This document shows, in pieces, positions 1 to 64,000 of a DNA stretch of 64,000 nucleotides (within the stretch, counting starts at the first letter, position 1; each line of letters begins with the position of its first letter). The notes under the pieces were generated by a model. The model had not been told where the DNA came from. It saw nothing but the letters and a program-made list of their open reading frames with translations, and searched no databases. This DNA is from a virus. The stretch covers positions 1 through 64,000 of the IMG/VR virus record IMGVR_UViG_3300008262_000105, one strand, 5' to 3'. The position numbers and the translations under genes are program-made.

Positions 1-422
1 ATATCACCATAATCAGGATCTGCCATATAACCAAGAATTTCTTGATATACAGTTTTTCCAAAGCCCCAAAATCTTACGCCTTCACCTTCTTCACCTCTTA
101 CCAATACTGGTACGAATGTTCTAAGTTTCGGCTCCATTTTCTTAGCAGCTTTCCAATCTTCCTTATCACCCATTCTTTTAAGTTTGTCAGCAAACTCAAC
201 GATAGGGTCAGGTCTGCCAAAACTCATTGGAGATAAGTAAGTTTTGTTGTTGATGTTGTAGTGAAAATAAAGTTCAATAAAAGGATTTTCTTTATTGAAT
301 TTGTACGGCACCAATCTGATTGTGTGTTTGCCTGGTGCTGGCTTCCAAAGTTCTACTGAAGTTCTTTGGGTGTTTTGCAGTTTGTTAAGTCTGCTCTTAA
401 TTGCGTCTAAATTAATAGCCAT
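1..422 (-). CDS. 32: gp32-like single-stranded DNA-binding protein, C-terminus beyond left edge
   Basis: Binds and protects single-stranded DNA during phage replication, recombination and repair. The frame opens with ATG at 422..420 and stays open to the window edge (140 codons seen), so the C-terminal half, including any acidic tail, is missing. The first ~20 residues (LDAIKSRLNKLQ) resemble the basic N-terminal cooperativity segment of gp32. The OB-fold core follows, with LWKPAPGKHTIRLVPYK, PFIELYFHYNI, SPMSFGRPDPI and VRFWGFGKTVYQEI, all in the order known from T4-like and cyanophage gp32. Odd point: no cysteine occurs in the visible part, so the zinc ligands of T4 gp32 are absent. The gene stands alone behind two Bacteroidota-type promoters and one late-type motif, and its leader holds a candidate autoregulatory operator. 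It is the only clear replication-core gene here apart from the polymerase-like gene at 8233-9513. Confidence 0.86.
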   Translation of the reverse strand, partial: MAINLDAIKSRLNKLQNTQRTSVELWKPAPGKHTIRLVPYKFNKENPFIELYFHYNINNKTYLSPMSFGRPDPIVEFADKLKRMGDKEDWKAAKKMEPKLRTFVPVLVRGEEGEGVRFWGFGKTVYQEILGYMADPDYGD

Positions 423-426
423 GTCT

Positions 427-469
427 TTTAAATTTTAAGAGTTTAAGTTTTAAAACGTTTATGTTTTAA
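427..469 (-). promoter_or_regulatory. Candidate translational operator of the gp32-like gene (UUAAA repeats plus hairpin)
   Basis: In the mRNA sense the last ~45 nt before the ATG hold five UUAAA pentamers, at plus-strand positions 427-431, 434-438, 442-446, 449-453 and 465-469, so the first four lie 7, 8 and 7 nt apart. A perfect 7-bp hairpin (TTAAAAC / GTTTTAA, 6-nt loop) spans 450-469. T4 gp32 represses its own translation by binding an unstructured leader rich in UUAAA-type repeats next to a folded element, and one gp32 monomer covers about 7 nt. Function here is inferred from this resemblance. Confidence 0.55.
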
Positions 470-508
470 GGTTGGATTATAGTGTCTTTCCTACACTTCC
501 GTTACACA

Positions 509-517
509 TATAAATAT
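509..517 (-). promoter_or_regulatory. Late-type motif ATATTTATA upstream of the gp32-like gene
   Basis: Reads ATATTTATA in the gene direction, identical to the motif before many virion genes in this window. It lies 86 nt from the ATG rather than the usual ~24 nt, so it could add late expression to the gp32-like gene or be a chance match in AT-rich DNA. Confidence 0.4.
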
Positions 518-527
518 AATGGAAATA

Positions 528-559
528 CAAATATACGAAGAATTTCTCAGACTTCCAAA
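528..559 (-). promoter_or_regulatory. Bacteroidota-type promoter, proximal, for the gp32-like gene
   Basis: In the gene direction TTTGG (559-555), 19 nt, then TATATTTG (535-528). This matches the Bacteroidota primary-sigma promoter (-33 TTTG, -7 TAnnTTTG). The bases before the -7 box are TTCG and a T follows it, as in two of the other three copies. The implied leader is about 100 nt and includes the UUAAA operator. Confidence 0.75.
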
Positions 560-597
560 TCTTTTTTTCAGTATATTTTCTATGGTAAAAGATGTAA

Positions 598-629
598 CAA
601 ATATACGAAAAATTTGTTACAATGCCAAA
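598..629 (-). promoter_or_regulatory. Bacteroidota-type promoter, distal, for the gp32-like gene
   Basis: In the gene direction TTTGG (629-625), 19 nt, TATATTTG (605-598), the same geometry as the proximal copy 70 bp downstream. It begins right after the T-run of the endolysin terminator, so termination and re-initiation are packed together. Confidence 0.75.
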
Positions 630-630
630 T

Positions 631-656
631 AAAAAAGGGAGTATTTAACTCCCTTT
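631..656 (-). terminator. Intrinsic terminator after the endolysin gene
   Basis: In the gene direction a 9-bp stem AAAGGGAGT / ACTCCCTTT with a 5-nt loop runs into six T. It lies directly after the endolysin stop codon and before the distal gp32 promoter. Confidence 0.85.
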
Positions 657-659
657 CTT

Positions 660-1493
660 TTATGCTAACAAATGATAATATTCTTTAAAGTGTTTTATAC
701 GGTCTGCCAATCCGATAGTTCCACCATTTACTCTTTTAGTAATAGATGTTACTACTGCATCAGTTGCTCCACCATCAGCCATTATGTGTAATTTATTCTT
801 ATTGAAGAACCATGCTGCTGAAAGTAAAGCATATTTAGATGCTACTACATCAGGATTAGATGGGATATCTTCACCGATTGCTTTACCAAATGCAGTATAG
901 TTATCCTTTCCTGTCAATTGGATATAACCACGTCCTCTAAATTTGTAGCCTTCACCACTTCCCTCATCACCATTACCCATACGAGATGCATATACTTTGT
1001 TAGCAATCTTTTGTGGGTTTCTTTGGTATGCATTTGCAATTGCTTCGGTTGGGAAATACTTTTTGAATATACCCATTAAACCTTTTGCTGAATAGTTTAG
1101 GTTTTCTTGTGTTGCTCTAAATCCACCACTCTCATGTCCGCATTGTGCTAAGAAGTGTGCCAATCTTAGGGGAGTATTGATTTGGAATTTTGCCGCAGTA
1201 TCAGGAATCATTTGAATTACTGCATCAGGAATATGTCCTTTAAGTTTGTCCAATTTTAATCCACCAACAGGTGCTATTGGAGCTGCAGGTGCTGGAGCCG
1301 GAGTTCCTTCTCCCATTATTTTAGCCCAAGTTGCATCACCAACTATACCATCCGCAGGTAAACCATGCTTAGCTTGGAATTCTTTTACAGCTGCTTCAGT
1401 TTTAGGTCCAAAGTTAGTAACTGCTGGAGAGATTCCTAATTTCTCCTGCATTAATTTAACGTTTTCGTTATTATCACCTTTTTTTAATAACAT
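660..1493 (-). CDS. Endolysin: peptidoglycan-binding domain plus GH19 muramidase/chitinase-like domain
   Basis: A 277-residue peptidoglycan hydrolase for host lysis. Residues 1-62 form a PG_binding_1 repeat (LKKGDNNENVKLMQ, FGPKTEAAVKEFQ, DGIVGDATWAKI). A short Ala/Pro-rich linker spans about 63-77. Residues 78-277 form the GH19 domain: CGHESGG with the expected catalytic Glu121, a second acidic candidate at Glu130 (TQENLNYSA), and the typical block YKFRGRGYIQLTGKDNY at 183-199. There is no signal peptide or membrane segment, so export would need a holin or another route; no holin is recognisable in this window. It lies 7 nt downstream of the 142-residue gene at 1501-1929 and probably shares its late-type promoter; a strong terminator follows. 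Length and domain order are normal for two-domain phage endolysins. Confidence 0.92.
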   Translation of the reverse strand: MLLKKGDNNENVKLMQEKLGISPAVTNFGPKTEAAVKEFQAKHGLPADGIVGDATWAKIMGEGTPAPAPAAPIAPVGGLKLDKLKGHIPDAVIQMIPDTAAKFQINTPLRLAHFLAQCGHESGGFRATQENLNYSAKGLMGIFKKYFPTEAIANAYQRNPQKIANKVYASRMGNGDEGSGEGYKFRGRGYIQLTGKDNYTAFGKAIGEDIPSNPDVVASKYALLSAAWFFNKNKLHIMADGGATDAVVTSITKRVNGGTIGLADRIKHFKEYYHLLA

Positions 1494-1500
1494 TATACAA

Positions 1501-1929
1501 TTATTTAGTTTCGTTAGTTATAACTTCTTTTCCATCACCAAAATCAATTACTTCAAAAACTCTTGTCTGAATTTTCTTAGTACCTTCGGCGTTTGTTAAT
1601 ATGATTGAATTTTTAAACTTCTGCCAATTAATGACAAATGAATTATCTAATACACCACCATTTTCTTCTTTTACAAGTTCATTTAGTGCGTTAATAGTAT
1701 ATAATGTGTTTGATTCTTTCTTTCTATGTATTAAAATAGTGTTTTCCAACGGTGTATCCGGTTGGAATGCGGTATCAATGTTGTACGTGATAAATAACTC
1801 ATCTAAATTCGCCTTATTTTGGAGAATATAAATGTAATTATAAACTATGTGATAAGTTTCACGGATTAATTGTAATGTATTCTGTAACTCACCTTTAGTT
1901 GTAAACGTACATAATAACTGTGTTTTCAT
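1501..1929 (-). CDS. Hypothetical protein, 142 residues
   Basis: I do not recognise a family. The protein is soluble, has no signal peptide or membrane helix, and looks mixed alpha/beta: an N-terminal helical half (TTKGELQNTLQLIRETYHIVYNYI) and a beta-rich C-terminal half ending VFEVIDFGDGKEVITNETK. The first residues could suggest a small structural or assembly protein, but that is a guess. It begins a two-gene unit with the endolysin: the ATG at 1929 is 25 nt from a late-type motif, and the endolysin starts 7 nt after its stop. A purine-rich stretch (AAAGGGAAGAAAGGA) lies just before the ATG and could serve as a ribosome binding site. Confidence 0.7.
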   Translation of the reverse strand: MKTQLLCTFTTKGELQNTLQLIRETYHIVYNYIYILQNKANLDELFITYNIDTAFQPDTPLENTILIHRKKESNTLYTINALNELVKEENGGVLDNSFVINWQKFKNSIILTNAEGTKKIQTRVFEVIDFGDGKEVITNETK

Positions 1930-1954
1930 TCCTTTCTTCCCTTTTTTTCTTATG

Positions 1955-1963
1955 TATAAATAT
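1955..1963 (-). promoter_or_regulatory. Late-type motif ATATTTATA before the 142-residue gene and endolysin
   Basis: Exact ATATTTATA in the gene direction, 25 nt from the ATG at 1929, in the gap after the 1861-residue gene. Confidence 0.6.
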
Positions 1964-1994
1964 GAAAATTCGGATGAAAGGGTATTTTCAGTTT

Positions 1995-4900
1995 TTATCC
2001 GTAAATATTTTTATTAGCCGCTTCTAATATTTTTGCAAATCGTCTATCTAATTGCATTTCAAACTTAATTTGGCCACCATATCCTACACCATCTTCTCTC
2101 ACACCAATAGTTGCAATAGGAATTACTCTACCTTTTTTACCAGCTTTATATGCCAAATAAGGTGGTTCTTCGTTTGTTACAGCAAATAAACCTTCTTTAA
2201 TTTGTTCAAAATCAGACGTATCAAATATATTCTTTAATACTGCTCTATCTAATGAATTAGGTCCAATAGCCATTGATTCTTCACCCTCACCAACTGCTTT
2301 TAATGGAAATTCCTCCCTAATTGATGCTAACATACCTTGCTTTAACTTATTATTACTTCCCAATGCAGTAATTACATCTTTTTGATGCTTTTTATGAGTT
2401 TCTTGAACTTGTTGAAGATATTTTGTAGATGCTTTATCTCCTTTTTTAGCTGCAGATGCAATAGCTGATAATACTACTTTATTAATATCTCTACTACCTT
2501 TACCTACTTTTAATTTCTCTAATGCTTGTTCTAATGTAATTTTTTTAGATTTAACTATTGCTTGAAATTCAGGATCTTTAGCAGCTAATTTTTGTAAATT
2601 TTTCAAATTTTTTGAACCAAAATCAAATAATGCTTTTCTTTGATTTTTTTGATATACAACAGGATTAATTTCATCAGAAATATTACTATCCCATTCAGAT
2701 AGTTTACCTGTGCCAGAATTTAAAAAGTTTACGGCTGTTGATTTTTTTAGAGATACTTCATCTAAAATCTGATTACCATCTTTTGTTTTTATTTTAAAAT
2801 ATGCGTCTGTTGAAAATCCTTTATTCTTTTTATAATCTTTTAATCCCATTGCTTCAACTTCACCTTGAGTATCCCAACTACCAGCTTCAATTGTTGCACC
2901 AGGGTATTCCTTAGCTAATCTATTTCTAATTGCTTTTCTATTATTCATAGCTGCCTGAATCCAACTTTTTGTTACAATTCGTTTTCCTTCTATTTTTAAA
3001 TCTGGATTTGATTGTATTTGTTTTTGTTCATGCTCTATTAATGAATTATAAAATGCTTCGGCTTGTTTATCATCTAAAGTTGTACCAATCATTGTCATTA
3101 ATTCTCCAGCTTGTGCTGATATCTGCCCTGCCCCACCTGGCAAATCGGAGAAATGTGACCATTTAGCTGTTTCGTTACTAAATTTAGTGTTCATCATTCT
3201 TTCCAATGCTTTCAAATGTCTTGGTGGAACTTTTGCACCGGCATACATTTCTTTTGGCAATTTATATGGTTGTGGTGGTGGCCCTACTTGGAATTTTTTA
3301 TTTTTATCAGAAAACTTTACATCGTCCGGAACTTGCTTTTGTGTAAATTCTTTTGATTTTAAAGTATCTACTTTAGAAAGCGTTTTATCTTTACCACCTA
3401 TAATTCTAGAACCTTTGGTTGGTTCTACTTTTGCTGGTTTTTCTTTTGCTAATCTTTTTTGATATTCCGCATCTCCTTTAAATAATGCTGCGCCCGCTGG
3501 TTCTTGCTTAGATGGTTTAGAAGTTTTATTTTTAGGGTCTTCGTGAGAACCTGATTTAATTGCCGCATCTTTAGATTGCTTTGTTTTGAAGTAAACTATC
3601 TTTCCAGTTTCTTTACTTCTAGCTGCTAACTTTGGGTCATTATTTGCTTCGTTAAAAATTTCTAACATTATCTCATCAATTACTGAAGTTTCTTTTTTCA
3701 TATTATCTTCTTCTTTCTTTTTATTATACGAATCAATCATCGCATCCATTTGTTCAGGACTGATTTTCATGTTTTCCAAACCATCCGCTATTATTTCAGC
3801 GAATTTAACAAATTGTGCATCCATTTCCGATTCACCTTCCGCATCTGCAAATAATGCAGCTCTACCAGCTCCTTTTAAGAAAGTTTCAGCAACAACGTGA
3901 GGAACAAATTCAATAGCAACGTGCTTAGCAAATCCAACAGCTCCATAGGATAATCCACCCAAAGCTGCACCAAAAAGTGCAGTAGTTACTATCTTAACAC
4001 CAACAGATTTAAGGGCATCTTTTTCGTGATGTGATAAATCATTCCAGCCACCAGGTTTACTAAATAAGTTCCCAATAGCTTTTCCAGCAGTTTTGAATTC
4101 TTCTACCTCATGTTTAAATCCATCTTTTACAGCCTTCCATGCACCTCTTGCTTTATCTTTTACTGTTTGAGCTATTGTTCTACGTGGTTCTGACCCTGCT
4201 TTGTAATATCCTTTTTTAAAATATTCTTTTTCATCTTCTTTCCATTTGGATATTTTTTGCTTAATTTTTTCAGAAAAGTTTTTTATTGAACTTACTTTTT
4301 TAGGTGGGGTTTCACCTTTTGGTTGTTCTTCACCAGCTTTACCAGTTGTTTCACCTTGCTTTTTAGCTGCAATTCCTATTTCTTCTGCAAACTTATTACA
4401 CATTGGAATTGCATCTTTAATATCCATATCAATAACTTCGCATTTCATTGGTATTTGTTTTTCCGGATATTTTGCATTGTATGCTGCTATTGCAGCCCAT
4501 CTATGATGCCCATCAATTACAAATCCATCCCTACTAACATATATAGGACCTGTTATGCCCGGATTATTAGGGTCTTTTTCCAAAGCTCCCATCATTCCAA
4601 CTACTTTATCACCACCCAATTCTGATTGTGTTGCTTTCAATTTATCAGCAGCCACCTCAGTTTGAGTTGTTGTAATTCCTTTTTCTTTTAGCATTTCTCT
4701 AAACACCGGTTCGGTATCTACTTCACCATCTTTGTTTAGTGGCATTTTTTCTGCCTTACTGCCCGGAACCGGTCTACCTTTGAATTGTGGCATTTGGTTT
4801 CTTGGAATACCTAAGTTATCATCACAATATAAGTTAGTACCAGGTACAGTTACATCACACAAATTTATATCAGGTGCTTTTTCACCTTTAGCTTTTGCAT

Positions 4901-7580
4901 CAGCAACCATTTGTTGCACTTTACTTATATCAGTATTAAATTTATCTAAATCTGCTTTATCAATACCATCCGGAATATCAGAAGGAGCTCCAAATGTTTC
5001 TGGGTCAGCTTGTGGAATTTCCGATTTTACATCTTGTGCTGGGATTGGTTCAAATGTATTTTTTGGTTCATCCGATTTCTTCGCCGTTGGTGGTGGCGGA
5101 GGTGGTGGTGGAACTTCTGCTTTTTTAGGTGGTACAGGCGGTGGCGGTGGAACTTTTTTATCCGTTGGTGGAGTTTCACCTTTTGGAGCTTGAGGTGTTT
5201 GCTCAGGCTCTTTATATGCCGCTGCCGCTTTTCTAGCTTTGTATGTTGCTTTCTTTTGTGCTCTTGGTGGTAATTCTTGTACTTTAATTTTTTTACCATT
5301 TGATAAAGTTGCTGAAATTGTCTTTTCAAACAATGCAAATACATCTTCAGTTATAATATCAGAAAATGCCAAATCAACAATCCATTCGGTTCTTACATAT
5401 CTTGCTTTACCATTTGGTTTATCAGAATAATACCCACCACCTAAACTATAAATTTTTTGCCCAGAAGATGATGTAGCCTCTTGTCCAGGTTTTTCTTTTT
5501 TGATATCTTTTTCATCATCTTTTTTGTCCTCCGGCTTTTCAGTATCAGAAGGTTTTTCTGCAGATGGTTCTTTTTTAGTAGGTAATGTTACATCTGGTTT
5601 ACCATCACTTTTTTTAACAACACTTCCAGGTTCTTTACCAGGAATTGTTACATCAGGTTTTTTTGGTTGCTCGGGCTCTTTAGTTGGCTCTTCAGGCTTT
5701 TCAGCTGATGGTTGTTTTGGTTCAACGGATGGTTGCTCAGGTTTTTGTTCACCTTTATTTCTTTCTCTCCACATATCAACGTGAGAATTACCCATTGTTG
5801 CAATTACAGTGTATCCCTGCTCCTCACCCTCTTTTATTTTTCTATCTATTTCTTTCTGTCTATAATCATTAAATGATTGTTGACCTTTTGATAATTCGGT
5901 TTCACCATAATTTTGGTCATCTCTAAAGTTTAACTCATAAAGGTCTTTCTTTTGAGCATCAGAAAGGTTTTCCCAATCTACATCACCATCAAATTCTTTA
6001 CTACCACCTTTTTTAGCTTCCCCCACAATCCATTCCTTTGTTTTATCGGTAAGATAATCTTCGGCAGCTAAATCATCTCCCTGCCCAATCATATTAGTCC
6101 AAACCGATGCTAATGCTTTATCTTTATCACCGCCAAATGTTTTTGCAATTTCATCAAATATAGGAGAATCTGAATTTCTTACATCTCCATTTTCATCCCA
6201 ACTTGCTTCTACACCATTTTCAAAGTGATTTAAAAATGCATCTCTAATTTCAGCTTGCTCTCCTACAAAATCAATCTTACCACTATCATCTTTACCAACA
6301 CCACCTTCGCCAACAAACATTACTTTTGCATCTTTTGGAAGTGATGTAATTTGATTAATAGTTTCTTTTGTGCTTTGAGTTCCTTCACCATGTTCTACTC
6401 CAATGAGTAAAGAACCATTTTCAGTACTTTCCGCATCTAAATTTTCTCCTTCAGAAGATTTTCTTTGTTTAAACTTTGATACAAATTCTTTTGTTTGTTT
6501 ATCAGCTTCTTCTTTTGCTTTTTTCATTTTTTCAGTACCAACCTCTAAATCTTTTTTCAGTTGAGCAAATCTTTTTTGCTTTTCAGGTGTCATAAAAGCA
6601 TCAGGATTATCTGCTTTAAGTTTTTCTAAAGCTGCTTTTTCTTCCTCTTTTCTTTTTAATTCAGCTTTTTCTTTTTTATATTTTTCTTGTGCAGATAATT
6701 GAGTATCATCTTTTTTAGATGTTTCAGAATCACTAGCTGGTGTTGTATCGGTTCTGCCAGGTTCTTGAACTGGTAGTTCTGTAGTATCCCCACCTTCAGG
6801 ACCCGTAGCTTTTTCGGTATCGCTAGCCGATGGTTCATTTGTTTTTGAATCTTTTTCTTTATTCTTTTCGTATGTATCTAAATCTTGTTGAGCCTGAGAT
6901 GCTACTTCAGGATCATCCGACATTGCTTTTTTATTAAGGTCATTATACCAAGTACCTACATTATCAAACCCAGCTGCCTTTGCTAATTCTTTATTTGTTT
7001 TTTGATTTGCTGGAGTTTCTGGTTGTTGGCTTTGTTTTTGAGCATCTTTTGCTAATTGAGCTTGAACTTCTTTTTCTTTGTCCATTCGTGCTGCCATAGC
7101 CGGGTCAACCTTTGGGTCAAACATAGCTTGAGCAGCTTTTGCTTTATCTTCTTCACCACCAGCATCACCACCTTCTTTACCCTTTTCATCTTCAGGTTTT
7201 GTTGGTTGTCCTTCACCACCCAAATCTTTATTAAGAGCATCTCTTTCTGGTGAACCTTCTGGTGGTAACATTTTTTCTGCGGCTTTACGGCCAGGATGTT
7301 CTTTTGGTAATCTTAAAAGGTTACCAACAATACCTTCTGCATCTTCACCTTTAGTATTTTTATAATTAATCTTTTTATTAAGAGCAGGATTTTTAAAATT
7401 ACCATCTTCTGCTTCAGTAAGTGTCTTTATAATTTCTTTTTTGATGTTGGATAATCCCATTTCAGAAAGTACAATACCCAACTCCGTAATATGGGTTGGG
7501 TTTTTAATATCAGGCATACCATCGTTTACTCTGTATGCCCATTCGGATACTATTTCATTAATTAATTCAGATACACTCAT
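1995..7580 (-). CDS. Giant multidomain protein: ParB/Srx-like domain, proline-rich linkers, C-terminal nuclease-like region
   Basis: 1861 residues. The N-terminus (SVSELINEIVSEWAYRVNDG, MPDIKNPTHI) resembles a conserved but uncharacterised N-terminal module of cyanophage proteins. Residues ~100-390 are charged low-complexity linker. Residues ~390-610 form a globular region with LIGVEHGEG, VMFVGEGG and VIATMGNSHVDMW, vaguely like EreA/TraB/ChaN-type folds. Residues ~620-850 are Pro/Lys/Glu-rich with a polyproline stretch near 807-833. Residues ~940-1080 carry a ParB/Srx-like domain (VSRDGFVIDGHHRWAA). A hydrophobic amphipathic stretch lies at ~1190-1245. An internal Met near 1294 begins a segment that looks like an independent N-terminus (MKKETSVIDEIMLEIFNE). 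Around 1590-1615, STDAYFKI followed by DEVSLKKS could be a D-ExK nuclease core. It may be a packaged or injected virion protein; function is unproven. It starts 5 nt after the secreted nuclease gene. Confidence 0.72.
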   Translation of the reverse strand: MSVSELINEIVSEWAYRVNDGMPDIKNPTHITELGIVLSEMGLSNIKKEIIKTLTEAEDGNFKNPALNKKINYKNTKGEDAEGIVGNLLRLPKEHPGRKAAEKMLPPEGSPERDALNKDLGGEGQPTKPEDEKGKEGGDAGGEEDKAKAAQAMFDPKVDPAMAARMDKEKEVQAQLAKDAQKQSQQPETPANQKTNKELAKAAGFDNVGTWYNDLNKKAMSDDPEVASQAQQDLDTYEKNKEKDSKTNEPSASDTEKATGPEGGDTTELPVQEPGRTDTTPASDSETSKKDDTQLSAQEKYKKEKAELKRKEEEKAALEKLKADNPDAFMTPEKQKRFAQLKKDLEVGTEKMKKAKEEADKQTKEFVSKFKQRKSSEGENLDAESTENGSLLIGVEHGEGTQSTKETINQITSLPKDAKVMFVGEGGVGKDDSGKIDFVGEQAEIRDAFLNHFENGVEASWDENGDVRNSDSPIFDEIAKTFGGDKDKALASVWTNMIGQGDDLAAEDYLTDKTKEWIVGEAKKGGSKEFDGDVDWENLSDAQKKDLYELNFRDDQNYGETELSKGQQSFNDYRQKEIDRKIKEGEEQGYTVIATMGNSHVDMWRERNKGEQKPEQPSVEPKQPSAEKPEEPTKEPEQPKKPDVTIPGKEPGSVVKKSDGKPDVTLPTKKEPSAEKPSDTEKPEDKKDDEKDIKKEKPGQEATSSSGQKIYSLGGGYYSDKPNGKARYVRTEWIVDLAFSDIITEDVFALFEKTISATLSNGKKIKVQELPPRAQKKATYKARKAAAAYKEPEQTPQAPKGETPPTDKKVPPPPPVPPKKAEVPPPPPPPPTAKKSDEPKNTFEPIPAQDVKSEIPQADPETFGAPSDIPDGIDKADLDKFNTDISKVQQMVADAKAKGEKAPDINLCDVTVPGTNLYCDDNLGIPRNQMPQFKGRPVPGSKAEKMPLNKDGEVDTEPVFREMLKEKGITTTQTEVAADKLKATQSELGGDKVVGMMGALEKDPNNPGITGPIYVSRDGFVIDGHHRWAAIAAYNAKYPEKQIPMKCEVIDMDIKDAIPMCNKFAEEIGIAAKKQGETTGKAGEEQPKGETPPKKVSSIKNFSEKIKQKISKWKEDEKEYFKKGYYKAGSEPRRTIAQTVKDKARGAWKAVKDGFKHEVEEFKTAGKAIGNLFSKPGGWNDLSHHEKDALKSVGVKIVTTALFGAALGGLSYGAVGFAKHVAIEFVPHVVAETFLKGAGRAALFADAEGESEMDAQFVKFAEIIADGLENMKISPEQMDAMIDSYNKKKEEDNMKKETSVIDEIMLEIFNEANNDPKLAARSKETGKIVYFKTKQSKDAAIKSGSHEDPKNKTSKPSKQEPAGAALFKGDAEYQKRLAKEKPAKVEPTKGSRIIGGKDKTLSKVDTLKSKEFTQKQVPDDVKFSDKNKKFQVGPPPQPYKLPKEMYAGAKVPPRHLKALERMMNTKFSNETAKWSHFSDLPGGAGQISAQAGELMTMIGTTLDDKQAEAFYNSLIEHEQKQIQSNPDLKIEGKRIVTKSWIQAAMNNRKAIRNRLAKEYPGATIEAGSWDTQGEVEAMGLKDYKKNKGFSTDAYFKIKTKDGNQILDEVSLKKSTAVNFLNSGTGKLSEWDSNISDEINPVVYQKNQRKALFDFGSKNLKNLQKLAAKDPEFQAIVKSKKITLEQALEKLKVGKGSRDINKVVLSAIASAAKKGDKASTKYLQQVQETHKKHQKDVITALGSNNKLKQGMLASIREEFPLKAVGEGEESMAIGPNSLDRAVLKNIFDTSDFEQIKEGLFAVTNEEPPYLAYKAGKKGRVIPIATIGVREDGVGYGGQIKFEMQLDRRFAKILEAANKNIYG

Positions 7581-7585
7581 AATGA

Positions 7586-8194
7586 TTAAAATTTGTGGTC
7601 AGCTTCTTCGCATATCATTTCTAACTCATACCAATGAAATTTTGGTCTTTCGTTAAGGAAAACAAAACACTTCCACTTTTTTTGTTTTTCAAAGTAGATG
7701 TGTTTTTGAATGTGTGATGGAACTGCTGCACCCGTTGCTACTTTTTTTGCTGGAGTATCAAAGAATGATTTTATTAAAACAGTCAAAGGTTCTACATCAT
7801 CCCATTTTCTTTCTTGCTCTTCCAACATTCTCCACTCACCTCTATTAAGGTATTGGTCTTGCATTATTGAATTTAAATATGAGAATGTTTGCTTTAAGTT
7901 CACTTCGTTATCAGAGAATGTTGCTGCTGGAGCACCATGTCCTTTATCGTAGATATTTGCTTTGTAATCTTCACCATCCGATGTTTTAATTCCCTTTTCA
8001 GTATAGAAATCCATATGACCTCTATTAACATTTGTAGGCCTGTTTGTAGAACGATACTTAATGATTAGGGGTTGTTCTAAAGATTGTGAGTAAAGTACAT
8101 CAAATACTTCATTTTTAATTCTAACATCAGGCAATTGCGCCAAAGATGTTACCGAAACTAAAAGGAACAATAATAAAACGGAGATTTTTCTCAT
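7586..8194 (-). CDS. Secreted DNA/RNA non-specific endonuclease (NucA/Serratia type, beta-beta-alpha metal)
   Basis: A 202-residue nuclease expected to act outside the cytoplasm. Residues 1-19 form a signal peptide (MRKISVLLLFLLVSVTSLA) with likely cleavage before Gln20. The family motif is DKGHGAPAA at 83-91, a variant of DRGH with candidate catalytic His86. The second family block follows: SIMQDQYLNRGEWRMLEE with the expected metal-binding Asn117. The frame is also open for 13 codons upstream (to 8233), but those codons cross the late-type motif and would disrupt the signal peptide, so ATG 8194 is the better start. It is 24 nt downstream of a late motif and is followed 5 nt later by the 1861-residue gene. 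A phage nuclease with a Sec signal is unusual; it might degrade DNA in the periplasm or after lysis. Confidence 0.85.
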   Translation of the reverse strand: MRKISVLLLFLLVSVTSLAQLPDVRIKNEVFDVLYSQSLEQPLIIKYRSTNRPTNVNRGHMDFYTEKGIKTSDGEDYKANIYDKGHGAPAATFSDNEVNLKQTFSYLNSIMQDQYLNRGEWRMLEEQERKWDDVEPLTVLIKSFFDTPAKKVATGAAVPSHIQKHIYFEKQKKWKCFVFLNERPKFHWYELEMICEEADHKF

Positions 8195-8218
8195 ATTATA
8201 GCATATTTTTGTATATAC

Positions 8219-8227
8219 TATAAATAT
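8219..8227 (-). promoter_or_regulatory. Late-type motif ATATTTATA before the secreted nuclease
   Basis: Exact ATATTTATA in the gene direction, ending 24 nt before the ATG at 8194 and lying directly after the stop codon of the polymerase-like gene. Confidence 0.65.
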
Positions 8228-8232
8228 ACCCA

Positions 8233-9513
8233 CTAAAGGTTTCCGTAAGTTTTTCCCCAGCTTGCTTTAATAGGAAACCCACCATCTTCCAATATACCTT
8301 TCAATCCCTTAATTAATTCCGTATCCACATCCATAGGTACATCAAATAAGAACGAGTCATAGGTGTAAAGGGTCAAACGTATTTCAGTACCTTTTATATA
8401 CTCCAACACCTTCCTCATTTTCTCAACATTTACTTCCGTTTCAAATGCCTGAAGAAGATAGTTGAATACCTTTTGTGGATTGGCTTGTTCTACCCAACTT
8501 AGTGGAATCAATCGGTTTGGAGTACGGATACAATCACACTCTACCGAATCATCCCAAAAGCGGTCTATGAAATGGGCAACCTTATCAAAGTATGGTATTT
8601 GGCGGAACTCATCATCAATACCACCATATAGTAATCGGAAAGTTACACCCTTAGCCTCATCAATTCCACATCCATATTGGTCAGCTAACCATTGGTGTAC
8701 GTTTCCATCCGGCATTTGGTATCCCACTAACTTACCAATTAGTCGTGGGTGATAAGCGTTGTAGTCCATTTGTAGGAATATCCCATCGGCTATGAAACAA
8801 TCTCTACTACCATCCGATTTGTTAAGGGCGGCATAGTTCACACCACCATGTCTATTGGATGGTCTACCCGTCACCGTAAATGGATTGTATTCGGTGAACA
8901 CTAAGTCACCTTTGAGATGTTTGGAAGCTTGAGGCCATCTATCAATAAATTTTTTCCCATCGACCCGGATCCCATATCGTTCAATATCTGAAAGGGTTGG
9001 TAAGAATATATCGTTATACCAATTATAAGTTTTACTCTTTTGGTTTCTATGTTTAAGTAATTGTGGTTCTATTGCTTCCGCAAGTTTAAGAATGGGAATG
9101 GATTGAATGATGTCCTCTTTGTAACCTTTGTGTAATAAAGGAGCTACTAAGTGTTGTAATGGTTGAGAGTAGTCTATTGTTTCACCGGTCTTTAAGAAAT
9201 AGGCGGTGTCAACATCATTCAGTCCTTCCCTAAGTGTAACAAAAGATTGGAGTAGCTTTTTCTTTTGAAATACCCACTTATCACCGGCGGTATTCAACAA
9301 CCCCCCTATTTGCTCATTAGAGAGTGATAGAGCGTCTGTGTGTTGTTGTGGTACAATATACCTGTCCGATAGGGTTCTTACGAATATAAACGAAATGGTG
9401 GTGTTTAATGGGTGCTTATCATTATCCACCCAAAGCGGATACCAAATGGATGGTTCGGTTTCCAGCTTTACCTTTAATTCGTTTAACTCATCAATAGACT
9501 CAACAATTCTCAT
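8233..9513 (-). CDS. Compact family-A DNA polymerase-like protein
   Basis: 426 residues, resembling the polymerase domain of DNA polymerase I. Visible motifs in order: TGRPSNRHGGVNYAALNK at ~215-232 (Pol I TGR...NLQNIP region); motif A QMDYNAYHPRLIG with metal-binding Asp250; the finger O-helix EAKGVTFRLLYGG at ~286-298 with Lys288; motif C TYDSFLFDV with Asp386 (usually HDE, here YDS). The first ~150 residues may be a reduced exonuclease-like fold but show no clear DEDD acidic set. At 426 residues it is much shorter than T7 polymerase (about 700). The frame extends upstream to 9663, but that part is the tmRNA 3' half; the -7 promoter box lies 4 nt before ATG 9513, so this ATG is the start and the mRNA may be leaderless. 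It could be a replicative, repair or gap-filling polymerase. Confidence 0.82.
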   Translation of the reverse strand: MRIVESIDELNELKVKLETEPSIWYPLWVDNDKHPLNTTISFIFVRTLSDRYIVPQQHTDALSLSNEQIGGLLNTAGDKWVFQKKKLLQSFVTLREGLNDVDTAYFLKTGETIDYSQPLQHLVAPLLHKGYKEDIIQSIPILKLAEAIEPQLLKHRNQKSKTYNWYNDIFLPTLSDIERYGIRVDGKKFIDRWPQASKHLKGDLVFTEYNPFTVTGRPSNRHGGVNYAALNKSDGSRDCFIADGIFLQMDYNAYHPRLIGKLVGYQMPDGNVHQWLADQYGCGIDEAKGVTFRLLYGGIDDEFRQIPYFDKVAHFIDRFWDDSVECDCIRTPNRLIPLSWVEQANPQKVFNYLLQAFETEVNVEKMRKVLEYIKGTEIRLTLYTYDSFLFDVPMDVDTELIKGLKGILEDGGFPIKASWGKTYGNL

Positions 9514-9517
9514 AACA

Positions 9518-9549
9518 CAAATATACGAAAAAATCCCCAAATTACCAAA
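9518..9549 (-). promoter_or_regulatory. Bacteroidota-type promoter of the polymerase-like gene (leaderless start)
   Basis: In the gene direction TTTGG (9549-9545), 19 nt, TATATTTG (9525-9518). The ATG at 9513 is only 4 nt beyond the -7 box, so transcription should begin at or next to the A of the ATG. The -33 part lies inside the loop of the tmRNA terminator hairpin. Confidence 0.75.
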
Positions 9550-9564
9550 TGTAAAATGGGGATT
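9528..9564 (-). terminator. Intrinsic terminator of the tmRNA, overlapping the next promoter
   Basis: In the gene direction an 8-bp stem AATCCCCA / TGGGGATT (9564-9557 with 9539-9532), a 2x2 internal loop, four further pairs TTAC/GTAA and a 5-nt loop, followed by six T at 9533-9528. It starts 7 nt after the encoded CCA end of the tmRNA. Confidence 0.85.
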
Positions 9565-9571
9565 AAAAAAG

Positions 9572-9949
9572 TGGTGGAGATGACCGGACTCGAACCGGTG
9601 TCTTACGAAGTAACCATAATACCAGCTTTTCACACGTTTAGGATAAGGTTTAATCTTATTCACCTTCCAAAATAATTGGGGCCGAATGGTTAGTTCAGCG
9701 CTACCACCAACCGATTTATAGTTTCGGTAAACTTAGGTTTCACTTCTTTTTAAAATCTCACGAGTGATGCGAGAGGTGATTAGGCTGCTACAGCGTAATC
9801 AGCACCTACGAATGCCATAGCATCTTCGAAGGTCCAAGTAGATAATTCTACGTCAGTTATTGTTTGATTCCTTTATTAAAGTGGTTTGAGAACCTTCCCA
9901 CTACGTGTGATACTATGCCTCTCATCGCAATCAATTCCAAAGCATCCCC
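9572..9949 (-). ncRNA. ssrA: Transfer-messenger RNA (tmRNA), phage-encoded
   Basis: About 378 nt. The 5' end GGGGATG pairs with 3' CATCTCC (one G-U) as a 7-bp acceptor stem, and CCA is encoded at 9574-9572. The T arm reads ACCGG-TTCGAGT-CCGGT. Near the 5' end GGAATTGATTGCG matches the conserved D-arm-like region of tmRNA. An internal reading frame ends with codons for GADYAVAA and a TAA at 9782-9780, very close to the usual YALAA proteolysis tag; the frame is open upstream for about 23-27 codons, so the resume codon is not fixed. A hairpin-rich stretch between tag and acceptor is consistent with pseudoknots. Its own promoter ends 13 nt upstream and a terminator follows. It would rescue stalled ribosomes and tag the products; no smpB gene is seen here, so host SmpB is probably used. 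Confidence 0.93.
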
Positions 9950-9962
9950 ATATCAATAAATA

Positions 9963-9994
9963 CAAATATAAGAAAAAATAATTAGATTTCCAAA
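9963..9994 (-). promoter_or_regulatory. Bacteroidota-type promoter of the tmRNA
   Basis: In the gene direction TTTGG (9994-9990), 19 nt, TATATTTG (9970-9963). The mature tmRNA 5' end at 9949 is 13 nt further on, which implies a short 5' leader removed by RNase P. The -33 element lies inside the end of the upstream coding sequence. Confidence 0.78.
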
Positions 9995-10353
9995 TCTTTC
10001 TTTTCTTTAAATTGAAGAAGATTTGGTAGGTACAAATTTAATTTTGGTATTTTTGGCATTACTAATTGTACCGCTTTATAATTGGAGTTTTTTATTTCAT
10101 CATCACTTCCTTTAACTCTCCAATTAAGAGTTGCTTGTGCAAAAAATGGATTATCAATTACTTTACTAAAACCAATAAAATCAACTTCATATATTTGTGA
10201 TTCTGTATCATTTGCTTTTTGAATAAAGTATCTTGTTATATATCCTTTTTTATAATCTATTGGCGTTGGTGTAATGACATGTGTTTTTATTTTGACCGAA
10301 TCAAACTTTAAATCAGGATTTCCAACTTTTTTAAATCTGTTTATGTCAATCAT
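9982..10353 (-). CDS. Hypothetical baseplate-operon protein, 123 residues
   Basis: I do not recognise a family. The protein is soluble and beta-rich (VKIKTHVITPTPIDYKKGYI, IYEVDFIGFSKVID, ATLNWRVKG) with no signal peptide or membrane segment, and it ends in a charged tail. It follows the hub-like gene by 10 nt and is the last gene of the baseplate operon that starts near 18520, so a small baseplate or tail-associated role is likely by position only. The tmRNA promoter overlaps its 3' end. No terminator is evident between its stop codon and the tmRNA promoter, so late read-through into the tmRNA is possible. Confidence 0.65.
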   Translation of the reverse strand: MIDINRFKKVGNPDLKFDSVKIKTHVITPTPIDYKKGYITRYFIQKANDTESQIYEVDFIGFSKVIDNPFFAQATLNWRVKGSDDEIKNSNYKAVQLVMPKIPKLNLYLPNLLQFKEKKDLEI

Positions 10354-10363
10354 AATTTTAAAA

Positions 10364-12640
10364 TTATCTAGCTTGTCTATAACTTCCTTCTATTTCTGTT
10401 TTCCACATCATTTCACTTATAGTATGTTTTACAGAAGTTACTTGAAAGAATCCATTTTGGTAACCAGCCGGTAATCCAGTAACCATAAACTTATCACCTC
10501 TTTTGATACCACTCACACCATGAATACTAAAATTAAATTTAATTGGCATTATAGGACCAGTACCATCAGATTCAGTTTGAACATCTGTAACATCATTTTG
10601 TTTTTTAAAAAATTCAAAAACCGCTTGGTCATTGTAAGCAACTATAAAACATGCTGCTGATAAATTTGCAGCAAAATCAAATTTATCATCTTTATCAGGT
10701 CTTGGCATAAACCCAACCTTATCTAAAAATAGTTGTAAATTTTTTTGTTTTGCTTCTTCTATTTCATCAGCTGTTGGTCCTTCTGGCGGACTATCATCGC
10801 TTGGTGGTGGTTCTTCCCTTCTTCGTATTGTTGTAAGTATTTTGTCTTCTTTATCAGTAAATAATCCTTTCTTTTTTGATGTAATATCTTTTTGACTTCC
10901 ATTTATATTCTGTCCTATTCTATTACCAATTATTTGATTCATTTTTGCACCACTAATATCTAAATCCAAAGAGGCATCTATAAAAATAGAACTTACCCCA
11001 TGTAATTCAAATTCAAATGGTTTTTCTTTTCCAGTTGCTGTTAAATTTAAATCCACAACTCTTAATTCATCATTATTTTCACCAGGAATTATTTGAAAAT
11101 CCCATATACCACCAGCTGCACCAGCCATACCATTTAGTATCTGATATAACCCATCTTTTATTGAAAAGTTTTTAGTTTCCAATATACCTTTGGCAAAGTC
11201 CAAATTTACATATAAATCATTTAAGAATCCCCACTGTCCTTCTGGTTTATTTAATCCTATAAAACTACTATCAACTTTATTTTGTATAACTACACCATTA
11301 GCCGAACCATCTACGATTGCACCTGCAGCAGGAAATTGTACTATTGTACCATCTGTACCCGATACCGAACAATCATCTACTTCTTCATTCGATACACCAT
11401 TATCAGTTTCACTATTTGCTGCCTTAACAATATCAAATTTAGGTGCTGTTTTATTTGGTATGAATAGTTTTGTTTTATCTGTACTAAATATTTTTGGGAA
11501 TGCTGTACATGCCGTATTATCTGTTCTTATTTGTGTTTTAACTTCTTTTCCACCAATCATAAATCCTTCAATTCCTATTTGATTTATAATTCTAATTAAA
11601 GCACTAAATTTTATAAATGCATCATCTTTAATAATTTCACTACCAGCAGGAAATTCCACATCCGTTTTTTTACCACCGCTTTCAAATGTTGCTTCTTCAT
11701 TATTTAATGTAAATCCTAATATTTGAGTACCAGTTGTACATTTATTTACCTTTGCTTTTACAGTTTCATCAATATTTATAAAATTTACGGCGTTTGCAAC
11801 ATCTGCTTCTGTTCTCAATGCTGAAACTCTTTCTGTTCTTCTGTTTGATGGTAATCTATTAAAAGCCATCATAAATCTTTTCTTACCTAAATCAGTTTCT
11901 GCTGATATTTGAGATGTACTATATTCTGCTGCAGTTTTCTTTTCACTTTCTGTACCTTTTTCTTCAGAATTATCCGCTCCCATAAAATATGCAGGTAATT
12001 CGGTAAAGCCTGTACACTTAACAGTTATTTCGTAACTATTTCCATTTAATGATATACTTCCTCCTGTTATAAATCCCAAATAGTTATCGTACATACCACC
12101 ACATGCTTCTCTAGCTGCATTTACATTATCAAATGTTTGGTAATTCGCTACACTATCAACATCTAATGTATTTTTATATTTGTTTAATGAACTTTTAACA
12201 TTCCAACCCCATTCTATAAAAATAGAATAACCAGGTTCCAAAAAATATTCACACAAACTATCTAATTGACCTTTTGTATAAGCTGTAATTGTAAATGTTG
12301 CTTTTCTACTAAGAGTACCACTACCCTCATCAACTTCGATAGAACTTATATTTGGTTTTGGTCTGAAAACAGAATCATTTGCTGTTGCTGATACAAACCC
12401 ACCACCCCAAGTTTTTCCTAAAGTTCCACTACTCTTACCACCACCATAAATAGAACCCTCACCAGCTGCTCCAAAGAGTTTAAAATTTGGGTTTGATAAA
12501 ATTATTAAACCATCACCAACTCCAGATGAAACTCTTACCCAAGCGTTTAATCCAGAAATTTTTTCTATATTTCTTTTTCTAGAATTAAGTTCGGTTTGAA
12601 CATATCCTGCGATATTTGAAAAATTTGGAAAACTTGACAT
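10364..12640 (-). CDS. Baseplate hub-like structural protein, 758 residues
   Basis: A large beta-rich virion protein. Residues ~95-150 read SSIEVDEGSGTLSRKATFTI and LEPGYSIFIEWGWN, recalling conserved baseplate-hub segments of marine T4-like phages. The last ~100 residues (KFNFSIHGVSGIKRGDKFMV, GFFQVTSVKHTISEMMWKTE, IEGSYRQAR) have the form of the C-terminal end of gp27/gpD-type hub proteins, where a GxFxVxxVxHxxxxxxWxT strand pair closes the fold. A Pro/Asp/Glu-rich linker lies near residue ~610. It sits between a gp53-like gene (3 nt upstream) and a small gene of unknown role, in the expected place for a hub component. No lysozyme domain such as that of T4 gp5 is visible. The hub assignment is inference; a structural baseplate role is well supported by context. 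Confidence 0.68.
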   Translation of the reverse strand: MSSFPNFSNIAGYVQTELNSRKRNIEKISGLNAWVRVSSGVGDGLIILSNPNFKLFGAAGEGSIYGGGKSSGTLGKTWGGGFVSATANDSVFRPKPNISSIEVDEGSGTLSRKATFTITAYTKGQLDSLCEYFLEPGYSIFIEWGWNVKSSLNKYKNTLDVDSVANYQTFDNVNAAREACGGMYDNYLGFITGGSISLNGNSYEITVKCTGFTELPAYFMGADNSEEKGTESEKKTAAEYSTSQISAETDLGKKRFMMAFNRLPSNRRTERVSALRTEADVANAVNFINIDETVKAKVNKCTTGTQILGFTLNNEEATFESGGKKTDVEFPAGSEIIKDDAFIKFSALIRIINQIGIEGFMIGGKEVKTQIRTDNTACTAFPKIFSTDKTKLFIPNKTAPKFDIVKAANSETDNGVSNEEVDDCSVSGTDGTIVQFPAAGAIVDGSANGVVIQNKVDSSFIGLNKPEGQWGFLNDLYVNLDFAKGILETKNFSIKDGLYQILNGMAGAAGGIWDFQIIPGENNDELRVVDLNLTATGKEKPFEFELHGVSSIFIDASLDLDISGAKMNQIIGNRIGQNINGSQKDITSKKKGLFTDKEDKILTTIRRREEPPPSDDSPPEGPTADEIEEAKQKNLQLFLDKVGFMPRPDKDDKFDFAANLSAACFIVAYNDQAVFEFFKKQNDVTDVQTESDGTGPIMPIKFNFSIHGVSGIKRGDKFMVTGLPAGYQNGFFQVTSVKHTISEMMWKTEIEGSYRQAR

Positions 12641-12643
12641 AAA

Positions 12644-12931
12644 TTATTGACTAAAATTATTTTCTATTTGAATATAGTTTAATGGTATTCTTAATATTGT
12701 ACCATCTTTTAATCCCATTGGTGCATCGTGTATATTGTTTGCTGCTGCAATTATCCACCAAAGGGAAGCATCTTCATAGTATTGATAAGCTAATGTATCC
12801 AATCTATCTCCAGTTTCAGTCATTACATACACATCCGTATCACTTAATGGGATATTTGGAAATATTTTTGGTTTAAATACTTCTCTGCCATCAAATGTTT
12901 TTTTAGTTTTGTTATTTGTATATCTTGCCAT
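12644..12931 (-). CDS. 53: gp53-like baseplate wedge protein with LysM-like fold
   Basis: A 95-residue baseplate protein. The middle (DTDVYVMTETGDRLDTLAYQ followed by YYEDASLWWIIAAANNIHD and LKDGTILRIP) is the LysM-like module of T4 gp53 and of tail protein X: a GD-lxxlA-xxYY core, a WWxIAxANxI helix, and a terminal GxxLxIP strand. The protein is close to a minimal LysM unit plus a basic N-terminus (MARYTNNKTKKTFDGREVFK). It lies 3 nt from the 913-residue gene upstream and 3 nt from the hub-like gene downstream, so the three are surely co-transcribed and probably translationally coupled. In T4 gp53 joins wedges; the same job is inferred here. Confidence 0.8.
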   Translation of the reverse strand: MARYTNNKTKKTFDGREVFKPKIFPNIPLSDTDVYVMTETGDRLDTLAYQYYEDASLWWIIAAANNIHDAPMGLKDGTILRIPLNYIQIENNFSQ

Positions 12932-12933
12932 AA

Positions 12934-15675
12934 TTAACTTACGTTTGGACTTTCAGGATAAAACTTACCTTTTGTTGGAGAATAGTATCCCATATTAGTT
13001 AATTTATATATTAAATTTTCTTTTACAGCAGCTTCCCCTACAGTTGTTGTAGTTTTTCCAGTTTGGTCTGTGAATGTTCGACTAAACCCAGAATAATAAC
13101 TAACCTCATCAATCATTTCACCATCTGCAAATACTTGACCTTTAATACCATCACCATCTGTAAATACATTTACTTTATATGAAGGTAATTTTGGTTTTTC
13201 TATTGTGGATTCATTTTCTTTTACGCTAGCTGGTTCGTTTGTTTGTGTATTAGTTTGTCCAGCTGGTTCTAATTTTTTTGCAGGTAATTTCTTTTTGAGT
13301 GTAGGAACTTCAGCATCATCGCTTGAAGTTTGTAAACTCTCATTATTATTTGAATCATCTATTTTTTGTGCAGTTGCATTTGAATCACCAGTATTTTGCT
13401 GTGCTTTAGGAAGTTTTTCAAATCCATAGTATTGACCTCCCTGACTTGTTCCAACTGATTCAACAAATTTAAGTGTTACGTTCACATCAATAATTATTGG
13501 AAGTTTATAATCCTTCATACTAATTGTAGCTCCCTCTATACCAACAACACCATCTTCACCAACACCAACAGAACCAATTTCCCAACCACCATTTTCATCT
13601 ACTGTATAACTTAATGATTCTATAAAACAATTTTTGCTTTTATATAAGTTGCCTAAAGTAAACGTTACGAATGGTGGGATTGCATATGCACCACTATAAC
13701 CTTGTGGATAAGCTAAACCTGTTAGGAAGTTTATTCTTTGCCATGCTGCTACGTGCTGTAAAGGAGTTGTTGAATAAACTTTAAAATTAAAACTTACGCT
13801 TCTTTCGATACCAGTATAAGTGTAATAATTAAATGGATTACCAATAAATTTTCCAGAATCCCAACTCGGACTTACAGTTTCACTTATACCAGTTACTGTT
13901 GCTCTGAAATTTACAGATTGCCCTGTTGCTTTTGACCTAAATTTTAAAGTTACAAAATCATAATCATCTAATATAGTTCCATCTTTTAATTTTAATGATT
14001 CACCTGCATATGGTGTTTTTTCATTTACAAAATCTAATTTATCTTTACTTTCTATACCATATCTATTTTTTAAAGATACTGCTCTATTACTTTCTTTTAA
14101 AGTATTTTTAAATCTTGAATATTGATTTTTTGAAACATTTTCTCTAGTCAAAGGTGCTAATCCTTTTCTATCACCTTCGGATAATTCCTTTCTTGCCTCC
14201 ATTAATAGTTCTAACTTTGCCGATGTATCATTTCTTAAAGTTATATCATCTTGCGTTGCATCTACTGTACCAGAGTATTTTATTTCGTTATCGTATCTAT
14301 TAATTACGTTTGCTTTTATTGCAGTTTCATCTTTATTTTCTGCATTTTGCTGTGCTTCTTTTCTACCTTCTTTTAATTTTTCTTTACTTTTTTTATCAAA
14401 AGGATTTTGTGATTCTCCCAATAATTTTCCAGTAGAACTTAAATCACCTTTTTTTGGTGAACCAGGAATTGCAGATTCTGTTTCTTTTTTATCTTTGGAA
14501 AATTCTTTTTTACTTTCTATTAAAGTATTTAATTTTGAAGATAAATCATTCCTTAATTTAACATCGTCAGCTTGCTCATCTACAGTTTCAGAATATCTTA
14601 TAATTGGATCTGGTGCTAAGTCTGATTCAGCGTTGGGTTTTACATCGCCTACTTTAAATTTACCAGATGATAAAAATTGCTGTCCTTCTTTTCTAGCAGA
14701 TGTTAATTGAGATGTTACACCTTCTTTTACAGTTGATACTTTACCTTTTATGTTAAATCTACTTACATCCAAATTTAGTTTTCCACCTAAGTTTGTAGTG
14801 GATGGTAACCCCTTTGGTTCATATTTTGGTGCACTTTCTGCTATTTTAGCAATTGTTTCTCTTTCGGTTTTCTTTTTATATCTTATTTTTTCAAGTTGTA
14901 AACTCGATAAATCATTTCTTTTTGCTATATCCTCACTATATGCATCAATTGTAGATGTGTATCTTGCAAAACTATCGTACTGAGTTTCGTATTCATTCTT
15001 TTTTGCTAAATTTTGTGCTCCTTGCTTTGGTGCACCAAATAGTTTTTTTCTTACTTCTTTTTTTAATAAATCTACACTTGTACCAACAACACCATTTAAT
15101 ATTTGTTTTGGAGTACCTTTTACATTTTTTATAATTTGACCAGATATTGTTCCTTTACCATCTTTTTTAATTTCTGCTAAAGTGGTCATTGTATCTGGTT
15201 CTTTACCAGATTTAAATTTATCATTTAAAGAAATTTTAGTTGGTATTAAATGGTCAGGAAACACAACACCTATTTTAGATAGTGTTCTTAATCCAAAGTT
15301 TTCTATCTTATTATATAAATTACCTATAATTCCGCTAGATTGACCAGGATTTATTGAATCTTTCATTGTATCAACCAACTTAGTTGATTTTTTTTGAAAG
15401 CGAATAATATCAGTTCCATATACAACAGGAGCTGATAAATTATGTATCATTCTCAATCCTCTTATTTCACTTTCTACAAATGTTTCTTTTAATCTATTAT
15501 TGTTACTAGAAGAACCTTTTCGTATTCCAGACGCTCCTTTAAATGATAGTTCAAGTAAAGAATTACCTGGCGTAATAGGATTTTTCTTACTATCACGAAT
15601 TTCGTATTTTTGTTGAGCAGTTTGCCCGTCTGCTAAACGTTGTGTCTTAAATAATTCTTCTAATGTTCTTCCCAT
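12934..15675 (-). CDS. Large baseplate / tail-tube-initiator-like structural protein with a triplicated repeat
   Basis: 913 residues. The N-terminal ~200 residues are mixed. Residues ~237-500 contain three copies of a ~35-residue helical repeat (RY-S-TVD-x4-DI-x2-RNDLS-x2-L), at about 237-270, 359-392 and 465-498, separated by charged linkers. Residues ~565-770 form a beta-rich domain: DYDFVTLKFRSKATGQSVNF, ISETVSPSWDSGKFIGNPF, RSVSFNFKVYSTTPLQHVA, RINFLTGLAYPQGYSGAYAI, then FVTFTLGNLYK and LPIIIDVNVTLKFVES. This has the character of tail-tube-like or tube-initiator folds (T4 gp48/gp54 group), by inference only. The C-terminal ~100 residues are low-complexity followed by a small domain. It lies directly between the tape measure and the gp53-like gene. 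Confidence 0.68.
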   Translation of the reverse strand: MGRTLEELFKTQRLADGQTAQQKYEIRDSKKNPITPGNSLLELSFKGASGIRKGSSSNNNRLKETFVESEIRGLRMIHNLSAPVVYGTDIIRFQKKSTKLVDTMKDSINPGQSSGIIGNLYNKIENFGLRTLSKIGVVFPDHLIPTKISLNDKFKSGKEPDTMTTLAEIKKDGKGTISGQIIKNVKGTPKQILNGVVGTSVDLLKKEVRKKLFGAPKQGAQNLAKKNEYETQYDSFARYTSTIDAYSEDIAKRNDLSSLQLEKIRYKKKTERETIAKIAESAPKYEPKGLPSTTNLGGKLNLDVSRFNIKGKVSTVKEGVTSQLTSARKEGQQFLSSGKFKVGDVKPNAESDLAPDPIIRYSETVDEQADDVKLRNDLSSKLNTLIESKKEFSKDKKETESAIPGSPKKGDLSSTGKLLGESQNPFDKKSKEKLKEGRKEAQQNAENKDETAIKANVINRYDNEIKYSGTVDATQDDITLRNDTSAKLELLMEARKELSEGDRKGLAPLTRENVSKNQYSRFKNTLKESNRAVSLKNRYGIESKDKLDFVNEKTPYAGESLKLKDGTILDDYDFVTLKFRSKATGQSVNFRATVTGISETVSPSWDSGKFIGNPFNYYTYTGIERSVSFNFKVYSTTPLQHVAAWQRINFLTGLAYPQGYSGAYAIPPFVTFTLGNLYKSKNCFIESLSYTVDENGGWEIGSVGVGEDGVVGIEGATISMKDYKLPIIIDVNVTLKFVESVGTSQGGQYYGFEKLPKAQQNTGDSNATAQKIDDSNNNESLQTSSDDAEVPTLKKKLPAKKLEPAGQTNTQTNEPASVKENESTIEKPKLPSYKVNVFTDGDGIKGQVFADGEMIDEVSYYSGFSRTFTDQTGKTTTTVGEAAVKENLIYKLTNMGYYSPTKGKFYPESPNVS
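13535..14970 (-). repeat. Three copies of a ~35-residue RNDLS repeat inside the 913-residue baseplate protein
   Basis: Protein-level repeat with consensus RYS-x-TVD-x4-DD-(V/I)-x-LRND-x-S-x2-L-x2-L, at residues about 237, 359 and 465 of the protein (spacing ~122 and ~106). Copies keep the RND(L/T)S core but differ elsewhere, and each is followed by a Lys/Glu-rich helix. The given range is approximate and also includes the start of the following beta domain. Confidence 0.6.
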
Positions 15676-15677
15676 CT

Positions 15678-18254
15678 TTAAGTTTTAGCGTATGAATTTG
15701 AGCTAGTTCTTGAAACAATTTTTCCAACACCAGACGTTACTTTCTGACCATCCATATTTACAGCTATTTTACCTGCTAATAAATCACCTCTTAATGCTTT
15801 GATTTCAGTAATCAATTCATCCATTTTTGCAGATTCACCACCTTCATCACCACCACCCATCAATGCCGCGGCACCACCAGCTACTAATCCCAATGCCAAT
15901 AAAGCAGGTAATGCTAACATACCAGAGATAGCCACAGCTGCTAATGCAACTGATAACGCCATTAATGCTCCAGCTAATCCAAATATTGGTAAGAAGTTGA
16001 TAGTAGATAATGCTGCTATTTGTTCAACCATAGAAGGTAATGCACCAGTCAGTGCTGACATTCCATTTCCAACCATTAATAATCCTGCTCCAAATACAAC
16101 CAATGCAGCCCCCAAAGCTGTTAATGCTAAAATACCTGCTCCAAATACGATTGCCGCAGGTCCCATCATTAAAAGTCCTAAACCAAATACAGCTGCTGTA
16201 AATGCAACCAAAGCTATACCGGCTGCTATCAATCCATCACCATTAACAGCTGACATTAGATTTAGAGCGTATGCAAAAGGAATTAATGCTAATCCCAATA
16301 TTGCCACTGCCAATGCTCCCTTAATCATTTCACCTTGTATTTTACTTAATAAGAAAGCAATACCGGCTAAACCAACTAATGCAGCTAATCCCATACCAAC
16401 AGATTCCCAAGTAACTTCTGCAAATTCTTGGAATGCTTTTGCTGCTACAAATAATGCTGCAGCTAATATTAATAATGCCACTGCACCTTTAATTAATGCG
16501 TTTGCATTAACTTTAGACATTTTATTTGCTTGGTCCGATGGACCTGCTTGCGATTGTGGTGCTGCTGTTGGTTTTGGTGCAGTTGAACCCACGGAACTTT
16601 GTCCAGGCAATTCTGGCTTTTTACCACCAAACATGGATTTTATTTTACCACCCATATCTTTTAGAAATCCACCAGCATCTTTAAAGTTACCTGCTATTTC
16701 TTTTGAAGTTCCGATAGCACCACTCAAGCCACTAACAAACCCACCTAAAGGACCAGTAGTTAGAGCGCTTAGTGTTTCAGTCATTGTATTGAATCCACCT
16801 TCTATCTGACCACTAATTGTTGCTGCTTTTTCCTGTTGAGTTACCATTTTTTGAAGTTCATCAACAGATACTCCCATCAAATCAGCAGTTGCTTTCTTTT
16901 GGAAGTAATCCATTTTATTGAATTCTTCAACTCCACCCAATGCTCTTAATGTTTCTTGCGTTGCTCCTGCAATATCACCAGAATAAGCTAATTGTCTAGC
17001 TTTATCTAAATTGATATTTTTACCAAGCATAGCTCCTAATTCTAATTCTTTTGTAATAGAATTTTCAAAATCTAATAGATTATCTGCTATACCGGTCATA
17101 GTTTTAAGACTAGTACCCATCTTAGCAGCTTGTACAGCAGCTTGTGCAATATTTTTTCCACCATCCTTTCCAAACAAAGCAAATGCTTCAGCTGAACCAG
17201 CCATATCTTTCATTATATCGGCTGGAACTAAACCATTTTGTTTTGCTAATTCTTTTGTACCTTCAGCTAAATTTTGTGCGGTTTCAATACTATTACCATT
17301 CAAACGAGCAAGGTTACCAGTTAATTTTGCAGCCTCATCACCACTAATACCCATATTAGTAGCCATAAGGTTTGTATTCAATTGATTTTTAAATGAAATA
17401 TCATTTAATCCCCCAAATTCAGATGATAATGATTTCGCTGTGCCTGTTGCATCTTTAAATACAGCACCTAAAGCTGTAGCTGATACTGTTGCCCCACCTA
17501 AGAAACCACCTAATTCTCTTGTAGTTTTTCCTAACTCTGTAAGTGCTTTACCCGCTCCTAATAAAGTTACTCTAGCAAATCCTCTCCATCCACTAAATAA
17601 CAATCCTGCTGTTCCTAATATACCACCAAGTGTTTTCTTTATACCTTCATATGCTTTGACTGAAGCTTCTAATTGAGCCTTTTGCTCTTCAGTCATATAA
17701 GACATTTGATTTGCGTAAGTTGTACCTTCTTTTAATTTATCTAATACTGCCTGTTCTTCGGCTGACATTGCACCCATCGAAGTTTCGGTAGCTTTAATAC
17801 GTTCAAGTATTATTTCTCTTTGTATAGTATCTTCTGAACTTAATTGTGCTAAATCTCTATTTAATCCTGCTATTTTATTAAAAGCTTCTACTCTTTTAGG
17901 GTCAGACTCTGCCATACTTTGTTGGAGTGTTAGTCTTTCTCTATCTATTTCTTTTAATCCATCATAGATACCACTTAAACTTTTTAGAGATGCTTCTTGC
18001 TGTCCTAAAGATTTTAAATTTTGTATTCTTATATTTGCCTGTCTAGTTTGATTAGCTATCAGTTCTTTTTCAGTTCTTGCTTGCTTTTCTGTTAGAGCAG
18101 TTATTGCTTTTTGTTTAAGTTCCGCAGATACATACCTGTTCCTTTCAGCATTAGTAATATTTTCTATTGCTTTTGCTGTTTTTTCTTTTTCTGCTTGTAA
18201 TTTTTGTTCCTGTTCTACAAGTTGCTTACCAAATAATCCTGCATCTTTTGCCAT
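15678..18254 (-). CDS. Tail tape measure protein, 858 residues
   Basis: Sets tail length and is threaded through the tail tube. Residues 1-~210 are highly charged alpha-helical coiled coil (KQLVEQEQKLQAEKEKTAKA, ITALTEKQARTEKELIANQ). A central region (~250-560) has the Ala/Gly-rich helical style of tape measures (LTGNLARLNGNSIETAQNLA, IADNLLDFENSI). A Pro/Gln linker lies at ~565-590. A long hydrophobic Ala/Leu/Gly-rich block with many predicted membrane-prone helices follows at ~595-810. A small C-terminal domain ends it. The order coiled coil, hydrophobic block near the C-terminus and position after a small gene and the gp26-like gene all fit. At about 1.5 angstrom per residue it implies a tail of roughly 130 nm. 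True T4 uses gp29 (about 590 residues) here; this protein is longer and only functionally equivalent. Confidence 0.85.
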   Translation of the reverse strand: MAKDAGLFGKQLVEQEQKLQAEKEKTAKAIENITNAERNRYVSAELKQKAITALTEKQARTEKELIANQTRQANIRIQNLKSLGQQEASLKSLSGIYDGLKEIDRERLTLQQSMAESDPKRVEAFNKIAGLNRDLAQLSSEDTIQREIILERIKATETSMGAMSAEEQAVLDKLKEGTTYANQMSYMTEEQKAQLEASVKAYEGIKKTLGGILGTAGLLFSGWRGFARVTLLGAGKALTELGKTTRELGGFLGGATVSATALGAVFKDATGTAKSLSSEFGGLNDISFKNQLNTNLMATNMGISGDEAAKLTGNLARLNGNSIETAQNLAEGTKELAKQNGLVPADIMKDMAGSAEAFALFGKDGGKNIAQAAVQAAKMGTSLKTMTGIADNLLDFENSITKELELGAMLGKNINLDKARQLAYSGDIAGATQETLRALGGVEEFNKMDYFQKKATADLMGVSVDELQKMVTQQEKAATISGQIEGGFNTMTETLSALTTGPLGGFVSGLSGAIGTSKEIAGNFKDAGGFLKDMGGKIKSMFGGKKPELPGQSSVGSTAPKPTAAPQSQAGPSDQANKMSKVNANALIKGAVALLILAAALFVAAKAFQEFAEVTWESVGMGLAALVGLAGIAFLLSKIQGEMIKGALAVAILGLALIPFAYALNLMSAVNGDGLIAAGIALVAFTAAVFGLGLLMMGPAAIVFGAGILALTALGAALVVFGAGLLMVGNGMSALTGALPSMVEQIAALSTINFLPIFGLAGALMALSVALAAVAISGMLALPALLALGLVAGGAAALMGGGDEGGESAKMDELITEIKALRGDLLAGKIAVNMDGQKVTSGVGKIVSRTSSNSYAKT

Positions 18255-18271
18255 TACTTAATTCTTATTTA

Positions 18272-18520
18272 TTATAATTCATCCATTTCAGGAGCTTGGT
18301 AGGATGGGTCATATTTTTGAATCTTTTTAATCAATTCATCTCTCTTTTTTTGCAAATCTCTTAAATCTTGAACAATAGGAGGTGGCATTCTTTTATTTTT
18401 TTCAGCATCTTTAAGTGCTTTATTGATTGCTCCATATTTTAATCCATCAAAAAAATTATCTGTAAACTTCTTTAACATTGATGGAATTCCTTCTTTTAAT
18501 TGTTTTTTATCGTTTGGCAT
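18272..18520 (-). CDS. Small charged helical protein upstream of the tape measure
   Basis: 82 residues, no recognised family. It is highly charged and helical (MPNDKKQLKEGIPSMLKKF, LQKKRDELIKKIQKYD) with no membrane segment. It is the first gene of the baseplate operon: the ATG at 18520 lies 20 nt from a late-type motif, with GGGAAA as a possible ribosome binding site, and the tape measure starts 17 nt after its stop. Many phages have a small chaperone-like protein just before the tape measure, so an assembly helper is a reasonable guess, but nothing in the sequence proves it. Confidence 0.7.
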   Translation of the reverse strand: MPNDKKQLKEGIPSMLKKFTDNFFDGLKYGAINKALKDAEKNKRMPPPIVQDLRDLQKKRDELIKKIQKYDPSYQAPEMDEL

Positions 18521-18540
18521 AGTATTTCCCTTTTATATTC

Positions 18541-18549
18541 TATAAATAT
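18541..18549 (-). promoter_or_regulatory. Late-type motif ATATTTATA before the tape-measure/baseplate operon
   Basis: Exact ATATTTATA in the gene direction, 20 nt from the ATG at 18520, directly after the T-run of the preceding terminator (18558-18590). It would drive six genes down to 9982. Confidence 0.6.
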
Positions 18550-18557
18550 TCGCAAAC

Positions 18558-18590
18558 AAAAAAGTGAGGATATTAACGCATCCTCACTTT
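18558..18590 (-). terminator. Intrinsic terminator after the 76-residue tail-assembly gene
   Basis: In the gene direction an 8-bp perfect stem GTGAGGAT / ATCCTCAC with an 8-nt loop, preceded by AAAA and followed by six T. The stop codon of the preceding gene lies inside the hairpin loop. Confidence 0.85.
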
Positions 18591-18803
18591 TGGCATTTTC
18601 ATTTTAGATTGAGCTTTTTTATGCTCTTCAGCTTCTTTTTTCTTTAATTCAATTAATTTATTGAAATAGAATTTACGAAGATATGTTGGCATATGATACA
18701 CTTCTGTCCAAGTAAATCCATTACCGAATTGAACCATTTCCCAAATCTGCGTATGAAGTTGAATCTTATAATCAGTTGGAAGGGTAAAAAAAGTTAATCC
18801 CAA
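18573..18803 (-). CDS. Small tail-assembly protein, out-of-frame partner of the gp26-like gene
   Basis: The frame opens right after a TAG and has no ATG until residue 23; the only early starts are TTG at 18803 or ATA, otherwise it is reached by frameshift. 76 residues, with GFTWTEVYHMPTYLRKFYFNK and a basic helical C-terminus. It overlaps the gp26-like gene by 32 nt in the +1 (= -2) frame, and the overlap contains a run of seven T (18792-18786, codons TTT TTT TAC in the gp26-like frame). Two expression modes are possible: weak TTG initiation by coupling, or a programmed +1/-2 frameshift giving a C-terminally extended gp26-like protein, as in phage G/GT tail chaperone pairs. Its stop lies inside a terminator hairpin. 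The region after residue 20 resembles small tail-assembly proteins placed after gp26 in marine T4-like phages. Confidence 0.65.
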   Translation of the reverse strand: MGLTFFTLPTDYKIQLHTQIWEMVQFGNGFTWTEVYHMPTYLRKFYFNKLIELKKKEAEEHKKAQSKMKMPKVRMR

Positions 18804-19584
18804 AGGGAATATCTAGCGCCTCCGTTTCGCCAGTTGCTTTAGAAACAAACTCAAATTTCATATCTAAATCAGGTGATATATCTTTTACAAATACTCTGAA
18901 TGCTTTTGTATCTCTTGCTAAGAAAGAGTTTACTACCCATTTGTTTATAAAACCTCTATCTTCATTTCCATCAACAGATGTAATCATATACTTTAAACGA
19001 GTAGTTACATCATAAGCTCCTGCTGAGTTTTTATTTAATTTTTCTAAAGCCTGTATATCTTTAGTTATTTCTTGTTCATCACCATGTGTTAATAGTTTAA
19101 AAGTAATTTCTTTACTATTAGATGGTAATATAAATTTATATCTATTTTTTGAGTTTAATATAGATTCATCTATATCCTTAGTTTGTATTTTACCCAAATC
19201 AATTACCACTTCCTGCTTTTCACCTGTAAATGGGTCTGTCATTTCTACATGGTAATCAGCACCATATCCCAAAACACGTGTTGCCATTAAAATGGCATTT
19301 TTATCACCAATAAAAACATCATTTGGATTTACACCAGGCTCAACTAAAACTGATTCAAATAATTTATCTAAAGCAATTCCTTTTTTAATAAAATTTTGAT
19401 TTGCAAGAATATCTTCTTCTCTTGCTGTCATATATTTTATTTCACAAGTTCCTTTTCTTAAAGGGTGATTTTCTGGATATACTAATCCTTTTGATGGTAA
19501 TTCAATAACTTCGGTAGGAAAATCATATTTAAGACTTTCATACTTAGGTGTTGGAGTTGGTTGCGTAATATTAACTTCTGCCAT
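18772..19584 (-). CDS. 26: gp26-like baseplate hub assembly protein
   Basis: A 270-residue protein of the T4 baseplate gp26 family. Diagnostic blocks in order: FPTEVIELPSKGLVYPENHP, CEIKYMTAREEDILANQNF, IKKGIALDKLFESVL, GDKNAILMATRVLGYGADY and MTDPFTGEKQ, then a C-terminal domain (TTRLKYMITSVDGNEDRGFI, DLDMKFEFVSKATGE). These are the same blocks as in cyanophage gp26. In T4 gp26 is needed for hub assembly. It is somewhat longer than T4 gp26 (208). ATG 19584 lies 27 nt from a late-type motif, and the preceding tube gene ends in a strong terminator, so this gene starts its own unit with the 76-residue partner that overlaps its 3' end. Confidence 0.86.
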   Translation of the reverse strand: MAEVNITQPTPTPKYESLKYDFPTEVIELPSKGLVYPENHPLRKGTCEIKYMTAREEDILANQNFIKKGIALDKLFESVLVEPGVNPNDVFIGDKNAILMATRVLGYGADYHVEMTDPFTGEKQEVVIDLGKIQTKDIDESILNSKNRYKFILPSNSKEITFKLLTHGDEQEITKDIQALEKLNKNSAGAYDVTTRLKYMITSVDGNEDRGFINKWVVNSFLARDTKAFRVFVKDISPDLDMKFEFVSKATGETEALDIPFGINFFYPSN

Positions 19585-19611
19585 AACTTTCTATCTTTTT
19601 TAGTTTGTATA

Positions 19612-19620
19612 TATAAATAC
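19612..19620 (-). promoter_or_regulatory. Late-type motif GTATTTATA before the gp26-like gene
   Basis: One mismatch from the ATATTTATA consensus (first base G). It lies 27 nt from the ATG at 19584, between that gene and the tail-tube terminator. Confidence 0.5.
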
Positions 19621-19643
19621 ATAAATCTTAAAAAATTGGAAAT

Positions 19644-19672
19644 AAAAAAGGGATACCTTTTGGATATCCCTT
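19644..19672 (-). terminator. Intrinsic terminator after the tail tube gene
   Basis: In the gene direction stem AAGGGATA(T)CC / GGTATCCCTT with one bulged T and a loop of four A, followed by six T. Its downstream arm plus T-run matches those at 631-656 and 63674-63704. Confidence 0.85.
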
Positions 19673-19694
19673 CTTTTTTATAGTTTTTCTTAAA

Positions 19695-20183
19695 TTAGAA
19701 TTCAAGAATTGCGTAATCGTAAGCTAAAGATAATTCGATAGTTGCAGGTTCGTTAGAATCAAATGCTACATCACCAAAGTTTGCACTTACAATAAGAGCG
19801 CCTTTTAGTTTCCACTGCTCAATCTTATCACCAACAGGACCTAACATATAGAAATCTATATCTTTTTTATAGAAATCAGCATACCCACGTCTACCAGTAA
19901 TAGATTCATGTCCTAAACGTACCCACTCCATTACCGCTTGTGCTCCAGATGGAACGATTGGGTCATAAAGTGTGATAGTTATATCTTGCCATTCACCTTT
20001 ACCTTGCAATTGTCTTTTAATGTTGATGTGGTCTAAAGTTACCTTTTCAAACTGAATTGAAGGTCTTGCTGCTGCTTTAACCATATATGATGGGATACCG
20101 TCAATCTCCATCACATAGCGGTTTTTCATCTTAGGTTCGAAGTTCGTATAGAACATCTTGTCAAACTCTAATATTTCTGCCAT
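19695..20183 (-). CDS. 19: Tail tube protein, gp19-like
   Basis: 162 residues, essentially the same length as T4 gp19 (163). Stacked hexameric rings form the inner tube of the contractile tail. Family blocks are clear: the N-terminal NRYVMEIDGIPSYMVKAAAR, then FEKVTLDHINIKRQLQGKGE, WQDITITLYDPIVPSGAQAV and EWVRLGHESITGRRGYADF, and the C-terminal KGALIVSANFGDVAFDSN and IELSLAYDYAILEF. It has its own late-type motif 24 nt upstream and a strong terminator downstream, so it forms a single-gene unit, which suits a protein needed in many copies. An AAGGA-type element lies about 10 nt before the ATG. The sheath gene lies upstream in the same direction, in the usual sheath-then-tube order. Confidence 0.95.
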   Translation of the reverse strand: MAEILEFDKMFYTNFEPKMKNRYVMEIDGIPSYMVKAAARPSIQFEKVTLDHINIKRQLQGKGEWQDITITLYDPIVPSGAQAVMEWVRLGHESITGRRGYADFYKKDIDFYMLGPVGDKIEQWKLKGALIVSANFGDVAFDSNEPATIELSLAYDYAILEF

Positions 20184-20207
20184 TTTATTATCCTTTTATT
20201 TTATATT

Positions 20208-20216
20208 AATAAATAT
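20208..20216 (-). promoter_or_regulatory. Late-type motif ATATTTATT before the tail tube gene
   Basis: One mismatch from ATATTTATA (last base). It ends exactly 24 nt before the ATG at 20183, in the short gap after the sheath gene. Confidence 0.55.
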
Positions 20217-20236
20217 CAATTTATTTCAAATCCATA

Positions 20237-22570
20237 TTAAGCGTTGAACGAAGCTCCAGTTGGAAGAATGTTGAAATCAATTACGATGAATTCTGCAGTC
20301 TTCGCTGGTTGTAAGAAGATTTGTCCAGCTAATATGTTTCTATCAATTACATCAGGTGTGTTGTTTGTTTCATCCATCACAACTCTGAATGCGTAAAGAC
20401 CTTGTCTTTGTTGAATTCCTTCTAAGTAAGGATTAACAGTGTTTAAGAATCTTTGACGAGTAGTTGATGTATTTTGTTCGAACACTAAGTAACGAGAAGT
20501 TGATGCGATATACTTCTTAACAGTGATAAGTAATCTTCTTACGTTGATTCTATCTAATGCTGAAGCTTTATCTTGCAATGTCTTCTGTCCAAATGCTACA
20601 ATACCTTGTCCAGGGAATGCTGCGATTGGGTTTACTTTGTTTTCATAAAGTGTATCTCTTTCAGCGTGCGTTAATCTATTCAACACACTTACTGCTCCAG
20701 TGATACCACCTCTATTTAAACCAGCAGGTGCGAACCACTCAGCTGCCAATCTATCATTACTAGCATAAACTGCTGGTAACAATACTGATGGTGGAACTGA
20801 AGTTATTTTGTTTGTATTTGTATCAACTGTCTTAACCCAAGGATAGTAAGTACCAGCGTAATTTGAATCAATTGAATTTGCTTGCTCAGTTGCTTCAGTA
20901 ATTGTTGCACTTGCTTCAGTAAAGTCAGCGATATAGAAACAATCTTGTCTATCTTCAACCATATCAATTACTTTTGTAGTAATAGATGGGTGTAAAGAAC
21001 GGATGATACCAGGAGTTACAACTAAGTTGATGTCCCACTCATCAGGGTTTCCTACAGCGTTGATTGCTTTTGAATAAGCTATTGAACCAGATGAAGTTGA
21101 TTTAGAACAATCAAATCCTTGCGTATTTGCTGCTGATATATCATTTCCTAAGTTTGCTTTAGTGCCAGGGAATGAACCATCAAATCCATATTGGAAACCT
21201 AAAGAGAATTGTCTCTTAACCATATCAGCTGCTGCTGAACCGGTCATTTTATATGTAAGTTGAGAATCGAATGCGAATAATACGTTTGCTCCAGCTTTTG
21301 CTCCATCAGGAATAGGTGATAAGTATTGAATGTTATCATCTGCAATTCCAGTTGATTCAAAATCAAATCCAGCATAATATATTGGAGATGAAGATGTGTT
21401 ATTTGCTGAACCAGTTTGGTAAACTACTTCAGGTATTAAACTTTCATCACCATTAGCTGTAGCGATTGGATTTGTGTATGCAGCGTGTCCAAATGGTGCT
21501 GCTGAAATTGGGAATGAACCTGCGTCATTTACAACTACTCTTACATATTTTGATTTGTTTGAATAATCGCCATATTCCGTAATCTTACCATCGTTATCAA
21601 TTGTAAGATATCTATCACCAATTCTCTTAGCTATATAATTTGGAGATGATGGGTCTAAGTTTACATTATTGAATGTTTCTAATACAACTTTTCTTTTATC
21701 AGTATCACCATATCCTCTTACAATTACAGTAAATGTTGAGTAATCAGTTGAACCATCCTCACCAGCTGCTTTTACATTTGAAATACCAATCTTAAATTTA
21801 GTATTATATGGAGTACCATGTCCTAAAGTTACAAACTTAAATAAATCGTATCTTGTATTGTTATCATCTTTTTGAGATACAACATAAGGAGTTTCAGCTG
21901 CCGAGATATCACCATACTTTTGTGTTGGTAAGTTTACTTCAGTAATTACAGTTGTAGCACCATCTGTATTTGAACCTGTAAAGTTAAGGGCTGCGTTTTC
22001 AAAATATTTATAAGCGAATGCTGCTTTTGCACCAAATACTGATTCACCAAATGTATCTGCTAAATCATTAGTAGCTGTATTAACAATAGATGCTGAAATA
22101 TTTGCTGCTGCAGATGCTGAACTTAATAGACCTGAAACAACGAAGTTTCCACCACCTTCTAAACTACTTGATATGTTTGTTGATGCATTTGAAAAACCAA
22201 CTCCTTTATTACCATTGGCAGTGGAGTAAAGTACTCCTACAATTTTTGCCGCTGATGATAATGAACCACTTGCTTTGATACCCAAAGGAGCAACTTGGTG
22301 ATAACCACCAATACCACCAACTCTTACGATGGTAGCACTTCCTGCTTCTTGTAAATATCTTTGTACCGCATATTCGGTATAATAAGTTCCATCAGGTGTT
22401 CCGAAGATTTCTTCGAACTCTGATTGTGTTCTCACAATAGTTGGAACGAATGCAGGTCCTTGCTTAAAAGGTCCTATAAATGCTGCTCCAATTTCTCCTA
22501 CTCCTTGTGCTAAGAATGATAGGTCATTTTCTCTTGTGAATACGCCAGGTGATACGATTCTTTCTGCCAT
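20237..22570 (-). CDS. 18: Contractile tail sheath protein, gp18-like
   Basis: 777 residues; forms the contractile outer sheath. The N-terminus MAERIVSPGVFTRENDLSFL is the standard start of sheath proteins, followed by GEIGAAFIGPFKQGPAFVP and RTQSEFEEIFGTPDGTYYTE. The C-terminal conserved domain carries FPGQGIVAFGQKTLQDKASA, LDRINVRRLLITVKKYI, LEGIQQRQGLYAFRVVMDE and FLQPAKTAEFIVIDFNIL. The middle (~130-480) is a beta-rich insertion of Ser/Thr/Asn-rich sequence, making the protein longer than T4 gp18 (659) and probably decorating the outside of the sheath. It is the second gene of the unit starting at 22864 and lies 21 nt after the 90-residue gene; GGAG sits about 10 nt before the ATG as a ribosome binding site. 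Confidence 0.95.
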   Translation of the reverse strand: MAERIVSPGVFTRENDLSFLAQGVGEIGAAFIGPFKQGPAFVPTIVRTQSEFEEIFGTPDGTYYTEYAVQRYLQEAGSATIVRVGGIGGYHQVAPLGIKASGSLSSAAKIVGVLYSTANGNKGVGFSNASTNISSSLEGGGNFVVSGLLSSASAAANISASIVNTATNDLADTFGESVFGAKAAFAYKYFENAALNFTGSNTDGATTVITEVNLPTQKYGDISAAETPYVVSQKDDNNTRYDLFKFVTLGHGTPYNTKFKIGISNVKAAGEDGSTDYSTFTVIVRGYGDTDKRKVVLETFNNVNLDPSSPNYIAKRIGDRYLTIDNDGKITEYGDYSNKSKYVRVVVNDAGSFPISAAPFGHAAYTNPIATANGDESLIPEVVYQTGSANNTSSSPIYYAGFDFESTGIADDNIQYLSPIPDGAKAGANVLFAFDSQLTYKMTGSAAADMVKRQFSLGFQYGFDGSFPGTKANLGNDISAANTQGFDCSKSTSSGSIAYSKAINAVGNPDEWDINLVVTPGIIRSLHPSITTKVIDMVEDRQDCFYIADFTEASATITEATEQANSIDSNYAGTYYPWVKTVDTNTNKITSVPPSVLLPAVYASNDRLAAEWFAPAGLNRGGITGAVSVLNRLTHAERDTLYENKVNPIAAFPGQGIVAFGQKTLQDKASALDRINVRRLLITVKKYIASTSRYLVFEQNTSTTRQRFLNTVNPYLEGIQQRQGLYAFRVVMDETNNTPDVIDRNILAGQIFLQPAKTAEFIVIDFNILPTGASFNA

Positions 22571-22591
22571 TTTATTTCTCCAATTTGTATT

Positions 22592-22864
22592 TTAGTGGTC
22601 CCAATAGTTTCTTGTACGGTCTGAACCACTAACTATATTTTTTACCCATGTAACAACCTGTTCTTCAGATAAATTACTATATGCGGTAAAATTATTAGGG
22701 TCAACTTCATTTAAAGGTAACGGAGTTGCTCCAGTAAAACTACCAGAGTGACCTGTTTCATCAATTGCTTTTACGTTCCAATAGGCATTAACAACTACAT
22801 TTTCCAATGTTTGTGTATTTTGTTTTTTAATACCTGTTAGTTTCCATTCGTATGTATATCCCAT
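22592..22864 (-). CDS. Small conserved phage protein, 90 residues, upstream of the sheath
   Basis: Recognisable as a small phage family but without known function. Features: YEWKLTGIKKQNTQTLENVV, then VNAYWNVKAIDETGHSGSF and GATPLPL, and a helical C-terminus FTAYSNLSEEQVVTWVKNIV. The WKxxxIKxxNT...VVVxAxWxxxAxDExGxxGxFxGAT pattern looks like a compact beta-sandwich with one final helix. It precedes the sheath gene by 21 nt and probably shares its promoter. Similar proteins sit near fibre or sheath genes in other phages, so a virion accessory role is likely but unproven. Confidence 0.7.
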   Translation of the reverse strand: MGYTYEWKLTGIKKQNTQTLENVVVNAYWNVKAIDETGHSGSFTGATPLPLNEVDPNNFTAYSNLSEEQVVTWVKNIVSGSDRTRNYWDH

Positions 22865-22878
22865 AATTTGTATTTTTT

Positions 22879-22887
22879 AATAAATAT
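22879..22887 (-). promoter_or_regulatory. Late-type motif ATATTTATT before the sheath unit
   Basis: One mismatch from ATATTTATA and only 14 nt from the ATG at 22864, so a weaker case than the others. It lies in the 37-nt gap after the 143-residue gene. Confidence 0.4.
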
Positions 22888-22901
22888 TTGTTTTTAATAT
22901 T

Positions 22902-23333
22902 TTAATCTTCCAACGAACCACTATAATATTCTGTTGTAAGAAGATGTCTATAAGCCTGCTCAATGTGATTTAATTCAGAAGGTACTTCTAAAAAGAAACG
23001 GCAATAATGGTCCATACCGGCTGTACCAATTGATACACCATACTTATTATCTCCTGCATTCACACCAATAAAACCAATAGGTTTAGCATCATTGTTTCTA
23101 GCAGTTTTATCTTTCCAAACTGTTAAAGAAATTGTTGCCACATATCCAGCTTTCCAATAAACTTCATTACCTTCAGCGTTAGCACCAAAGGTTCTATTAT
23201 CAGGTCTTGTTGGGTCTACTGGTGCTGGTACATCCGCTGTTCTTTTTTCTATTGCAACATTTGTCACAACGTGATAAGCGTTTTCAATATTTAAACCAGT
23301 TCCAGGTAGTTCGTAATCTCTAATAAGTGCCAT
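22902..23333 (-). CDS. Putative virion accessory protein, 143 residues
   Basis: No family recognised with confidence. It is soluble and beta-rich: ALIRDYELPGTGLNIENAYH, VVTNVAIEKRTADVP, EVYWKAGYVATISLTVWKDK, KPIGFIGVNAG, and a C-terminal helix ELNHIEQAYRHLLTTEYY. The start MALIRDYELPGTGLNIENAYH, VVTNV resembles small phage proteins found near fibre genes that carry a strand-rich core and a final helix. It lies 3 nt after the end of the 2791-residue fibre gene and is the last gene of the unit starting at 32349. A small connector or fibre accessory role is inferred only from position. AAGGATAAATT before the ATG may act as ribosome binding site. Confidence 0.65.
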   Translation of the reverse strand: MALIRDYELPGTGLNIENAYHVVTNVAIEKRTADVPAPVDPTRPDNRTFGANAEGNEVYWKAGYVATISLTVWKDKTARNNDAKPIGFIGVNAGDNKYGVSIGTAGMDHYCRFFLEVPSELNHIEQAYRHLLTTEYYSGSLED

Positions 23334-23336
23334 AAT

Positions 23337-26300
23337 TTATCCTTTATTATTAAGTATTAATTCTTTAAGTTTTTGTAATTCTTCTTTTAATGTACTTATT
23401 TCTTCAGCTTGCTTATTAATAATATTTTGTTGGTCTTTAATTGATTCTATAAATAAACCAGCAAAATTTCCATAAGCTACACCATACTCATCATTAACAT
23501 CACAATAAGTCACAACTTCAGGAATAACTTCATTAACTTCTTGTGCAATTACCCCTATTTGCCTTTTCTTAGTTTCATCTTTAATTCTATTATAGTAAAC
23601 ACCTCTAATTTGAAGTAATTTATTTAAAGCAGAATCAATAGTTACTATGTTTTCTTTTGCACGTCTATCGGAATAAGCCACAATGTTTTCAGTAGCGTAA
23701 ATACCCCTATTAACATACATACCATATGAAGGTGATGTTGCAGAAGTTCCAACACCTACACAATTGTATGGCCAATAATGATAGAACATCCATCGACCAG
23801 CTTGATAATAGATACCACCATTACCACCACCATCAAACATCAATACAGGTGTGTTACCTACATCAATTAATATACCACCATATCCATTTCTACTACCATC
23901 AATTCTCCATTGTCCATATGTAGAGTTGTTTGGATAAATGTGTGCTGAGTTAATTCCAGAATAGATACCATGGTATCCTTCCAATCTCTGCCATGTGTGC
24001 CAGAATGAATAGTTTGAAGGTCCACTCAATTGAATTAAGATACCACTCATATCATAATCGGAGTATAATCTTACCCCTTCATATGAAGGTCCGTTTGCAC
24101 CTAATTTAATACCCGTATGGAATGCAATTCTTAGGTCAGGATAAGGATACCCCCATCCACCACCTTCTTGGAATATACGATATGCATGTGTACCATTTCC
24201 AGAGTTACCACCAACACCAATAGGCTCCCACCAACGAGAATATAGGTTTTCAATATATGTTGTACCATTAGGGTCTAAATAATATCCAGTATTATTGTAA
24301 TCATATATGATTGGGAATTGGGCTTGTCCACCAATATCCATCAATGCAACCCTACTATTATTAAATCTATATTCTAAAATATCACCACTATCATCACCCC
24401 AGTTAACAACAAGATTGTAATCGTTATAACTACCACCTCTAGTTACCATACCAATTGATGCACCATCAGATGAACGTTGGAAGTGAATACCCCACATTGC
24501 GCCAGGAGAATACATTGGATATGAACCTTGTGTTTGGTCATATCTACCTATCCATGCAACGTCACTCCAGTTTGGATAACCATTTGGTGAGAAGTAATCA
24601 GTTATACGAACAGCTCCTCTAAAGTTTGCTGATGTACCTGAAGTACTTGGGTCAATATACCAATATGTATCATCAGAATCATAGAATATTGGTGCTCTGA
24701 ATGAACCATTTGCCCAAACAGTACTACCATTATCCCAACGTAAGTTCCAACCAACAATTGAACCAGTACCACCCCAACCCAATCTCCAGTCATTTGCTGA
24801 TACGTTTAACATCAATCCCCAATAGGTTGAGTTATTGTTCATAGCGTATGCACCACTATTATTATATCCATAGTGGATTATACTATTACCATACCAAATA
24901 TAAAGGTTTCTAATTCTAGTATCACCAGATGGGTCTAAGTAGAATGTAGTATCATCTCTATCATAAATAAAGTTTGTACGAATCTCATACAAATAAGTTC
25001 TATTACCAGAATAGTGGTTAATATAAGTTTCGTATCCGTTTTGACAATCTAAGTGTAAGTTACCATTTGTAGTTACTACCGATGCCTCACCACCAGGTCT
25101 ACCATTTGTACCAACGTACATATATGCACCCCATGTCCAGTTAGGTCCATGTAGAGTACCACCTCTCATTCTTAAATCAACGTTGGTTGCTGTTGCTGGG
25201 TCTAAGTAATATCCCGTATCGTTTGAATCATAGAATATTGGTGCTCTAAGAGAGTTGCCAGCTTGAAGGTAGTTGTTTACATAAACATAGTTAGATGGAT
25301 ACATTTCCATATTTGTAACACGATTACCAGATGTATTCGTATTATAAAAATACATGTCACCACCTTCACTAAATCTTATATATCCTTGTCCATAGTTAGT
25401 ATTTGGTCTACCAAAGTAATATGCACCACCACCACTATTTAAGTTATTATCAACATTATATCCAAATCCACCACCATTCCAAGTGTTACCAGGTTCAGAT
25501 ACCCACCACTGCATACTTATTCTTTGCCCTGTACCATTGTAAGCTGCTGGTATAGTTAATCTCATTGATGAACTTCCGTGGTCACCTATAACGTGGAATC
25601 TTTTTTCTGGTGCTTCATATCCAACTCCTAAATACCAAAGTCTTGAACTACTATTTGGGTCTACATAATAGTTAGCATCATTTGCATCATAGAATATTGG
25701 TGCTCTCATTTCACCAGCAGCATATATGGTACTATTTGACCAAATATATCCAGTATAATGAGAAATCATTGCTGCAATTCTACTACTACCATTATAACCA
25801 ACCCAACCTGGCATTGAAGGTCCATTTGATTGCCCTACAAAGAATGTTTCAGCACCTACAGTTGAATATGTACCATATGTTTGTCCAGATTGAGAACCTT
25901 TATTAAAATAGAATATACCCCATCCTCTTGCATTTTCTTGGAATATCCAGTTGTTTGCTTCTGATGTATTTGATACTAAGAATGTACCTCCATCATTATT
26001 TTGAATGTGATAAGAATTTAAAATTAATTCATTAAGACGAGATGTAGAGTTAAAATCTAAGTAATAAGAACCATCAGTACTATCTTGAATGTATGGAAGA
26101 TAAAGGTTATTTGAAATTCTTACGTGTTGGTCACCTCTACCAATACTCATTAATATAGTGCTTGTCACACCAGGAGAATCATTGAATATTGTTGTACCAC
26201 CATAAGATGCGTTACCACCTAATTCAAGACCAGTGTGCCATCCTAATGAAAGTCTTGTATATGTAGAATATCCATTATTATACGGAGATTTTACATACAT

Positions 26301-29300
26301 TAAATAATATGGATTATTATCACCTCTTTGTCCCCAACTTATACCACCAAATTGTCCGCCAGGATTTGAAGGGTCTCCTGTACCACTTGACATATTGATA
26401 TGTCTTGTAACACCAGTACCACTTCCAAATCTAAATCCAAAAGTACCATCATCATCATAGAAACGGTCAGTATAAAGTTCAGGTGCTCTAAAACTACTTC
26501 TAGCCCAAGCGATACCATCGTTTCTAACTTCAAGTGCATAACCACCAACACCAACTCCACTTACAGCAAATCCTTCGGAAGAACCACCACCGGTCCAAAT
26601 AATATTTTTTAATGCAGAACCTAAATTCGATGTAGATGTTGTTGTTCTAAATCTAGCACCCCAAACATCCGGTTCATTATTAACATTTATTAATGCGTTA
26701 TTAGGAATATTTAATTGACCTGTAAGAGTTAAGTTTACAAATCTAGAAGTACCAGTAGGGTCAGCTAAGAAACTACCATCATTTCTATCAATAAATCTAT
26801 TAGCTGTTATATCACCTAAAACAGTTGTGTTGGCTGCTAAAGTGTTATCAACTTCTTCAATCTTAAATCCAATAAATTCTGCAGTACCACTATATCCACT
26901 ATACAAATAATTGTGTAAGAAACCTAACTGCATGAATCTTGCATATCCATACCAACTATAATCTGCACCAGAACCAGCTGGTCCAATTGTCATTGTATAT
27001 TCAGTCCAAGAAGAAGGTGCAACACCATACCAATAATAAGGTTGCCCCCAACCACCATTATCAGGTTGAGAATAATCGTATCCAGCTTGCGTAAATGAAA
27101 GATAACAGAATGGATTACCACTTACAGTTCTAACCCATGCAGATACCTTATAAGTTTTTGTTCTATCAATAGGCACCCAACCATTTTGTCTCCAACCTTG
27201 CCATCCACCAGTTCCTCTATGTGAGTATGAACCAATAGGTGAATCGGTTATTCCCGTAACATACTGCATTCCATCCCACACAAATGCACCATCACCAGCA
27301 TGCCAGTTACGAGTTTGATATTTTCCATCTGGTACAAACATTCCAAAGAATCTTGAACCATTAGAATCGTTATATGGTATAGTTCCACCTAATCTTAGTT
27401 GATATAATGTAGATATACTATCACCATTAATATTATATGCAGTATTATCTCTATCAAACCATCTATAAGCATACATATTACTAGCTATGGTTAAATCACC
27501 ACCATTGCTTAGTACCATTATTTGAGATGCCCCATTATTAAACCAATCAAATCCACCAGCACCAAAGTTTCTTAAACGAGAAATACCAGCGTCTTGTATA
27601 AATCCAGTATAGTTAGAAGAATCACCAATATTTAAACCAGTTCCCCAACCAACACCACCAGAACCACCTGCTCTAATACTAACTCTACCAGAAGAAATAG
27701 CAGATACACCATTGAATACAGCTATACCACCATAAACGTAGAATGGAACTGATGTTGCACCAGGTGAACCAACTGATACACCATTTGTAAATCCACCATA
27801 TCCATTTAAATAAAGAGTATTACCATCCCAGCCACTATATCTACCAATTGCTTGTCTACTGAATATACTTAAAGTTGTATCTCCTCCACCTGCTATATTA
27901 ACACTAGTTCCGGCAAAATATCCATCACCACTTTCGTTTACTGAGAATAGTTCATTTGATGATTTTATTGCATTACTACCAACTATGAATTTTTGTCCAG
28001 TTTCATTATTATTTGCATCAATACTTACTCTTACCTCACCAGCTCCTGCCAAATAAAGTGGATTTCCAGATGAGTTGTTTTGTAAAAGTACTACATCATA
28101 TGTATTATCTCTATATAAACCGGCATTAGTATCTGAAAGATAGTATGCTCCAGCATTACCACCGCCGGTTGTTGTTACTTGGTTAAATGTTACGTTATCA
28201 GTTGTTCTAACGTTTTGGTTCATATTAGCCGCAAATGCATACGAAGTTGTATCCATTATACGTTTCCACGCACCCCAAGAAGTACCAGTACCATATCTCA
28301 ACCACATATTACCATTATCGGTAAATCCTAATTCGTTTGCACCACCACCACTCCAGTCAGATGTACTACCATATTTTCTAAAATACATTACACCATTGTA
28401 AGTACCACCATCACTTAAACCATTTGTAGAGTTTTGCTTAAAATCAAATCTTACACCTTGGTTAGCGTTCATTGTTTGCGGTGTAGTTGCAGATGCTCTT
28501 GTATCCTGAACGTTAATATAAGTTGCTGTTGTTGCAGTTGTTGCGTTACCAATAAGGTTTGCTGTTACCTGATTAAAGGTTACATTATCAGTAGTACGAA
28601 CATTTTGGTTCATTAAGTAAACTTCAGTTGCACCTTGTCCCGTATCAATTGTACCACTAAGAACAACGTTGCCAGCTACTTCTAATGTATTATCAGCATA
28701 CCATCTATCAGTTGATTCATTCCAATAGAACGAAACAGTTGATGATGAACCCCTTCTTACTTCAATACCGGCATTTTCGGTTGGTGCTCCAGATGCAAAA
28801 TCTGCATTTAATGTGATGATGTTATCACCTACGTTAAGAGTTGTTGTATTAATATATGTTGTTGTACCACTTACAGTAAGGTCACCACTAATTGTAGCGT
28901 TACCAGTTACCGCAAGAGTTGTACCATCAAATCTTAAATTTGCTTCAACGGTTGCATTTGGTGCAGTTCCGTTTAGAGTGATTACACCATTATCAGTTGT
29001 ACCAGTTAATGATAATAAACCAGAAGTACCACCACTTCCAGATGTACCCGATGTACCGCTTGTACCGGATGTGCCTCCAGATCCCGATGTACCCCCACTA
29101 CCAGAAGTTCCTGATGTACCACTTGTACCGCTTGTGCCAGAAGTACCAGAACTACCACCAGAACCGGCAGTACCTCTAGTTCCAGATGTACCACTTGTTC
29201 CCGATGTACCGCTTGAGCCACCGCTACCAGATGTACCACCACTTCCACTTGTGCCAGAAGTACCAGAAGTTCCTGATGAACCCCCACTACCAGATGAACC

Positions 29301-31712
29301 TCCACTTCCTGCTGTACCGCTTGTACCACCACTACCAGATGTGCCACTTGTTCCGGATGTACCAGAAGTTCCTGATGAACCCCCACTACCTGCTGTTGCT
29401 GATGTACCACCACTACCAGATGTGCCAGATGAACCACCACTTCCGCTTGTACCGGATGTACCAGATGTACCAGATGTACCAGAAGTTCCTGACGAACCCC
29501 CACTACCTGCTGTTGCTGATGTACCACCACTACCAGACGTACCACTTGTACCCGATGTGCCGCTTGTACCAGATGTTCCCGAAGAACCAGCTGAACCTGT
29601 ACTTCCACTATTACCTGTTCTACTAAATGATACAACTAATTGGGCTCCATTTACAGCAGGTAAAGTTCCACTTACCCAAGAAACAGGAATTTTATAATAA
29701 CCACTTGCGGCTGTTACCGCACCTGTTATTACGAATATATTATTAATTGTTCCACTATCTCTGCTCGAAATTGTAAGATAACCTCTTGTTGCTAATGTTG
29801 TACTATCATCCCATGTATCATACCACGCAGTTTGAGTATTTCCACTTTGGTCAATATTATCTATGAATATTTGAGAAATTGCAGCTGGTGATGTATTATT
29901 ATATGCAATACTACCATTACCAGGATCTGCATCAGTATTTGATGTATTAAAATTATATTTTGAACCACCAGCTTGTCCGCTTGTACCAGATGTTCCAGAT
30001 GTTCCAGATGTACCGGCGCTACCTGCACTTCCCGAACTACCTTGTGCACCAGAAGTACCACTTGTACCTGATGTGCCAGAAGTTCCTGATGTGCCGCTTG
30101 TACCAGAACTACCGGATGAACCACCACTTCCTGTACTACCAGCGCTACCGCTAGTTCCAGAACTGCCGCTTGTTCCGTTTGTTCCCGATGTACCGCTTGT
30201 ACCAGATGTGCCAGAAGTTCCTGATGAACCGCTTGAACCACTAGCTCCACCAATACCACTTGTACCTGATGTACCAGAAGTTCCTGAAGTGCCACTTGTT
30301 CCAGATGACCCGCTTGTACCAGATGTACCAGCCGAACCAGTTGTTCCCGAAGAACCCCCTGCTCCACTTATACCTCCACTACCAGACGTTCCTGATGTAC
30401 CGCTTGTACCAGAAGTTCCTGATGTGCCGCTTGTGCCAGATGAGCCTGATACACCAGATGAACCAGTTGTACCAGCTGAACCAGTTGAACCGCTTGTACC
30501 ACTAACTCCAGATGTTCCTGATGAACCACTTTGTCCACTTGTTCCCGATGAACCACCAGAGCCTGATGTGCCGCCAGTTCCAGATGTACCACCACTACCG
30601 CTTGTGCCACTTATACCAGAAGTTCCCGATGAACCACTTATACCAGAAGTTCCTGATGAGCCACCAGAGCCTGATGTACCAGAACTACCACCACTACCAG
30701 AAGTACCTGATGTACCACTTATACCAGATGTGCCAGATGAACCAGAACTTCCTGTTGTACCACTTGAACCACCACTACCAGAAGTACCGCCACTACCAGA
30801 AGTACCAGAGGTGCCGCTTGTGCCAGAAGTACCGCTTGTGCCAGAAGAACCACCACTTCCCGATGTACCGCTTGTGCCAGATGAACCCCCACTACCAGAA
30901 GTACCCGATGTACCCCCACTTCCGCTTGTGCCAGAAGTACCACCACTACCAGATGTACCAGAGGTGCCGCTTGTGCCAGATGTTCCAGAAGTTCCCGATG
31001 AGCCGCTTGTACCAGATGTACCCGATGTACCAGAAGTTGCTGCTGCAAATCTTCTACTTACTCTACCGGTAGTCATATTCAATACCAACACCTCATTTGT
31101 TGTATTATCCGTTGGAATTGAATCTCCAGTAACTGATATAGAACCACTTACAGAAAGAGAACCAGTTATTTCTTGTTTATCACTTAATGCATCACCAAAT
31201 TTGTTTGAACCAGATGAATAAATTACTGATGATGAAATATAAGTTGCGAATAATTCGGTAGATTGTATTCTACCTGCGACTGTTAAATTTTGTGAAATCC
31301 TAACAGACCCAGTAACACCTAAACTACTACTAATTGTAGTTGGTACATTTATTTCCAATCCTCTGTTTGGAGAAATAATAGCTTCAGCTGAACCCGATTT
31401 TAATCTATCTATATCACCAATTGATGATGCCTGAATATTAAATAATCCACTACCATCTCCACGAAATATAGATGCGGTTATTGAAGATGAAATTGATAAA
31501 CTGCCTGAAATTTGCGTATTAGATTTTACTTCAATAGGTAGATTACCAAATGACCTTATTTCATATGATTGTAAACCAGAGGCAGTTATTCTACCGACAA
31601 GGTTTACCGATGCCGATGAGAAGTCTACTATTCTACTTCCGCTTACAAATAAAGAAACTAAACTTGCGCTTAGTTGATTTAAACCATTAGGGTTACCACC
31701 TAAATACTCCAT
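23337..31712 (-). CDS. Giant tail fibre: collagen-like GTSG arrays, YD-YYxDP shaft repeats, C-terminal S74 chaperone
   Basis: 2791 residues. Residues 1-~222 are an N-terminal fibre domain of GSL-x-V-SGS strands, paralogous to parts of the 3790-residue protein. Residues ~225-582 and ~700-897 are GTSG/GSSG collagen-like arrays, split by a ~120-residue beta domain (QTAWYDTWDDSTTLATRGYL, TISSRDSGTI). A LTGTTDNGVITLNGTAPN linker shared with the 3790-residue protein follows. The shaft (~1000-2660) carries about nine copies of a DRFYD-x-D-x3-YYLDP-type repeat. The C-terminal ~110 residues form an intramolecular chaperone of peptidase family S74: SDRRAKENI with candidate catalytic Ser2681, then RQIGVIAQEVNEVIPEVV and a coiled coil. 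The chaperone trimerises the fibre and cuts itself off. Probably a receptor-binding or long tail fibre. It is followed 3 nt later by the 143-residue gene. Confidence 0.88.
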   Translation of the reverse strand: MEYLGGNPNGLNQLSASLVSLFVSGSRIVDFSSASVNLVGRITASGLQSYEIRSFGNLPIEVKSNTQISGSLSISSSITASIFRGDGSGLFNIQASSIGDIDRLKSGSAEAIISPNRGLEINVPTTISSSLGVTGSVRISQNLTVAGRIQSTELFATYISSSVIYSSGSNKFGDALSDKQEITGSLSVSGSISVTGDSIPTDNTTNEVLVLNMTTGRVSRRFAAATSGTSGTSGTSGSSGTSGTSGTSGTSGTSGSGGTSGTSGSGGTSGTSGSGGSSGTSGTSGSGGSSGTSGTSGTSGTSGTSGSGGTSGSGGSSGTTGSSGSSGTSGISGTSGTSGSGGSSGTSGSGGSSGTSGISGSSGTSGISGTSGSGGTSGTGGTSGSGGSSGTSGQSGSSGTSGVSGTSGSTGSAGTTGSSGVSGSSGTSGTSGTSGTSGTSGTSGSGGISGAGGSSGTTGSAGTSGTSGSSGTSGTSGTSGTSGTSGIGGASGSSGSSGTSGTSGTSGTSGTNGTSGSSGTSGSAGSTGSGGSSGSSGTSGTSGTSGTSGTSGTSGAQGSSGSAGSAGTSGTSGTSGTSGQAGGSKYNFNTSNTDADPGNGSIAYNNTSPAAISQIFIDNIDQSGNTQTAWYDTWDDSTTLATRGYLTISSRDSGTINNIFVITGAVTAASGYYKIPVSWVSGTLPAVNGAQLVVSFSRTGNSGSTGSAGSSGTSGTSGTSGTSGTSGSGGTSATAGSGGSSGTSGTSGTSGTSGTSGSGGSSGTSGSGGTSATAGSGGSSGTSGTSGTSGTSGSGGTSGTAGSGGSSGSGGSSGTSGTSGTSGSGGTSGSGGSSGTSGTSGTSGTRGTAGSGGSSGTSGTSGTSGTSGTSGSGGTSGSGGTSGTSGTSGTSGSGGTSGLLSLTGTTDNGVITLNGTAPNATVEANLRFDGTTLAVTGNATISGDLTVSGTTTYINTTTLNVGDNIITLNADFASGAPTENAGIEVRRGSSSTVSFYWNESTDRWYADNTLEVAGNVVLSGTIDTGQGATEVYLMNQNVRTTDNVTFNQVTANLIGNATTATTATYINVQDTRASATTPQTMNANQGVRFDFKQNSTNGLSDGGTYNGVMYFRKYGSTSDWSGGGANELGFTDNGNMWLRYGTGTSWGAWKRIMDTTSYAFAANMNQNVRTTDNVTFNQVTTTGGGNAGAYYLSDTNAGLYRDNTYDVVLLQNNSSGNPLYLAGAGEVRVSIDANNNETGQKFIVGSNAIKSSNELFSVNESGDGYFAGTSVNIAGGGDTTLSIFSRQAIGRYSGWDGNTLYLNGYGGFTNGVSVGSPGATSVPFYVYGGIAVFNGVSAISSGRVSIRAGGSGGVGWGTGLNIGDSSNYTGFIQDAGISRLRNFGAGGFDWFNNGASQIMVLSNGGDLTIASNMYAYRWFDRDNTAYNINGDSISTLYQLRLGGTIPYNDSNGSRFFGMFVPDGKYQTRNWHAGDGAFVWDGMQYVTGITDSPIGSYSHRGTGGWQGWRQNGWVPIDRTKTYKVSAWVRTVSGNPFCYLSFTQAGYDYSQPDNGGWGQPYYWYGVAPSSWTEYTMTIGPAGSGADYSWYGYARFMQLGFLHNYLYSGYSGTAEFIGFKIEEVDNTLAANTTVLGDITANRFIDRNDGSFLADPTGTSRFVNLTLTGQLNIPNNALINVNNEPDVWGARFRTTTSTSNLGSALKNIIWTGGGSSEGFAVSGVGVGGYALEVRNDGIAWARSSFRAPELYTDRFYDDDGTFGFRFGSGTGVTRHINMSSGTGDPSNPGGQFGGISWGQRGDNNPYYLMYVKSPYNNGYSTYTRLSLGWHTGLELGGNASYGGTTIFNDSPGVTSTILMSIGRGDQHVRISNNLYLPYIQDSTDGSYYLDFNSTSRLNELILNSYHIQNNDGGTFLVSNTSEANNWIFQENARGWGIFYFNKGSQSGQTYGTYSTVGAETFFVGQSNGPSMPGWVGYNGSSRIAAMISHYTGYIWSNSTIYAAGEMRAPIFYDANDANYYVDPNSSSRLWYLGVGYEAPEKRFHVIGDHGSSSMRLTIPAAYNGTGQRISMQWWVSEPGNTWNGGGFGYNVDNNLNSGGGAYYFGRPNTNYGQGYIRFSEGGDMYFYNTNTSGNRVTNMEMYPSNYVYVNNYLQAGNSLRAPIFYDSNDTGYYLDPATATNVDLRMRGGTLHGPNWTWGAYMYVGTNGRPGGEASVVTTNGNLHLDCQNGYETYINHYSGNRTYLYEIRTNFIYDRDDTTFYLDPSGDTRIRNLYIWYGNSIIHYGYNNSGAYAMNNNSTYWGLMLNVSANDWRLGWGGTGSIVGWNLRWDNGSTVWANGSFRAPIFYDSDDTYWYIDPSTSGTSANFRGAVRITDYFSPNGYPNWSDVAWIGRYDQTQGSYPMYSPGAMWGIHFQRSSDGASIGMVTRGGSYNDYNLVVNWGDDSGDILEYRFNNSRVALMDIGGQAQFPIIYDYNNTGYYLDPNGTTYIENLYSRWWEPIGVGGNSGNGTHAYRIFQEGGGWGYPYPDLRIAFHTGIKLGANGPSYEGVRLYSDYDMSGILIQLSGPSNYSFWHTWQRLEGYHGIYSGINSAHIYPNNSTYGQWRIDGSRNGYGGILIDVGNTPVLMFDGGGNGGIYYQAGRWMFYHYWPYNCVGVGTSATSPSYGMYVNRGIYATENIVAYSDRRAKENIVTIDSALNKLLQIRGVYYNRIKDETKKRQIGVIAQEVNEVIPEVVTYCDVNDEYGVAYGNFAGLFIESIKDQQNIINKQAEEISTLKEELQKLKELILNNKG
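24245..27470 (-). repeat. Shaft repeats FYD-x-D/N-x3-YYLDP (about nine copies) in the 2791-residue fibre
   Basis: Protein-level repeats such as PIFYDSNDTGYYLDP, PIIYDYNNTGYYLDPNGTT, FIYDRDDTTFYLDPSGDT and FIDRNDGSFLADPTGTS, spaced about 70-150 residues apart. Each is followed by a short strand with (T/S)R-x2-L. The unit probably forms one turn of a trimeric beta shaft. The DNA is divergent enough that this is not a simple tandem repeat. Confidence 0.75.
29018..29612 (-). repeat. Collagen-like GTSG array, distal block of the 2791-residue fibre
   Basis: About 200 residues of Gly-Thr-Ser / Gly-Ser-Ser / Gly-Gly triplets, written in the DNA as 9-12-nt near-repeats with synonymous codon changes. 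Gly at every third position fits a collagen-like triple helix; there is almost no Pro. Confidence 0.9.
29968..31038 (-). repeat. Collagen-like GTSG array, proximal block of the 2791-residue fibre
   Basis: About 357 residues of the same GTSG/GSSG/GSGG triplet pattern, separated from the distal block by a ~120-residue globular beta domain. Non-repeat residues (Ile, Val, Ala, Gln, Asn) occur at single positions and are the only landmarks inside the array. Confidence 0.9.
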
Positions 31713-31724
31713 TCATTACAACTT

Positions 31725-32057
31725 TTAAGTTATCTCCAATACCGAAACAATTACATCTGCTGAATTAGCTAATGATGATGTTACTGAAAGAAAATCTCCA
31801 GCTTCCAAAACTAACTTTTGCTCACCACCAACCAAAACATTAGAACTACCAGGTAAAATTAAAGAATCTTTCACAACATATACAGTTTTATTTGCTGAGT
31901 TATCTCTAACCATCACACTAACCGAAATGTTATTTGAATTTACATTTGCTACACCAACTCCAATTACAGTTGTTGATGTATTTGTTGGTGTCTCATATAT
32001 TTTAACACCTGCTGTTCCAACCGAACCTGTTATACTATTTTTAAATGAGTTTGCCAT
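31725..32057 (-). CDS. Small beta-rich fibre accessory protein, 110 residues
   Basis: A compact beta-sandwich-like protein: GTAGVKIYETPTNTSTTVIG, VGVANVNSNNISVSVMVRDN, TVYVVKDSLILPGSSNVLVG, GEQKLVLEAGDFLSVTSSLA and ADVIVSVLEIT. This strand pattern with a central LPG-x-S and a KLVLEAGD-x-L edge occurs in small virion accessory proteins of marine phages (I recall this from cyanophages; not checked). There is no signal peptide. It lies 12 nt upstream of the giant fibre gene and 10 nt after the 93-residue gene, in the unit started by the late motif at 32374. It is a candidate fibre-attachment or capping protein by position. Confidence 0.65.
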   Translation of the reverse strand: MANSFKNSITGSVGTAGVKIYETPTNTSTTVIGVGVANVNSNNISVSVMVRDNSANKTVYVVKDSLILPGSSNVLVGGEQKLVLEAGDFLSVTSSLANSADVIVSVLEIT

Positions 32058-32067
32058 ATCTTAATTT

Positions 32068-32349
32068 TTATCCTAATGCTATTGCAAATGCAATTGCTGA
32101 ATCTAAAACATTTACACCATCCACTAAATATCCACCTTGAGTCAAATAAATAGAACCAGTTACAATTTGAGAACCCGTTACTCTTAATCTGCTTGTCACT
32201 GTCAAATCAGCAAAGGTAGCTTGTTGTACTTCAATTGTTCCTTTAAATGAACCCGTAAGAGAGCCCGTAAAAGACCCACTTAAATCCGCATATGCGTTCA
32301 CTCTATCTTGAATAATTGAACCTGAAAATATGGGACTATGGATTACCAT
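32068..32349 (-). CDS. Small fibre-related protein with SGSFTGS repeats, 93 residues
   Basis: A short protein built of the same strand motifs as the giant fibres: DLSGSFTGSLTGSFKGTIEV, then TFADLTVTSRLRVTGSQIVT and GSIYLTQGGYLVDGVN, ending in a hydrophobic helix LDSAIAFAIALG. It looks like an N-terminal fibre module that stands alone, perhaps a fibre base or adapter that caps one of the large proteins. It is the first gene of its unit: ATG 32349 lies exactly 24 nt from a late-type motif. Its shared repeats suggest it arose from the same module pool as the 3790- and 4678-residue proteins. Confidence 0.68.
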   Translation of the reverse strand: MVIHSPIFSGSIIQDRVNAYADLSGSFTGSLTGSFKGTIEVQQATFADLTVTSRLRVTGSQIVTGSIYLTQGGYLVDGVNVLDSAIAFAIALG

Positions 32350-32373
32350 TTAGTTTTTTACTTTATCTTTAAG

Positions 32374-32382
32374 TATAAATAT
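32374..32382 (-). promoter_or_regulatory. Late-type motif ATATTTATA before the 2791-residue fibre unit
   Basis: Exact ATATTTATA in the gene direction, ending 24 nt before the ATG at 32349, in the 46-nt gap after the tail-assembly-chaperone-like gene. Confidence 0.65.
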
Positions 32383-32395
32383 AAACCAACACTAA

Positions 32396-32839
32396 TTAAG
32401 GTTTAGCAGGCCAAGTTATACTAAAAGGGTTTGATTGTGATGTAACATCTCTTAATTCTTGCCTATATGTTTGCCAAATTGATTTTGTTTCATTTGGAAT
32501 ATCTCCCAATTGTGTCCAATCACATTCTAACAATAATTCATTTCTAATTTGTCTAATTTCAATCCATTTAGCTTCTATTCTTGCATTTATTTCAGAAGTT
32601 GAAGCATCAATTTGTTGCCAATTTTGATAATAATCTCCATCTACTAATATTGGAGTTGCTTCAGAAATATTTTTTGTGTAATCATTTGGTTTTGGAGTTT
32701 GTCTTACTTCAAAAATATCAAATTCATTCATCAAACTTTCTGTCATTTCAGATGGAAAGCTAGTTTGTGGATTATCATCTCTTAATTTTTGTAAAGAGTA
32801 TGGATAATTGATTTCATTATTTATAATTCTTAAATACAT
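32396..32839 (-). CDS. Tail fibre assembly chaperone-like protein
   Basis: 147 residues. The C-terminal half has the pattern of the phage tail assembly chaperone family: EIRQIRNELLLECDWTQLGD, then IWQTYRQELRDVTSQSNPFS and ITWPAKP, i.e. R-x3-LLxxxDWTQLxD...WxxYRQxLRDxxxQxxPFxIxWPxxP. The N-terminal half (LRIINNEINYPYSLQKLRDD, FDIFEVRQTPKPNDYTKNIS) matches the variable N-terminal domain of such proteins. These help fold or attach fibres and are usually encoded beside the fibre they serve. Here it lies 1 nt after the BspA-like gene and just before the next fibre unit, which fits. Confidence 0.82.
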   Translation of the reverse strand: MYLRIINNEINYPYSLQKLRDDNPQTSFPSEMTESLMNEFDIFEVRQTPKPNDYTKNISEATPILVDGDYYQNWQQIDASTSEINARIEAKWIEIRQIRNELLLECDWTQLGDIPNETKSIWQTYRQELRDVTSQSNPFSITWPAKP

Positions 32840-32840
32840 A

Positions 32841-33743
32841 TTATTTGAAAGTTACAGGTATTGATGCAAAATTACTTAAATTAACGCAATTTCTAAATGC
32901 TGCTGAGCCAGCTGGTATTGGACTTCTATTCCATAATTCAGGAGCTGTACCGGTTAATGCATTTGAAGTTGAACTCATATTATAAACGTTATTAAAAATA
33001 GTTACAATTGTATTATTTGTAAATTGTAAAACATTTGTAAGTGCCTGACAATTTCTAAATGTTGCCGAAAAGTTTACAACATTTACATTCAAATCAAATA
33101 GTGTTGATGGTACTGTTGTTAAATTTGTACAAGCAAAAAAGCAAGATGCAAATGTAGTTGCTAAAGGTACATTATTAAATAATCCATTTGGTACAGTTGT
33201 TATCGTTGTTATTGATGAAAATGTATCCGTAAAAGTTGTTGCATTTGGTGAGTAATCAAATATATCAGAAGGTATAGAAGTTATTCTAGTACCTCTCATA
33301 AAAGATGCAAATGATACAACTTCCGCTAATCCAGTATATCCACCAACAGCACTCAATGTACCACTACCAGGTATTGCTGTTAAATTTACACAACCATAAA
33401 AGTTAATAGTTCTTAATCCAACAATTCCCCATTGAACTAACTCAGTAATAAGATTTCTAATACTAGCATTGTTATCCACACGAAATCCTGGCATAAATCC
33501 GCTTATTGTAATTGTATAAGTGCCAGGAGACACATATGTGTGAATTCTATCTGTAGATGTTGATGATGTTATTAAAGGTGAGCCAGAGCTATCTCCCCAA
33601 CTAATTGTTAAATTTGGAGTCAATCCACCATAATCAACTAAAGGAACTGTAAATGTTGTGTTTGCTAAAGTTGTTTGTATTCTAAATACAAATGGGAAAG
33701 CTTGTCCAGACTCCGAAGGTATTAATTTTCTTGCTATACTCAT
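32841..33743 (-). CDS. BspA-type leucine-rich-repeat / PKD-like surface protein, 300 residues
   Basis: A putative adhesin. Residues ~20-105 look like a PKD-type beta-sandwich (TVPLVDYGGLTPNLTISWGD, then HTYVSPGTYTITISG). Residues ~110-300 carry degenerate BspA-type leucine-rich repeats of ~22-25 residues, e.g. ATTFASCFFACTNLTTVPS followed by TLFDLNVNVVNFSATFRN and CQALTNV, with the recurring F-x2-CxNLTxIPxxLF core. Such repeats are common in Bacteroidota, protozoan and mycoplasma surface proteins, and some phages carry them in fibre regions. No signal peptide is present, so it is most likely virion-borne. It sits 11 nt after the 3790-residue fibre and 1 nt before the chaperone-like gene, suggesting a fibre tip or host-binding subunit. 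Confidence 0.78.
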   Translation of the reverse strand: MSIARKLIPSESGQAFPFVFRIQTTLANTTFTVPLVDYGGLTPNLTISWGDSSGSPLITSSTSTDRIHTYVSPGTYTITISGFMPGFRVDNNASIRNLITELVQWGIVGLRTINFYGCVNLTAIPGSGTLSAVGGYTGLAEVVSFASFMRGTRITSIPSDIFDYSPNATTFTDTFSSITTITTVPNGLFNNVPLATTFASCFFACTNLTTVPSTLFDLNVNVVNFSATFRNCQALTNVLQFTNNTIVTIFNNVYNMSSTSNALTGTAPELWNRSPIPAGSAAFRNCVNLSNFASIPVTFK

Positions 33744-33754
33744 AACTATAATTA

Positions 33755-36700
33755 TTAACTCATATTTTTACCAACTACAAATCCATAGTATGTTGTGCCA
33801 CCATTAAACGTAAATATTGTTAATACATCAGTACCAGCTGATGTAAGAATAGGTGCAGTACCACCTGCCCAATCTAAGTTTCCAGGCCATGTGATTGCAA
33901 AAGCACCAGCGTTTACCAATGTTAGTGTAAATCCAAATGCGTTTGAAGGTGGTACATTTGTAAATGATACCGTACCTGCTCCATTAAATTGTCTTCTAAA
34001 ATTATTACCTAATGTAAAATCAATAGAGACACTACCACCCGTACCATAATCATAGAAAGTTTCTCTAAACGTTGTTGATGCTATAAATCCACTTACAGTT
34101 TGGTCTCCCGTTAATGAAAGAGAACTTCCATCAAAAGTTAAATTACTTTCAACAATAGCTGCTGTTGGAACTGCTTGGTATGTTAATAATCCATTATCAG
34201 TTGTACCATTTAAACTAAATCCGTTTGTACCAGACGTACCGGATGTAAAGTTTGGTGGAGTTGTTCCCGAAGTGCCAGAAGTTCCTGTTTGACCCGAAGT
34301 ACCTGCTGTACCAGACGTAAAGCCAGGAGGTGTTGTACCTGAAGTACCAGACGAACCAGTTTGGCCTGAAGTACCTGCTGTACCAGATGTAAAACCTGGA
34401 GGTGTTGTACCTGAAGTACCAGACGAACCAGTTTGACCTGATGTGCCTCCTGTACCGCTTGTACCAGATGTGAAACCCGGAGGGGTTGTACCAGAAGTTC
34501 CTGATGAACCAGCTGCTCCCGTAGAACCTTGCGCCCCAGAACTACCAGAAGTTCCACTACTTCCAAAGAATGTACCATCAAAACCAGAAGTACCTGATGT
34601 ACCATTTGTGCCAGTTGAACCCGATGTACCATTTGAACCTGATGTACCATTTGAACCAGAAGTTCCTGAAGTACCAGAAGTTCCTGAAGAACCAAAATAT
34701 GTACCATCAAAACCAGAAGTACCGCTTATACCAGATGTTCCACTTGTTCCGCTTGTGCCATTTGAACCAGAAGAACCGCTTGTACCGCTTGTACCAGAAG
34801 TACCCGAAGAACCAAAGAATGTACCATCAAAACCAGAAGTACCACTAACACCAGAAGAACCAGACGAACCCGCTGTTCCAGTAGAACCAGATGTACCGCT
34901 TGTACCGGAAGAACCGCTTGTGCCAGAAGAACCAAAGAATGTACCATCAAAACCAGATGTACCGCTTGTACCGCTTGTACCATTAGAACCTGCTAAGCCG
35001 CTTGTACCAGAAGAACCAGACGTGCCGCTTGTACCACTTATACCACTTGTACCATTACTACCAAAGAAAGTTCCATCTAAACCAGAAGTACCACTTGAAC
35101 CTGCGCTACCATCAGTACCACTTGAACCAGAAGTTCCAGCTCCAGAAGTTCCTGAAGAACCACTACTTCCAGATGAACCAAAGAATGTTCCATCCAAGCC
35201 ACTTGTACCACTTGAACCACTAGAACCACTAGAACCAGACGAACCAGCTCCAGAAGTTCCTGAAGAACCACTACTTCCGCTTGAACCAAAGAAAGTTCCA
35301 TCTAAACCAGAAGTTCCTGATGTACCACTACTTCCAGAGGAGCCAGAAGTACCATTTGAACCAGAAGTACCTGATGTGCCATTTGTACCGCTTGTACCAC
35401 TACTACCAAAATATGTTCCATCTAATCCACTTGTACCAGATGTACCAGTAGAGCCAGAAGTTCCTGATGTACCGCTTGTGCCGCTTGTACCTGATGTGCC
35501 GCTTGTGCCACTACTACCAAAATATGTTCCATCTAAACCAGAAGTTCCTGATGTTCCTGTTGTACCACTTGAACCTGTACTTCCCGAAGTACCACTTGTA
35601 CCCGATGTGCCAGAAGAACCTCCGCTACCAGATGTACCCGATGTACCACTACTACCAAAGTATGTTCCATCTAAACCAGAAGTTCCTGATGTGCCAGAAG
35701 TACCAGATGAGCCAGATGAGCCGGCTGTGCCAGTTGTACCGCTTGTACCAGCTGTTCCACTACTACCAAAGTATGTTCCATCTAAACCAGAAGTTCCCGA
35801 TGTACCGCTTGTGCCATCACTACCAGATGTACCTTGAGTACCACTTGTACCAGAAGACCCACTTGAACCAGAAGTACCATCTGAGCCTGAAGTTCCCGAT
35901 GTACCATCTATACCGCTTGTGCCAGAAGAACCTGTTGTACCAGCTGAACCATCCGTTCCGCTTGTGCCACTTGAACCAGCGGTTCCCGAAGTGCCATCTG
36001 AACCCGATGTTCCAGAAGTTCCATCTATTCCAGATGTACCGCTTGACCCCGTAGTTCCAGATGTACCAGCAGAACCATCAGTTCCCGAACTGCCTGCTGT
36101 ACCAGATGAACCAGAAGTTCCATCTGACCCAGATGTTCCCGAAGTTCCATCTATACCACTTGTACCAGCAGAACCAGTTGTACCGGATGAACCAGTTGTA
36201 CCAGCAGAACCAGTTGTACCAGCTGTGCCGCTTGAGCCAGAACTTCCAGAAGTTCCATCTGAACCAGAAGTACCGGATGTACCACTACTTCCAGAAGTAC
36301 CCGATGAACCAGTTGAACCCGATGTACCGCTTGAGCCGGATGTGCCAGATGAACCAGATGTACCATCGGTTCCCGATGTACCACTTGAACCAGACGAACC
36401 GCTTGTGCCGCTTGAACCAGTTGTACCTGATGTACCCGAGCTTCCACTACTTCCGCTTGTTCCAGACGAACCAGATGAACCAGAAGTGCCGGATGTACCG
36501 CTTGTACCGCTTGAACCTGTTGTACCGCTTGAACCAGAACTTCCCGAAGAACCCGAAGTACCATCTGAACCAGATGTGCCACTTGTACCCGATGTGCCAG
36601 ACGTACCACTTGAACCTGTTGTACCGCTTGAGCCAGATGTACCACTACTTCCCGATGTACCCGATGTGCCAGAAGTTCCAGATGTACCACTTGAACCTGA

Positions 36701-39700
36701 TGTACCTGCTAAACCATCTGAACCCGAAGTACCCGAAGTACCTCCACTACCAGATGTGCCGCTTGTACCCGATGTTCCGCTTGAACCAGAACTTCCCGAA
36801 GTACCACCAGTTCCAGAAGAACCGGCAGAACCTCCACTACCAGCAGAGCCTGATGTTCCACCACTACCGCTTGAACCAGAGGTACCTGATGTACCGCTTG
36901 TGCCACCACTTCCAGATGTTCCCGATGAACCGCTTGAACCACCAGAACCAGATGAACCGCTTGAACCTCCACTACCGCTTGTGCCAGAAGTACCACCACT
37001 ACCGCTTGAACCTGATGTACCACCAGAACCAGAAGTTCCACCACTTCCACTCGAGCCACTCGAACCAGATGTTCCCGATGAACCGCTTGTGCCGCTTGTA
37101 CCAGATGTACCACTCGTACCAGATGTACCTGATGTGCCAGAAGTTCCCGATGTACCCCCAGAACCAGCTGTTCCAGATGTTCCAGAAGTTCCTGATGAGC
37201 CGCTTGTACCTGATGTACCCGATGTGCCAGATGTACCACTTGAACCCGTTGTGCCAGATGTACCGCTTGAGCCAGATGTACCAGAAGTTCCTGATGTACC
37301 ACTTGTACCACCACTACCAGAAGTTCCCGATGAACCACTACTACCACTACTTCCGCTTGAGCCAGATGTACCACTTGTGCCAGATGTTCCAGACGTACCA
37401 CTTGAACCAGACGAACCTGAAGTTCCTGATGAACCACTACTACCACTACTTCCGCTTGAGCCGCTTGAACCAGAACTACCCGATGAACCGCTTGAGCCAG
37501 AAGAACCATCCGTACCAGATGTACCTGCGCTTCCAGAAGAACCGCTAGAGCCGCTTGAACCAGAACTTCCAGAAGAACCAGACGAACCAGAACTTCCTGA
37601 ACTACCAGATGTACCAGATGAACCTCCACTACCAGCAGTACCCGAAGAACCAACTGCTGCTACTATGTTTCTTCTTTCTAATTTTTTAGTTAATGAGTTC
37701 CATACAACAACATCCTCTGATGAACCAGATGCTAAGTTTCCTAATAATAAACTACCGCTTACTCCTAAACTTCCACTAATTGTTAAATTAGCGTTTATTG
37801 AAGAATCTTTATTTACTTGTAAGAATGATGCTGTATTTACACCTTCCGCATTTAGAGCGTATAAAGCGTATGATGCGGTAAATGCTAATGAAGCAGTACC
37901 CACCAACATTGATGCGGTTTGTGAATTTTGAACAAAGTTTGATGTATCTACATTTGATGCGTTTTGTGCAAATAATGCGTAAGATGCAGTTGATGCAAAA
38001 GATGCTGATAAAACTGTCATTGAAGAAGTTCTATCGTTTCTTACATAATCAACCAATGTTAATCCGCTTAAATTTTCAACATATGATGCGGTTAATGCGT
38101 AAGAAGAACTAACTGCACCAAACACACTCATTGATGATGTTTGGTCATTTCTTACATAAGCATTGGCATTTGATAATGATGCAGATAATGCTACTAACGA
38201 TGCCGAATCAAATCCAGTAACAGCGTCTGCTAAATCTGCTCTTATTGCATGTGATGCTGAAAGTACAGTTCCAAATACTCTATCACCTTGAATAGTACCA
38301 CTTATTACACTACCACCACTACCAATTACAACATGTCCAGATGTTAATCCAGCGAATATAATTTGTATTGTATCTTCATCAATTGATTTAATTGTTCCAG
38401 GTATAATTTGGTCTTCAGAACCAGTTGCGTAAACCTGAACCATAGGATATAAAATTCCTAAGTTGTGAACAATAGTTAAATTACTTACATTACTAAATGA
38501 TACAGTTTCAGTTAATGAAGTTTCAGGTTGTGGAATGAAATAACCCTGAGTTTCGTTGAATCTTAATATTTGATATTCAGCTGATGCAGTTGGTCCAACT
38601 CCTTGGAAATTATATGTACCTAAGAATGAACCAGTGAATAATGGTGCAAAAACATATTGTGATGCAGTTACTTTATTTAAATAAGCTGTATTTGCTGTAT
38701 TGTATAAATCACCCCAAATAAATGAAGATGTGTTTACTACAAATCCTTTATCAGGCGAAATAGATGCAGTTACGCTTCCACTCTTTAAAATAAATGTTTC
38801 AAATGATAAGTTTGCAATATTAATATTATACAATCCACTACCATCACCAACATATGATGAACCACTTTGTAATATTACATTTCCTCCACTAACAAAAACA
38901 CTACCACTAACAGTTAATGAACCAGAATGTATTCTAGTAGATGTGTTTATATCAAGTCCTAAATTTGGAGATATTACCGCCTGTGCTGACCCAGATTGTA
39001 TTCTATCTAATTTTAGGTCTTGCAAAGCATTTGCAGGGATATTAAATAAACCACCACCATCACCACGATAAAGTGCAGCTGTAATTTCAGTATTAATATC
39101 TAATGTATCCGGTCTTTGTATTGTTCTAGCTGAACCAGATTGGATTCTATCTAATTGAAGGTCTTGAAGTGCTGATGCAGGGATATTGAATAATCCACCA
39201 CCATCGCCAATATATTTAGATGATGATATTGAACCAGATATTTCTACTGAACCAGTAAATTGAGAACCAACCGAACCAGATGGTGCTGATGTTACAACCT
39301 CAAAATATCTTCCACTTTGAACAGAAGCTGTTGCACTACCACTAGCAATTAAAGGAGCTGCTGCCGCTTGTACATTTGTTAATTGAGAACCATCTCCAAT
39401 AAATGAGAATGCTCTTACACTACCACTTACATCAACACTTCCAGTAAACAATGAACCAAATGATGAGCCCGTTTCTGAAGTTGTTACTACAAATTTTCTA
39501 CCACTTGCTACCGATGCAGTTGCCGAACCACTAGCGATAAATGGTGCTGCAGCAGCTTGTACATTCGTAATTTGAGAGCCATCTCCTACAAAGAATTGTG
39601 CAAAAATACTACCACTAACCGATATAGAACCCGTAAATTCAGAACCAATACCAGACCCTGTATAAGCTGTTGTCACTACTAATCTATCTCCACTTGCTAC

Positions 39701-42700
39701 AGATGCTGTTGCACTACCACTAGCAATTAATGGTGATGCTGCTGCTTGTACGTTTGTAATTTGAGAACCATCTCCAATCAAAAAGAATGCTCTCAAACTA
39801 CCACTTATATCCACCGAACCAGTAAATTGAGAACCAAATGCAGATGCGGTAAATGGTGTAATTACCTTAAATCCATCATCAGGATTTACAGATGCTGTTA
39901 CCGAACCTGATTTAATTTCAGTTGATATTAATGCATCTTCGGTTAATGCTGAACGAGGGATTCTTCTAAGATATTGTCCTTCTGCATAGATGAATGATGA
40001 TGAACCAATAAATAATCCACCACTCATATCATTCAAATACAAGCTACCACTAATATCAACTGAACCTGTAAATTGAGAACCAATTTGAGTACTAAAATAT
40101 TCAGTATCTATTGATGATGTGAACGGAGTAATTACTTTAAAACCATAATCAGGTGCTACAGATGCCGTTACTGAACCTGATTTAATTTCAGTTGAAATAA
40201 GTGCATCTTCAGTAAGTGCTGAACGAGGTATTCTTCTAAGATACTGTCCTTCTGCAAATATAAATGAACCAGAATCTATATAAACACTACCAGTTATATC
40301 TAATGAACCTGTAAATCTAGAACCAATTTCAGAACCAGTAAATGGTGTAATTACATTAAATCCATATTCAGGAGAAACAGATGCGGTTACACTACCACTT
40401 TTAATTTCTGTACTAATTAATGCATCTTCTGTTAATGCTGAACGAGGGATTCTTCTTAAATATTGTCCTTCTGCGTAGATGAATGATGATGAATCAATAT
40501 AAACGGCTCCACTTATTGCGTTTACAAATAAGCTTCCACTCATATCAACATCACCTAAGAATGATATTTGTGCAGATGCAGAAACAGCATCTACTACATT
40601 TATAATTCCCTGCATTGATGAATGGAATTGGCAAATATAATAAAGTGTATTTGGTGCGCTACCAGATACTAAGAAAGTAATTGTACCATTGTCTTCACCA
40701 TTATTAGTAACCCAACTATTATATTGCTGAGTTATACCAGTTACAGGAGTATCTTTAATATGAAACGGATGTCCAGTAGCATTTACATTAAATGTATATT
40801 CAGTATTTCTTACTAAAGTTATTGTTGGGTTTGAACCACTAGCTGCTCCACTAAACCAATATCCGTTAGCACCATCATTTATAATATCAAAAGTTCTATT
40901 TAAATCAATAGAGTTAATAATTCTATTTGATGATGAAACTATAAAACTTCCACTTATAGTAGAGAATGTATTTACAACAAATCCAGTATTTGGTGCAATT
41001 GATGCAGTAACTGAGCCTGATGCTAATCTCACAGCATCTTCAACAATTGCTGAACGAGGTATATTAAATAATCCTTGGCCGCTACCACTAAAGAATGCAC
41101 TTGCTGTTGTTAATTCAACACCACCATCTTTAATTTTTAAACTACCACTTATATCTACCGAACCTGTAAACTCAGAACCACTAGCTAAAGATTGTACTCT
41201 AAACCCAAAGTTTGGTGCTACTGATGCGGTTACTGAGCCTGATTTAATTTCAGTTGAAATAAGAGCATCTTCACTTAATGCATTTCTTGGAATATTTCTT
41301 AAATAAGTACCCTCACCAAAATATGCAGATGAAGAACCAAGAATTAATGCTCCGCTAGTTGCGGTTATAATCATACTTCCGGTAATATAAACACTACCAG
41401 TAATTCTTGAACCACTTGGTGCAGATTCAACAACAAATCCTCTATCAGGCAATGCTGAAGCTGTAACACTTCCACTTGCTATTCTAAATAATTCTTGAGA
41501 AAGTGCTGAGAATGGTATATCCGATAATCCCGCACCACTACCACTAAATACAGATGCAGAAACTCCACCAAAAAATCTAGAAGTTCCAGTTACTGTCAAA
41601 CTTCCACTAAAAGTAGAACCACTTGCTACTGAAGTTACAACAAATCCAAAATTAGGAGATACTGAAGCAGTTACACTACCACTAAATATTTTTGAAGTAT
41701 CTAAATCCGAAATTGCTGCAACCGGTATATCAAATAATTGTCTACCACTACCACTAAATGAACCTGTTCTTAAAAATACAGAACCACTTAGGAATAGAGA
41801 ACCGGTAAATTGAGAACCTCTTTCGGTAGATTCAACTCTAAATCCAAAATTAGGAGATACTGAAGCAGTTACAGAACCAGAAAGAATTCTGTTTGTATCT
41901 AATGCATCAGGAGCCAATGCTGTTCTTGGAATATTAAATAATCGTTCACCACTACCACTAAATGATGAGCCAGAAGTTAATTCTATACCTCTAGCCCCAC
42001 TAACAAATAGAGAACCTGTTAATTGAGTGCCAAATTGACCAGATTCTACAATAAATCCTTTATCAGGTCTAGCAGATGCCGTTACCGAACCACTAGCAAT
42101 TTGTGTTGTTTCTAATGGTGGTATAAAAATATTTGTCAATCGGCTACCATCTCCAACAAATGAACCGCTTATATCAAAAGCACTCATTGAAACAGCCGTT
42201 ACACTTTGGGCAGTTACCGAACCGCTAACAAATACGCTACCAGTTATTTCAGAACCTTTTTCTGCAGATTCAACTCTAAATCCATATACAGGCGAAACAG
42301 ATGCAGTTACAGATCCCGATGATATTCTAAATGAATCTCCGGTAAATGCCGAACGTGGAATATTAAATAATCCACCACCATCACCCTGTATAAATGATGC
42401 ACTAATTGATGCCGTTACTTCTCTAGCTACAATTCTATCAGATACAAATAAACTACCACTTATTGTTACATCAGGTCCTCTTTGTAATATTGCATCTACA
42501 ATATTAATTGTACCAGCCATTATACCATGGAATTGACAAATATAATAAAGTGTATTTGGTGCAGATACATCAGGTGTAAATGTTATAATACCAACATCAT
42601 CACCATTGTTAGTTACACCTGTATTATAAGCATTTGATGTACCACTTGTTTGTGCAGTTTTAATCCAAAATGGATGACCGCTAGCATTTACATTAAATGT

Positions 42701-45127
42701 ATATGTAATTCCTCTTACTAAAGTTATTGTAGGATTTTGTCCATTTGCAGCACCTGTAAAAACATAAGCCGATGCTCCACTATTAGTTACATTAAATACA
42801 GTTTGAATTGATTCGCTAGGTAAATATGTAGCAGATGCTGATATTAACATGCTACCTGTAAATGTAGAGAATGTATTTACTCTAAATCCTTCGTTTGGTC
42901 TAATGGATGCTGTTACCGAACCACTACCAATTTTTGAAAGGTCTAAATCAGGAATTGCATCAATTGGAATTTCTCTTAATAATTTACCACTACCAGAAAA
43001 AGAACCAGTAAATATTTCTATGTTTCCACTTACAAATAATGAACCCGTAAATTGAGAACCACTATTCGGTGAAAATACAATAAACCCTTGCTCTAAACTA
43101 ACTGAAGCACTTACAGAAGCCGAATCACTTCCTGTTGCCATTAAAGTTACCTTTAATGCATCAGTAGCTAATGCTGATAGGGGAACATTTCTTAAATATG
43201 TACCATCTGCATATAGAAACGATGCTGAATCAATAAAAACGCTACCACTAAACTTAGAACCACTATTAACAGAAGTAACAACAAATCCTTCATCAGGAGA
43301 AACTGATGCCGTAACGCTACCACTTGCTATAAATGTTGATAATAACGCGTCCGGAGCTAGTGCTGAACGAGGTATATCAAATAATCCCCTACCACTACCA
43401 GAGAATAAACCAGATCCACTTGGAATAAAAATACTACCACTAACATCAACTGAACCTGTAAATTCAGAACCACTTGCTAATGCTTCTACTTTAAATCCAA
43501 ATACAGGTGAAACAGATGCTGTAACAGAACCACTAGCTATTCTAGGTGCAGCTTGTGCTTGTACGTTTGTAATTTGAGAACCATCACCTATAAAAGCAAA
43601 TGCCCTAACACTTCCACTAACATCAACACTTCCAGTAAACTGAGAACCAAATGCAGAACTTGTAAATGGAGTTTGTACTCTAAATCCAAAATCAGGAGAT
43701 ACAGACGCAGTTACACTACCACTTTTAATTTCAGCAGAAATAAGTGCATCTTCAGTAAGTGCTGAACGAGGTATATTTCTTAAATATTGTCCATCAGCGT
43801 ATAATACTGAAGATGATGCTATATATAATGCTCCACTATAAGAATTTACATAAACACTTTGGCTTGTTGATAAAGTGCCACTTACAAATAAACTACCACT
43901 TATATCAACACTACCAGTAAATTCAGAACCACTTTGAGCAGATGTTACAACAAATCCAAAATTAGGTGCTACAGATGCAGTTACACTACCACTAGCTATT
44001 AATGGAGAAAGTAAAGCATCAGGAGCAAGTGCAGAACGTGGAATATTAAATAATTTATCACCACTACCACTAAATGAACCACTATAAATTGCAATTACAG
44101 CTCCACTAACAAATAATGAACCTGTGAACTGAGAACCACTTGCTAAAGATTCTACTTTTAATCCAAAATTAGGAGATACCGATGCAGTTACACTACCACT
44201 AGCAATTTTACTTGCTATTAAAGAATCAATATTAAGAGCGGATAGTGGAATATTTCTTAGATATGTACCTTCACCATAATATGATGAACCAGAATCTAAT
44301 ACAATTGAACCACTATAAGGTGAAACAAATAAACTACCTGTAATTGATACACTCCCCGTAAATTGAGAACCACTATCTACAGACTCTACTTTGAATCCAA
44401 ATTCAGGAGTTACAGATGCAGTTATACTTCCACTTGAAATTCTAGTTGCTTCAGGTAAATTAAATATATTTCTACCATCACCAAAGAAAGAACCAGTAAA
44501 TGAACCACTAAATGAAGAACCAGTTACATTATTACCAATAAATTCAGATTGCACTCTTACTGAACCTGTAAATTGTTGTATATCAGAATCATCATTACCA
44601 AAAATGTTTGAACCAGATGAATAGATAATTGATGATGAAATTATATTAACAACTAATTGGTCAGCATATATTGATTTTGATACATATAAATTACCCCCAA
44701 CACTTACATTTGTATTAATATTAAGTGATGTTGGTGAAAATGAAGCTGTAAATGATGAAGATGCTAATCTTTCTGCTGTATTCGATAATGGTAAATTTGT
44801 CAATCCACTACCATCACCACTAAATGAACCAGAAAAAGAACCAGTAAATGAACCTGTAAAACTACCACTTAATGATGTGGCGCTACCAGTAAATGAACCT
44901 GTAAATTGTCCAGTTACTCTATCTAAATCTAAACTGCGAACAAATCCTCTATTACCTTGGTCATCGGAAACCACAATAGCGGGAGAACCAGAAAGTGAGG
45001 CTGAAAAGTTTGGAACACCCAAATTTGGTTCAACCTGAGACAAATCAATAAACTGATACCTGTCCGGTGTTACATTTTTTGGGGATACTACCCTTACCCT
45101 ACCTGTTAAAAGATTACTAATTGCCAT
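33755..45127 (-). CDS. Giant fibre/adhesin, 3790 residues: SGSVTAS beta repeats, two cupredoxin-like domains, GTSG array, fibre C-terminal domain
   Basis: An N-terminal domain is followed to residue ~2200 by about 22 copies of a ~70-120-residue beta repeat (SGSVTASVSP-x2-GF-x-V, then GSQFTGSVDISGSLFV, FSGSG-x-LFNIPRSAL). Two cupredoxin-like domains are inserted at ~770-875 and ~1400-1510, each with a complete His, Cys, His, Met ligand set: His818/Cys864/His867/Met870 and His1453/Cys1499/His1502/Met1505. A HNLGILYPMVQVYATG domain lies near 2230, then three copies of a YVRNDQTSSM repeat. Residues ~2490-3635 are a GTSG collagen-like array containing 11 copies of (L/F)DGT(Y/F)FGSS and 4 of TTPPGFTSGT. 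The C-terminal ~155 residues end in a phage fibre domain (TNVPPSNAFGFTLTLVNAG, then ITWPGNLDW and TYYGFVVGKNMS). Probably a long structural fibre. ATG 45127 has two late motifs 19 and 41 nt upstream. Confidence 0.85.
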   Translation of the reverse strand: MAISNLLTGRVRVVSPKNVTPDRYQFIDLSQVEPNLGVPNFSASLSGSPAIVVSDDQGNRGFVRSLDLDRVTGQFTGSFTGSATSLSGSFTGSFTGSFSGSFSGDGSGLTNLPLSNTAERLASSSFTASFSPTSLNINTNVSVGGNLYVSKSIYADQLVVNIISSSIIYSSGSNIFGNDDSDIQQFTGSVRVQSEFIGNNVTGSSFSGSFTGSFFGDGRNIFNLPEATRISSGSITASVTPEFGFKVESVDSGSQFTGSVSITGSLFVSPYSGSIVLDSGSSYYGEGTYLRNIPLSALNIDSLIASKIASGSVTASVSPNFGLKVESLASGSQFTGSLFVSGAVIAIYSGSFSGSGDKLFNIPRSALAPDALLSPLIASGSVTASVAPNFGFVVTSAQSGSEFTGSVDISGSLFVSGTLSTSQSVYVNSYSGALYIASSSVLYADGQYLRNIPRSALTEDALISAEIKSGSVTASVSPDFGFRVQTPFTSSAFGSQFTGSVDVSGSVRAFAFIGDGSQITNVQAQAAPRIASGSVTASVSPVFGFKVEALASGSEFTGSVDVSGSIFIPSGSGLFSGSGRGLFDIPRSALAPDALLSTFIASGSVTASVSPDEGFVVTSVNSGSKFSGSVFIDSASFLYADGTYLRNVPLSALATDALKVTLMATGSDSASVSASVSLEQGFIVFSPNSGSQFTGSLFVSGNIEIFTGSFSGSGKLLREIPIDAIPDLDLSKIGSGSVTASIRPNEGFRVNTFSTFTGSMLISASATYLPSESIQTVFNVTNSGASAYVFTGAANGQNPTITLVRGITYTFNVNASGHPFWIKTAQTSGTSNAYNTGVTNNGDDVGIITFTPDVSAPNTLYYICQFHGIMAGTINIVDAILQRGPDVTISGSLFVSDRIVAREVTASISASFIQGDGGGLFNIPRSAFTGDSFRISSGSVTASVSPVYGFRVESAEKGSEITGSVFVSGSVTAQSVTAVSMSAFDISGSFVGDGSRLTNIFIPPLETTQIASGSVTASARPDKGFIVESGQFGTQLTGSLFVSGARGIELTSGSSFSGSGERLFNIPRTALAPDALDTNRILSGSVTASVSPNFGFRVESTERGSQFTGSLFLSGSVFLRTGSFSGSGRQLFDIPVAAISDLDTSKIFSGSVTASVSPNFGFVVTSVASGSTFSGSLTVTGTSRFFGGVSASVFSGSGAGLSDIPFSALSQELFRIASGSVTASALPDRGFVVESAPSGSRITGSVYITGSMIITATSGALILGSSSAYFGEGTYLRNIPRNALSEDALISTEIKSGSVTASVAPNFGFRVQSLASGSEFTGSVDISGSLKIKDGGVELTTASAFFSGSGQGLFNIPRSAIVEDAVRLASGSVTASIAPNTGFVVNTFSTISGSFIVSSSNRIINSIDLNRTFDIINDGANGYWFSGAASGSNPTITLVRNTEYTFNVNATGHPFHIKDTPVTGITQQYNSWVTNNGEDNGTITFLVSGSAPNTLYYICQFHSSMQGIINVVDAVSASAQISFLGDVDMSGSLFVNAISGAVYIDSSSFIYAEGQYLRRIPRSALTEDALISTEIKSGSVTASVSPEYGFNVITPFTGSEIGSRFTGSLDITGSVYIDSGSFIFAEGQYLRRIPRSALTEDALISTEIKSGSVTASVAPDYGFKVITPFTSSIDTEYFSTQIGSQFTGSVDISGSLYLNDMSGGLFIGSSSFIYAEGQYLRRIPRSALTEDALISTEIKSGSVTASVNPDDGFKVITPFTASAFGSQFTGSVDISGSLRAFFLIGDGSQITNVQAAASPLIASGSATASVASGDRLVVTTAYTGSGIGSEFTGSISVSGSIFAQFFVGDGSQITNVQAAAAPFIASGSATASVASGRKFVVTTSETGSSFGSLFTGSVDVSGSVRAFSFIGDGSQLTNVQAAAAPLIASGSATASVQSGRYFEVVTSAPSGSVGSQFTGSVEISGSISSSKYIGDGGGLFNIPASALQDLQLDRIQSGSARTIQRPDTLDINTEITAALYRGDGGGLFNIPANALQDLKLDRIQSGSAQAVISPNLGLDINTSTRIHSGSLTVSGSVFVSGGNVILQSGSSYVGDGSGLYNINIANLSFETFILKSGSVTASISPDKGFVVNTSSFIWGDLYNTANTAYLNKVTASQYVFAPLFTGSFLGTYNFQGVGPTASAEYQILRFNETQGYFIPQPETSLTETVSFSNVSNLTIVHNLGILYPMVQVYATGSEDQIIPGTIKSIDEDTIQIIFAGLTSGHVVIGSGGSVISGTIQGDRVFGTVLSASHAIRADLADAVTGFDSASLVALSASLSNANAYVRNDQTSSMSVFGAVSSSYALTASYVENLSGLTLVDYVRNDRTSSMTVLSASFASTASYALFAQNASNVDTSNFVQNSQTASMLVGTASLAFTASYALYALNAEGVNTASFLQVNKDSSINANLTISGSLGVSGSLLLGNLASGSSEDVVVWNSLTKKLERRNIVAAVGSSGTAGSGGSSGTSGSSGSSGSSGSSGSSGSSGSSGSSGSAGTSGTDGSSGSSGSSGSSGSSGSSGSSGSSGSSGTSGSSGSSGTSGTSGTSGTSGSSGSSGSSGSSGTSGSGGTSGTSGTSGTSGSSGTSGTTGSSGTSGTSGTSGTSGSSGTSGTSGTAGSGGTSGTSGTSGTSGTSGTSGTSGTSGSSGTSGSSGSSGSGGTSGSGGTSGSSGSGGTSGTSGSGGSSGSSGSGGSSGSSGTSGSGGTSGTSGTSGSSGSGGTSGSAGSGGSAGSSGTGGTSGSSGSSGTSGTSGTSGSGGTSGTSGSDGLAGTSGSSGTSGTSGTSGTSGSSGTSGSSGTTGSSGTSGTSGTSGTSGSDGTSGSSGSSGSSGTTGSSGTSGTSGTSGSSGSSGTSGSSGSSGTSGTTGSSGTSGSSGSSGTSGTDGTSGSSGTSGSSGTSGSTGSSGTSGSSGTSGTSGSDGTSGSSGSSGTAGTTGSAGTTGSSGTTGSAGTSGIDGTSGTSGSDGTSGSSGTAGSSGTDGSAGTSGTTGSSGTSGIDGTSGTSGSDGTSGTAGSSGTSGTDGSAGTTGSSGTSGIDGTSGTSGSDGTSGSSGSSGTSGTQGTSGSDGTSGTSGTSGLDGTYFGSSGTAGTSGTTGTAGSSGSSGTSGTSGTSGLDGTYFGSSGTSGTSGSGGSSGTSGTSGTSGSTGSSGTTGTSGTSGLDGTYFGSSGTSGTSGTSGTSGTSGTSGSTGTSGTSGLDGTYFGSSGTSGTNGTSGTSGSNGTSGSSGSSGTSGTSGLDGTFFGSSGSSGSSGTSGAGSSGSSGSSGSSGTSGLDGTFFGSSGSSGSSGTSGAGTSGSSGTDGSAGSSGTSGLDGTFFGSNGTSGISGTSGTSGSSGTSGLAGSNGTSGTSGTSGFDGTFFGSSGTSGSSGTSGTSGSTGTAGSSGSSGVSGTSGFDGTFFGSSGTSGTSGTSGSSGSNGTSGTSGTSGISGTSGFDGTYFGSSGTSGTSGTSGSNGTSGSNGTSGSTGTNGTSGTSGFDGTFFGSSGTSGSSGAQGSTGAAGSSGTSGTTPPGFTSGTSGTGGTSGQTGSSGTSGTTPPGFTSGTAGTSGQTGSSGTSGTTPPGFTSGTAGTSGQTGTSGTSGTTPPNFTSGTSGTNGFSLNGTTDNGLLTYQAVPTAAIVESNLTFDGSSLSLTGDQTVSGFIASTTFRETFYDYGTGGSVSIDFTLGNNFRRQFNGAGTVSFTNVPPSNAFGFTLTLVNAGAFAITWPGNLDWAGGTAPILTSAGTDVLTIFTFNGGTTYYGFVVGKNMS
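34221..37652 (-). repeat. Collagen-like GTSG array with higher-order DGT(Y/F)FGSS units in the 3790-residue fibre
   Basis: About 1140 residues of GTSG/GSSG triplets. The C-terminal third has a second-order repeat of about 33-45 residues marked by (L/F)DGT(Y/F)FGS(S/N), 11 copies, then four TTPPGFTSGT units near the end. The DNA is GC-richer than its surroundings and forms long 9-nt near-repeats, the likeliest place for recombination or assembly error in the window. Confidence 0.88.
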
Positions 45128-45146
45128 TCCGTGTTTCCAGCTTTTT

Positions 45147-45155
45147 TATAAATAT
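45147..45155 (-). promoter_or_regulatory. Late-type motif ATATTTATA, proximal, before the 3790-residue fibre
   Basis: Exact ATATTTATA in the gene direction, 19 nt from the ATG at 45127. Confidence 0.55.
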
Positions 45156-45168
45156 CTAAAAAATCACC

Positions 45169-45177
45169 TATAAATAT
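45169..45177 (-). promoter_or_regulatory. Late-type motif ATATTTATA, distal, before the 3790-residue fibre
   Basis: A second exact ATATTTATA, 41 nt from the ATG at 45127 and 22 nt (two helical turns) from the proximal copy, giving a tandem arrangement seen nowhere else in the window. Confidence 0.5.
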
Positions 45178-45196
45178 TAATAGATGAAGTATATCG

Positions 45197-46129
45197 TTAT
45201 TCATTAGCAGATTCTAGTAATGAAAGAATTACTGATAAATCTGTTGAGCCGGAGACTATAAAACCATAACCTTCTTCCAATACCAATTTTCCAGAAACAA
45301 CAGGAGAAAGTGAATCTGCGGATGGTATTGTAACATTAGATACTAATTGAATTGGGTCTTGTGCAACTAAGTTAGGTTCTTCAATGGTATTAGTAATAAC
45401 TTTAATTAATTTATCTATTAAATAAGCGGAACTACTAAATTCTAAATTAGTTGGAATAAATGTTGTAAATGATTGAGTTACTGCTGATTGATATAATCTA
45501 CTTACAAATTGAGAACCAGTTACTGATTCATTTTTGATTATTTGTTGAGATAATGTATTTAAATAATCTATTGAATCTAAAGATGCTGAATATTCATCCG
45601 TAAATACTTCTTTTAAAGTATTAATACCATTTTTTGAAAAGAATGATTTTGCAACTTTATTTGTTCTTATTATTTTTTCGTTTTTAATATCATACGATAA
45701 TGCATCAGTTATATCTAAAGCGTAATTTTCAAATCTTGATGCTGTAAAAGAAAATGGTGTTTCTGATTGATTGTTTTGAAACGATGCATATGCTGAGACT
45801 TCTTTTCTAATAAAGTTTCTATTTAATGCAAATAATGCAGATGCTGAATCCAAACTTCCAGAAAAATTATCTAAAGTTACGTTTCCACCAACTGAAGCAC
45901 TTAAAAAACTACTACCGCTATACAAACCTTCAAATGAAGGAATTGGTAATTCTCTATTTGATGTTACTAAAATTGTTACCGGTTGTGTCTGAAGTCCATT
46001 ATTTGTGATTTGTGCAGAAAGTACAATAGATGATACACCATTTGGCGTAGCATAAATTTCATCTTGTTCACCAGTCAGATTTGTTACTACTGACTGAAAT
46101 CGGTTTAATGGTATAAATACTTGTCCCAT
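45197..46129 (-). CDS. Putative virion structural protein, 310 residues
   Basis: No firm family. The N-terminal ~70 residues are a beta domain (VFIPLNRFQSVVTNLTGEQD, then YATPNGVSSIVLSAQITNNG and QPVTILVTSN) of the kind seen in small virion proteins of marine T4-like phages. The middle is helical with Ser/Ala-rich segments (SALFALNRNFIRKEVSAYAS, then LNTLSQQIIKNESVTGSQF) that echo the FIRKEVxAYxS pattern of the repeats in the adjacent 4678-residue protein. The C-terminal ~50 residues are again beta (GKLVLEEGYGFIVSGSTDLS). It starts 18 nt after the giant gene and ends the neck-to-giant operon. It is a candidate partner or truncated relative of the 4678-residue protein. Confidence 0.65.
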   Translation of the reverse strand: MGQVFIPLNRFQSVVTNLTGEQDEIYATPNGVSSIVLSAQITNNGLQTQPVTILVTSNRELPIPSFEGLYSGSSFLSASVGGNVTLDNFSGSLDSASALFALNRNFIRKEVSAYASFQNNQSETPFSFTASRFENYALDITDALSYDIKNEKIIRTNKVAKSFFSKNGINTLKEVFTDEYSASLDSIDYLNTLSQQIIKNESVTGSQFVSRLYQSAVTQSFTTFIPTNLEFSSSAYLIDKLIKVITNTIEEPNLVAQDPIQLVSNVTIPSADSLSPVVSGKLVLEEGYGFIVSGSTDLSVILSLLESANE

Positions 46130-46147
46130 TTTCTTTTATTTTCTTTT

Positions 46148-49100
46148 TTATATTTGAAGTGCCAATGAGAACGGAGTTACTAATGAGAATAGAGATTTAC
46201 TAAATGTTCTACCCACAAGAGTACCAGTAGCTTGGTTAATACTCAATCCAGTACCAATTCTAAAGTCACCATCTTGGTTACCAGACGTAAAGAATATTCT
46301 ACCACCACCCAATTCCGTAATCTCATAAATTGGGTTTGCTACACCACTACCACCCTGATTTGGAGGAAGTGCTTTAAATGTCACACCTGCTCCATTATAA
46401 GAGTAGTCAATACCAGTTGCTACAATTAAAGAACCAAATTCTTCTAATGGTGCACCTGCTGTTATAAACTCTGCTCTAGTTCTCAAATATCTATTGGTTT
46501 CTAGAGTTTCTAGTCTTTGTTTAAATATTACTTCATCCGCATTTCCGAATTGACCGTTATAGTAAGATGATGCTGCTGCAATTGCTCTCTCATTACCACC
46601 ATATAGTAAATCGGTTGCACATGCATCAACAATCAATCCAGTATCACGAGAACAACTAGCCTCATTATAGACTAAATATGGGAATGCTCCATTTGTGTAT
46701 CCGATTGCTCTTTGTTTTAATTCTTCTTTTCCAGACAATAATCTAACTGCGGCTTGTCTTCTTTTTGTAGATGGTGCTAAGTATGTTAATTGAGTATTTG
46801 TTACTAATTTTTCAGATATTCCTCTAGCAAAATTAATACCATCAACAGTTTGTTTCTTTTGTCCAATTGTACCATTATCGGTATATGATTCGTAAATAGC
46901 AACTGAAGGTATTCTATAATAATAAGACCCAGCTTCAATACTTCTTTCGTTACCACCATAAACTAAGTCAGTTCTGATAGCATCTATAATAAATCCTAAA
47001 TCACGCGAACAACTTGTTTCGTTGTATTGAAGTGTACTCCAAGAAGAACTTAGGAATGTAATAGTTTCTTTTTGTATAAGCGTTTTATTAAATTTCAATA
47101 AATCAACTGTTGATACTAATGATGCCGATGGTTGTTCAAATTTAGGATTTAGAACAACTTTTGAAGATAATCTACCTGCCCATCTTACACCTGTAATAGT
47201 TGGGTCTAATTGATTTGCTTCAGATGGTACACCAGCTTTAGTTGCTTTAGATGGAAATGCAAAATAGTATGAACCAGCAGTTACACTTCTTTCAGTACCA
47301 CCATATAGTAAATCAGTTGCTGCTGCATCTATTAGATAACCAACATCACGAGAACAAGAAGCTTGATTGTAATAAACTCCACTCCAAGAAGAAGATACAT
47401 AAGCTATTGTTTCTGCTGCTATAAATGGTTTATTTTTTCTTAACAAATCAAACGATGCGGAAACTTGCTGAGATGCTGTTACAAATAATATGTTTTGTAT
47501 TACTTTTTGAGCTACTCTACTTGCGTAGTTGATACCTTCTACAGTTTGTTTTAATTGTCCATCACCATCACCATCTCCTAATAAAGTTGCCTTAGATGGA
47601 TATTTGTAATAAAACTCAGCACTCATATATGTTCTTTCAGTACCACCATATAGTAAATCAGTTACTACACCATCAATTATATATCCAACATCTCTACGAC
47701 ATTTTTCCTGATTATAATTAAATGTACTCCAACTAGCAGTTAAGTACTGAAGTGTTTCTTCTTGTATAAATTGTCTATTATTTCTTAACAATTCTACCGA
47801 AGCCGATACCGATTGAGATGCCGTTGTAAATGTTGTATTTTTAATAATATTAACAGCTACATCTTTTGCAAAATTAATTGCGTTTACAGTTTGTTCTTTT
47901 TGAGAACCTGTTGCTAAAGAAGAATAAATATAATAATATGTTCCAGCTTTTGCACTTCTTTCGTTACCACCATAAAGAATATCAGTTGCTACCGCATCTA
48001 TAATATATCCAACATCACGTTTACATCTATCTAAACTATATGTAAATTCATTCCAAGAAGAAGTAATATAAGAAAGAACTTCAGCTTGTATAAATGGTTT
48101 GTTTTGCTTCATTAATGCATGTGATGCTGAAGCGTGTGCTGAGGCTGTAACAAATAGTGTATTAACAATTACTTTTTGTGCTAATTGCCCAGCATAACGG
48201 ATACCATCTAATGTTTCATCTAATTGTGAACCAGTTGCCGATGATGGATATAAGAAATAGTATTTACCTGCTGTAATTGTTCTTTCGTTACCACCATAAT
48301 ATATATCCGTTGCTACCGCATCTAAGATATATCCAACATCTCTCTTACACTTAGATTCATCATAAACAAATGAAGAAGTTGTATTTGAACCAGTTACCCA
48401 AGAAGAACTAATATATGCAATAGTTTCGTTTTGTATAAATGGTTTGTTTTGATTTAATAATGTCCAAGCATTTGTTCTCTCCAATGATGCAGTTTGATAC
48501 TGAACATTTTGTAGAACTTTTTGCGCCATTTTACTTGCGAAGAATATTCCATCTAAAGTAAAGTTCAATTGAGATGTTGTGGCTTGTGATGCTGATTCAA
48601 AGTAGAACTTACCATTTACAATAGATGCAGAATCCACACCAAATAACATATCTTCGGCTGCTCCACTAATAATTAAACCAACATCTCTCTTACACTTAGA
48701 TTCATCATAAGAAGCTGTACTCCAAGAAGAACTAATGTATGCAATAGTTTCATTTTGAATAAATCCTATGTTTTCTTTTAACAAATTGTAAGCGTACCAT
48801 ACATTTGATGCAGTTGATGGTGATGAATAATTTACAGGAGAACCTGCTACACCAATACCATTTGCAATTATATTTGTTACAATTGAAATAGATGATGAAA
48901 TTAATGATGCTTCATAATCAGTACCAAATGATGAACTTAAATATTGAGATGTATTAGTAAATTTAATACTTTCTGATGTATTTGCTACTAATGTAGGTAT
49001 TACTCCCAATCCATTTTCAACAATATTTGTTACAACCGCAAATGAAGAACTTACTCTATTAACTTCATAAGCAGATGAAGCATTTGATGAAGTATATTGA

Positions 49101-52100
49101 GTTGTTGCTGTTACTTTAATGTTATTTGATGTGTTTAATATTGGTTGTGGTTCTGCAATAGAAATACTATTAACAACCGATTGTGCAAATCTTCTAGCAT
49201 AATCAACCGCTTGTACAGTTTCAGATTTTTGAGCTGATGTTATTGCTAAAGAAGGATATAAGTAATAAAACTCTCCAGCTTTTGCACTTTTTTCGTTTCC
49301 ACCATATAATAAATCGGTTGCTACTGCATCTATAATATACCCAGTATCACGTCTACACTTACTTTCAATGTAATCTAAATCTTGCCACTTAGCGTTTACA
49401 AAACCAATAGTTTCTTCTTGTAGGAATACTTTATTTGATTTTAATAAATTGTAAGCGTATTGAGTTGCTGCATCAGGTGCTGTTAATAAAGAACCCGATA
49501 TAACTCTCATTGCCAATCCTTTTGCGTATCTTACACCAGTCAATGTTGGTTCTAATTGAGAATCTGTAGCTTGTGATGGATAATCATAATAATATCTACC
49601 AGCTACAATACTTCTCTCATTTCCACCATATAAAAGGTCAGTTGCTACTGCATCTATAATATAACCAATATCACGAGAACAACTTGCTTCATTGTATAAG
49701 AAATCTTGCCAAGAAGAACTTACATATGCAATTGATTCCGATTGTATAAATCCTTTATTTGCTAATAATGAAGTATAAGATGCCGAAGTAGCTTGTGAAT
49801 ACCAAGCAGATTCGGATATGTGGTACATTAATGTACTCTTAATTGCTTTCTGAGCCACACCACTAGCAAATTTCAACGCAGTTATTGTTTGGTCTAATTG
49901 AGTTGTTGTTGCTTGTGATGGATAATCATAGTAGAACTTACCATTTGTTAATGATGCGGAATTTCCACCATACAATAAATCAAATGCAGCTCCACTAACA
50001 ATTAAACCAACATCACGTCTACACTTAGCTTCATCATAATAGAATGAAGACCAAGAAGAACTCATATATGCTATTGTTTCATTAACTATTAAATCAGTAT
50101 TGTTAATTAACAAGTTATACGATGATGTTATTTTTGTATTTGTATTTGAAGTAGCTTGAGGTCCTACATATGATATAGAACTTGTACCACTATTCAATAA
50201 TACATCTATTACAACACCAAATGATGATGAAACTAATTTTGATTGTAAATCTCTATTAACACCATCAACTAATCTTATTTGATTTGTATTTGTTACTTTA
50301 AAACTTGCTGATGTATTTAATATTGGCGTTGGTATTACACTTACACCATTTTCAACAATGTTTAATACGTTTCCAAACAAATTAGAAATTCTACCCTTTT
50401 GATATTCAGAACCACTTACCAATGGTAGTATTTGTGTAACCGAAGTTGTTTTAATAGATGCCGATGTATTTGTTACAATTGCAGGTATTGAACCCGTTCC
50501 ACCATTTATTATGTTGATAACAGTTGCAAATGATGAACTTAAAGAACTTGTTTGAGAATTATAACTACCACTTCCTAATATTTGATTGTAAGATGATATA
50601 TGAAGAAGTGTTGGAGTTGATAATTCAAACCCATAGTTAAAGTTATTAGCCAATGCATCAGGTAAAGAAGCACTTCCATTGTATATAATATCTTTTATTA
50701 ATTCAAATGAAGCAGTTGTTATACCAACCTCAACTGAACTAGCTGATACTGATGATGATACAATTGGTTCGTGTGTTACTTTTATTGCATTTACACCATT
50801 TCCAACAAATGTAGGTAATGTGGCTAAACCATTTTCAATTACTTTGGTAACAATTGATACCGATGAACTAACAAAATTAATTTCAGAAATTCCAGCATTT
50901 ATTGAAGAAGTATATTGATTAATAGTACCAATTTTAATATTACCATCAATATTACTTTTTACAGTAGGTGCAGATAATTTAATATTTTGAACTATCTTTT
51001 TAGATAATGCTTTTGCATAATCAACACCAGCTACAGTTTCTTTAACTTGTTCTGTTTTTGTTGCTTTTGAAGGATAACGATAATAGTAATCGCCAGCAAT
51101 AATACTTCTTTGATTACCACCATACCATAAATCAGTTGCTACATTATTAACAATATATCCAACATCCCTTCTACATTTTTCTCTATTATAAACTAAGTAT
51201 GGATAGAATGCATCTATAAATTGAATAGTTTCATTTTGTATAAATTCTCTATTATATACCATCAATGAATACGCAGATTGTACATACTCCGTTGGTTTAA
51301 TTAATATTTGATTAGAAATTACTTTTTGAGAAATACCTGCCGCAAAACCAACACCATCTAAAGTAGGTCCTTTTTGTTCTGTAGATGTTGGTGAAACTGA
51401 ACCTGTATATACTGCTGCTGATGGGTATAAGTAATAGTATTGTCCTGCTTTAGAACTTCTCTCATTTCCGCCATATACTAAATCTGTTGCTACATTATCA
51501 ATTATGTATGCAACATCTCTACTACAACTAGCTTCATTAAATTGGAAATTATTTATTCCAACCCAAGAAGAACTAAGGAATGCAATAGTTTCTTTTTGTA
51601 TGAATTTTTTATTTTTATTTAATAATTCATGTGTAGCAATTTCACTAATTGTTGGTTTTTGAAGTAATTCGTTATTTGCTATTTTTACAGAAATACCTTT
51701 AGCAAATTTAATACCATCTAATGTTTGGTCTTTTTGACCTGATTCATTACCATCACCCTCAACAGTTGCTAAAGATGGATATAAATAATAATACTCGCCA
51801 GCTCTTGCAGATGCTTCATTTCCGCCATAAAGTATATCAGTTGCTACTGCATCTAAAATATATCCAATATCACGTCTACATTTAGATTCTGAATATTCAA
51901 AGAAACTCCATGCTGAATTTAAGAATCCAATAGTTTCGGTTTGAATTAATTCTTTGTTATTTCTTAATAATTCAAATGCAGTTTGCTTAGACAATGAACT
52001 TGATGCAAATACTTTATTATTTAAAACTTCTTGTACAATATTTTTTGCATACGTTATACCACTAAGTGTAGGACCCAATTGAGTAGATGTTGCTGTTGAT

Positions 52101-55100
52101 GGTTCTATGTAATAATACTTACCAGCTTCAATACTTCTTTCGTTGCCACCATATACAATATCAGTTGCTACCGCATCTAAAATATATCCAACATCTCTCT
52201 TACAAGTTTCTTCATTATAATAGAATCCATTCCAACTAGCGGATACATATGCAATAACTTCATTTGCAATAAAGTTTTTATTTTGAGCAATTAATTCTTT
52301 AGTTTGTAGTTTATTTTGTGAAACTTTTATAAATTGTTGATTTCTTAATAATCTATCTGCTAAATTTTTTGCATATTTTATACCAGTAACAGTTTCTTTT
52401 AATTGCGAACCCGTAGCTGCTGATGGGTACAAATAATAGTAAATTCCAGATTTTATACTTCTTTCATTACCACCCCATTTAATATCAGTTGCTACTGAAT
52501 CTAAAATATATCCAACATCTCTCTTACAAGTATTTTGGTTGTATTGCTTTGTACTCCAAGAAGAACTAATATACTCAATTACTTCATTTTGTATAAATTC
52601 TTTATTATATTTTAATAAATCATAAGCAACATTAGATTGGGATGTTGGTAAATTAAACACAACATTTCTAATTACTTTTTGTGCTAATTGAGATGCGTAG
52701 AAAATACCATCTAAAGTTTGATTTAATTGTGCTCCTTGCGCCTGTGATGGATATTCATAATAGAATTTACCATTAACAACTGATGCTGAATTACTATTGA
52801 ACACCAAATCTTCAGCTGCTCCACTTATTATTAATCCAACATCTCTACGACATTTTGCTTCATCATATGAAGCAGTTGACCAAGAAGATGATAAGTAAGC
52901 GATAGTTTCATCTTGTATAAATGAAATGTTATTTTTTAATATACCATAAGCTATCCATCTATTGTCATTACTTACAGCAGTTGCGTAAGATGATGTTGGT
53001 AATGATAATGTACTTAAAGTTGAATTTGTACCATTTGCAATTACATTTGTTACAATAGAAATTGATGCTGATATTAGATTACTTTCAGTTGTTGTTGCAG
53101 ATGAACCAGAAATATATTGAGGTGTACCAGTTACTTTAATATTTTGATTTGTATTTAAAACCAATGTTGGTAAAGAACCAGTTCCATTTTCTAATATGTT
53201 AATTATTTTATCAAAACTTGCACTTACTGAATTTAATGGATTACCAAAGTAAGATGATGAAAGTATTGCCGATGATGAATACTGATTTGAATTTGTAATC
53301 TTTACAACATTTGTTGTATTTTTAATTAATGTTGGTAAAGACCCAGTTCCATTTTCTACTATATCTAAAATAATATCAAACGAAGAATTAGCTACATTTT
53401 TATAAGTTTCAGAAATAGATGCAGTTGATACAAATTGTGTTTGGTTAGAACGTTTAACTAAACCTTTTGCATTATTTACTATTGTAGGTATAGAGCCTGT
53501 ACCATTTGATATTATATCAATTACAATATCAAAACCAGTGTTTACTTTTAAATAATCAGTAGGTTGTACAAATATTGATGCGGTATATTGTGTATATACA
53601 TAAGTATTTTTTACAACACTATCTGCTAGGATTCTTGCATAATCAATACCTTCTAAAGTTTGTTCTAATTGTGAACCTGTTGCTTGTGATGGGTATAAAT
53701 AATAGAATTTACCCGCTTCTACACTTCTTTGATTTCCACCATATAAAATATCAGTTGCTATTGCGTCAATTATATATCCAACATCTCTCTTACAAGTTTC
53801 TTCATTGTAAGATTGTAAACTTAAATCAGAATTTATTTTAGCAATAGTTTGATTTTGTATCCAATATTTGTTATCTAATAATAAATTGTAAGCAGTTTGA
53901 TTAGATAATGATGCTGTTTGGAATATTGTATTTTGTACAATTTTTTGTACCAATCCACTAGCATATCTAATACCATCAAGTGTTTGATTTAATTGTGCTC
54001 CTTGCGCTTGTGATGGGTACTCTAAATAAAATTTACCATTTACAACAGAAGATGAGAATGAATTAAATAATAGGTCTTCAGCTGCTCCGCTTATAATTAA
54101 ACCAACATCTCTACGGCATTTAGCTTCGTTATAAGATGCTGTTGACCAAGATGAACTTAAATAAGATATTGTTTCATCTTGTATAAATCCTATATTTTGT
54201 TTTAATAAATTATATGCATAAAACGAATTTGATGCAGATGTAGCCGATGTATAAGATGATGTTGATAAATTTAATGTACTTAGTAAAGATGCCGTATTTG
54301 TGCTTGCTAAAATACCCATCACCAATCCAAATGAAGATGAAATTATATTAGCCTCATTCTGAGTACCAGCAAATGATGAAGTTATATATTGTGATGTTAA
54401 TGTAGTTTTAACGTTATCATTTGTATTTAATACAATATTTGGTAAAGAGCCAGTACCATTTTCTACAATATCCAAAACAATAGCAAATGATGAACTTACT
54501 TTTTCAATTTGTTGTACATCAACAGAATTAGATGATGTAATTTGAGAACCAGCTATTCTAGCAACACCTTTTGCCGAAGATGATACTAATGTAGGTATTG
54601 CAGATAATCCTTTATCTATAATATTAATTACATTACCAAATGATGAAGATACTATAAGTTTATCCGATGTATTAGCCGAATTTGATATTTTAAATTGAAG
54701 TTCATTTGTTTTCTTTATACCATTTTCAGTATTAGTTACTAATGTTGGTGCTACTGAACTTCCGCTTTCTATAATTTTAGCTACTATGTCAAATCCATCT
54801 TCAACCGATTTACCACCAATAGCAATAAGTTTGGATAAATCTTTTGCAAAATTTACACCATCTAAAGTTTCGGTATTTTGGTCAGTAGTTGCTAAACTTG
54901 GATATTTGTAATAAAATCTTCCTGATGTTATGCTTCTTTCGTTGCCACCATATACTAAATCAGTTAGTACACCATCTATAATAAATCCAACATCTCTAAA
55001 ACATTTTGATTGTATATAATTTAAAGATGGATATGTATCGTTTATATAATCTAATGTATTTTGTTGAATAAGAGTTCTATTATCTTTTACCAACTTTCTT

Positions 55101-58100
55101 GCTGCTAACACAGAATCAGATGGTTTAGATAAAACATTACCCAAAATTATTTGTTGAGAAAGTGCATTTGCATATTCTATACCAGTTGTAGTTGGGTCTA
55201 ATTGTTGTGTTGTTGAAGGCTCTCCACCTATTGTTGCCGCTGATGGATACAAATAGTAAAACTCTCCAGCTATTGTAGTTCTCTCATTACCACCATATAC
55301 CAAATCGGTTCTAACAGCATCTATAATATAACCAACATCTCTTTTACATTTTACTTCATCATATTGAACACCGCTCCAAGAAGAAGATACATATTCAACA
55401 ACTTCAGCAGCTATTAATGCTTTATTTTTTCTAAGTAAGTTACTAGCTTCTAATTTATCAGAATTAGCCGATTGGAATATTGAACCGCTTACTATTTTTT
55501 GTGCTAATCTGCTAGCGTATTTTAAACCATCTGTTGTTTGAAGTAATTGTGAACCTGTTGCTTCGGATGGATATAAGAAATAATATAATCCTGCTAATCT
55601 ACTTCTTTCATTACCACCATAAACTAAATCAGTTCTTACCGCATCAATTACATATCCAACATCTCTCTTACAAGTAGATTCATTATATTCAAAACTACCC
55701 CAAGAAGAACTTAGATATGCTATTGTTTCATTTTGAATAAATTCTTTGTTATTTACAAGTAATGCATTTGATGCGGATACTGCTGTTGATGGTAAACTAA
55801 ATGAAATATTTTGAATTAACTTTTGTGCTAATCTACTAGCATAGTTTATACCATCTAAGGTTTGATTTAATTGTGCGTATTGAGCTTGTGATGGATATTC
55901 ATAATAGAATTGTCCATTTACAATTGATGCTGAATTTGCGTTCCAAATTAAATCTTCAGCAGCTCCACTTATAATCAACCCCACATCACGTCTGCATTTA
56001 GCTTCATTATAAGATGCCGTTGACCAAGAAGAACTTAGGTAAGCAATAGTTTCATCTTGTATAAATGAAATGTTATTTTTTAATATTTCGTATGCAGCTT
56101 TAGTATTATATGTGTTTATAGAAGATGTGTATAATTGTTTAGCAAATAAATCTACATTTCCAGTTTCAATAATTTGAGTAACTTTTGAAATAGATGAAGA
56201 TATAAATGTAATATCACTACCACTAGCTGCATGTGATGCTGAGATATATTGATTTGCATTTGTTACTTTTATATTTGCTGCGGTATTTTGTACTAAAGTT
56301 GGTAATACGGATGTTCCATTTGTAATTACATTTATTACCAAACCAAAAGATGAACTTATACTTGCTGTTTGTGTATTTGTACCAACATTTGAACTTAACC
56401 ATTGTGGAGTTGATGTTACTTTAATACTTTCAGAAGTATTTGGTATTAATAAACTTGATGTTTGTGATAATCCACCACTTACAATTCTAACAACATATCC
56501 AAATGATGATGAAATACTTGATGTTAAATCAGCCGATACAGCTGCACCAAATATTTGTTCAATATTTGTAATCTTTTTAAGTCCACTTATAGATGATGTA
56601 AATACAGGCTCCGCTCCTATTCCATTATCAATTATATTTGAAACAATATTAAAGTTTCTATCAATTGTATTAATTTCATTAGGTGTAACATATGATGATG
56701 TTATCTGAGAACCAGTTGTTACATTTAGAGGATTACCAGAATTCCAATTTAAGCCTGTATTAAGTGCTAAAATAGATGGTATAGCAGATATACCTCTTTT
56801 TACAATACCTTCAATAATAGCAAAAGAACTACTTATTGAATTTTGTTGAGTTGTAGTACCACTAAAAGAAGATGTAATATTTTCAAATGATGAAACTTTA
56901 ATATTTTTTTCATCATTATTTACAATTCTTGGTGTTTCTAATATTATATTTTGAACTATAAAATCACCAATAATTTTTGCATATCTGATACCCGCTATTG
57001 TTTCTCTTTTTTGTATAGAAGTTGCAACAGATGGATAATCATAATAGTATCTACCCGCAATTACACTTCTTTCATTACCACCATATAATAAATCAGTAGA
57101 TACTGCATCTAAAATGTATCCAACATCACGTCTACACTTATCTTGATTATATTTTAATTGTGGAAATGCAACATTTACATATTGAATCGTTTCATTCTGA
57201 ATTATTGATTTATTTTGTCTCAATAAATTATACGCAGATTGAGTAGATGCGGATGGTTCATTAAATGTTTTATTTTTTACTAAATTTACAGATACACCTG
57301 CGGCGTATCTCATACCATCTAATGTTTGCCCTAATTGTCCTTCGGAATCACCATCTCCTTCAACGATTGCTAATGATGGATATAGATAATAGAATCTACC
57401 AGCTTCTCTAGCTCTTTCATTACCACCATATTTTAAGTCAGTAATAACAGCATCTACGATATATCCAACATCTCTTTTACATTTAGTTTCATTATACAAA
57501 AAGTTACTCCAAGACGAAGATAAAAATGCTATTGTTTCATTTTGTATAAATGGTTTGTTAATTTTTAAATTTTCAGCAACATTATATTTTTCTTGCAAAT
57601 AAGGGTTATCATCAATTTTAGTAAATGTTATATTTTTAACTAAATTTTCTGCTAAACCAGCCGCATATTTTACTGCTGTCTTTGTTGGTTCTTTTTGTGT
57701 TGTTGTTGCTTCGGATGGATATTCATAATAAAATCTACCAGCTGTAATACTATTATTGTTTCCACCATATAATAAATCCTGACAAACTGCATTTATTAAA
57801 TGCCCAACATCTCTACGACAAGTTATCTCATCATAATATATGTTTGACCAAGACGAACTAACATAATTTATTACTTCTTCTTGTATAAATGATTTACTAC
57901 CAGTTAATATTTCATAAGCGTTTAGTATATCAACATTTTGAGTTGGTTCTAAACTTCCAGATATTGTTTTAGGAAACGTTACCGTATTTTTTATTAAATC
58001 AAAAGGTGTTTCCGAATTGTTTATTATATTAAACTTACCACTTAAAGTATTATTTATTTGTGATGTATAATATAATGTATTTGGTGCATCATATGGTACT

Positions 58101-60184
58101 GCAAATGTTATATTACCAACACTATCACCATTGTTAATCACACCTTTGTTATAATCAAATCTATTATCAATAGTTTCAATTAGTTGAGTTCTTATAAAGA
58201 ATGGATAATCTATACCACCAATAGCTTCAGAAGCACTTACATAAAATTTGTAAGTTTCACCTCTGTATAATGTTATTGTAGGATTTGCACCCACACCATC
58301 CCATTGATATGATGAACTATTATTGTTTGTAATAGTATAACTTCTTCTATGGTCATTTGGAATTGGTAAAATATTACTTCCAGTTCCATTTGATAAAATA
58401 TTATAAATTATACTAAATGAAGAACTTACTTTATTAAGTACTAATAACGATGATGAAATTCCTGTTTTAAATGGAACTTCACTACCAACGTATATACTAG
58501 CACTATTAGATGCTGTAAGTGCTGGAATAGCCGATACTCCATTTTTTATAATATTAATTATGGTTTCAAATGATTGAGAAACAGAAGATGATAAATAAGA
58601 TGGTGCACCCAAATCATCAACTACTTCATTTGTAATTTTTACACCCAAATCAGCTGATGCTGTAAATTTAAAAGAGCCCGTACCATTAGCGAATATACTT
58701 AACAATACACCATAAGATGAACTGATTGAATTTAAATCTTCAATAGAAGCAGATAATGATGATGTTAATTGAGAAGCTCCTAAAATATTATATGGAGAAT
58801 CCGCACCATATCCTTTATTAGAACTTTTTGCTAATAATGTAGGAAAATCAGAAGTACCGTTTTCAACAATAGCAGAAATAAGTTTGTAATCAGCTGAAAT
58901 TTCTTCAGCAGCTGTTGATGATAATGTTACATTTGATGAAGTAGTATATTGTGGAAACTGCGAAGGTGATGATAAACGAATACCTTCGGCAGTATTTAAA
59001 GTTGTTACTTCAGGTAATGCATCTAGTCCTCTATTTAATACATCTACAACAACACTCCAGCTAGCTCTAACCGCATCTCTTGCAGATGTATTACCACCAC
59101 TACCAGAAATAAAACGAGAACCAGAAGCATACATACCATACAAACCAAATGAAATGTTTGAGTTGTTTAGTGTAGCATGCCCACCATTGTTTACTCTAAT
59201 AGCATAATATGAGAAGTTATTAAAGAAAGATACCAGCTGAATAAAACCTCTACCATTTACCAAACACCCCACACCATTTGGAGAAATTTGCGTATAGGCA
59301 TCCAATACCATTGAAGCAAGTGGAGAATCTGGATTAATTACATCACCATTAACATAAAGACCTCCACCACCCGGCGGAATTTCTTCATAAAGTTCGGTAA
59401 ATGAATTCTCTTGGTTAGAAATTTGCGAGCAGTTTTGAACGTATGGTGAAGTTGTAATAAATGCACCAGGTTGAAAAGCTACCGCAAATCCTTTTTCGGG
59501 ATTTATTTGGTCTGGAAATAATCTCAAGCCACCCATAGTAACCTCCGCAATATAACAACCAGAGTTTACATAAAATAGGTCTTCTGTGGGATTCTTAGCG
59601 TTAATTTTGGTAATACGCAAACCAGCACCCCAAATGGTTGTATTCTTAGGAAGAATCACAGGATTATCCTCTAAATACGTTCCTGCTTGTACCTTAATAA
59701 CATATCCATTAGATATTGAACCAGTATCAAAACCATATCTACCATCATACCCCGGAGATGCTAATGCTGCTGCCCTCTTAATTGTACGAAGTGGGTATTG
59801 AATTGTTCTACCATCGTTTGTATCATCACCATCAGTTGAAGATACATAAAGTGTAGGTTGGTTAGCACCAAAATCTTTGGCAAGAATACCAGCATATCTT
59901 TGAGTATCTTCTGCTAAAATTGTATTAGAAGATGTAATTGATAAAACAGTCTCAGGTGCACCTACTCTTAAATTTCCATCAATTGTTAGCGAACCGCTTA
60001 AAAATACAGAAGCTGTAATTTCACTTTTTGAACCAGTATCATTTCCTAAAAAGAAACTTTTAGAAACAAAAAGAGAACCTGAAATAACAGCATCATTTCC
60101 AAGAAATAAATTTTCCTGAACAGTAAGCGAACCAGTTATATTCTGTTGTTCTTCAATTTGTTTACGAGGTATCAATCTTGCCAT
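46148..60184 (-). CDS. Giant virion protein, 4678 residues: beta-helix head, degenerate cupredoxin domain, 25 C-RD repeats
   Basis: The largest gene here (14 kb). Residues ~1-105 are GSL-x-V strand modules. Residues ~110-370 form a parallel beta-helix/DUF1565-like head (LYVSSTDGDDTNDGRTIQYP, LRTIKRAAAL). A cupredoxin-like domain at ~615-725 lacks all copper ligands. From ~770 to ~4560 come 25 copies of an ~85-110-residue repeat: FIQ-x-ETI-x-Y-x-SSSW, x4-Y-x2-x-(C)-x-RDVGYIIDA, (V)ATDLLYGGNERS, x2-AG-x-YYY-x-YPS. Blocks of a second repeat, SSSF-x2-V-x2-II-x-NG, then PTLV-x-NT, separate them. Five copies (4, 8, 10, 16, 19) are a variant, RDVGLIISGAA(E/F)DL, always the first C-RD copy after an SSSF block. 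The C-terminal ~110 residues differ. The family is found in cyanophage virion proteins of unknown role (from memory). It may be a long fibre or a capsid/neck decoration. Confidence 0.83.
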   Translation of the reverse strand: MARLIPRKQIEEQQNITGSLTVQENLFLGNDAVISGSLFVSKSFFLGNDTGSKSEITASVFLSGSLTIDGNLRVGAPETVLSITSSNTILAEDTQRYAGILAKDFGANQPTLYVSSTDGDDTNDGRTIQYPLRTIKRAAALASPGYDGRYGFDTGSISNGYVIKVQAGTYLEDNPVILPKNTTIWGAGLRITKINAKNPTEDLFYVNSGCYIAEVTMGGLRLFPDQINPEKGFAVAFQPGAFITTSPYVQNCSQISNQENSFTELYEEIPPGGGGLYVNGDVINPDSPLASMVLDAYTQISPNGVGCLVNGRGFIQLVSFFNNFSYYAIRVNNGGHATLNNSNISFGLYGMYASGSRFISGSGGNTSARDAVRASWSVVVDVLNRGLDALPEVTTLNTAEGIRLSSPSQFPQYTTSSNVTLSSTAAEEISADYKLISAIVENGTSDFPTLLAKSSNKGYGADSPYNILGASQLTSSLSASIEDLNSISSSYGVLLSIFANGTGSFKFTASADLGVKITNEVVDDLGAPSYLSSSVSQSFETIINIIKNGVSAIPALTASNSASIYVGSEVPFKTGISSSLLVLNKVSSSFSIIYNILSNGTGSNILPIPNDHRRSYTITNNNSSSYQWDGVGANPTITLYRGETYKFYVSASEAIGGIDYPFFIRTQLIETIDNRFDYNKGVINNGDSVGNITFAVPYDAPNTLYYTSQINNTLSGKFNIINNSETPFDLIKNTVTFPKTISGSLEPTQNVDILNAYEILTGSKSFIQEEVINYVSSSWSNIYYDEITCRRDVGHLINAVCQDLLYGGNNNSITAGRFYYEYPSEATTTQKEPTKTAVKYAAGLAENLVKNITFTKIDDNPYLQEKYNVAENLKINKPFIQNETIAFLSSSWSNFLYNETKCKRDVGYIVDAVITDLKYGGNERAREAGRFYYLYPSLAIVEGDGDSEGQLGQTLDGMRYAAGVSVNLVKNKTFNEPSASTQSAYNLLRQNKSIIQNETIQYVNVAFPQLKYNQDKCRRDVGYILDAVSTDLLYGGNERSVIAGRYYYDYPSVATSIQKRETIAGIRYAKIIGDFIVQNIILETPRIVNNDEKNIKVSSFENITSSFSGTTTQQNSISSSFAIIEGIVKRGISAIPSILALNTGLNWNSGNPLNVTTGSQITSSYVTPNEINTIDRNFNIVSNIIDNGIGAEPVFTSSISGLKKITNIEQIFGAAVSADLTSSISSSFGYVVRIVSGGLSQTSSLLIPNTSESIKVTSTPQWLSSNVGTNTQTASISSSFGLVINVITNGTSVLPTLVQNTAANIKVTNANQYISASHAASGSDITFISSSISKVTQIIETGNVDLFAKQLYTSSINTYNTKAAYEILKNNISFIQDETIAYLSSSWSTASYNEAKCRRDVGLIISGAAEDLIWNANSASIVNGQFYYEYPSQAQYAQLNQTLDGINYASRLAQKLIQNISFSLPSTAVSASNALLVNNKEFIQNETIAYLSSSWGSFEYNESTCKRDVGYVIDAVRTDLVYGGNERSRLAGLYYFLYPSEATGSQLLQTTDGLKYASRLAQKIVSGSIFQSANSDKLEASNLLRKNKALIAAEVVEYVSSSWSGVQYDEVKCKRDVGYIIDAVRTDLVYGGNERTTIAGEFYYLYPSAATIGGEPSTTQQLDPTTTGIEYANALSQQIILGNVLSKPSDSVLAARKLVKDNRTLIQQNTLDYINDTYPSLNYIQSKCFRDVGFIIDGVLTDLVYGGNERSITSGRFYYKYPSLATTDQNTETLDGVNFAKDLSKLIAIGGKSVEDGFDIVAKIIESGSSVAPTLVTNTENGIKKTNELQFKISNSANTSDKLIVSSSFGNVINIIDKGLSAIPTLVSSSAKGVARIAGSQITSSNSVDVQQIEKVSSSFAIVLDIVENGTGSLPNIVLNTNDNVKTTLTSQYITSSFAGTQNEANIISSSFGLVMGILASTNTASLLSTLNLSTSSYTSATSASNSFYAYNLLKQNIGFIQDETISYLSSSWSTASYNEAKCRRDVGLIISGAAEDLLFNSFSSSVVNGKFYLEYPSQAQGAQLNQTLDGIRYASGLVQKIVQNTIFQTASLSNQTAYNLLLDNKYWIQNQTIAKINSDLSLQSYNEETCKRDVGYIIDAIATDILYGGNQRSVEAGKFYYLYPSQATGSQLEQTLEGIDYARILADSVVKNTYVYTQYTASIFVQPTDYLKVNTGFDIVIDIISNGTGSIPTIVNNAKGLVKRSNQTQFVSTASISETYKNVANSSFDIILDIVENGTGSLPTLIKNTTNVVKITNSNQYSSSAILSSSYFGNPLNSVSASFDKIINILENGTGSLPTLVLNTNQNIKVTGTPQYISGSSATTTESNLISASISIVTNVIANGTNSTLSTLSLPTSSYATAVSNDNRWIAYGILKNNISFIQDETIAYLSSSWSTASYDEAKCRRDVGLIISGAAEDLVFNSNSASVVNGKFYYEYPSQAQGAQLNQTLDGIFYASQLAQKVIRNVVFNLPTSQSNVAYDLLKYNKEFIQNEVIEYISSSWSTKQYNQNTCKRDVGYILDSVATDIKWGGNERSIKSGIYYYLYPSAATGSQLKETVTGIKYAKNLADRLLRNQQFIKVSQNKLQTKELIAQNKNFIANEVIAYVSASWNGFYYNEETCKRDVGYILDAVATDIVYGGNERSIEAGKYYYIEPSTATSTQLGPTLSGITYAKNIVQEVLNNKVFASSSLSKQTAFELLRNNKELIQTETIGFLNSAWSFFEYSESKCRRDIGYILDAVATDILYGGNEASARAGEYYYLYPSLATVEGDGNESGQKDQTLDGIKFAKGISVKIANNELLQKPTISEIATHELLNKNKKFIQKETIAFLSSSWVGINNFQFNEASCSRDVAYIIDNVATDLVYGGNERSSKAGQYYYLYPSAAVYTGSVSPTSTEQKGPTLDGVGFAAGISQKVISNQILIKPTEYVQSAYSLMVYNREFIQNETIQFIDAFYPYLVYNREKCRRDVGYIVNNVATDLWYGGNQRSIIAGDYYYRYPSKATKTEQVKETVAGVDYAKALSKKIVQNIKLSAPTVKSNIDGNIKIGTINQYTSSINAGISEINFVSSSVSIVTKVIENGLATLPTFVGNGVNAIKVTHEPIVSSSVSASSVEVGITTASFELIKDIIYNGSASLPDALANNFNYGFELSTPTLLHISSYNQILGSGSYNSQTSSLSSSFATVINIINGGTGSIPAIVTNTSASIKTTSVTQILPLVSGSEYQKGRISNLFGNVLNIVENGVSVIPTPILNTSASFKVTNTNQIRLVDGVNRDLQSKLVSSSFGVVIDVLLNSGTSSISYVGPQATSNTNTKITSSYNLLINNTDLIVNETIAYMSSSWSSFYYDEAKCRRDVGLIVSGAAFDLLYGGNSASLTNGKFYYDYPSQATTTQLDQTITALKFASGVAQKAIKSTLMYHISESAWYSQATSASYTSLLANKGFIQSESIAYVSSSWQDFLYNEASCSRDIGYIIDAVATDLLYGGNERSIVAGRYYYDYPSQATDSQLEPTLTGVRYAKGLAMRVISGSLLTAPDAATQYAYNLLKSNKVFLQEETIGFVNAKWQDLDYIESKCRRDTGYIIDAVATDLLYGGNEKSAKAGEFYYLYPSLAITSAQKSETVQAVDYARRFAQSVVNSISIAEPQPILNTSNNIKVTATTQYTSSNASSAYEVNRVSSSFAVVTNIVENGLGVIPTLVANTSESIKFTNTSQYLSSSFGTDYEASLISSSISIVTNIIANGIGVAGSPVNYSSPSTASNVWYAYNLLKENIGFIQNETIAYISSSWSTASYDESKCKRDVGLIISGAAEDMLFGVDSASIVNGKFYFESASQATTSQLNFTLDGIFFASKMAQKVLQNVQYQTASLERTNAWTLLNQNKPFIQNETIAYISSSWVTGSNTTSSFVYDESKCKRDVGYILDAVATDIYYGGNERTITAGKYYFLYPSSATGSQLDETLDGIRYAGQLAQKVIVNTLFVTASAHASASHALMKQNKPFIQAEVLSYITSSWNEFTYSLDRCKRDVGYIIDAVATDILYGGNERSAKAGTYYYIYSSLATGSQKEQTVNAINFAKDVAVNIIKNTTFTTASQSVSASVELLRNNRQFIQEETLQYLTASWSTFNYNQEKCRRDVGYIIDGVVTDLLYGGTERTYMSAEFYYKYPSKATLLGDGDGDGQLKQTVEGINYASRVAQKVIQNILFVTASQQVSASFDLLRKNKPFIAAETIAYVSSSWSGVYYNQASCSRDVGYLIDAAATDLLYGGTERSVTAGSYYFAFPSKATKAGVPSEANQLDPTITGVRWAGRLSSKVVLNPKFEQPSASLVSTVDLLKFNKTLIQKETITFLSSSWSTLQYNETSCSRDLGFIIDAIRTDLVYGGNERSIEAGSYYYRIPSVAIYESYTDNGTIGQKKQTVDGINFARGISEKLVTNTQLTYLAPSTKRRQAAVRLLSGKEELKQRAIGYTNGAFPYLVYNEASCSRDTGLIVDACATDLLYGGNERAIAAASSYYNGQFGNADEVIFKQRLETLETNRYLRTRAEFITAGAPLEEFGSLIVATGIDYSYNGAGVTFKALPPNQGGSGVANPIYEITELGGGRIFFTSGNQDGDFRIGTGLSINQATGTLVGRTFSKSLFSLVTPFSLALQI
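46540..57910 (-). repeat. 25-copy C-RD repeat array with interspersed SSSF blocks
   Basis: Protein-level repeat units of ~85-110 residues, each with one invariant Cys followed by (R/K/S)RD, then G(Y/L)II, DL-x-(Y/F/W)-GGN-(E)R and YPS. Twenty-five copies were counted by their RD(V/I/T/L) core. The blocks of SSSF-type repeats occur between copies 3-4, 7-8, 9-10, 15-16 and 18-19. Divergence between copies is high enough for individual copies to be told apart. Confidence 0.85.
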
Positions 60185-60567
60185 TATACTACTTCTGCTA
60201 TTTTACCTTTGATTTCAAAATCTGATACCTTAACTTCATTTGGAAGTCTTGTAATATCAGCTATAAAAGTAACAATTATATTATTTTCAACTACTTCAAC
60301 AGAATATCTATCTTGTGGTTGTTTTACTCCAAATAAATATATATCAATGTAATCTTTAACATTATCTATCTCTAATAAATCTACAATAAATCTCTTATTA
60401 ATCAATGTTAATGTAAAATATATTTCTTCATTTACTGAAATAGTATCAGGTTTATATGAATATATAAAAGTATCGGTATTGACTTTAATTACAAAATCTT
60501 TAAACCCAAGTCTATCTCTCAACTTTTGCGTAGTATCAATGTTTATATTTGGAACTTTTCTTCTCAT
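60184..60567 (-). CDS. Small virion protein with a shared beta-module, 127 residues
   Basis: Function unknown. The C-terminal ~60 residues (DYIDIYLFGVKQPQDRYSVE, then VVENNIIVTF, and a final EVKVSDFEIKGKIAEVV) match a beta-module also present in the next upstream gene and at the C-terminus of the gp15-like protein. The N-terminal half (LGFKDFVIKVNTDTFIYSYK, then INEEIYFTLTLINKRF-like strands) is beta-rich. Its stop overlaps the start of the giant gene (TAATG), and its ATG overlaps the stop of the 118-residue gene by 4 nt, so the three are translationally coupled. A neck or fibre-base accessory role is inferred from position. Confidence 0.68.
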   Translation of the reverse strand: MRRKVPNINIDTTQKLRDRLGFKDFVIKVNTDTFIYSYKPDTISVNEEIYFTLTLINKRFIVDLLEIDNVKDYIDIYLFGVKQPQDRYSVEVVENNIIVTFIADITRLPNEVKVSDFEIKGKIAEVV

Positions 60568-60920
60568 TTAATATTTTCTAAATCTCCATTTATTTTTATT
60601 TCATCTGTATCATCCAATTTATATGGATTTCCAAAACGGTCAAAAGGTGGAAAATTAATTTTTTTAAAATTTATATAAAAATCATTTTCTATTTGCTCTT
60701 GAACGTAATCATTTTCAGATATAAATAATCCATTTATAAAAACATCAAATCTTGCGGAAGGTTTTCTATATTCTTCTAATTCCGAAAAAAGTGTTTTTAT
60801 TCTAACGTTTTCTGCTTTAAAAATCCAATAATTGGGATTGTTTAAATCGTGAGAAAATAATTCAAACTCATTTGGTTCGTTTATTTCCTTCATAATATTT
60901 TTTAACTGTCTAATATTCAT
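60564..60920 (-). CDS. Small virion protein with a shared beta-module, 118 residues
   Basis: Function unknown. After a helical N-terminus (MNIRQLKNIMKEINEPNEFE) comes FDVFINGLFISENDYVQEQI, then FYINFK and a final DDTDEIKINGDLENIK: the same beta-module as in its two neighbours (FxVxINGxxIxxxDYx...IxF...DEIxIxG). It ends with a 4-nt overlap with the 127-residue gene and starts 1 nt after the gp15-like gene. The module resembles small beta-domains that decorate many phage fibre proteins. It is probably a virion accessory protein joined to the neck or fibre base. Confidence 0.68.
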   Translation of the reverse strand: MNIRQLKNIMKEINEPNEFELFSHDLNNPNYWIFKAENVRIKTLFSELEEYRKPSARFDVFINGLFISENDYVQEQIENDFYINFKKINFPPFDRFGNPYKLDDTDEIKINGDLENIK

Positions 60921-60921
60921 A

Positions 60922-61983
60922 TTATAATTCTTGGAATTTTCCAGTTATACCAACCTCATCGTTTGCTTCTATTGCAAATCCCAATCCGCTAAAAGTAAAA
61001 AGTATTTCGTTTGTAGCACCATTATATGAATATGTGTATAAAGATGGTGAAATAAAATCTCCATTTATATAAATTCTAAACCAATTAGCTGTATCAAAAA
61101 CTCCAATTAATTCCGAAGGTAGTATTGGTTTTTTTACATTTATTAATTTCACTGTTGTTGAATTAACAAATATTGCCATTTGTGAACCTCTAACAGCAAT
61201 AAAATCAATAACCTGTGCATATTCATTATAAAGAGATGGATTTACAAAAAGATTGCCTGTTAAATCGGTTTCCACACCAAAAACAATTCTTTTTGGAGTT
61301 CTTGTTTTTTTAATTACCGGCTTTTCATTATAAGTTTCTGGAAGTAGATATGCATTAGCTACCATAGTAAAAGTTGTTCTAATTATTCTTTCACTACCAG
61401 AACCAACTTCTTGCTGATTATCAAATGAATCTATTTTTACTTTGAATTTGTAGCCATCCTCTTTACCCCAATATCTATCAGTTGCAAATTGAAATGCTTC
61501 AACTATTTTATTCATATGTTCAGTATATGAAGTCCAAATCATTACTTCATAAGTTACAGTTACATAATCGGGTACATTTACACTATACAAATCATAAGAT
61601 GGTGATGCGTTGTTTTGCAAACTAAATCTTTCATATCTATTTTTTGGAGAATATTTTTTAAAAGTTGTTATTTTATTTACTTCTTTAAAATTTGCCATTA
61701 AATCGTTTCTCTCAATAGAATTTCTTTTAAACATTATTAAAGGTATTTGTATTCTACCTCTAGAATCTCTTAAATACCCATCTTTTCTAGCACTATTCCA
61801 CCTTTCCGCATTACCATATAATAGTGGTACTTTTATTTTAGTACTATTTTCTTCAACTTCAGGTATTATTACAGATGTCATATATTCTGCAATAGTAGTA
61901 TCTATATCAATAAGTTTTACACCTTTGATATATTCTTTTTCTACTGAAATTTGATTGGCTCTATTTGTTTCTTTCTTATCCAT
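60922..61983 (-). CDS. 15: gp15-like tail completion / sheath stabiliser protein
   Basis: 353 residues. Residues ~35-235 follow the T4 gp15 pattern: STKIKVPLLYGNAERWNSAR, RGRIQIPLIMFKRNSIERND, a P-x-Y-x5-PDYVTVTYEVMIWTSYTEHM core with NKIVEAFQFAT, and FKVKIDSFDNQQEVGSGSER followed by IRTTFTMVANAYLLP. In T4 gp15 caps the top of the tail and joins it to the neck. The C-terminal ~55 residues (NWFRIYINGDFISPSLYTYS, then ANDEVGITGKFQEL) are an extra beta-module not present in T4 gp15 but shared with the two genes downstream. It starts at a TAATG overlap with the gp14-like gene. The order gp13-gp14-gp15-like supports the call. Confidence 0.78.
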   Translation of the reverse strand: MDKKETNRANQISVEKEYIKGVKLIDIDTTIAEYMTSVIIPEVEENSTKIKVPLLYGNAERWNSARKDGYLRDSRGRIQIPLIMFKRNSIERNDLMANFKEVNKITTFKKYSPKNRYERFSLQNNASPSYDLYSVNVPDYVTVTYEVMIWTSYTEHMNKIVEAFQFATDRYWGKEDGYKFKVKIDSFDNQQEVGSGSERIIRTTFTMVANAYLLPETYNEKPVIKKTRTPKRIVFGVETDLTGNLFVNPSLYNEYAQVIDFIAVRGSQMAIFVNSTTVKLINVKKPILPSELIGVFDTANWFRIYINGDFISPSLYTYSYNGATNEILFTFSGLGFAIEANDEVGITGKFQEL

Positions 61984-62444
61984 TATATTACTCTCATTTC
62001 AGTTTGAATATTACTTCTTCTAGTCATAAAGGTAGAACATATAACAGAGAATCTTTCATCTTCACCAACTCTACCACCAACTAAAAAATCTTCAGTTACA
62101 TTATCAATTTCAAAATACCCATCGTTATGAAAAATAATATCACCAACTTCTGGATAAAAATCTTTTTCTTTTAACGTAAATCTATTAAATCTAAATTGTA
62201 CGTTTTGATTTGCATCAGAACCAAATCCTTCATAATTTGCTGTTGTTTCATCTCTTTGAATTATTGCTGTACATTCAACTCCTTGATAATATGTTTTACT
62301 AAGAGACTCTCCATAAAGATTTGTTTTTGAATCTTCAATGACAAGTTTATATAGAACTACTGCAGTTTCTATAACAGCATCTACTAATTCCTTAGATATT
62401 CCTTCAAAGAATTTTATATCTCTTGCTAATGCAAATCTTGCCAT
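61983..62444 (-). CDS. 14: gp14-like neck protein
   Basis: 153 residues. Matches to the gp14 neck family include SLSKTYYQGVECTAIIQRDE, NVQFRFNRFTLKEKDFYPEV, and VGDIIFHNDGYFEIDNVTED: the GVEC strand, the F-x-F-x-R-F strand, and GD-x-IxF-x4-FEIxxV core are in the order seen in T4 gp14. It is shorter than T4 gp14 (256), lacking part of the C-terminal region, as in several marine T4-like phages. In T4 gp13 and gp14 form the neck that connects head and tail. It overlaps the next gene (TAATG) and starts 4 nt after the gp13-like gene, so the neck genes are coupled. Confidence 0.78.
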   Translation of the reverse strand: MARFALARDIKFFEGISKELVDAVIETAVVLYKLVIEDSKTNLYGESLSKTYYQGVECTAIIQRDETTANYEGFGSDANQNVQFRFNRFTLKEKDFYPEVGDIIFHNDGYFEIDNVTEDFLVGGRVGEDERFSVICSTFMTRRSNIQTEMRVI

Positions 62445-62448
62445 AATA

Positions 62449-63615
62449 TTAACCTATATAAATTGGAAGTGGAACTTTTCGTAACATTTCTTGATGAGCA
62501 TTTGTTTCTGTGTTTCTATTCTCAAATTGTTTAGTTCTACTTAGTTCTTCCAAAGTTTCTCTTAATTGTGTCATCAAAGCTTCCTTTTCAGTTTGTGCTT
62601 CACTTCGTAATGCCGCACCATCTAAACTGATTTCTGAGCCCGGAATTGGGATATTAGAATATTTTTCTCTAACTGCTCCCAATAATTCTTTAACTAATGC
62701 TAAAGTATATTTTCTAATCCACTGTTTACCAACATCATTAATTCCACCATATTCCATAAAATCATAAGGAATATCTGAATAATCAGAAATTACATTTGGT
62801 GTTATATTTGTAGAATTTTCTGTAAATTCATCTTTTACAAAATAATCAAAATATAATTTTCCGTAAAGATTAATATGTTGTGAAGTTGGTTTTGGAAATA
62901 CTCGGATTTTGCCATTTACAATATTAAAAGTAAATGCCGATTTTCTGAATTGGTCATTAAATTCAATTGCCTGAATTCTTAACATATCTTCAAATATTGG
63001 CATTAACACAAATTGTGCTGCCGGTGAGAATGAACCAAATCCAAATTCATCAATTAAGTTTAAAGTACCTTGTCCACTTACTGAATAAGGGTCAAAAAAT
63101 CTATTGATTGCAGGAACTGGTTCGTGGAATACTTTTACAATTTCAATACGTTTTCCACTTTCAGAAACTGCTGCCCATAGAGTATCTAAATTATATTCCT
63201 GTTGACCAGGTACTAATTCAATGTATCCTTTTTTAATATCAGTATTTCCACCAACACCTGCTAAAGTTCCATATGCATCGGAAATAGAAATAAGTGTTGG
63301 GAGATTTGAACCCTGAACTAATTTGTTTGATAAATTAGTATTTTTTAGTTTACCTCTAACTGTATCTAAATTATTTCTAATATTAAATTGGTTTACTTGT
63401 GCACCATATTCAGATACGGATTCTTCAAAGCAAGCGTAGAAATTCTCATCAATTAATTCTATATTTTGAATAGGATACCCCAATCTCCTAGCACACCAAA
63501 GTGCAACTTTAGGAGCATCTGTTTGAAATTCGTTATCACTATCATATATTCCAAAAGGTGTTTGTCCTGCAGAAAATGATGATGAGCCAGGATATATTAG
63601 TGTTTCTAATGCCAT
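62449..63615 (-). CDS. 13: gp13-like neck protein
   Basis: 388 residues. The C-terminal third is diagnostic for the gp13 neck family: WIRKYTLALVKELLGAVREK, YSNIPIPGSEISLDGAALRS, EKEALMTQLRETLEELS. Upstream, a beta-rich domain (KKGYIELVPGQQEYNLDTLW, then RIEIVKVFHEPVPAINRFFD and KIRVFPKP) fits the same family in cyanophages. It is longer than T4 gp13 (309). The gene directly follows the capsid gene with a strong terminator between them, and its ATG lies exactly 24 nt from a late motif. It heads an operon of seven genes that runs to the 310-residue gene at 45197. Gp13 joins the head portal to the tail. Confidence 0.86.
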   Translation of the reverse strand: MALETLIYPGSSSFSAGQTPFGIYDSDNEFQTDAPKVALWCARRLGYPIQNIELIDENFYACFEESVSEYGAQVNQFNIRNNLDTVRGKLKNTNLSNKLVQGSNLPTLISISDAYGTLAGVGGNTDIKKGYIELVPGQQEYNLDTLWAAVSESGKRIEIVKVFHEPVPAINRFFDPYSVSGQGTLNLIDEFGFGSFSPAAQFVLMPIFEDMLRIQAIEFNDQFRKSAFTFNIVNGKIRVFPKPTSQHINLYGKLYFDYFVKDEFTENSTNITPNVISDYSDIPYDFMEYGGINDVGKQWIRKYTLALVKELLGAVREKYSNIPIPGSEISLDGAALRSEAQTEKEALMTQLRETLEELSRTKQFENRNTETNAHQEMLRKVPLPIYIG

Positions 63616-63639
63616 TATAAGTAATTATTTTACGTTACC

Positions 63640-63648
63640 TATAAATAT
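63640..63648 (-). promoter_or_regulatory. Late-type motif ATATTTATA before the neck-to-giant-protein operon
   Basis: Exact ATATTTATA in the gene direction, ending 24 nt before the ATG at 63615. It follows the capsid terminator and would drive gp13-, gp14-, gp15-like and four further genes. Confidence 0.65.
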
Positions 63649-63673
63649 TAATTTATTGGAAAGGGGTAAAAAT

Positions 63674-63704
63674 AAAAAAGGGAGTGATTTCTCACCCCCT
63701 TTTT
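63674..63704 (-). terminator. Intrinsic terminator after the major capsid gene
   Basis: In the gene direction an 8-bp stem GGGGGTGA / TCACTCCC (one G-U) with a GAAA tetraloop, preceded by AAAAA and followed by six T. The capsid stop codon is about 33 nt upstream. Confidence 0.88.
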
Positions 63705-63737
63705 ATTATTGAACCATTACGTTAGATTCGGTAAAGA

Positions 63738-64000
63738 TTAGATATTAGCTAAATCTTTAACATAAATCTTACCATAGAATTCAGGACGAACCATCTTCTT
63801 AGCGTAACGAGTCATAACTCCTCTACGTGGAGTGAAGTTCTGAGGGTCATACACTAATGGAGTCATAATCAATGGTACATATGGAGCGTAAACAGCACCT
63901 GTCTCAAGGAAGTTATTTCCTCTGAAGCCCATTAAGATTTCGTTAGAAGTCATATATGGGTTTTTGTACACAGTGAATCTGTTGCTCATAGAACCTACTG
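63738..64000 (-). CDS. 23: Major capsid protein, gp23-like, C-terminal end only
   Basis: Partial: the frame is open to the right edge, and the Met at 63989 is internal (VGSMSNRFTVYKNPYM reads through it). The visible ~87 residues are the well-conserved C-terminal end of the T4 capsid family: RFTVYKNPYMTSNEILMGFR, FLETGAVYAPYVPLIMTP, DPQNFTPRRGVMTRYAKKM. These match gp23 blocks such as VYxDPYxxxxxxxxGYKG, GxxYxPYVPL and TFxPxxGxxTRYxKxxVxPxFYG. Its C-terminal FYGKIYVKDLANI is also typical. It is followed by a strong terminator and lies directly before the neck genes, as in T4-like genomes. Confidence 0.9.
   Translation of the reverse strand, partial: VGSMSNRFTVYKNPYMTSNEILMGFRGNNFLETGAVYAPYVPLIMTPLVYDPQNFTPRRGVMTRYAKKMVRPEFYGKIYVKDLANI

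Follow-up and report, generated by a model that had tools for sequence, protein, structure and literature searches.

The window analysed here comprises positions 1 to 64,000 of a virus fragment in IMG/VR, 65,216 bases long, that is T4-like (a myophage) and encodes a tail sheath, the sheath stabiliser gp15, baseplate proteins, a gp32-like SSB and a family A DNA polymerase-like protein. At 9572–9949 on the minus strand, ARAGORN and the Rfam model RF00023 place an intact one-piece tmRNA gene (ssrA) of 378 nt. The first-pass annotation had called a phage-encoded tmRNA at exactly these coordinates, with the strand unstated, but had put it inside a virion gene region; the gene in fact occupies the border between the tail/baseplate genes (10–64 kb) and the DNA polymerase/SSB genes (0–9.5 kb). 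The neighbouring DNA polymerase family A-like gene (8233–9513, minus strand; 426 amino acids from the ATG) matches PHROG 17 (DNA polymerase; E=5.6 × 10−12), and its product shows 27% identity to DNA polymerase A of Flavobacterium phage immuto. The tail region also contains giant genes on the minus strand, at 46148–60184 (4678 amino acids) and 33755–45127 (3790 amino acids, with seven collagen-like stretches); a further minus-strand gene at 23337–31712 encodes a 2791-residue protein, a probable tail fibre, whose C-terminus is chaperone-like and which contains long GTSGTSG repeats.

RF00023 aligned to the gene from end to end (1–374 of 374) with a score of 76.9 bits (E=4.3 × 10−28) against a curated cutoff of 47 bits, and ARAGORN, which matched the gene and its tag independently, agreed on both ends, so that the covariance-model check suggested at first pass came out in favour of the call. 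Both programs found the ordinary order, from the 5′ end to the CCA, and not the permuted order of a two-piece tmRNA. In gene numbering, the acceptor stem is formed by 1–7 and 368–374, followed by A73 at 375 and the encoded CCA at 376–378 (5′ strand, including G3 of the G3·U70 alanine identity pair, at window 9943–9949; 3′ strand with A73 and CCA at 9572–9582; alignment pairs 1–454 to 7–448), and the T arm spans 351–367 (9583–9599), with the stem ACCGG/CCGGT and its loop in the GTTCGAGTC region. Among 29 relatives, changes on both sides were observed in 17 of 51 predicted pairs, including pairs of the acceptor and T stems; compensatory changes in the T stem are many (for example CG/UA/GC/AU at alignment columns 432–446), and the tRNA-like domain described by RF00023 is thereby present, with both stems paired. 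The alanine identity elements are likewise in place: the third pair is G3·U70 in 29 of 29 relatives, never altered, and A375 (A73) is invariant in the tmRNA alignment.

Upstream of the tag, a pseudoknot, PK1, was read by hand rather than machine-predicted at 9866–9901 (gene positions 49–84; S1 GUGG/CCAC at 49–52/66–69, S2 GGUUC/GAAUC at 56–60/80–84); it ends 11 nt before the resume codon, against a tmRNA norm of about 12 nt. Pseudoknots lie outside the scope of RNAalifold, and the other tmRNA helices covary. The resume codon GAC, at gene position 96 directly after AAUAACU, opens a conserved frame for DVELSTWTFEDAMAFVGADYAVAA whose stop ends at position 170 (9780–9854, minus strand). Judged by its sequence, the tmRNA carries all the features required for alanylation, ribosome entry and tagging. 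At least three distinct sequence types of PK1 occur among otherwise similar tmRNAs (alignment columns 50–90), which suggests module exchange between phages within the tmRNA gene.

The gene has transcription signals of its own, both of which the first-pass annotation had located correctly. The full Bacteroidota-type promoter motif (TTTGGNA-N14–21-TATNTTTG) occurs five times in the 64-kb window against 0.09 expected, and one occurrence, TTTGGAAATCTAATTATTTTTTCTTATATTTG (9963–9994, minus strand; TTTGG...TATATTTG), ends 13 nt 5′ of the gene start and is kept in relatives. On the minus strand, which is the gene strand, the motif precedes only the tmRNA, the DNA polymerase gene (9518–9549, found in relatives as well) and the gp32-like SSB gene (3–422), in front of which two promoters of this class lie at 528–629; none was found on that strand in the tail block of 10–64 kb. 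Downstream, an intrinsic terminator folds at 9526–9564 (minus strand) as an 8-bp stem, AAUCCCCA/UGGGGAUU, with an inner 4-bp stem and then a U run; its hairpin (9532–9564; −15.9 kcal/mol, z −3.4) begins 7 nt past the CCA and was passed over by a generic terminator scan because of that scan's loop limit of 8. Most relatives have a comparable hairpin, and its 3′ arm overlaps the next promoter, that of the DNA polymerase gene; this overlap is itself preserved in most relatives. Only about 4–8 nt separate the −7 box from the ATG of the DNA polymerase-like gene (9514–9549, minus strand), and the mRNA of this gene is therefore probably leaderless.

Because the promoter class is common to the SSB and DNA polymerase genes and absent from the tail block, it supports early expression of the tmRNA together with the replication genes. 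The 'early-type' promoter of the first-pass annotation thus stands as a class distinct from that of the tail genes, while the timing drawn from it fits the pattern rather than being demonstrated by it.

Relatives were collected through two neighbouring genes, a pseudoknot motif and a tag pattern. Within 182 fetched loci (many of them with a contig in common), the tag motif occurred in 30 nucleotide and 21 peptide versions, and the second search, by tag pattern, raised these numbers to 40 and 25, respectively. The second group consists of contigs of up to 271 kb, including jumbo phages, in which the tmRNA is located elsewhere within a different gene order; many contigs of this group have arrays of about 20–25 tRNAs, arrays of about 14–25 tRNA genes lie near the tmRNA in related jumbo-phage contigs (loci L416, L419, L422, L426, L429, L430, L436 and L443), and in the window's own subgroup no tRNA array was seen. 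A nucleotide search of the tmRNA gene against annotated phages gave no match. In a tmRNA tree with the tag included, the phage tmRNAs fell on the Bacteroidia side; support for their single origin was 97/83 with the tag and a weak 55/55 with the tag cut out, and a single origin is therefore not claimed. Contigs often break off within about 100 bases of the conserved pseudoknot (for example L135, L145, L159 and L190), probably because its sequence is common to co-occurring phages and interrupts assembly.

The promoter type and the nearest isolates indicate that this phage family probably infects Bacteroidota. The isolates in question are Flavobacterium phage immuto and, with less clarity, one deposited as a Microcystis phage. 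Relatives, immuto among them, are without a tmRNA, so the gene is non-essential for this type of phage. Microcystis phage Mel-JY01 (PP395634.1) groups with Bacteroidota-type myophages by its sheath and polymerase, and its true host may be a Bacteroidota companion of the cyanobacterium Microcystis.

The most distinctive part of the gene is the peptide that it encodes. ARAGORN predicts a tag of 24 residues in the window, a length that rests on the program's choice of resume codon and with which the conserved AAUAA context and the in-frame indels agree, and the phage versions range from 23 to 26 residues. A resume codon and an open tag frame with a stop and a degron-like end are present across the 25 peptide versions, the C-terminus being A-x-A-A in 25 of 25 and mostly YAVAA. 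The additional length lies in 14–17 N-terminal residues with the core ELST[WM]TFEDxMxFxG, in which T, S or N precedes [EDG][DS] and hydrophobic residues follow, so that from its residue pattern the extension looks like a short capped helix. Across the 40 nucleotide and 25 peptide versions, pN/pS was 0.39 when the tag was read in frame, as against 1.56 and 2.12 for the two shifted frames; the extension alone (ELST..FVG) gave 0.38 and the C-terminal part 0.40. Variation at third codon positions of the tag is roughly double that at first and second positions, and length changes are always in frame. Since pN/pS is low only in the tag frame and the indels keep that frame, the extension is translated and selected at the protein level. 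We rejected the idea that the tag copies the end of another phage protein, as each genome contains it a single time, within the tmRNA. Alternative ARAGORN tags such as VNKPEHYLSAP proved to be misreadings, the conserved frame being present in the same sequences.

The tag was then set against those of the presumptive hosts. Of 61 sampled Bacteroidota genomes, 60 carry a tmRNA of their own, and 48 of the 50 tags read from this sample are 8–10 residues long (for example GENNYALAA, ANDYSYAMAA and DNNYSYRLAA), the other two calls giving odd tags, one of them of 14 residues; at 23–26 residues, the phage tag falls outside this short-tag class (about 8–10 residues). The long-tag pattern, in its 6-residue-spacing variants only, did not occur in any of 395 Bacteroidota genomes, nor did any of 84,980 genomes contain the phage pseudoknot motif CTAACCATNCGGCCCCAATT. 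With host tags short, and with both the long-tag pattern and the pseudoknot motif absent from the bacterial genomes, the tag is not that of the host and was not recently copied from it. The first-pass annotation had proposed comparing the tag with host tags and had itself overlooked the oddity that this comparison reveals: being more than twice the host length and conserved, the tag gives the impression that the virus marks unfinished proteins in its own way. The fold, G3·U70, the A-x-A-A tag end and the resume context (AAUAAAC/AAUAACU) are shared with Bacteroidota ssrA, whereas the tag length, the phage-only pseudoknot motif and the phage promoter and terminator set the phage gene apart.

A search for smpB, also advised at first pass, found none in 27 virus and phage records that include the window's record and its relatives (a Bacteroides control genome has smpB), so SmpB would presumably be supplied by the host. 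ClpP was absent from the tmRNA-bearing phages with the exception of the 484-kb LR756508.1, and a recognisable SspB was present in none of 41 Bacteroidota genomes.

Taken together, these data make it probable that the gene is a working tmRNA of Bacteroidota type in a lineage that would comprise T4-like, partly jumbo, freshwater myophages. It would be transcribed from its own host-sigma-type promoter alongside the replication genes, probably early in infection, and stop at its own terminator; host alanyl-tRNA synthetase would charge it through G3·U70, and host SmpB would deliver it to ribosomes held up by broken messages or by ones lacking a stop codon, a situation expected to arise often during the destruction of host mRNA or when mRNA is cut by a defence RNase. 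Translation would resume at GAC or GCA and append the phage-specific tag, whose A-x-A-A end may serve as an ssrA degron, while the conserved, short, hydrophobic and probably helical extension may alter how the tagged product is handled, possibly as a second handle for a protease or adaptor. In the simplest view, the phage would gain extra rescue capacity with a tag of its own during takeover. The suggestion that the tmRNA selectively tags host proteins is speculation, since a tmRNA does not discriminate among stalled ribosomes; host proteins could be degraded selectively only as a side effect of which ribosomes stall.

A bolder form of this proposal, which we put forward tentatively, is that a large lineage of jumbo myophages of Bacteroidota has remodelled trans-translation by means of a composite tag, whose conserved extra peptide module is recognised by a particular factor of the host or of the phage. 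If this is true, products rescued by the phage would meet a fate apart from that of products rescued by the host.

The same peptide could instead be a targeting or interaction signal that sends unfinished proteins to a partner or compartment of the phage's choosing, with no role in degradation. The conserved capping box and hydrophobic pattern (ST.TFEDxMxF) would suit such a function, as would the lack of phage ClpP in these records and of an SspB adaptor in the 41 Bacteroidota genomes; the tag end argues against it, as the A-x-A-A terminus common to all versions, mostly YAVAA, is the usual ClpX-type ssrA degron form, and we regard a purely targeting role as unlikely. A lower probability still attaches to the view that the tmRNA is an ordinary one and the length of its tag accidental, the extension being neutral filler or kept only for RNA structure. 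Bacterial tag lengths do vary, and the tag-coding region can be folded into hairpins, but the selection is frame-specific, with 0.38 for the extension against 1.6–2.1 in the other tag frames, and the hairpin at alignment columns 137–151 is broken in several sequences that preserve the peptide.

The tmRNA might also be a decoy, tying up host SmpB, AlaRS or stalled ribosomes and thereby shutting off host trans-translation. An RNA made by phages without smpB would have to compete with host tmRNA for SmpB, and the TLD-only tmRNA of mycobacteriophage DS6A (PMC4131195; PMC11915505), likewise a phage RNA competing for SmpB and one for which such a role has been proposed, provides a precedent. The DS6A form, however, has no tag frame, whereas every version of the present tmRNA has kept its tag frame, resume context and stop intact. 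Purifying selection acts on this frame, and no other conserved part is as distinctive as the tag; because the tag is the selected part, a decoy is very improbable. That the gene is a decaying, functionless host ssrA copy left by integration or imprecise excision can be set aside, even though tmRNA genes often serve as integration sites (for example PMC3203893), as it is contradicted by the covariation and selection results, by conservation with compensatory changes and an own promoter and terminator across a diverse phage lineage, by a tag unlike every host tag sampled and by the lack of any integrase noticed in the window.

Phage tmRNAs as such are known, and the new part is the tag. They have been recorded in the Bxz1 group, phage G and DS6A (PMC4131195) and in huge phages (PMC7162821), and were counted in 402 of 18,146 genomes, given as 2.3% (PMC9004378), in agreement with the first-pass remark that few phages encode one. 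A 2025 census of 97,179 tmRNAs found 10 residues to be the commonest tag length, with extremes of 2 residues (PMC11915505), and a partial literature search did not turn up any description of an extended, conserved tag in phages. The tmRNA of the Pelagibacter phage Melnitz (PMC9004378) similarly belongs to an aquatic T4-like myophage and is probably early, but is a permuted two-piece form with a glutamine riboswitch, in contrast to the one-piece form with extended tag described here. Complete phage-borne tmRNAs are also carried by the Bxz1/Wildcat mycobacteriophage group, Bacillus phage G and Streptomyces phage CeilingFan; the latter two, which were not among the records covered by the SmpB search, have ARAGORN tags of 13 residues each (AKLNITNNELQVA and ANSNVASAYALAA), shorter than the 23–26 residues here. 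Long tags are a feature of Bxz1 and of some mycoplasmas.

Most phage tmRNA cases are single observations, whereas in the present case an entire lineage has retained the gene and its promoter together with an unusual peptide, and the selection can be measured. As 60 of 61 sampled Bacteroidota possess a tmRNA whose tag is not that of the phage, the question of why phages carry tmRNA becomes testable: phage and host rescue events are separable by tag-specific mass spectrometry and antibodies, and the extra module offers a defined bait for its reader.

The uncultured phage LR756508.1, a distant relative by its sheath and polymerase, has a one-piece tmRNA in the same place (92434–92880), with an open tag frame of about 36 codons, GVNNADYESAGFTAEDFAQMDGESLYHGSERKPAAV, ending ...KPAAV. 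It differs in the AAV end of its tag and in the ClpP that the phage encodes, and is a single example on a long tree branch, with no relatives of its tag found by pattern search. As a lead, it raises the prospect that longer tags may recur in huge phages.
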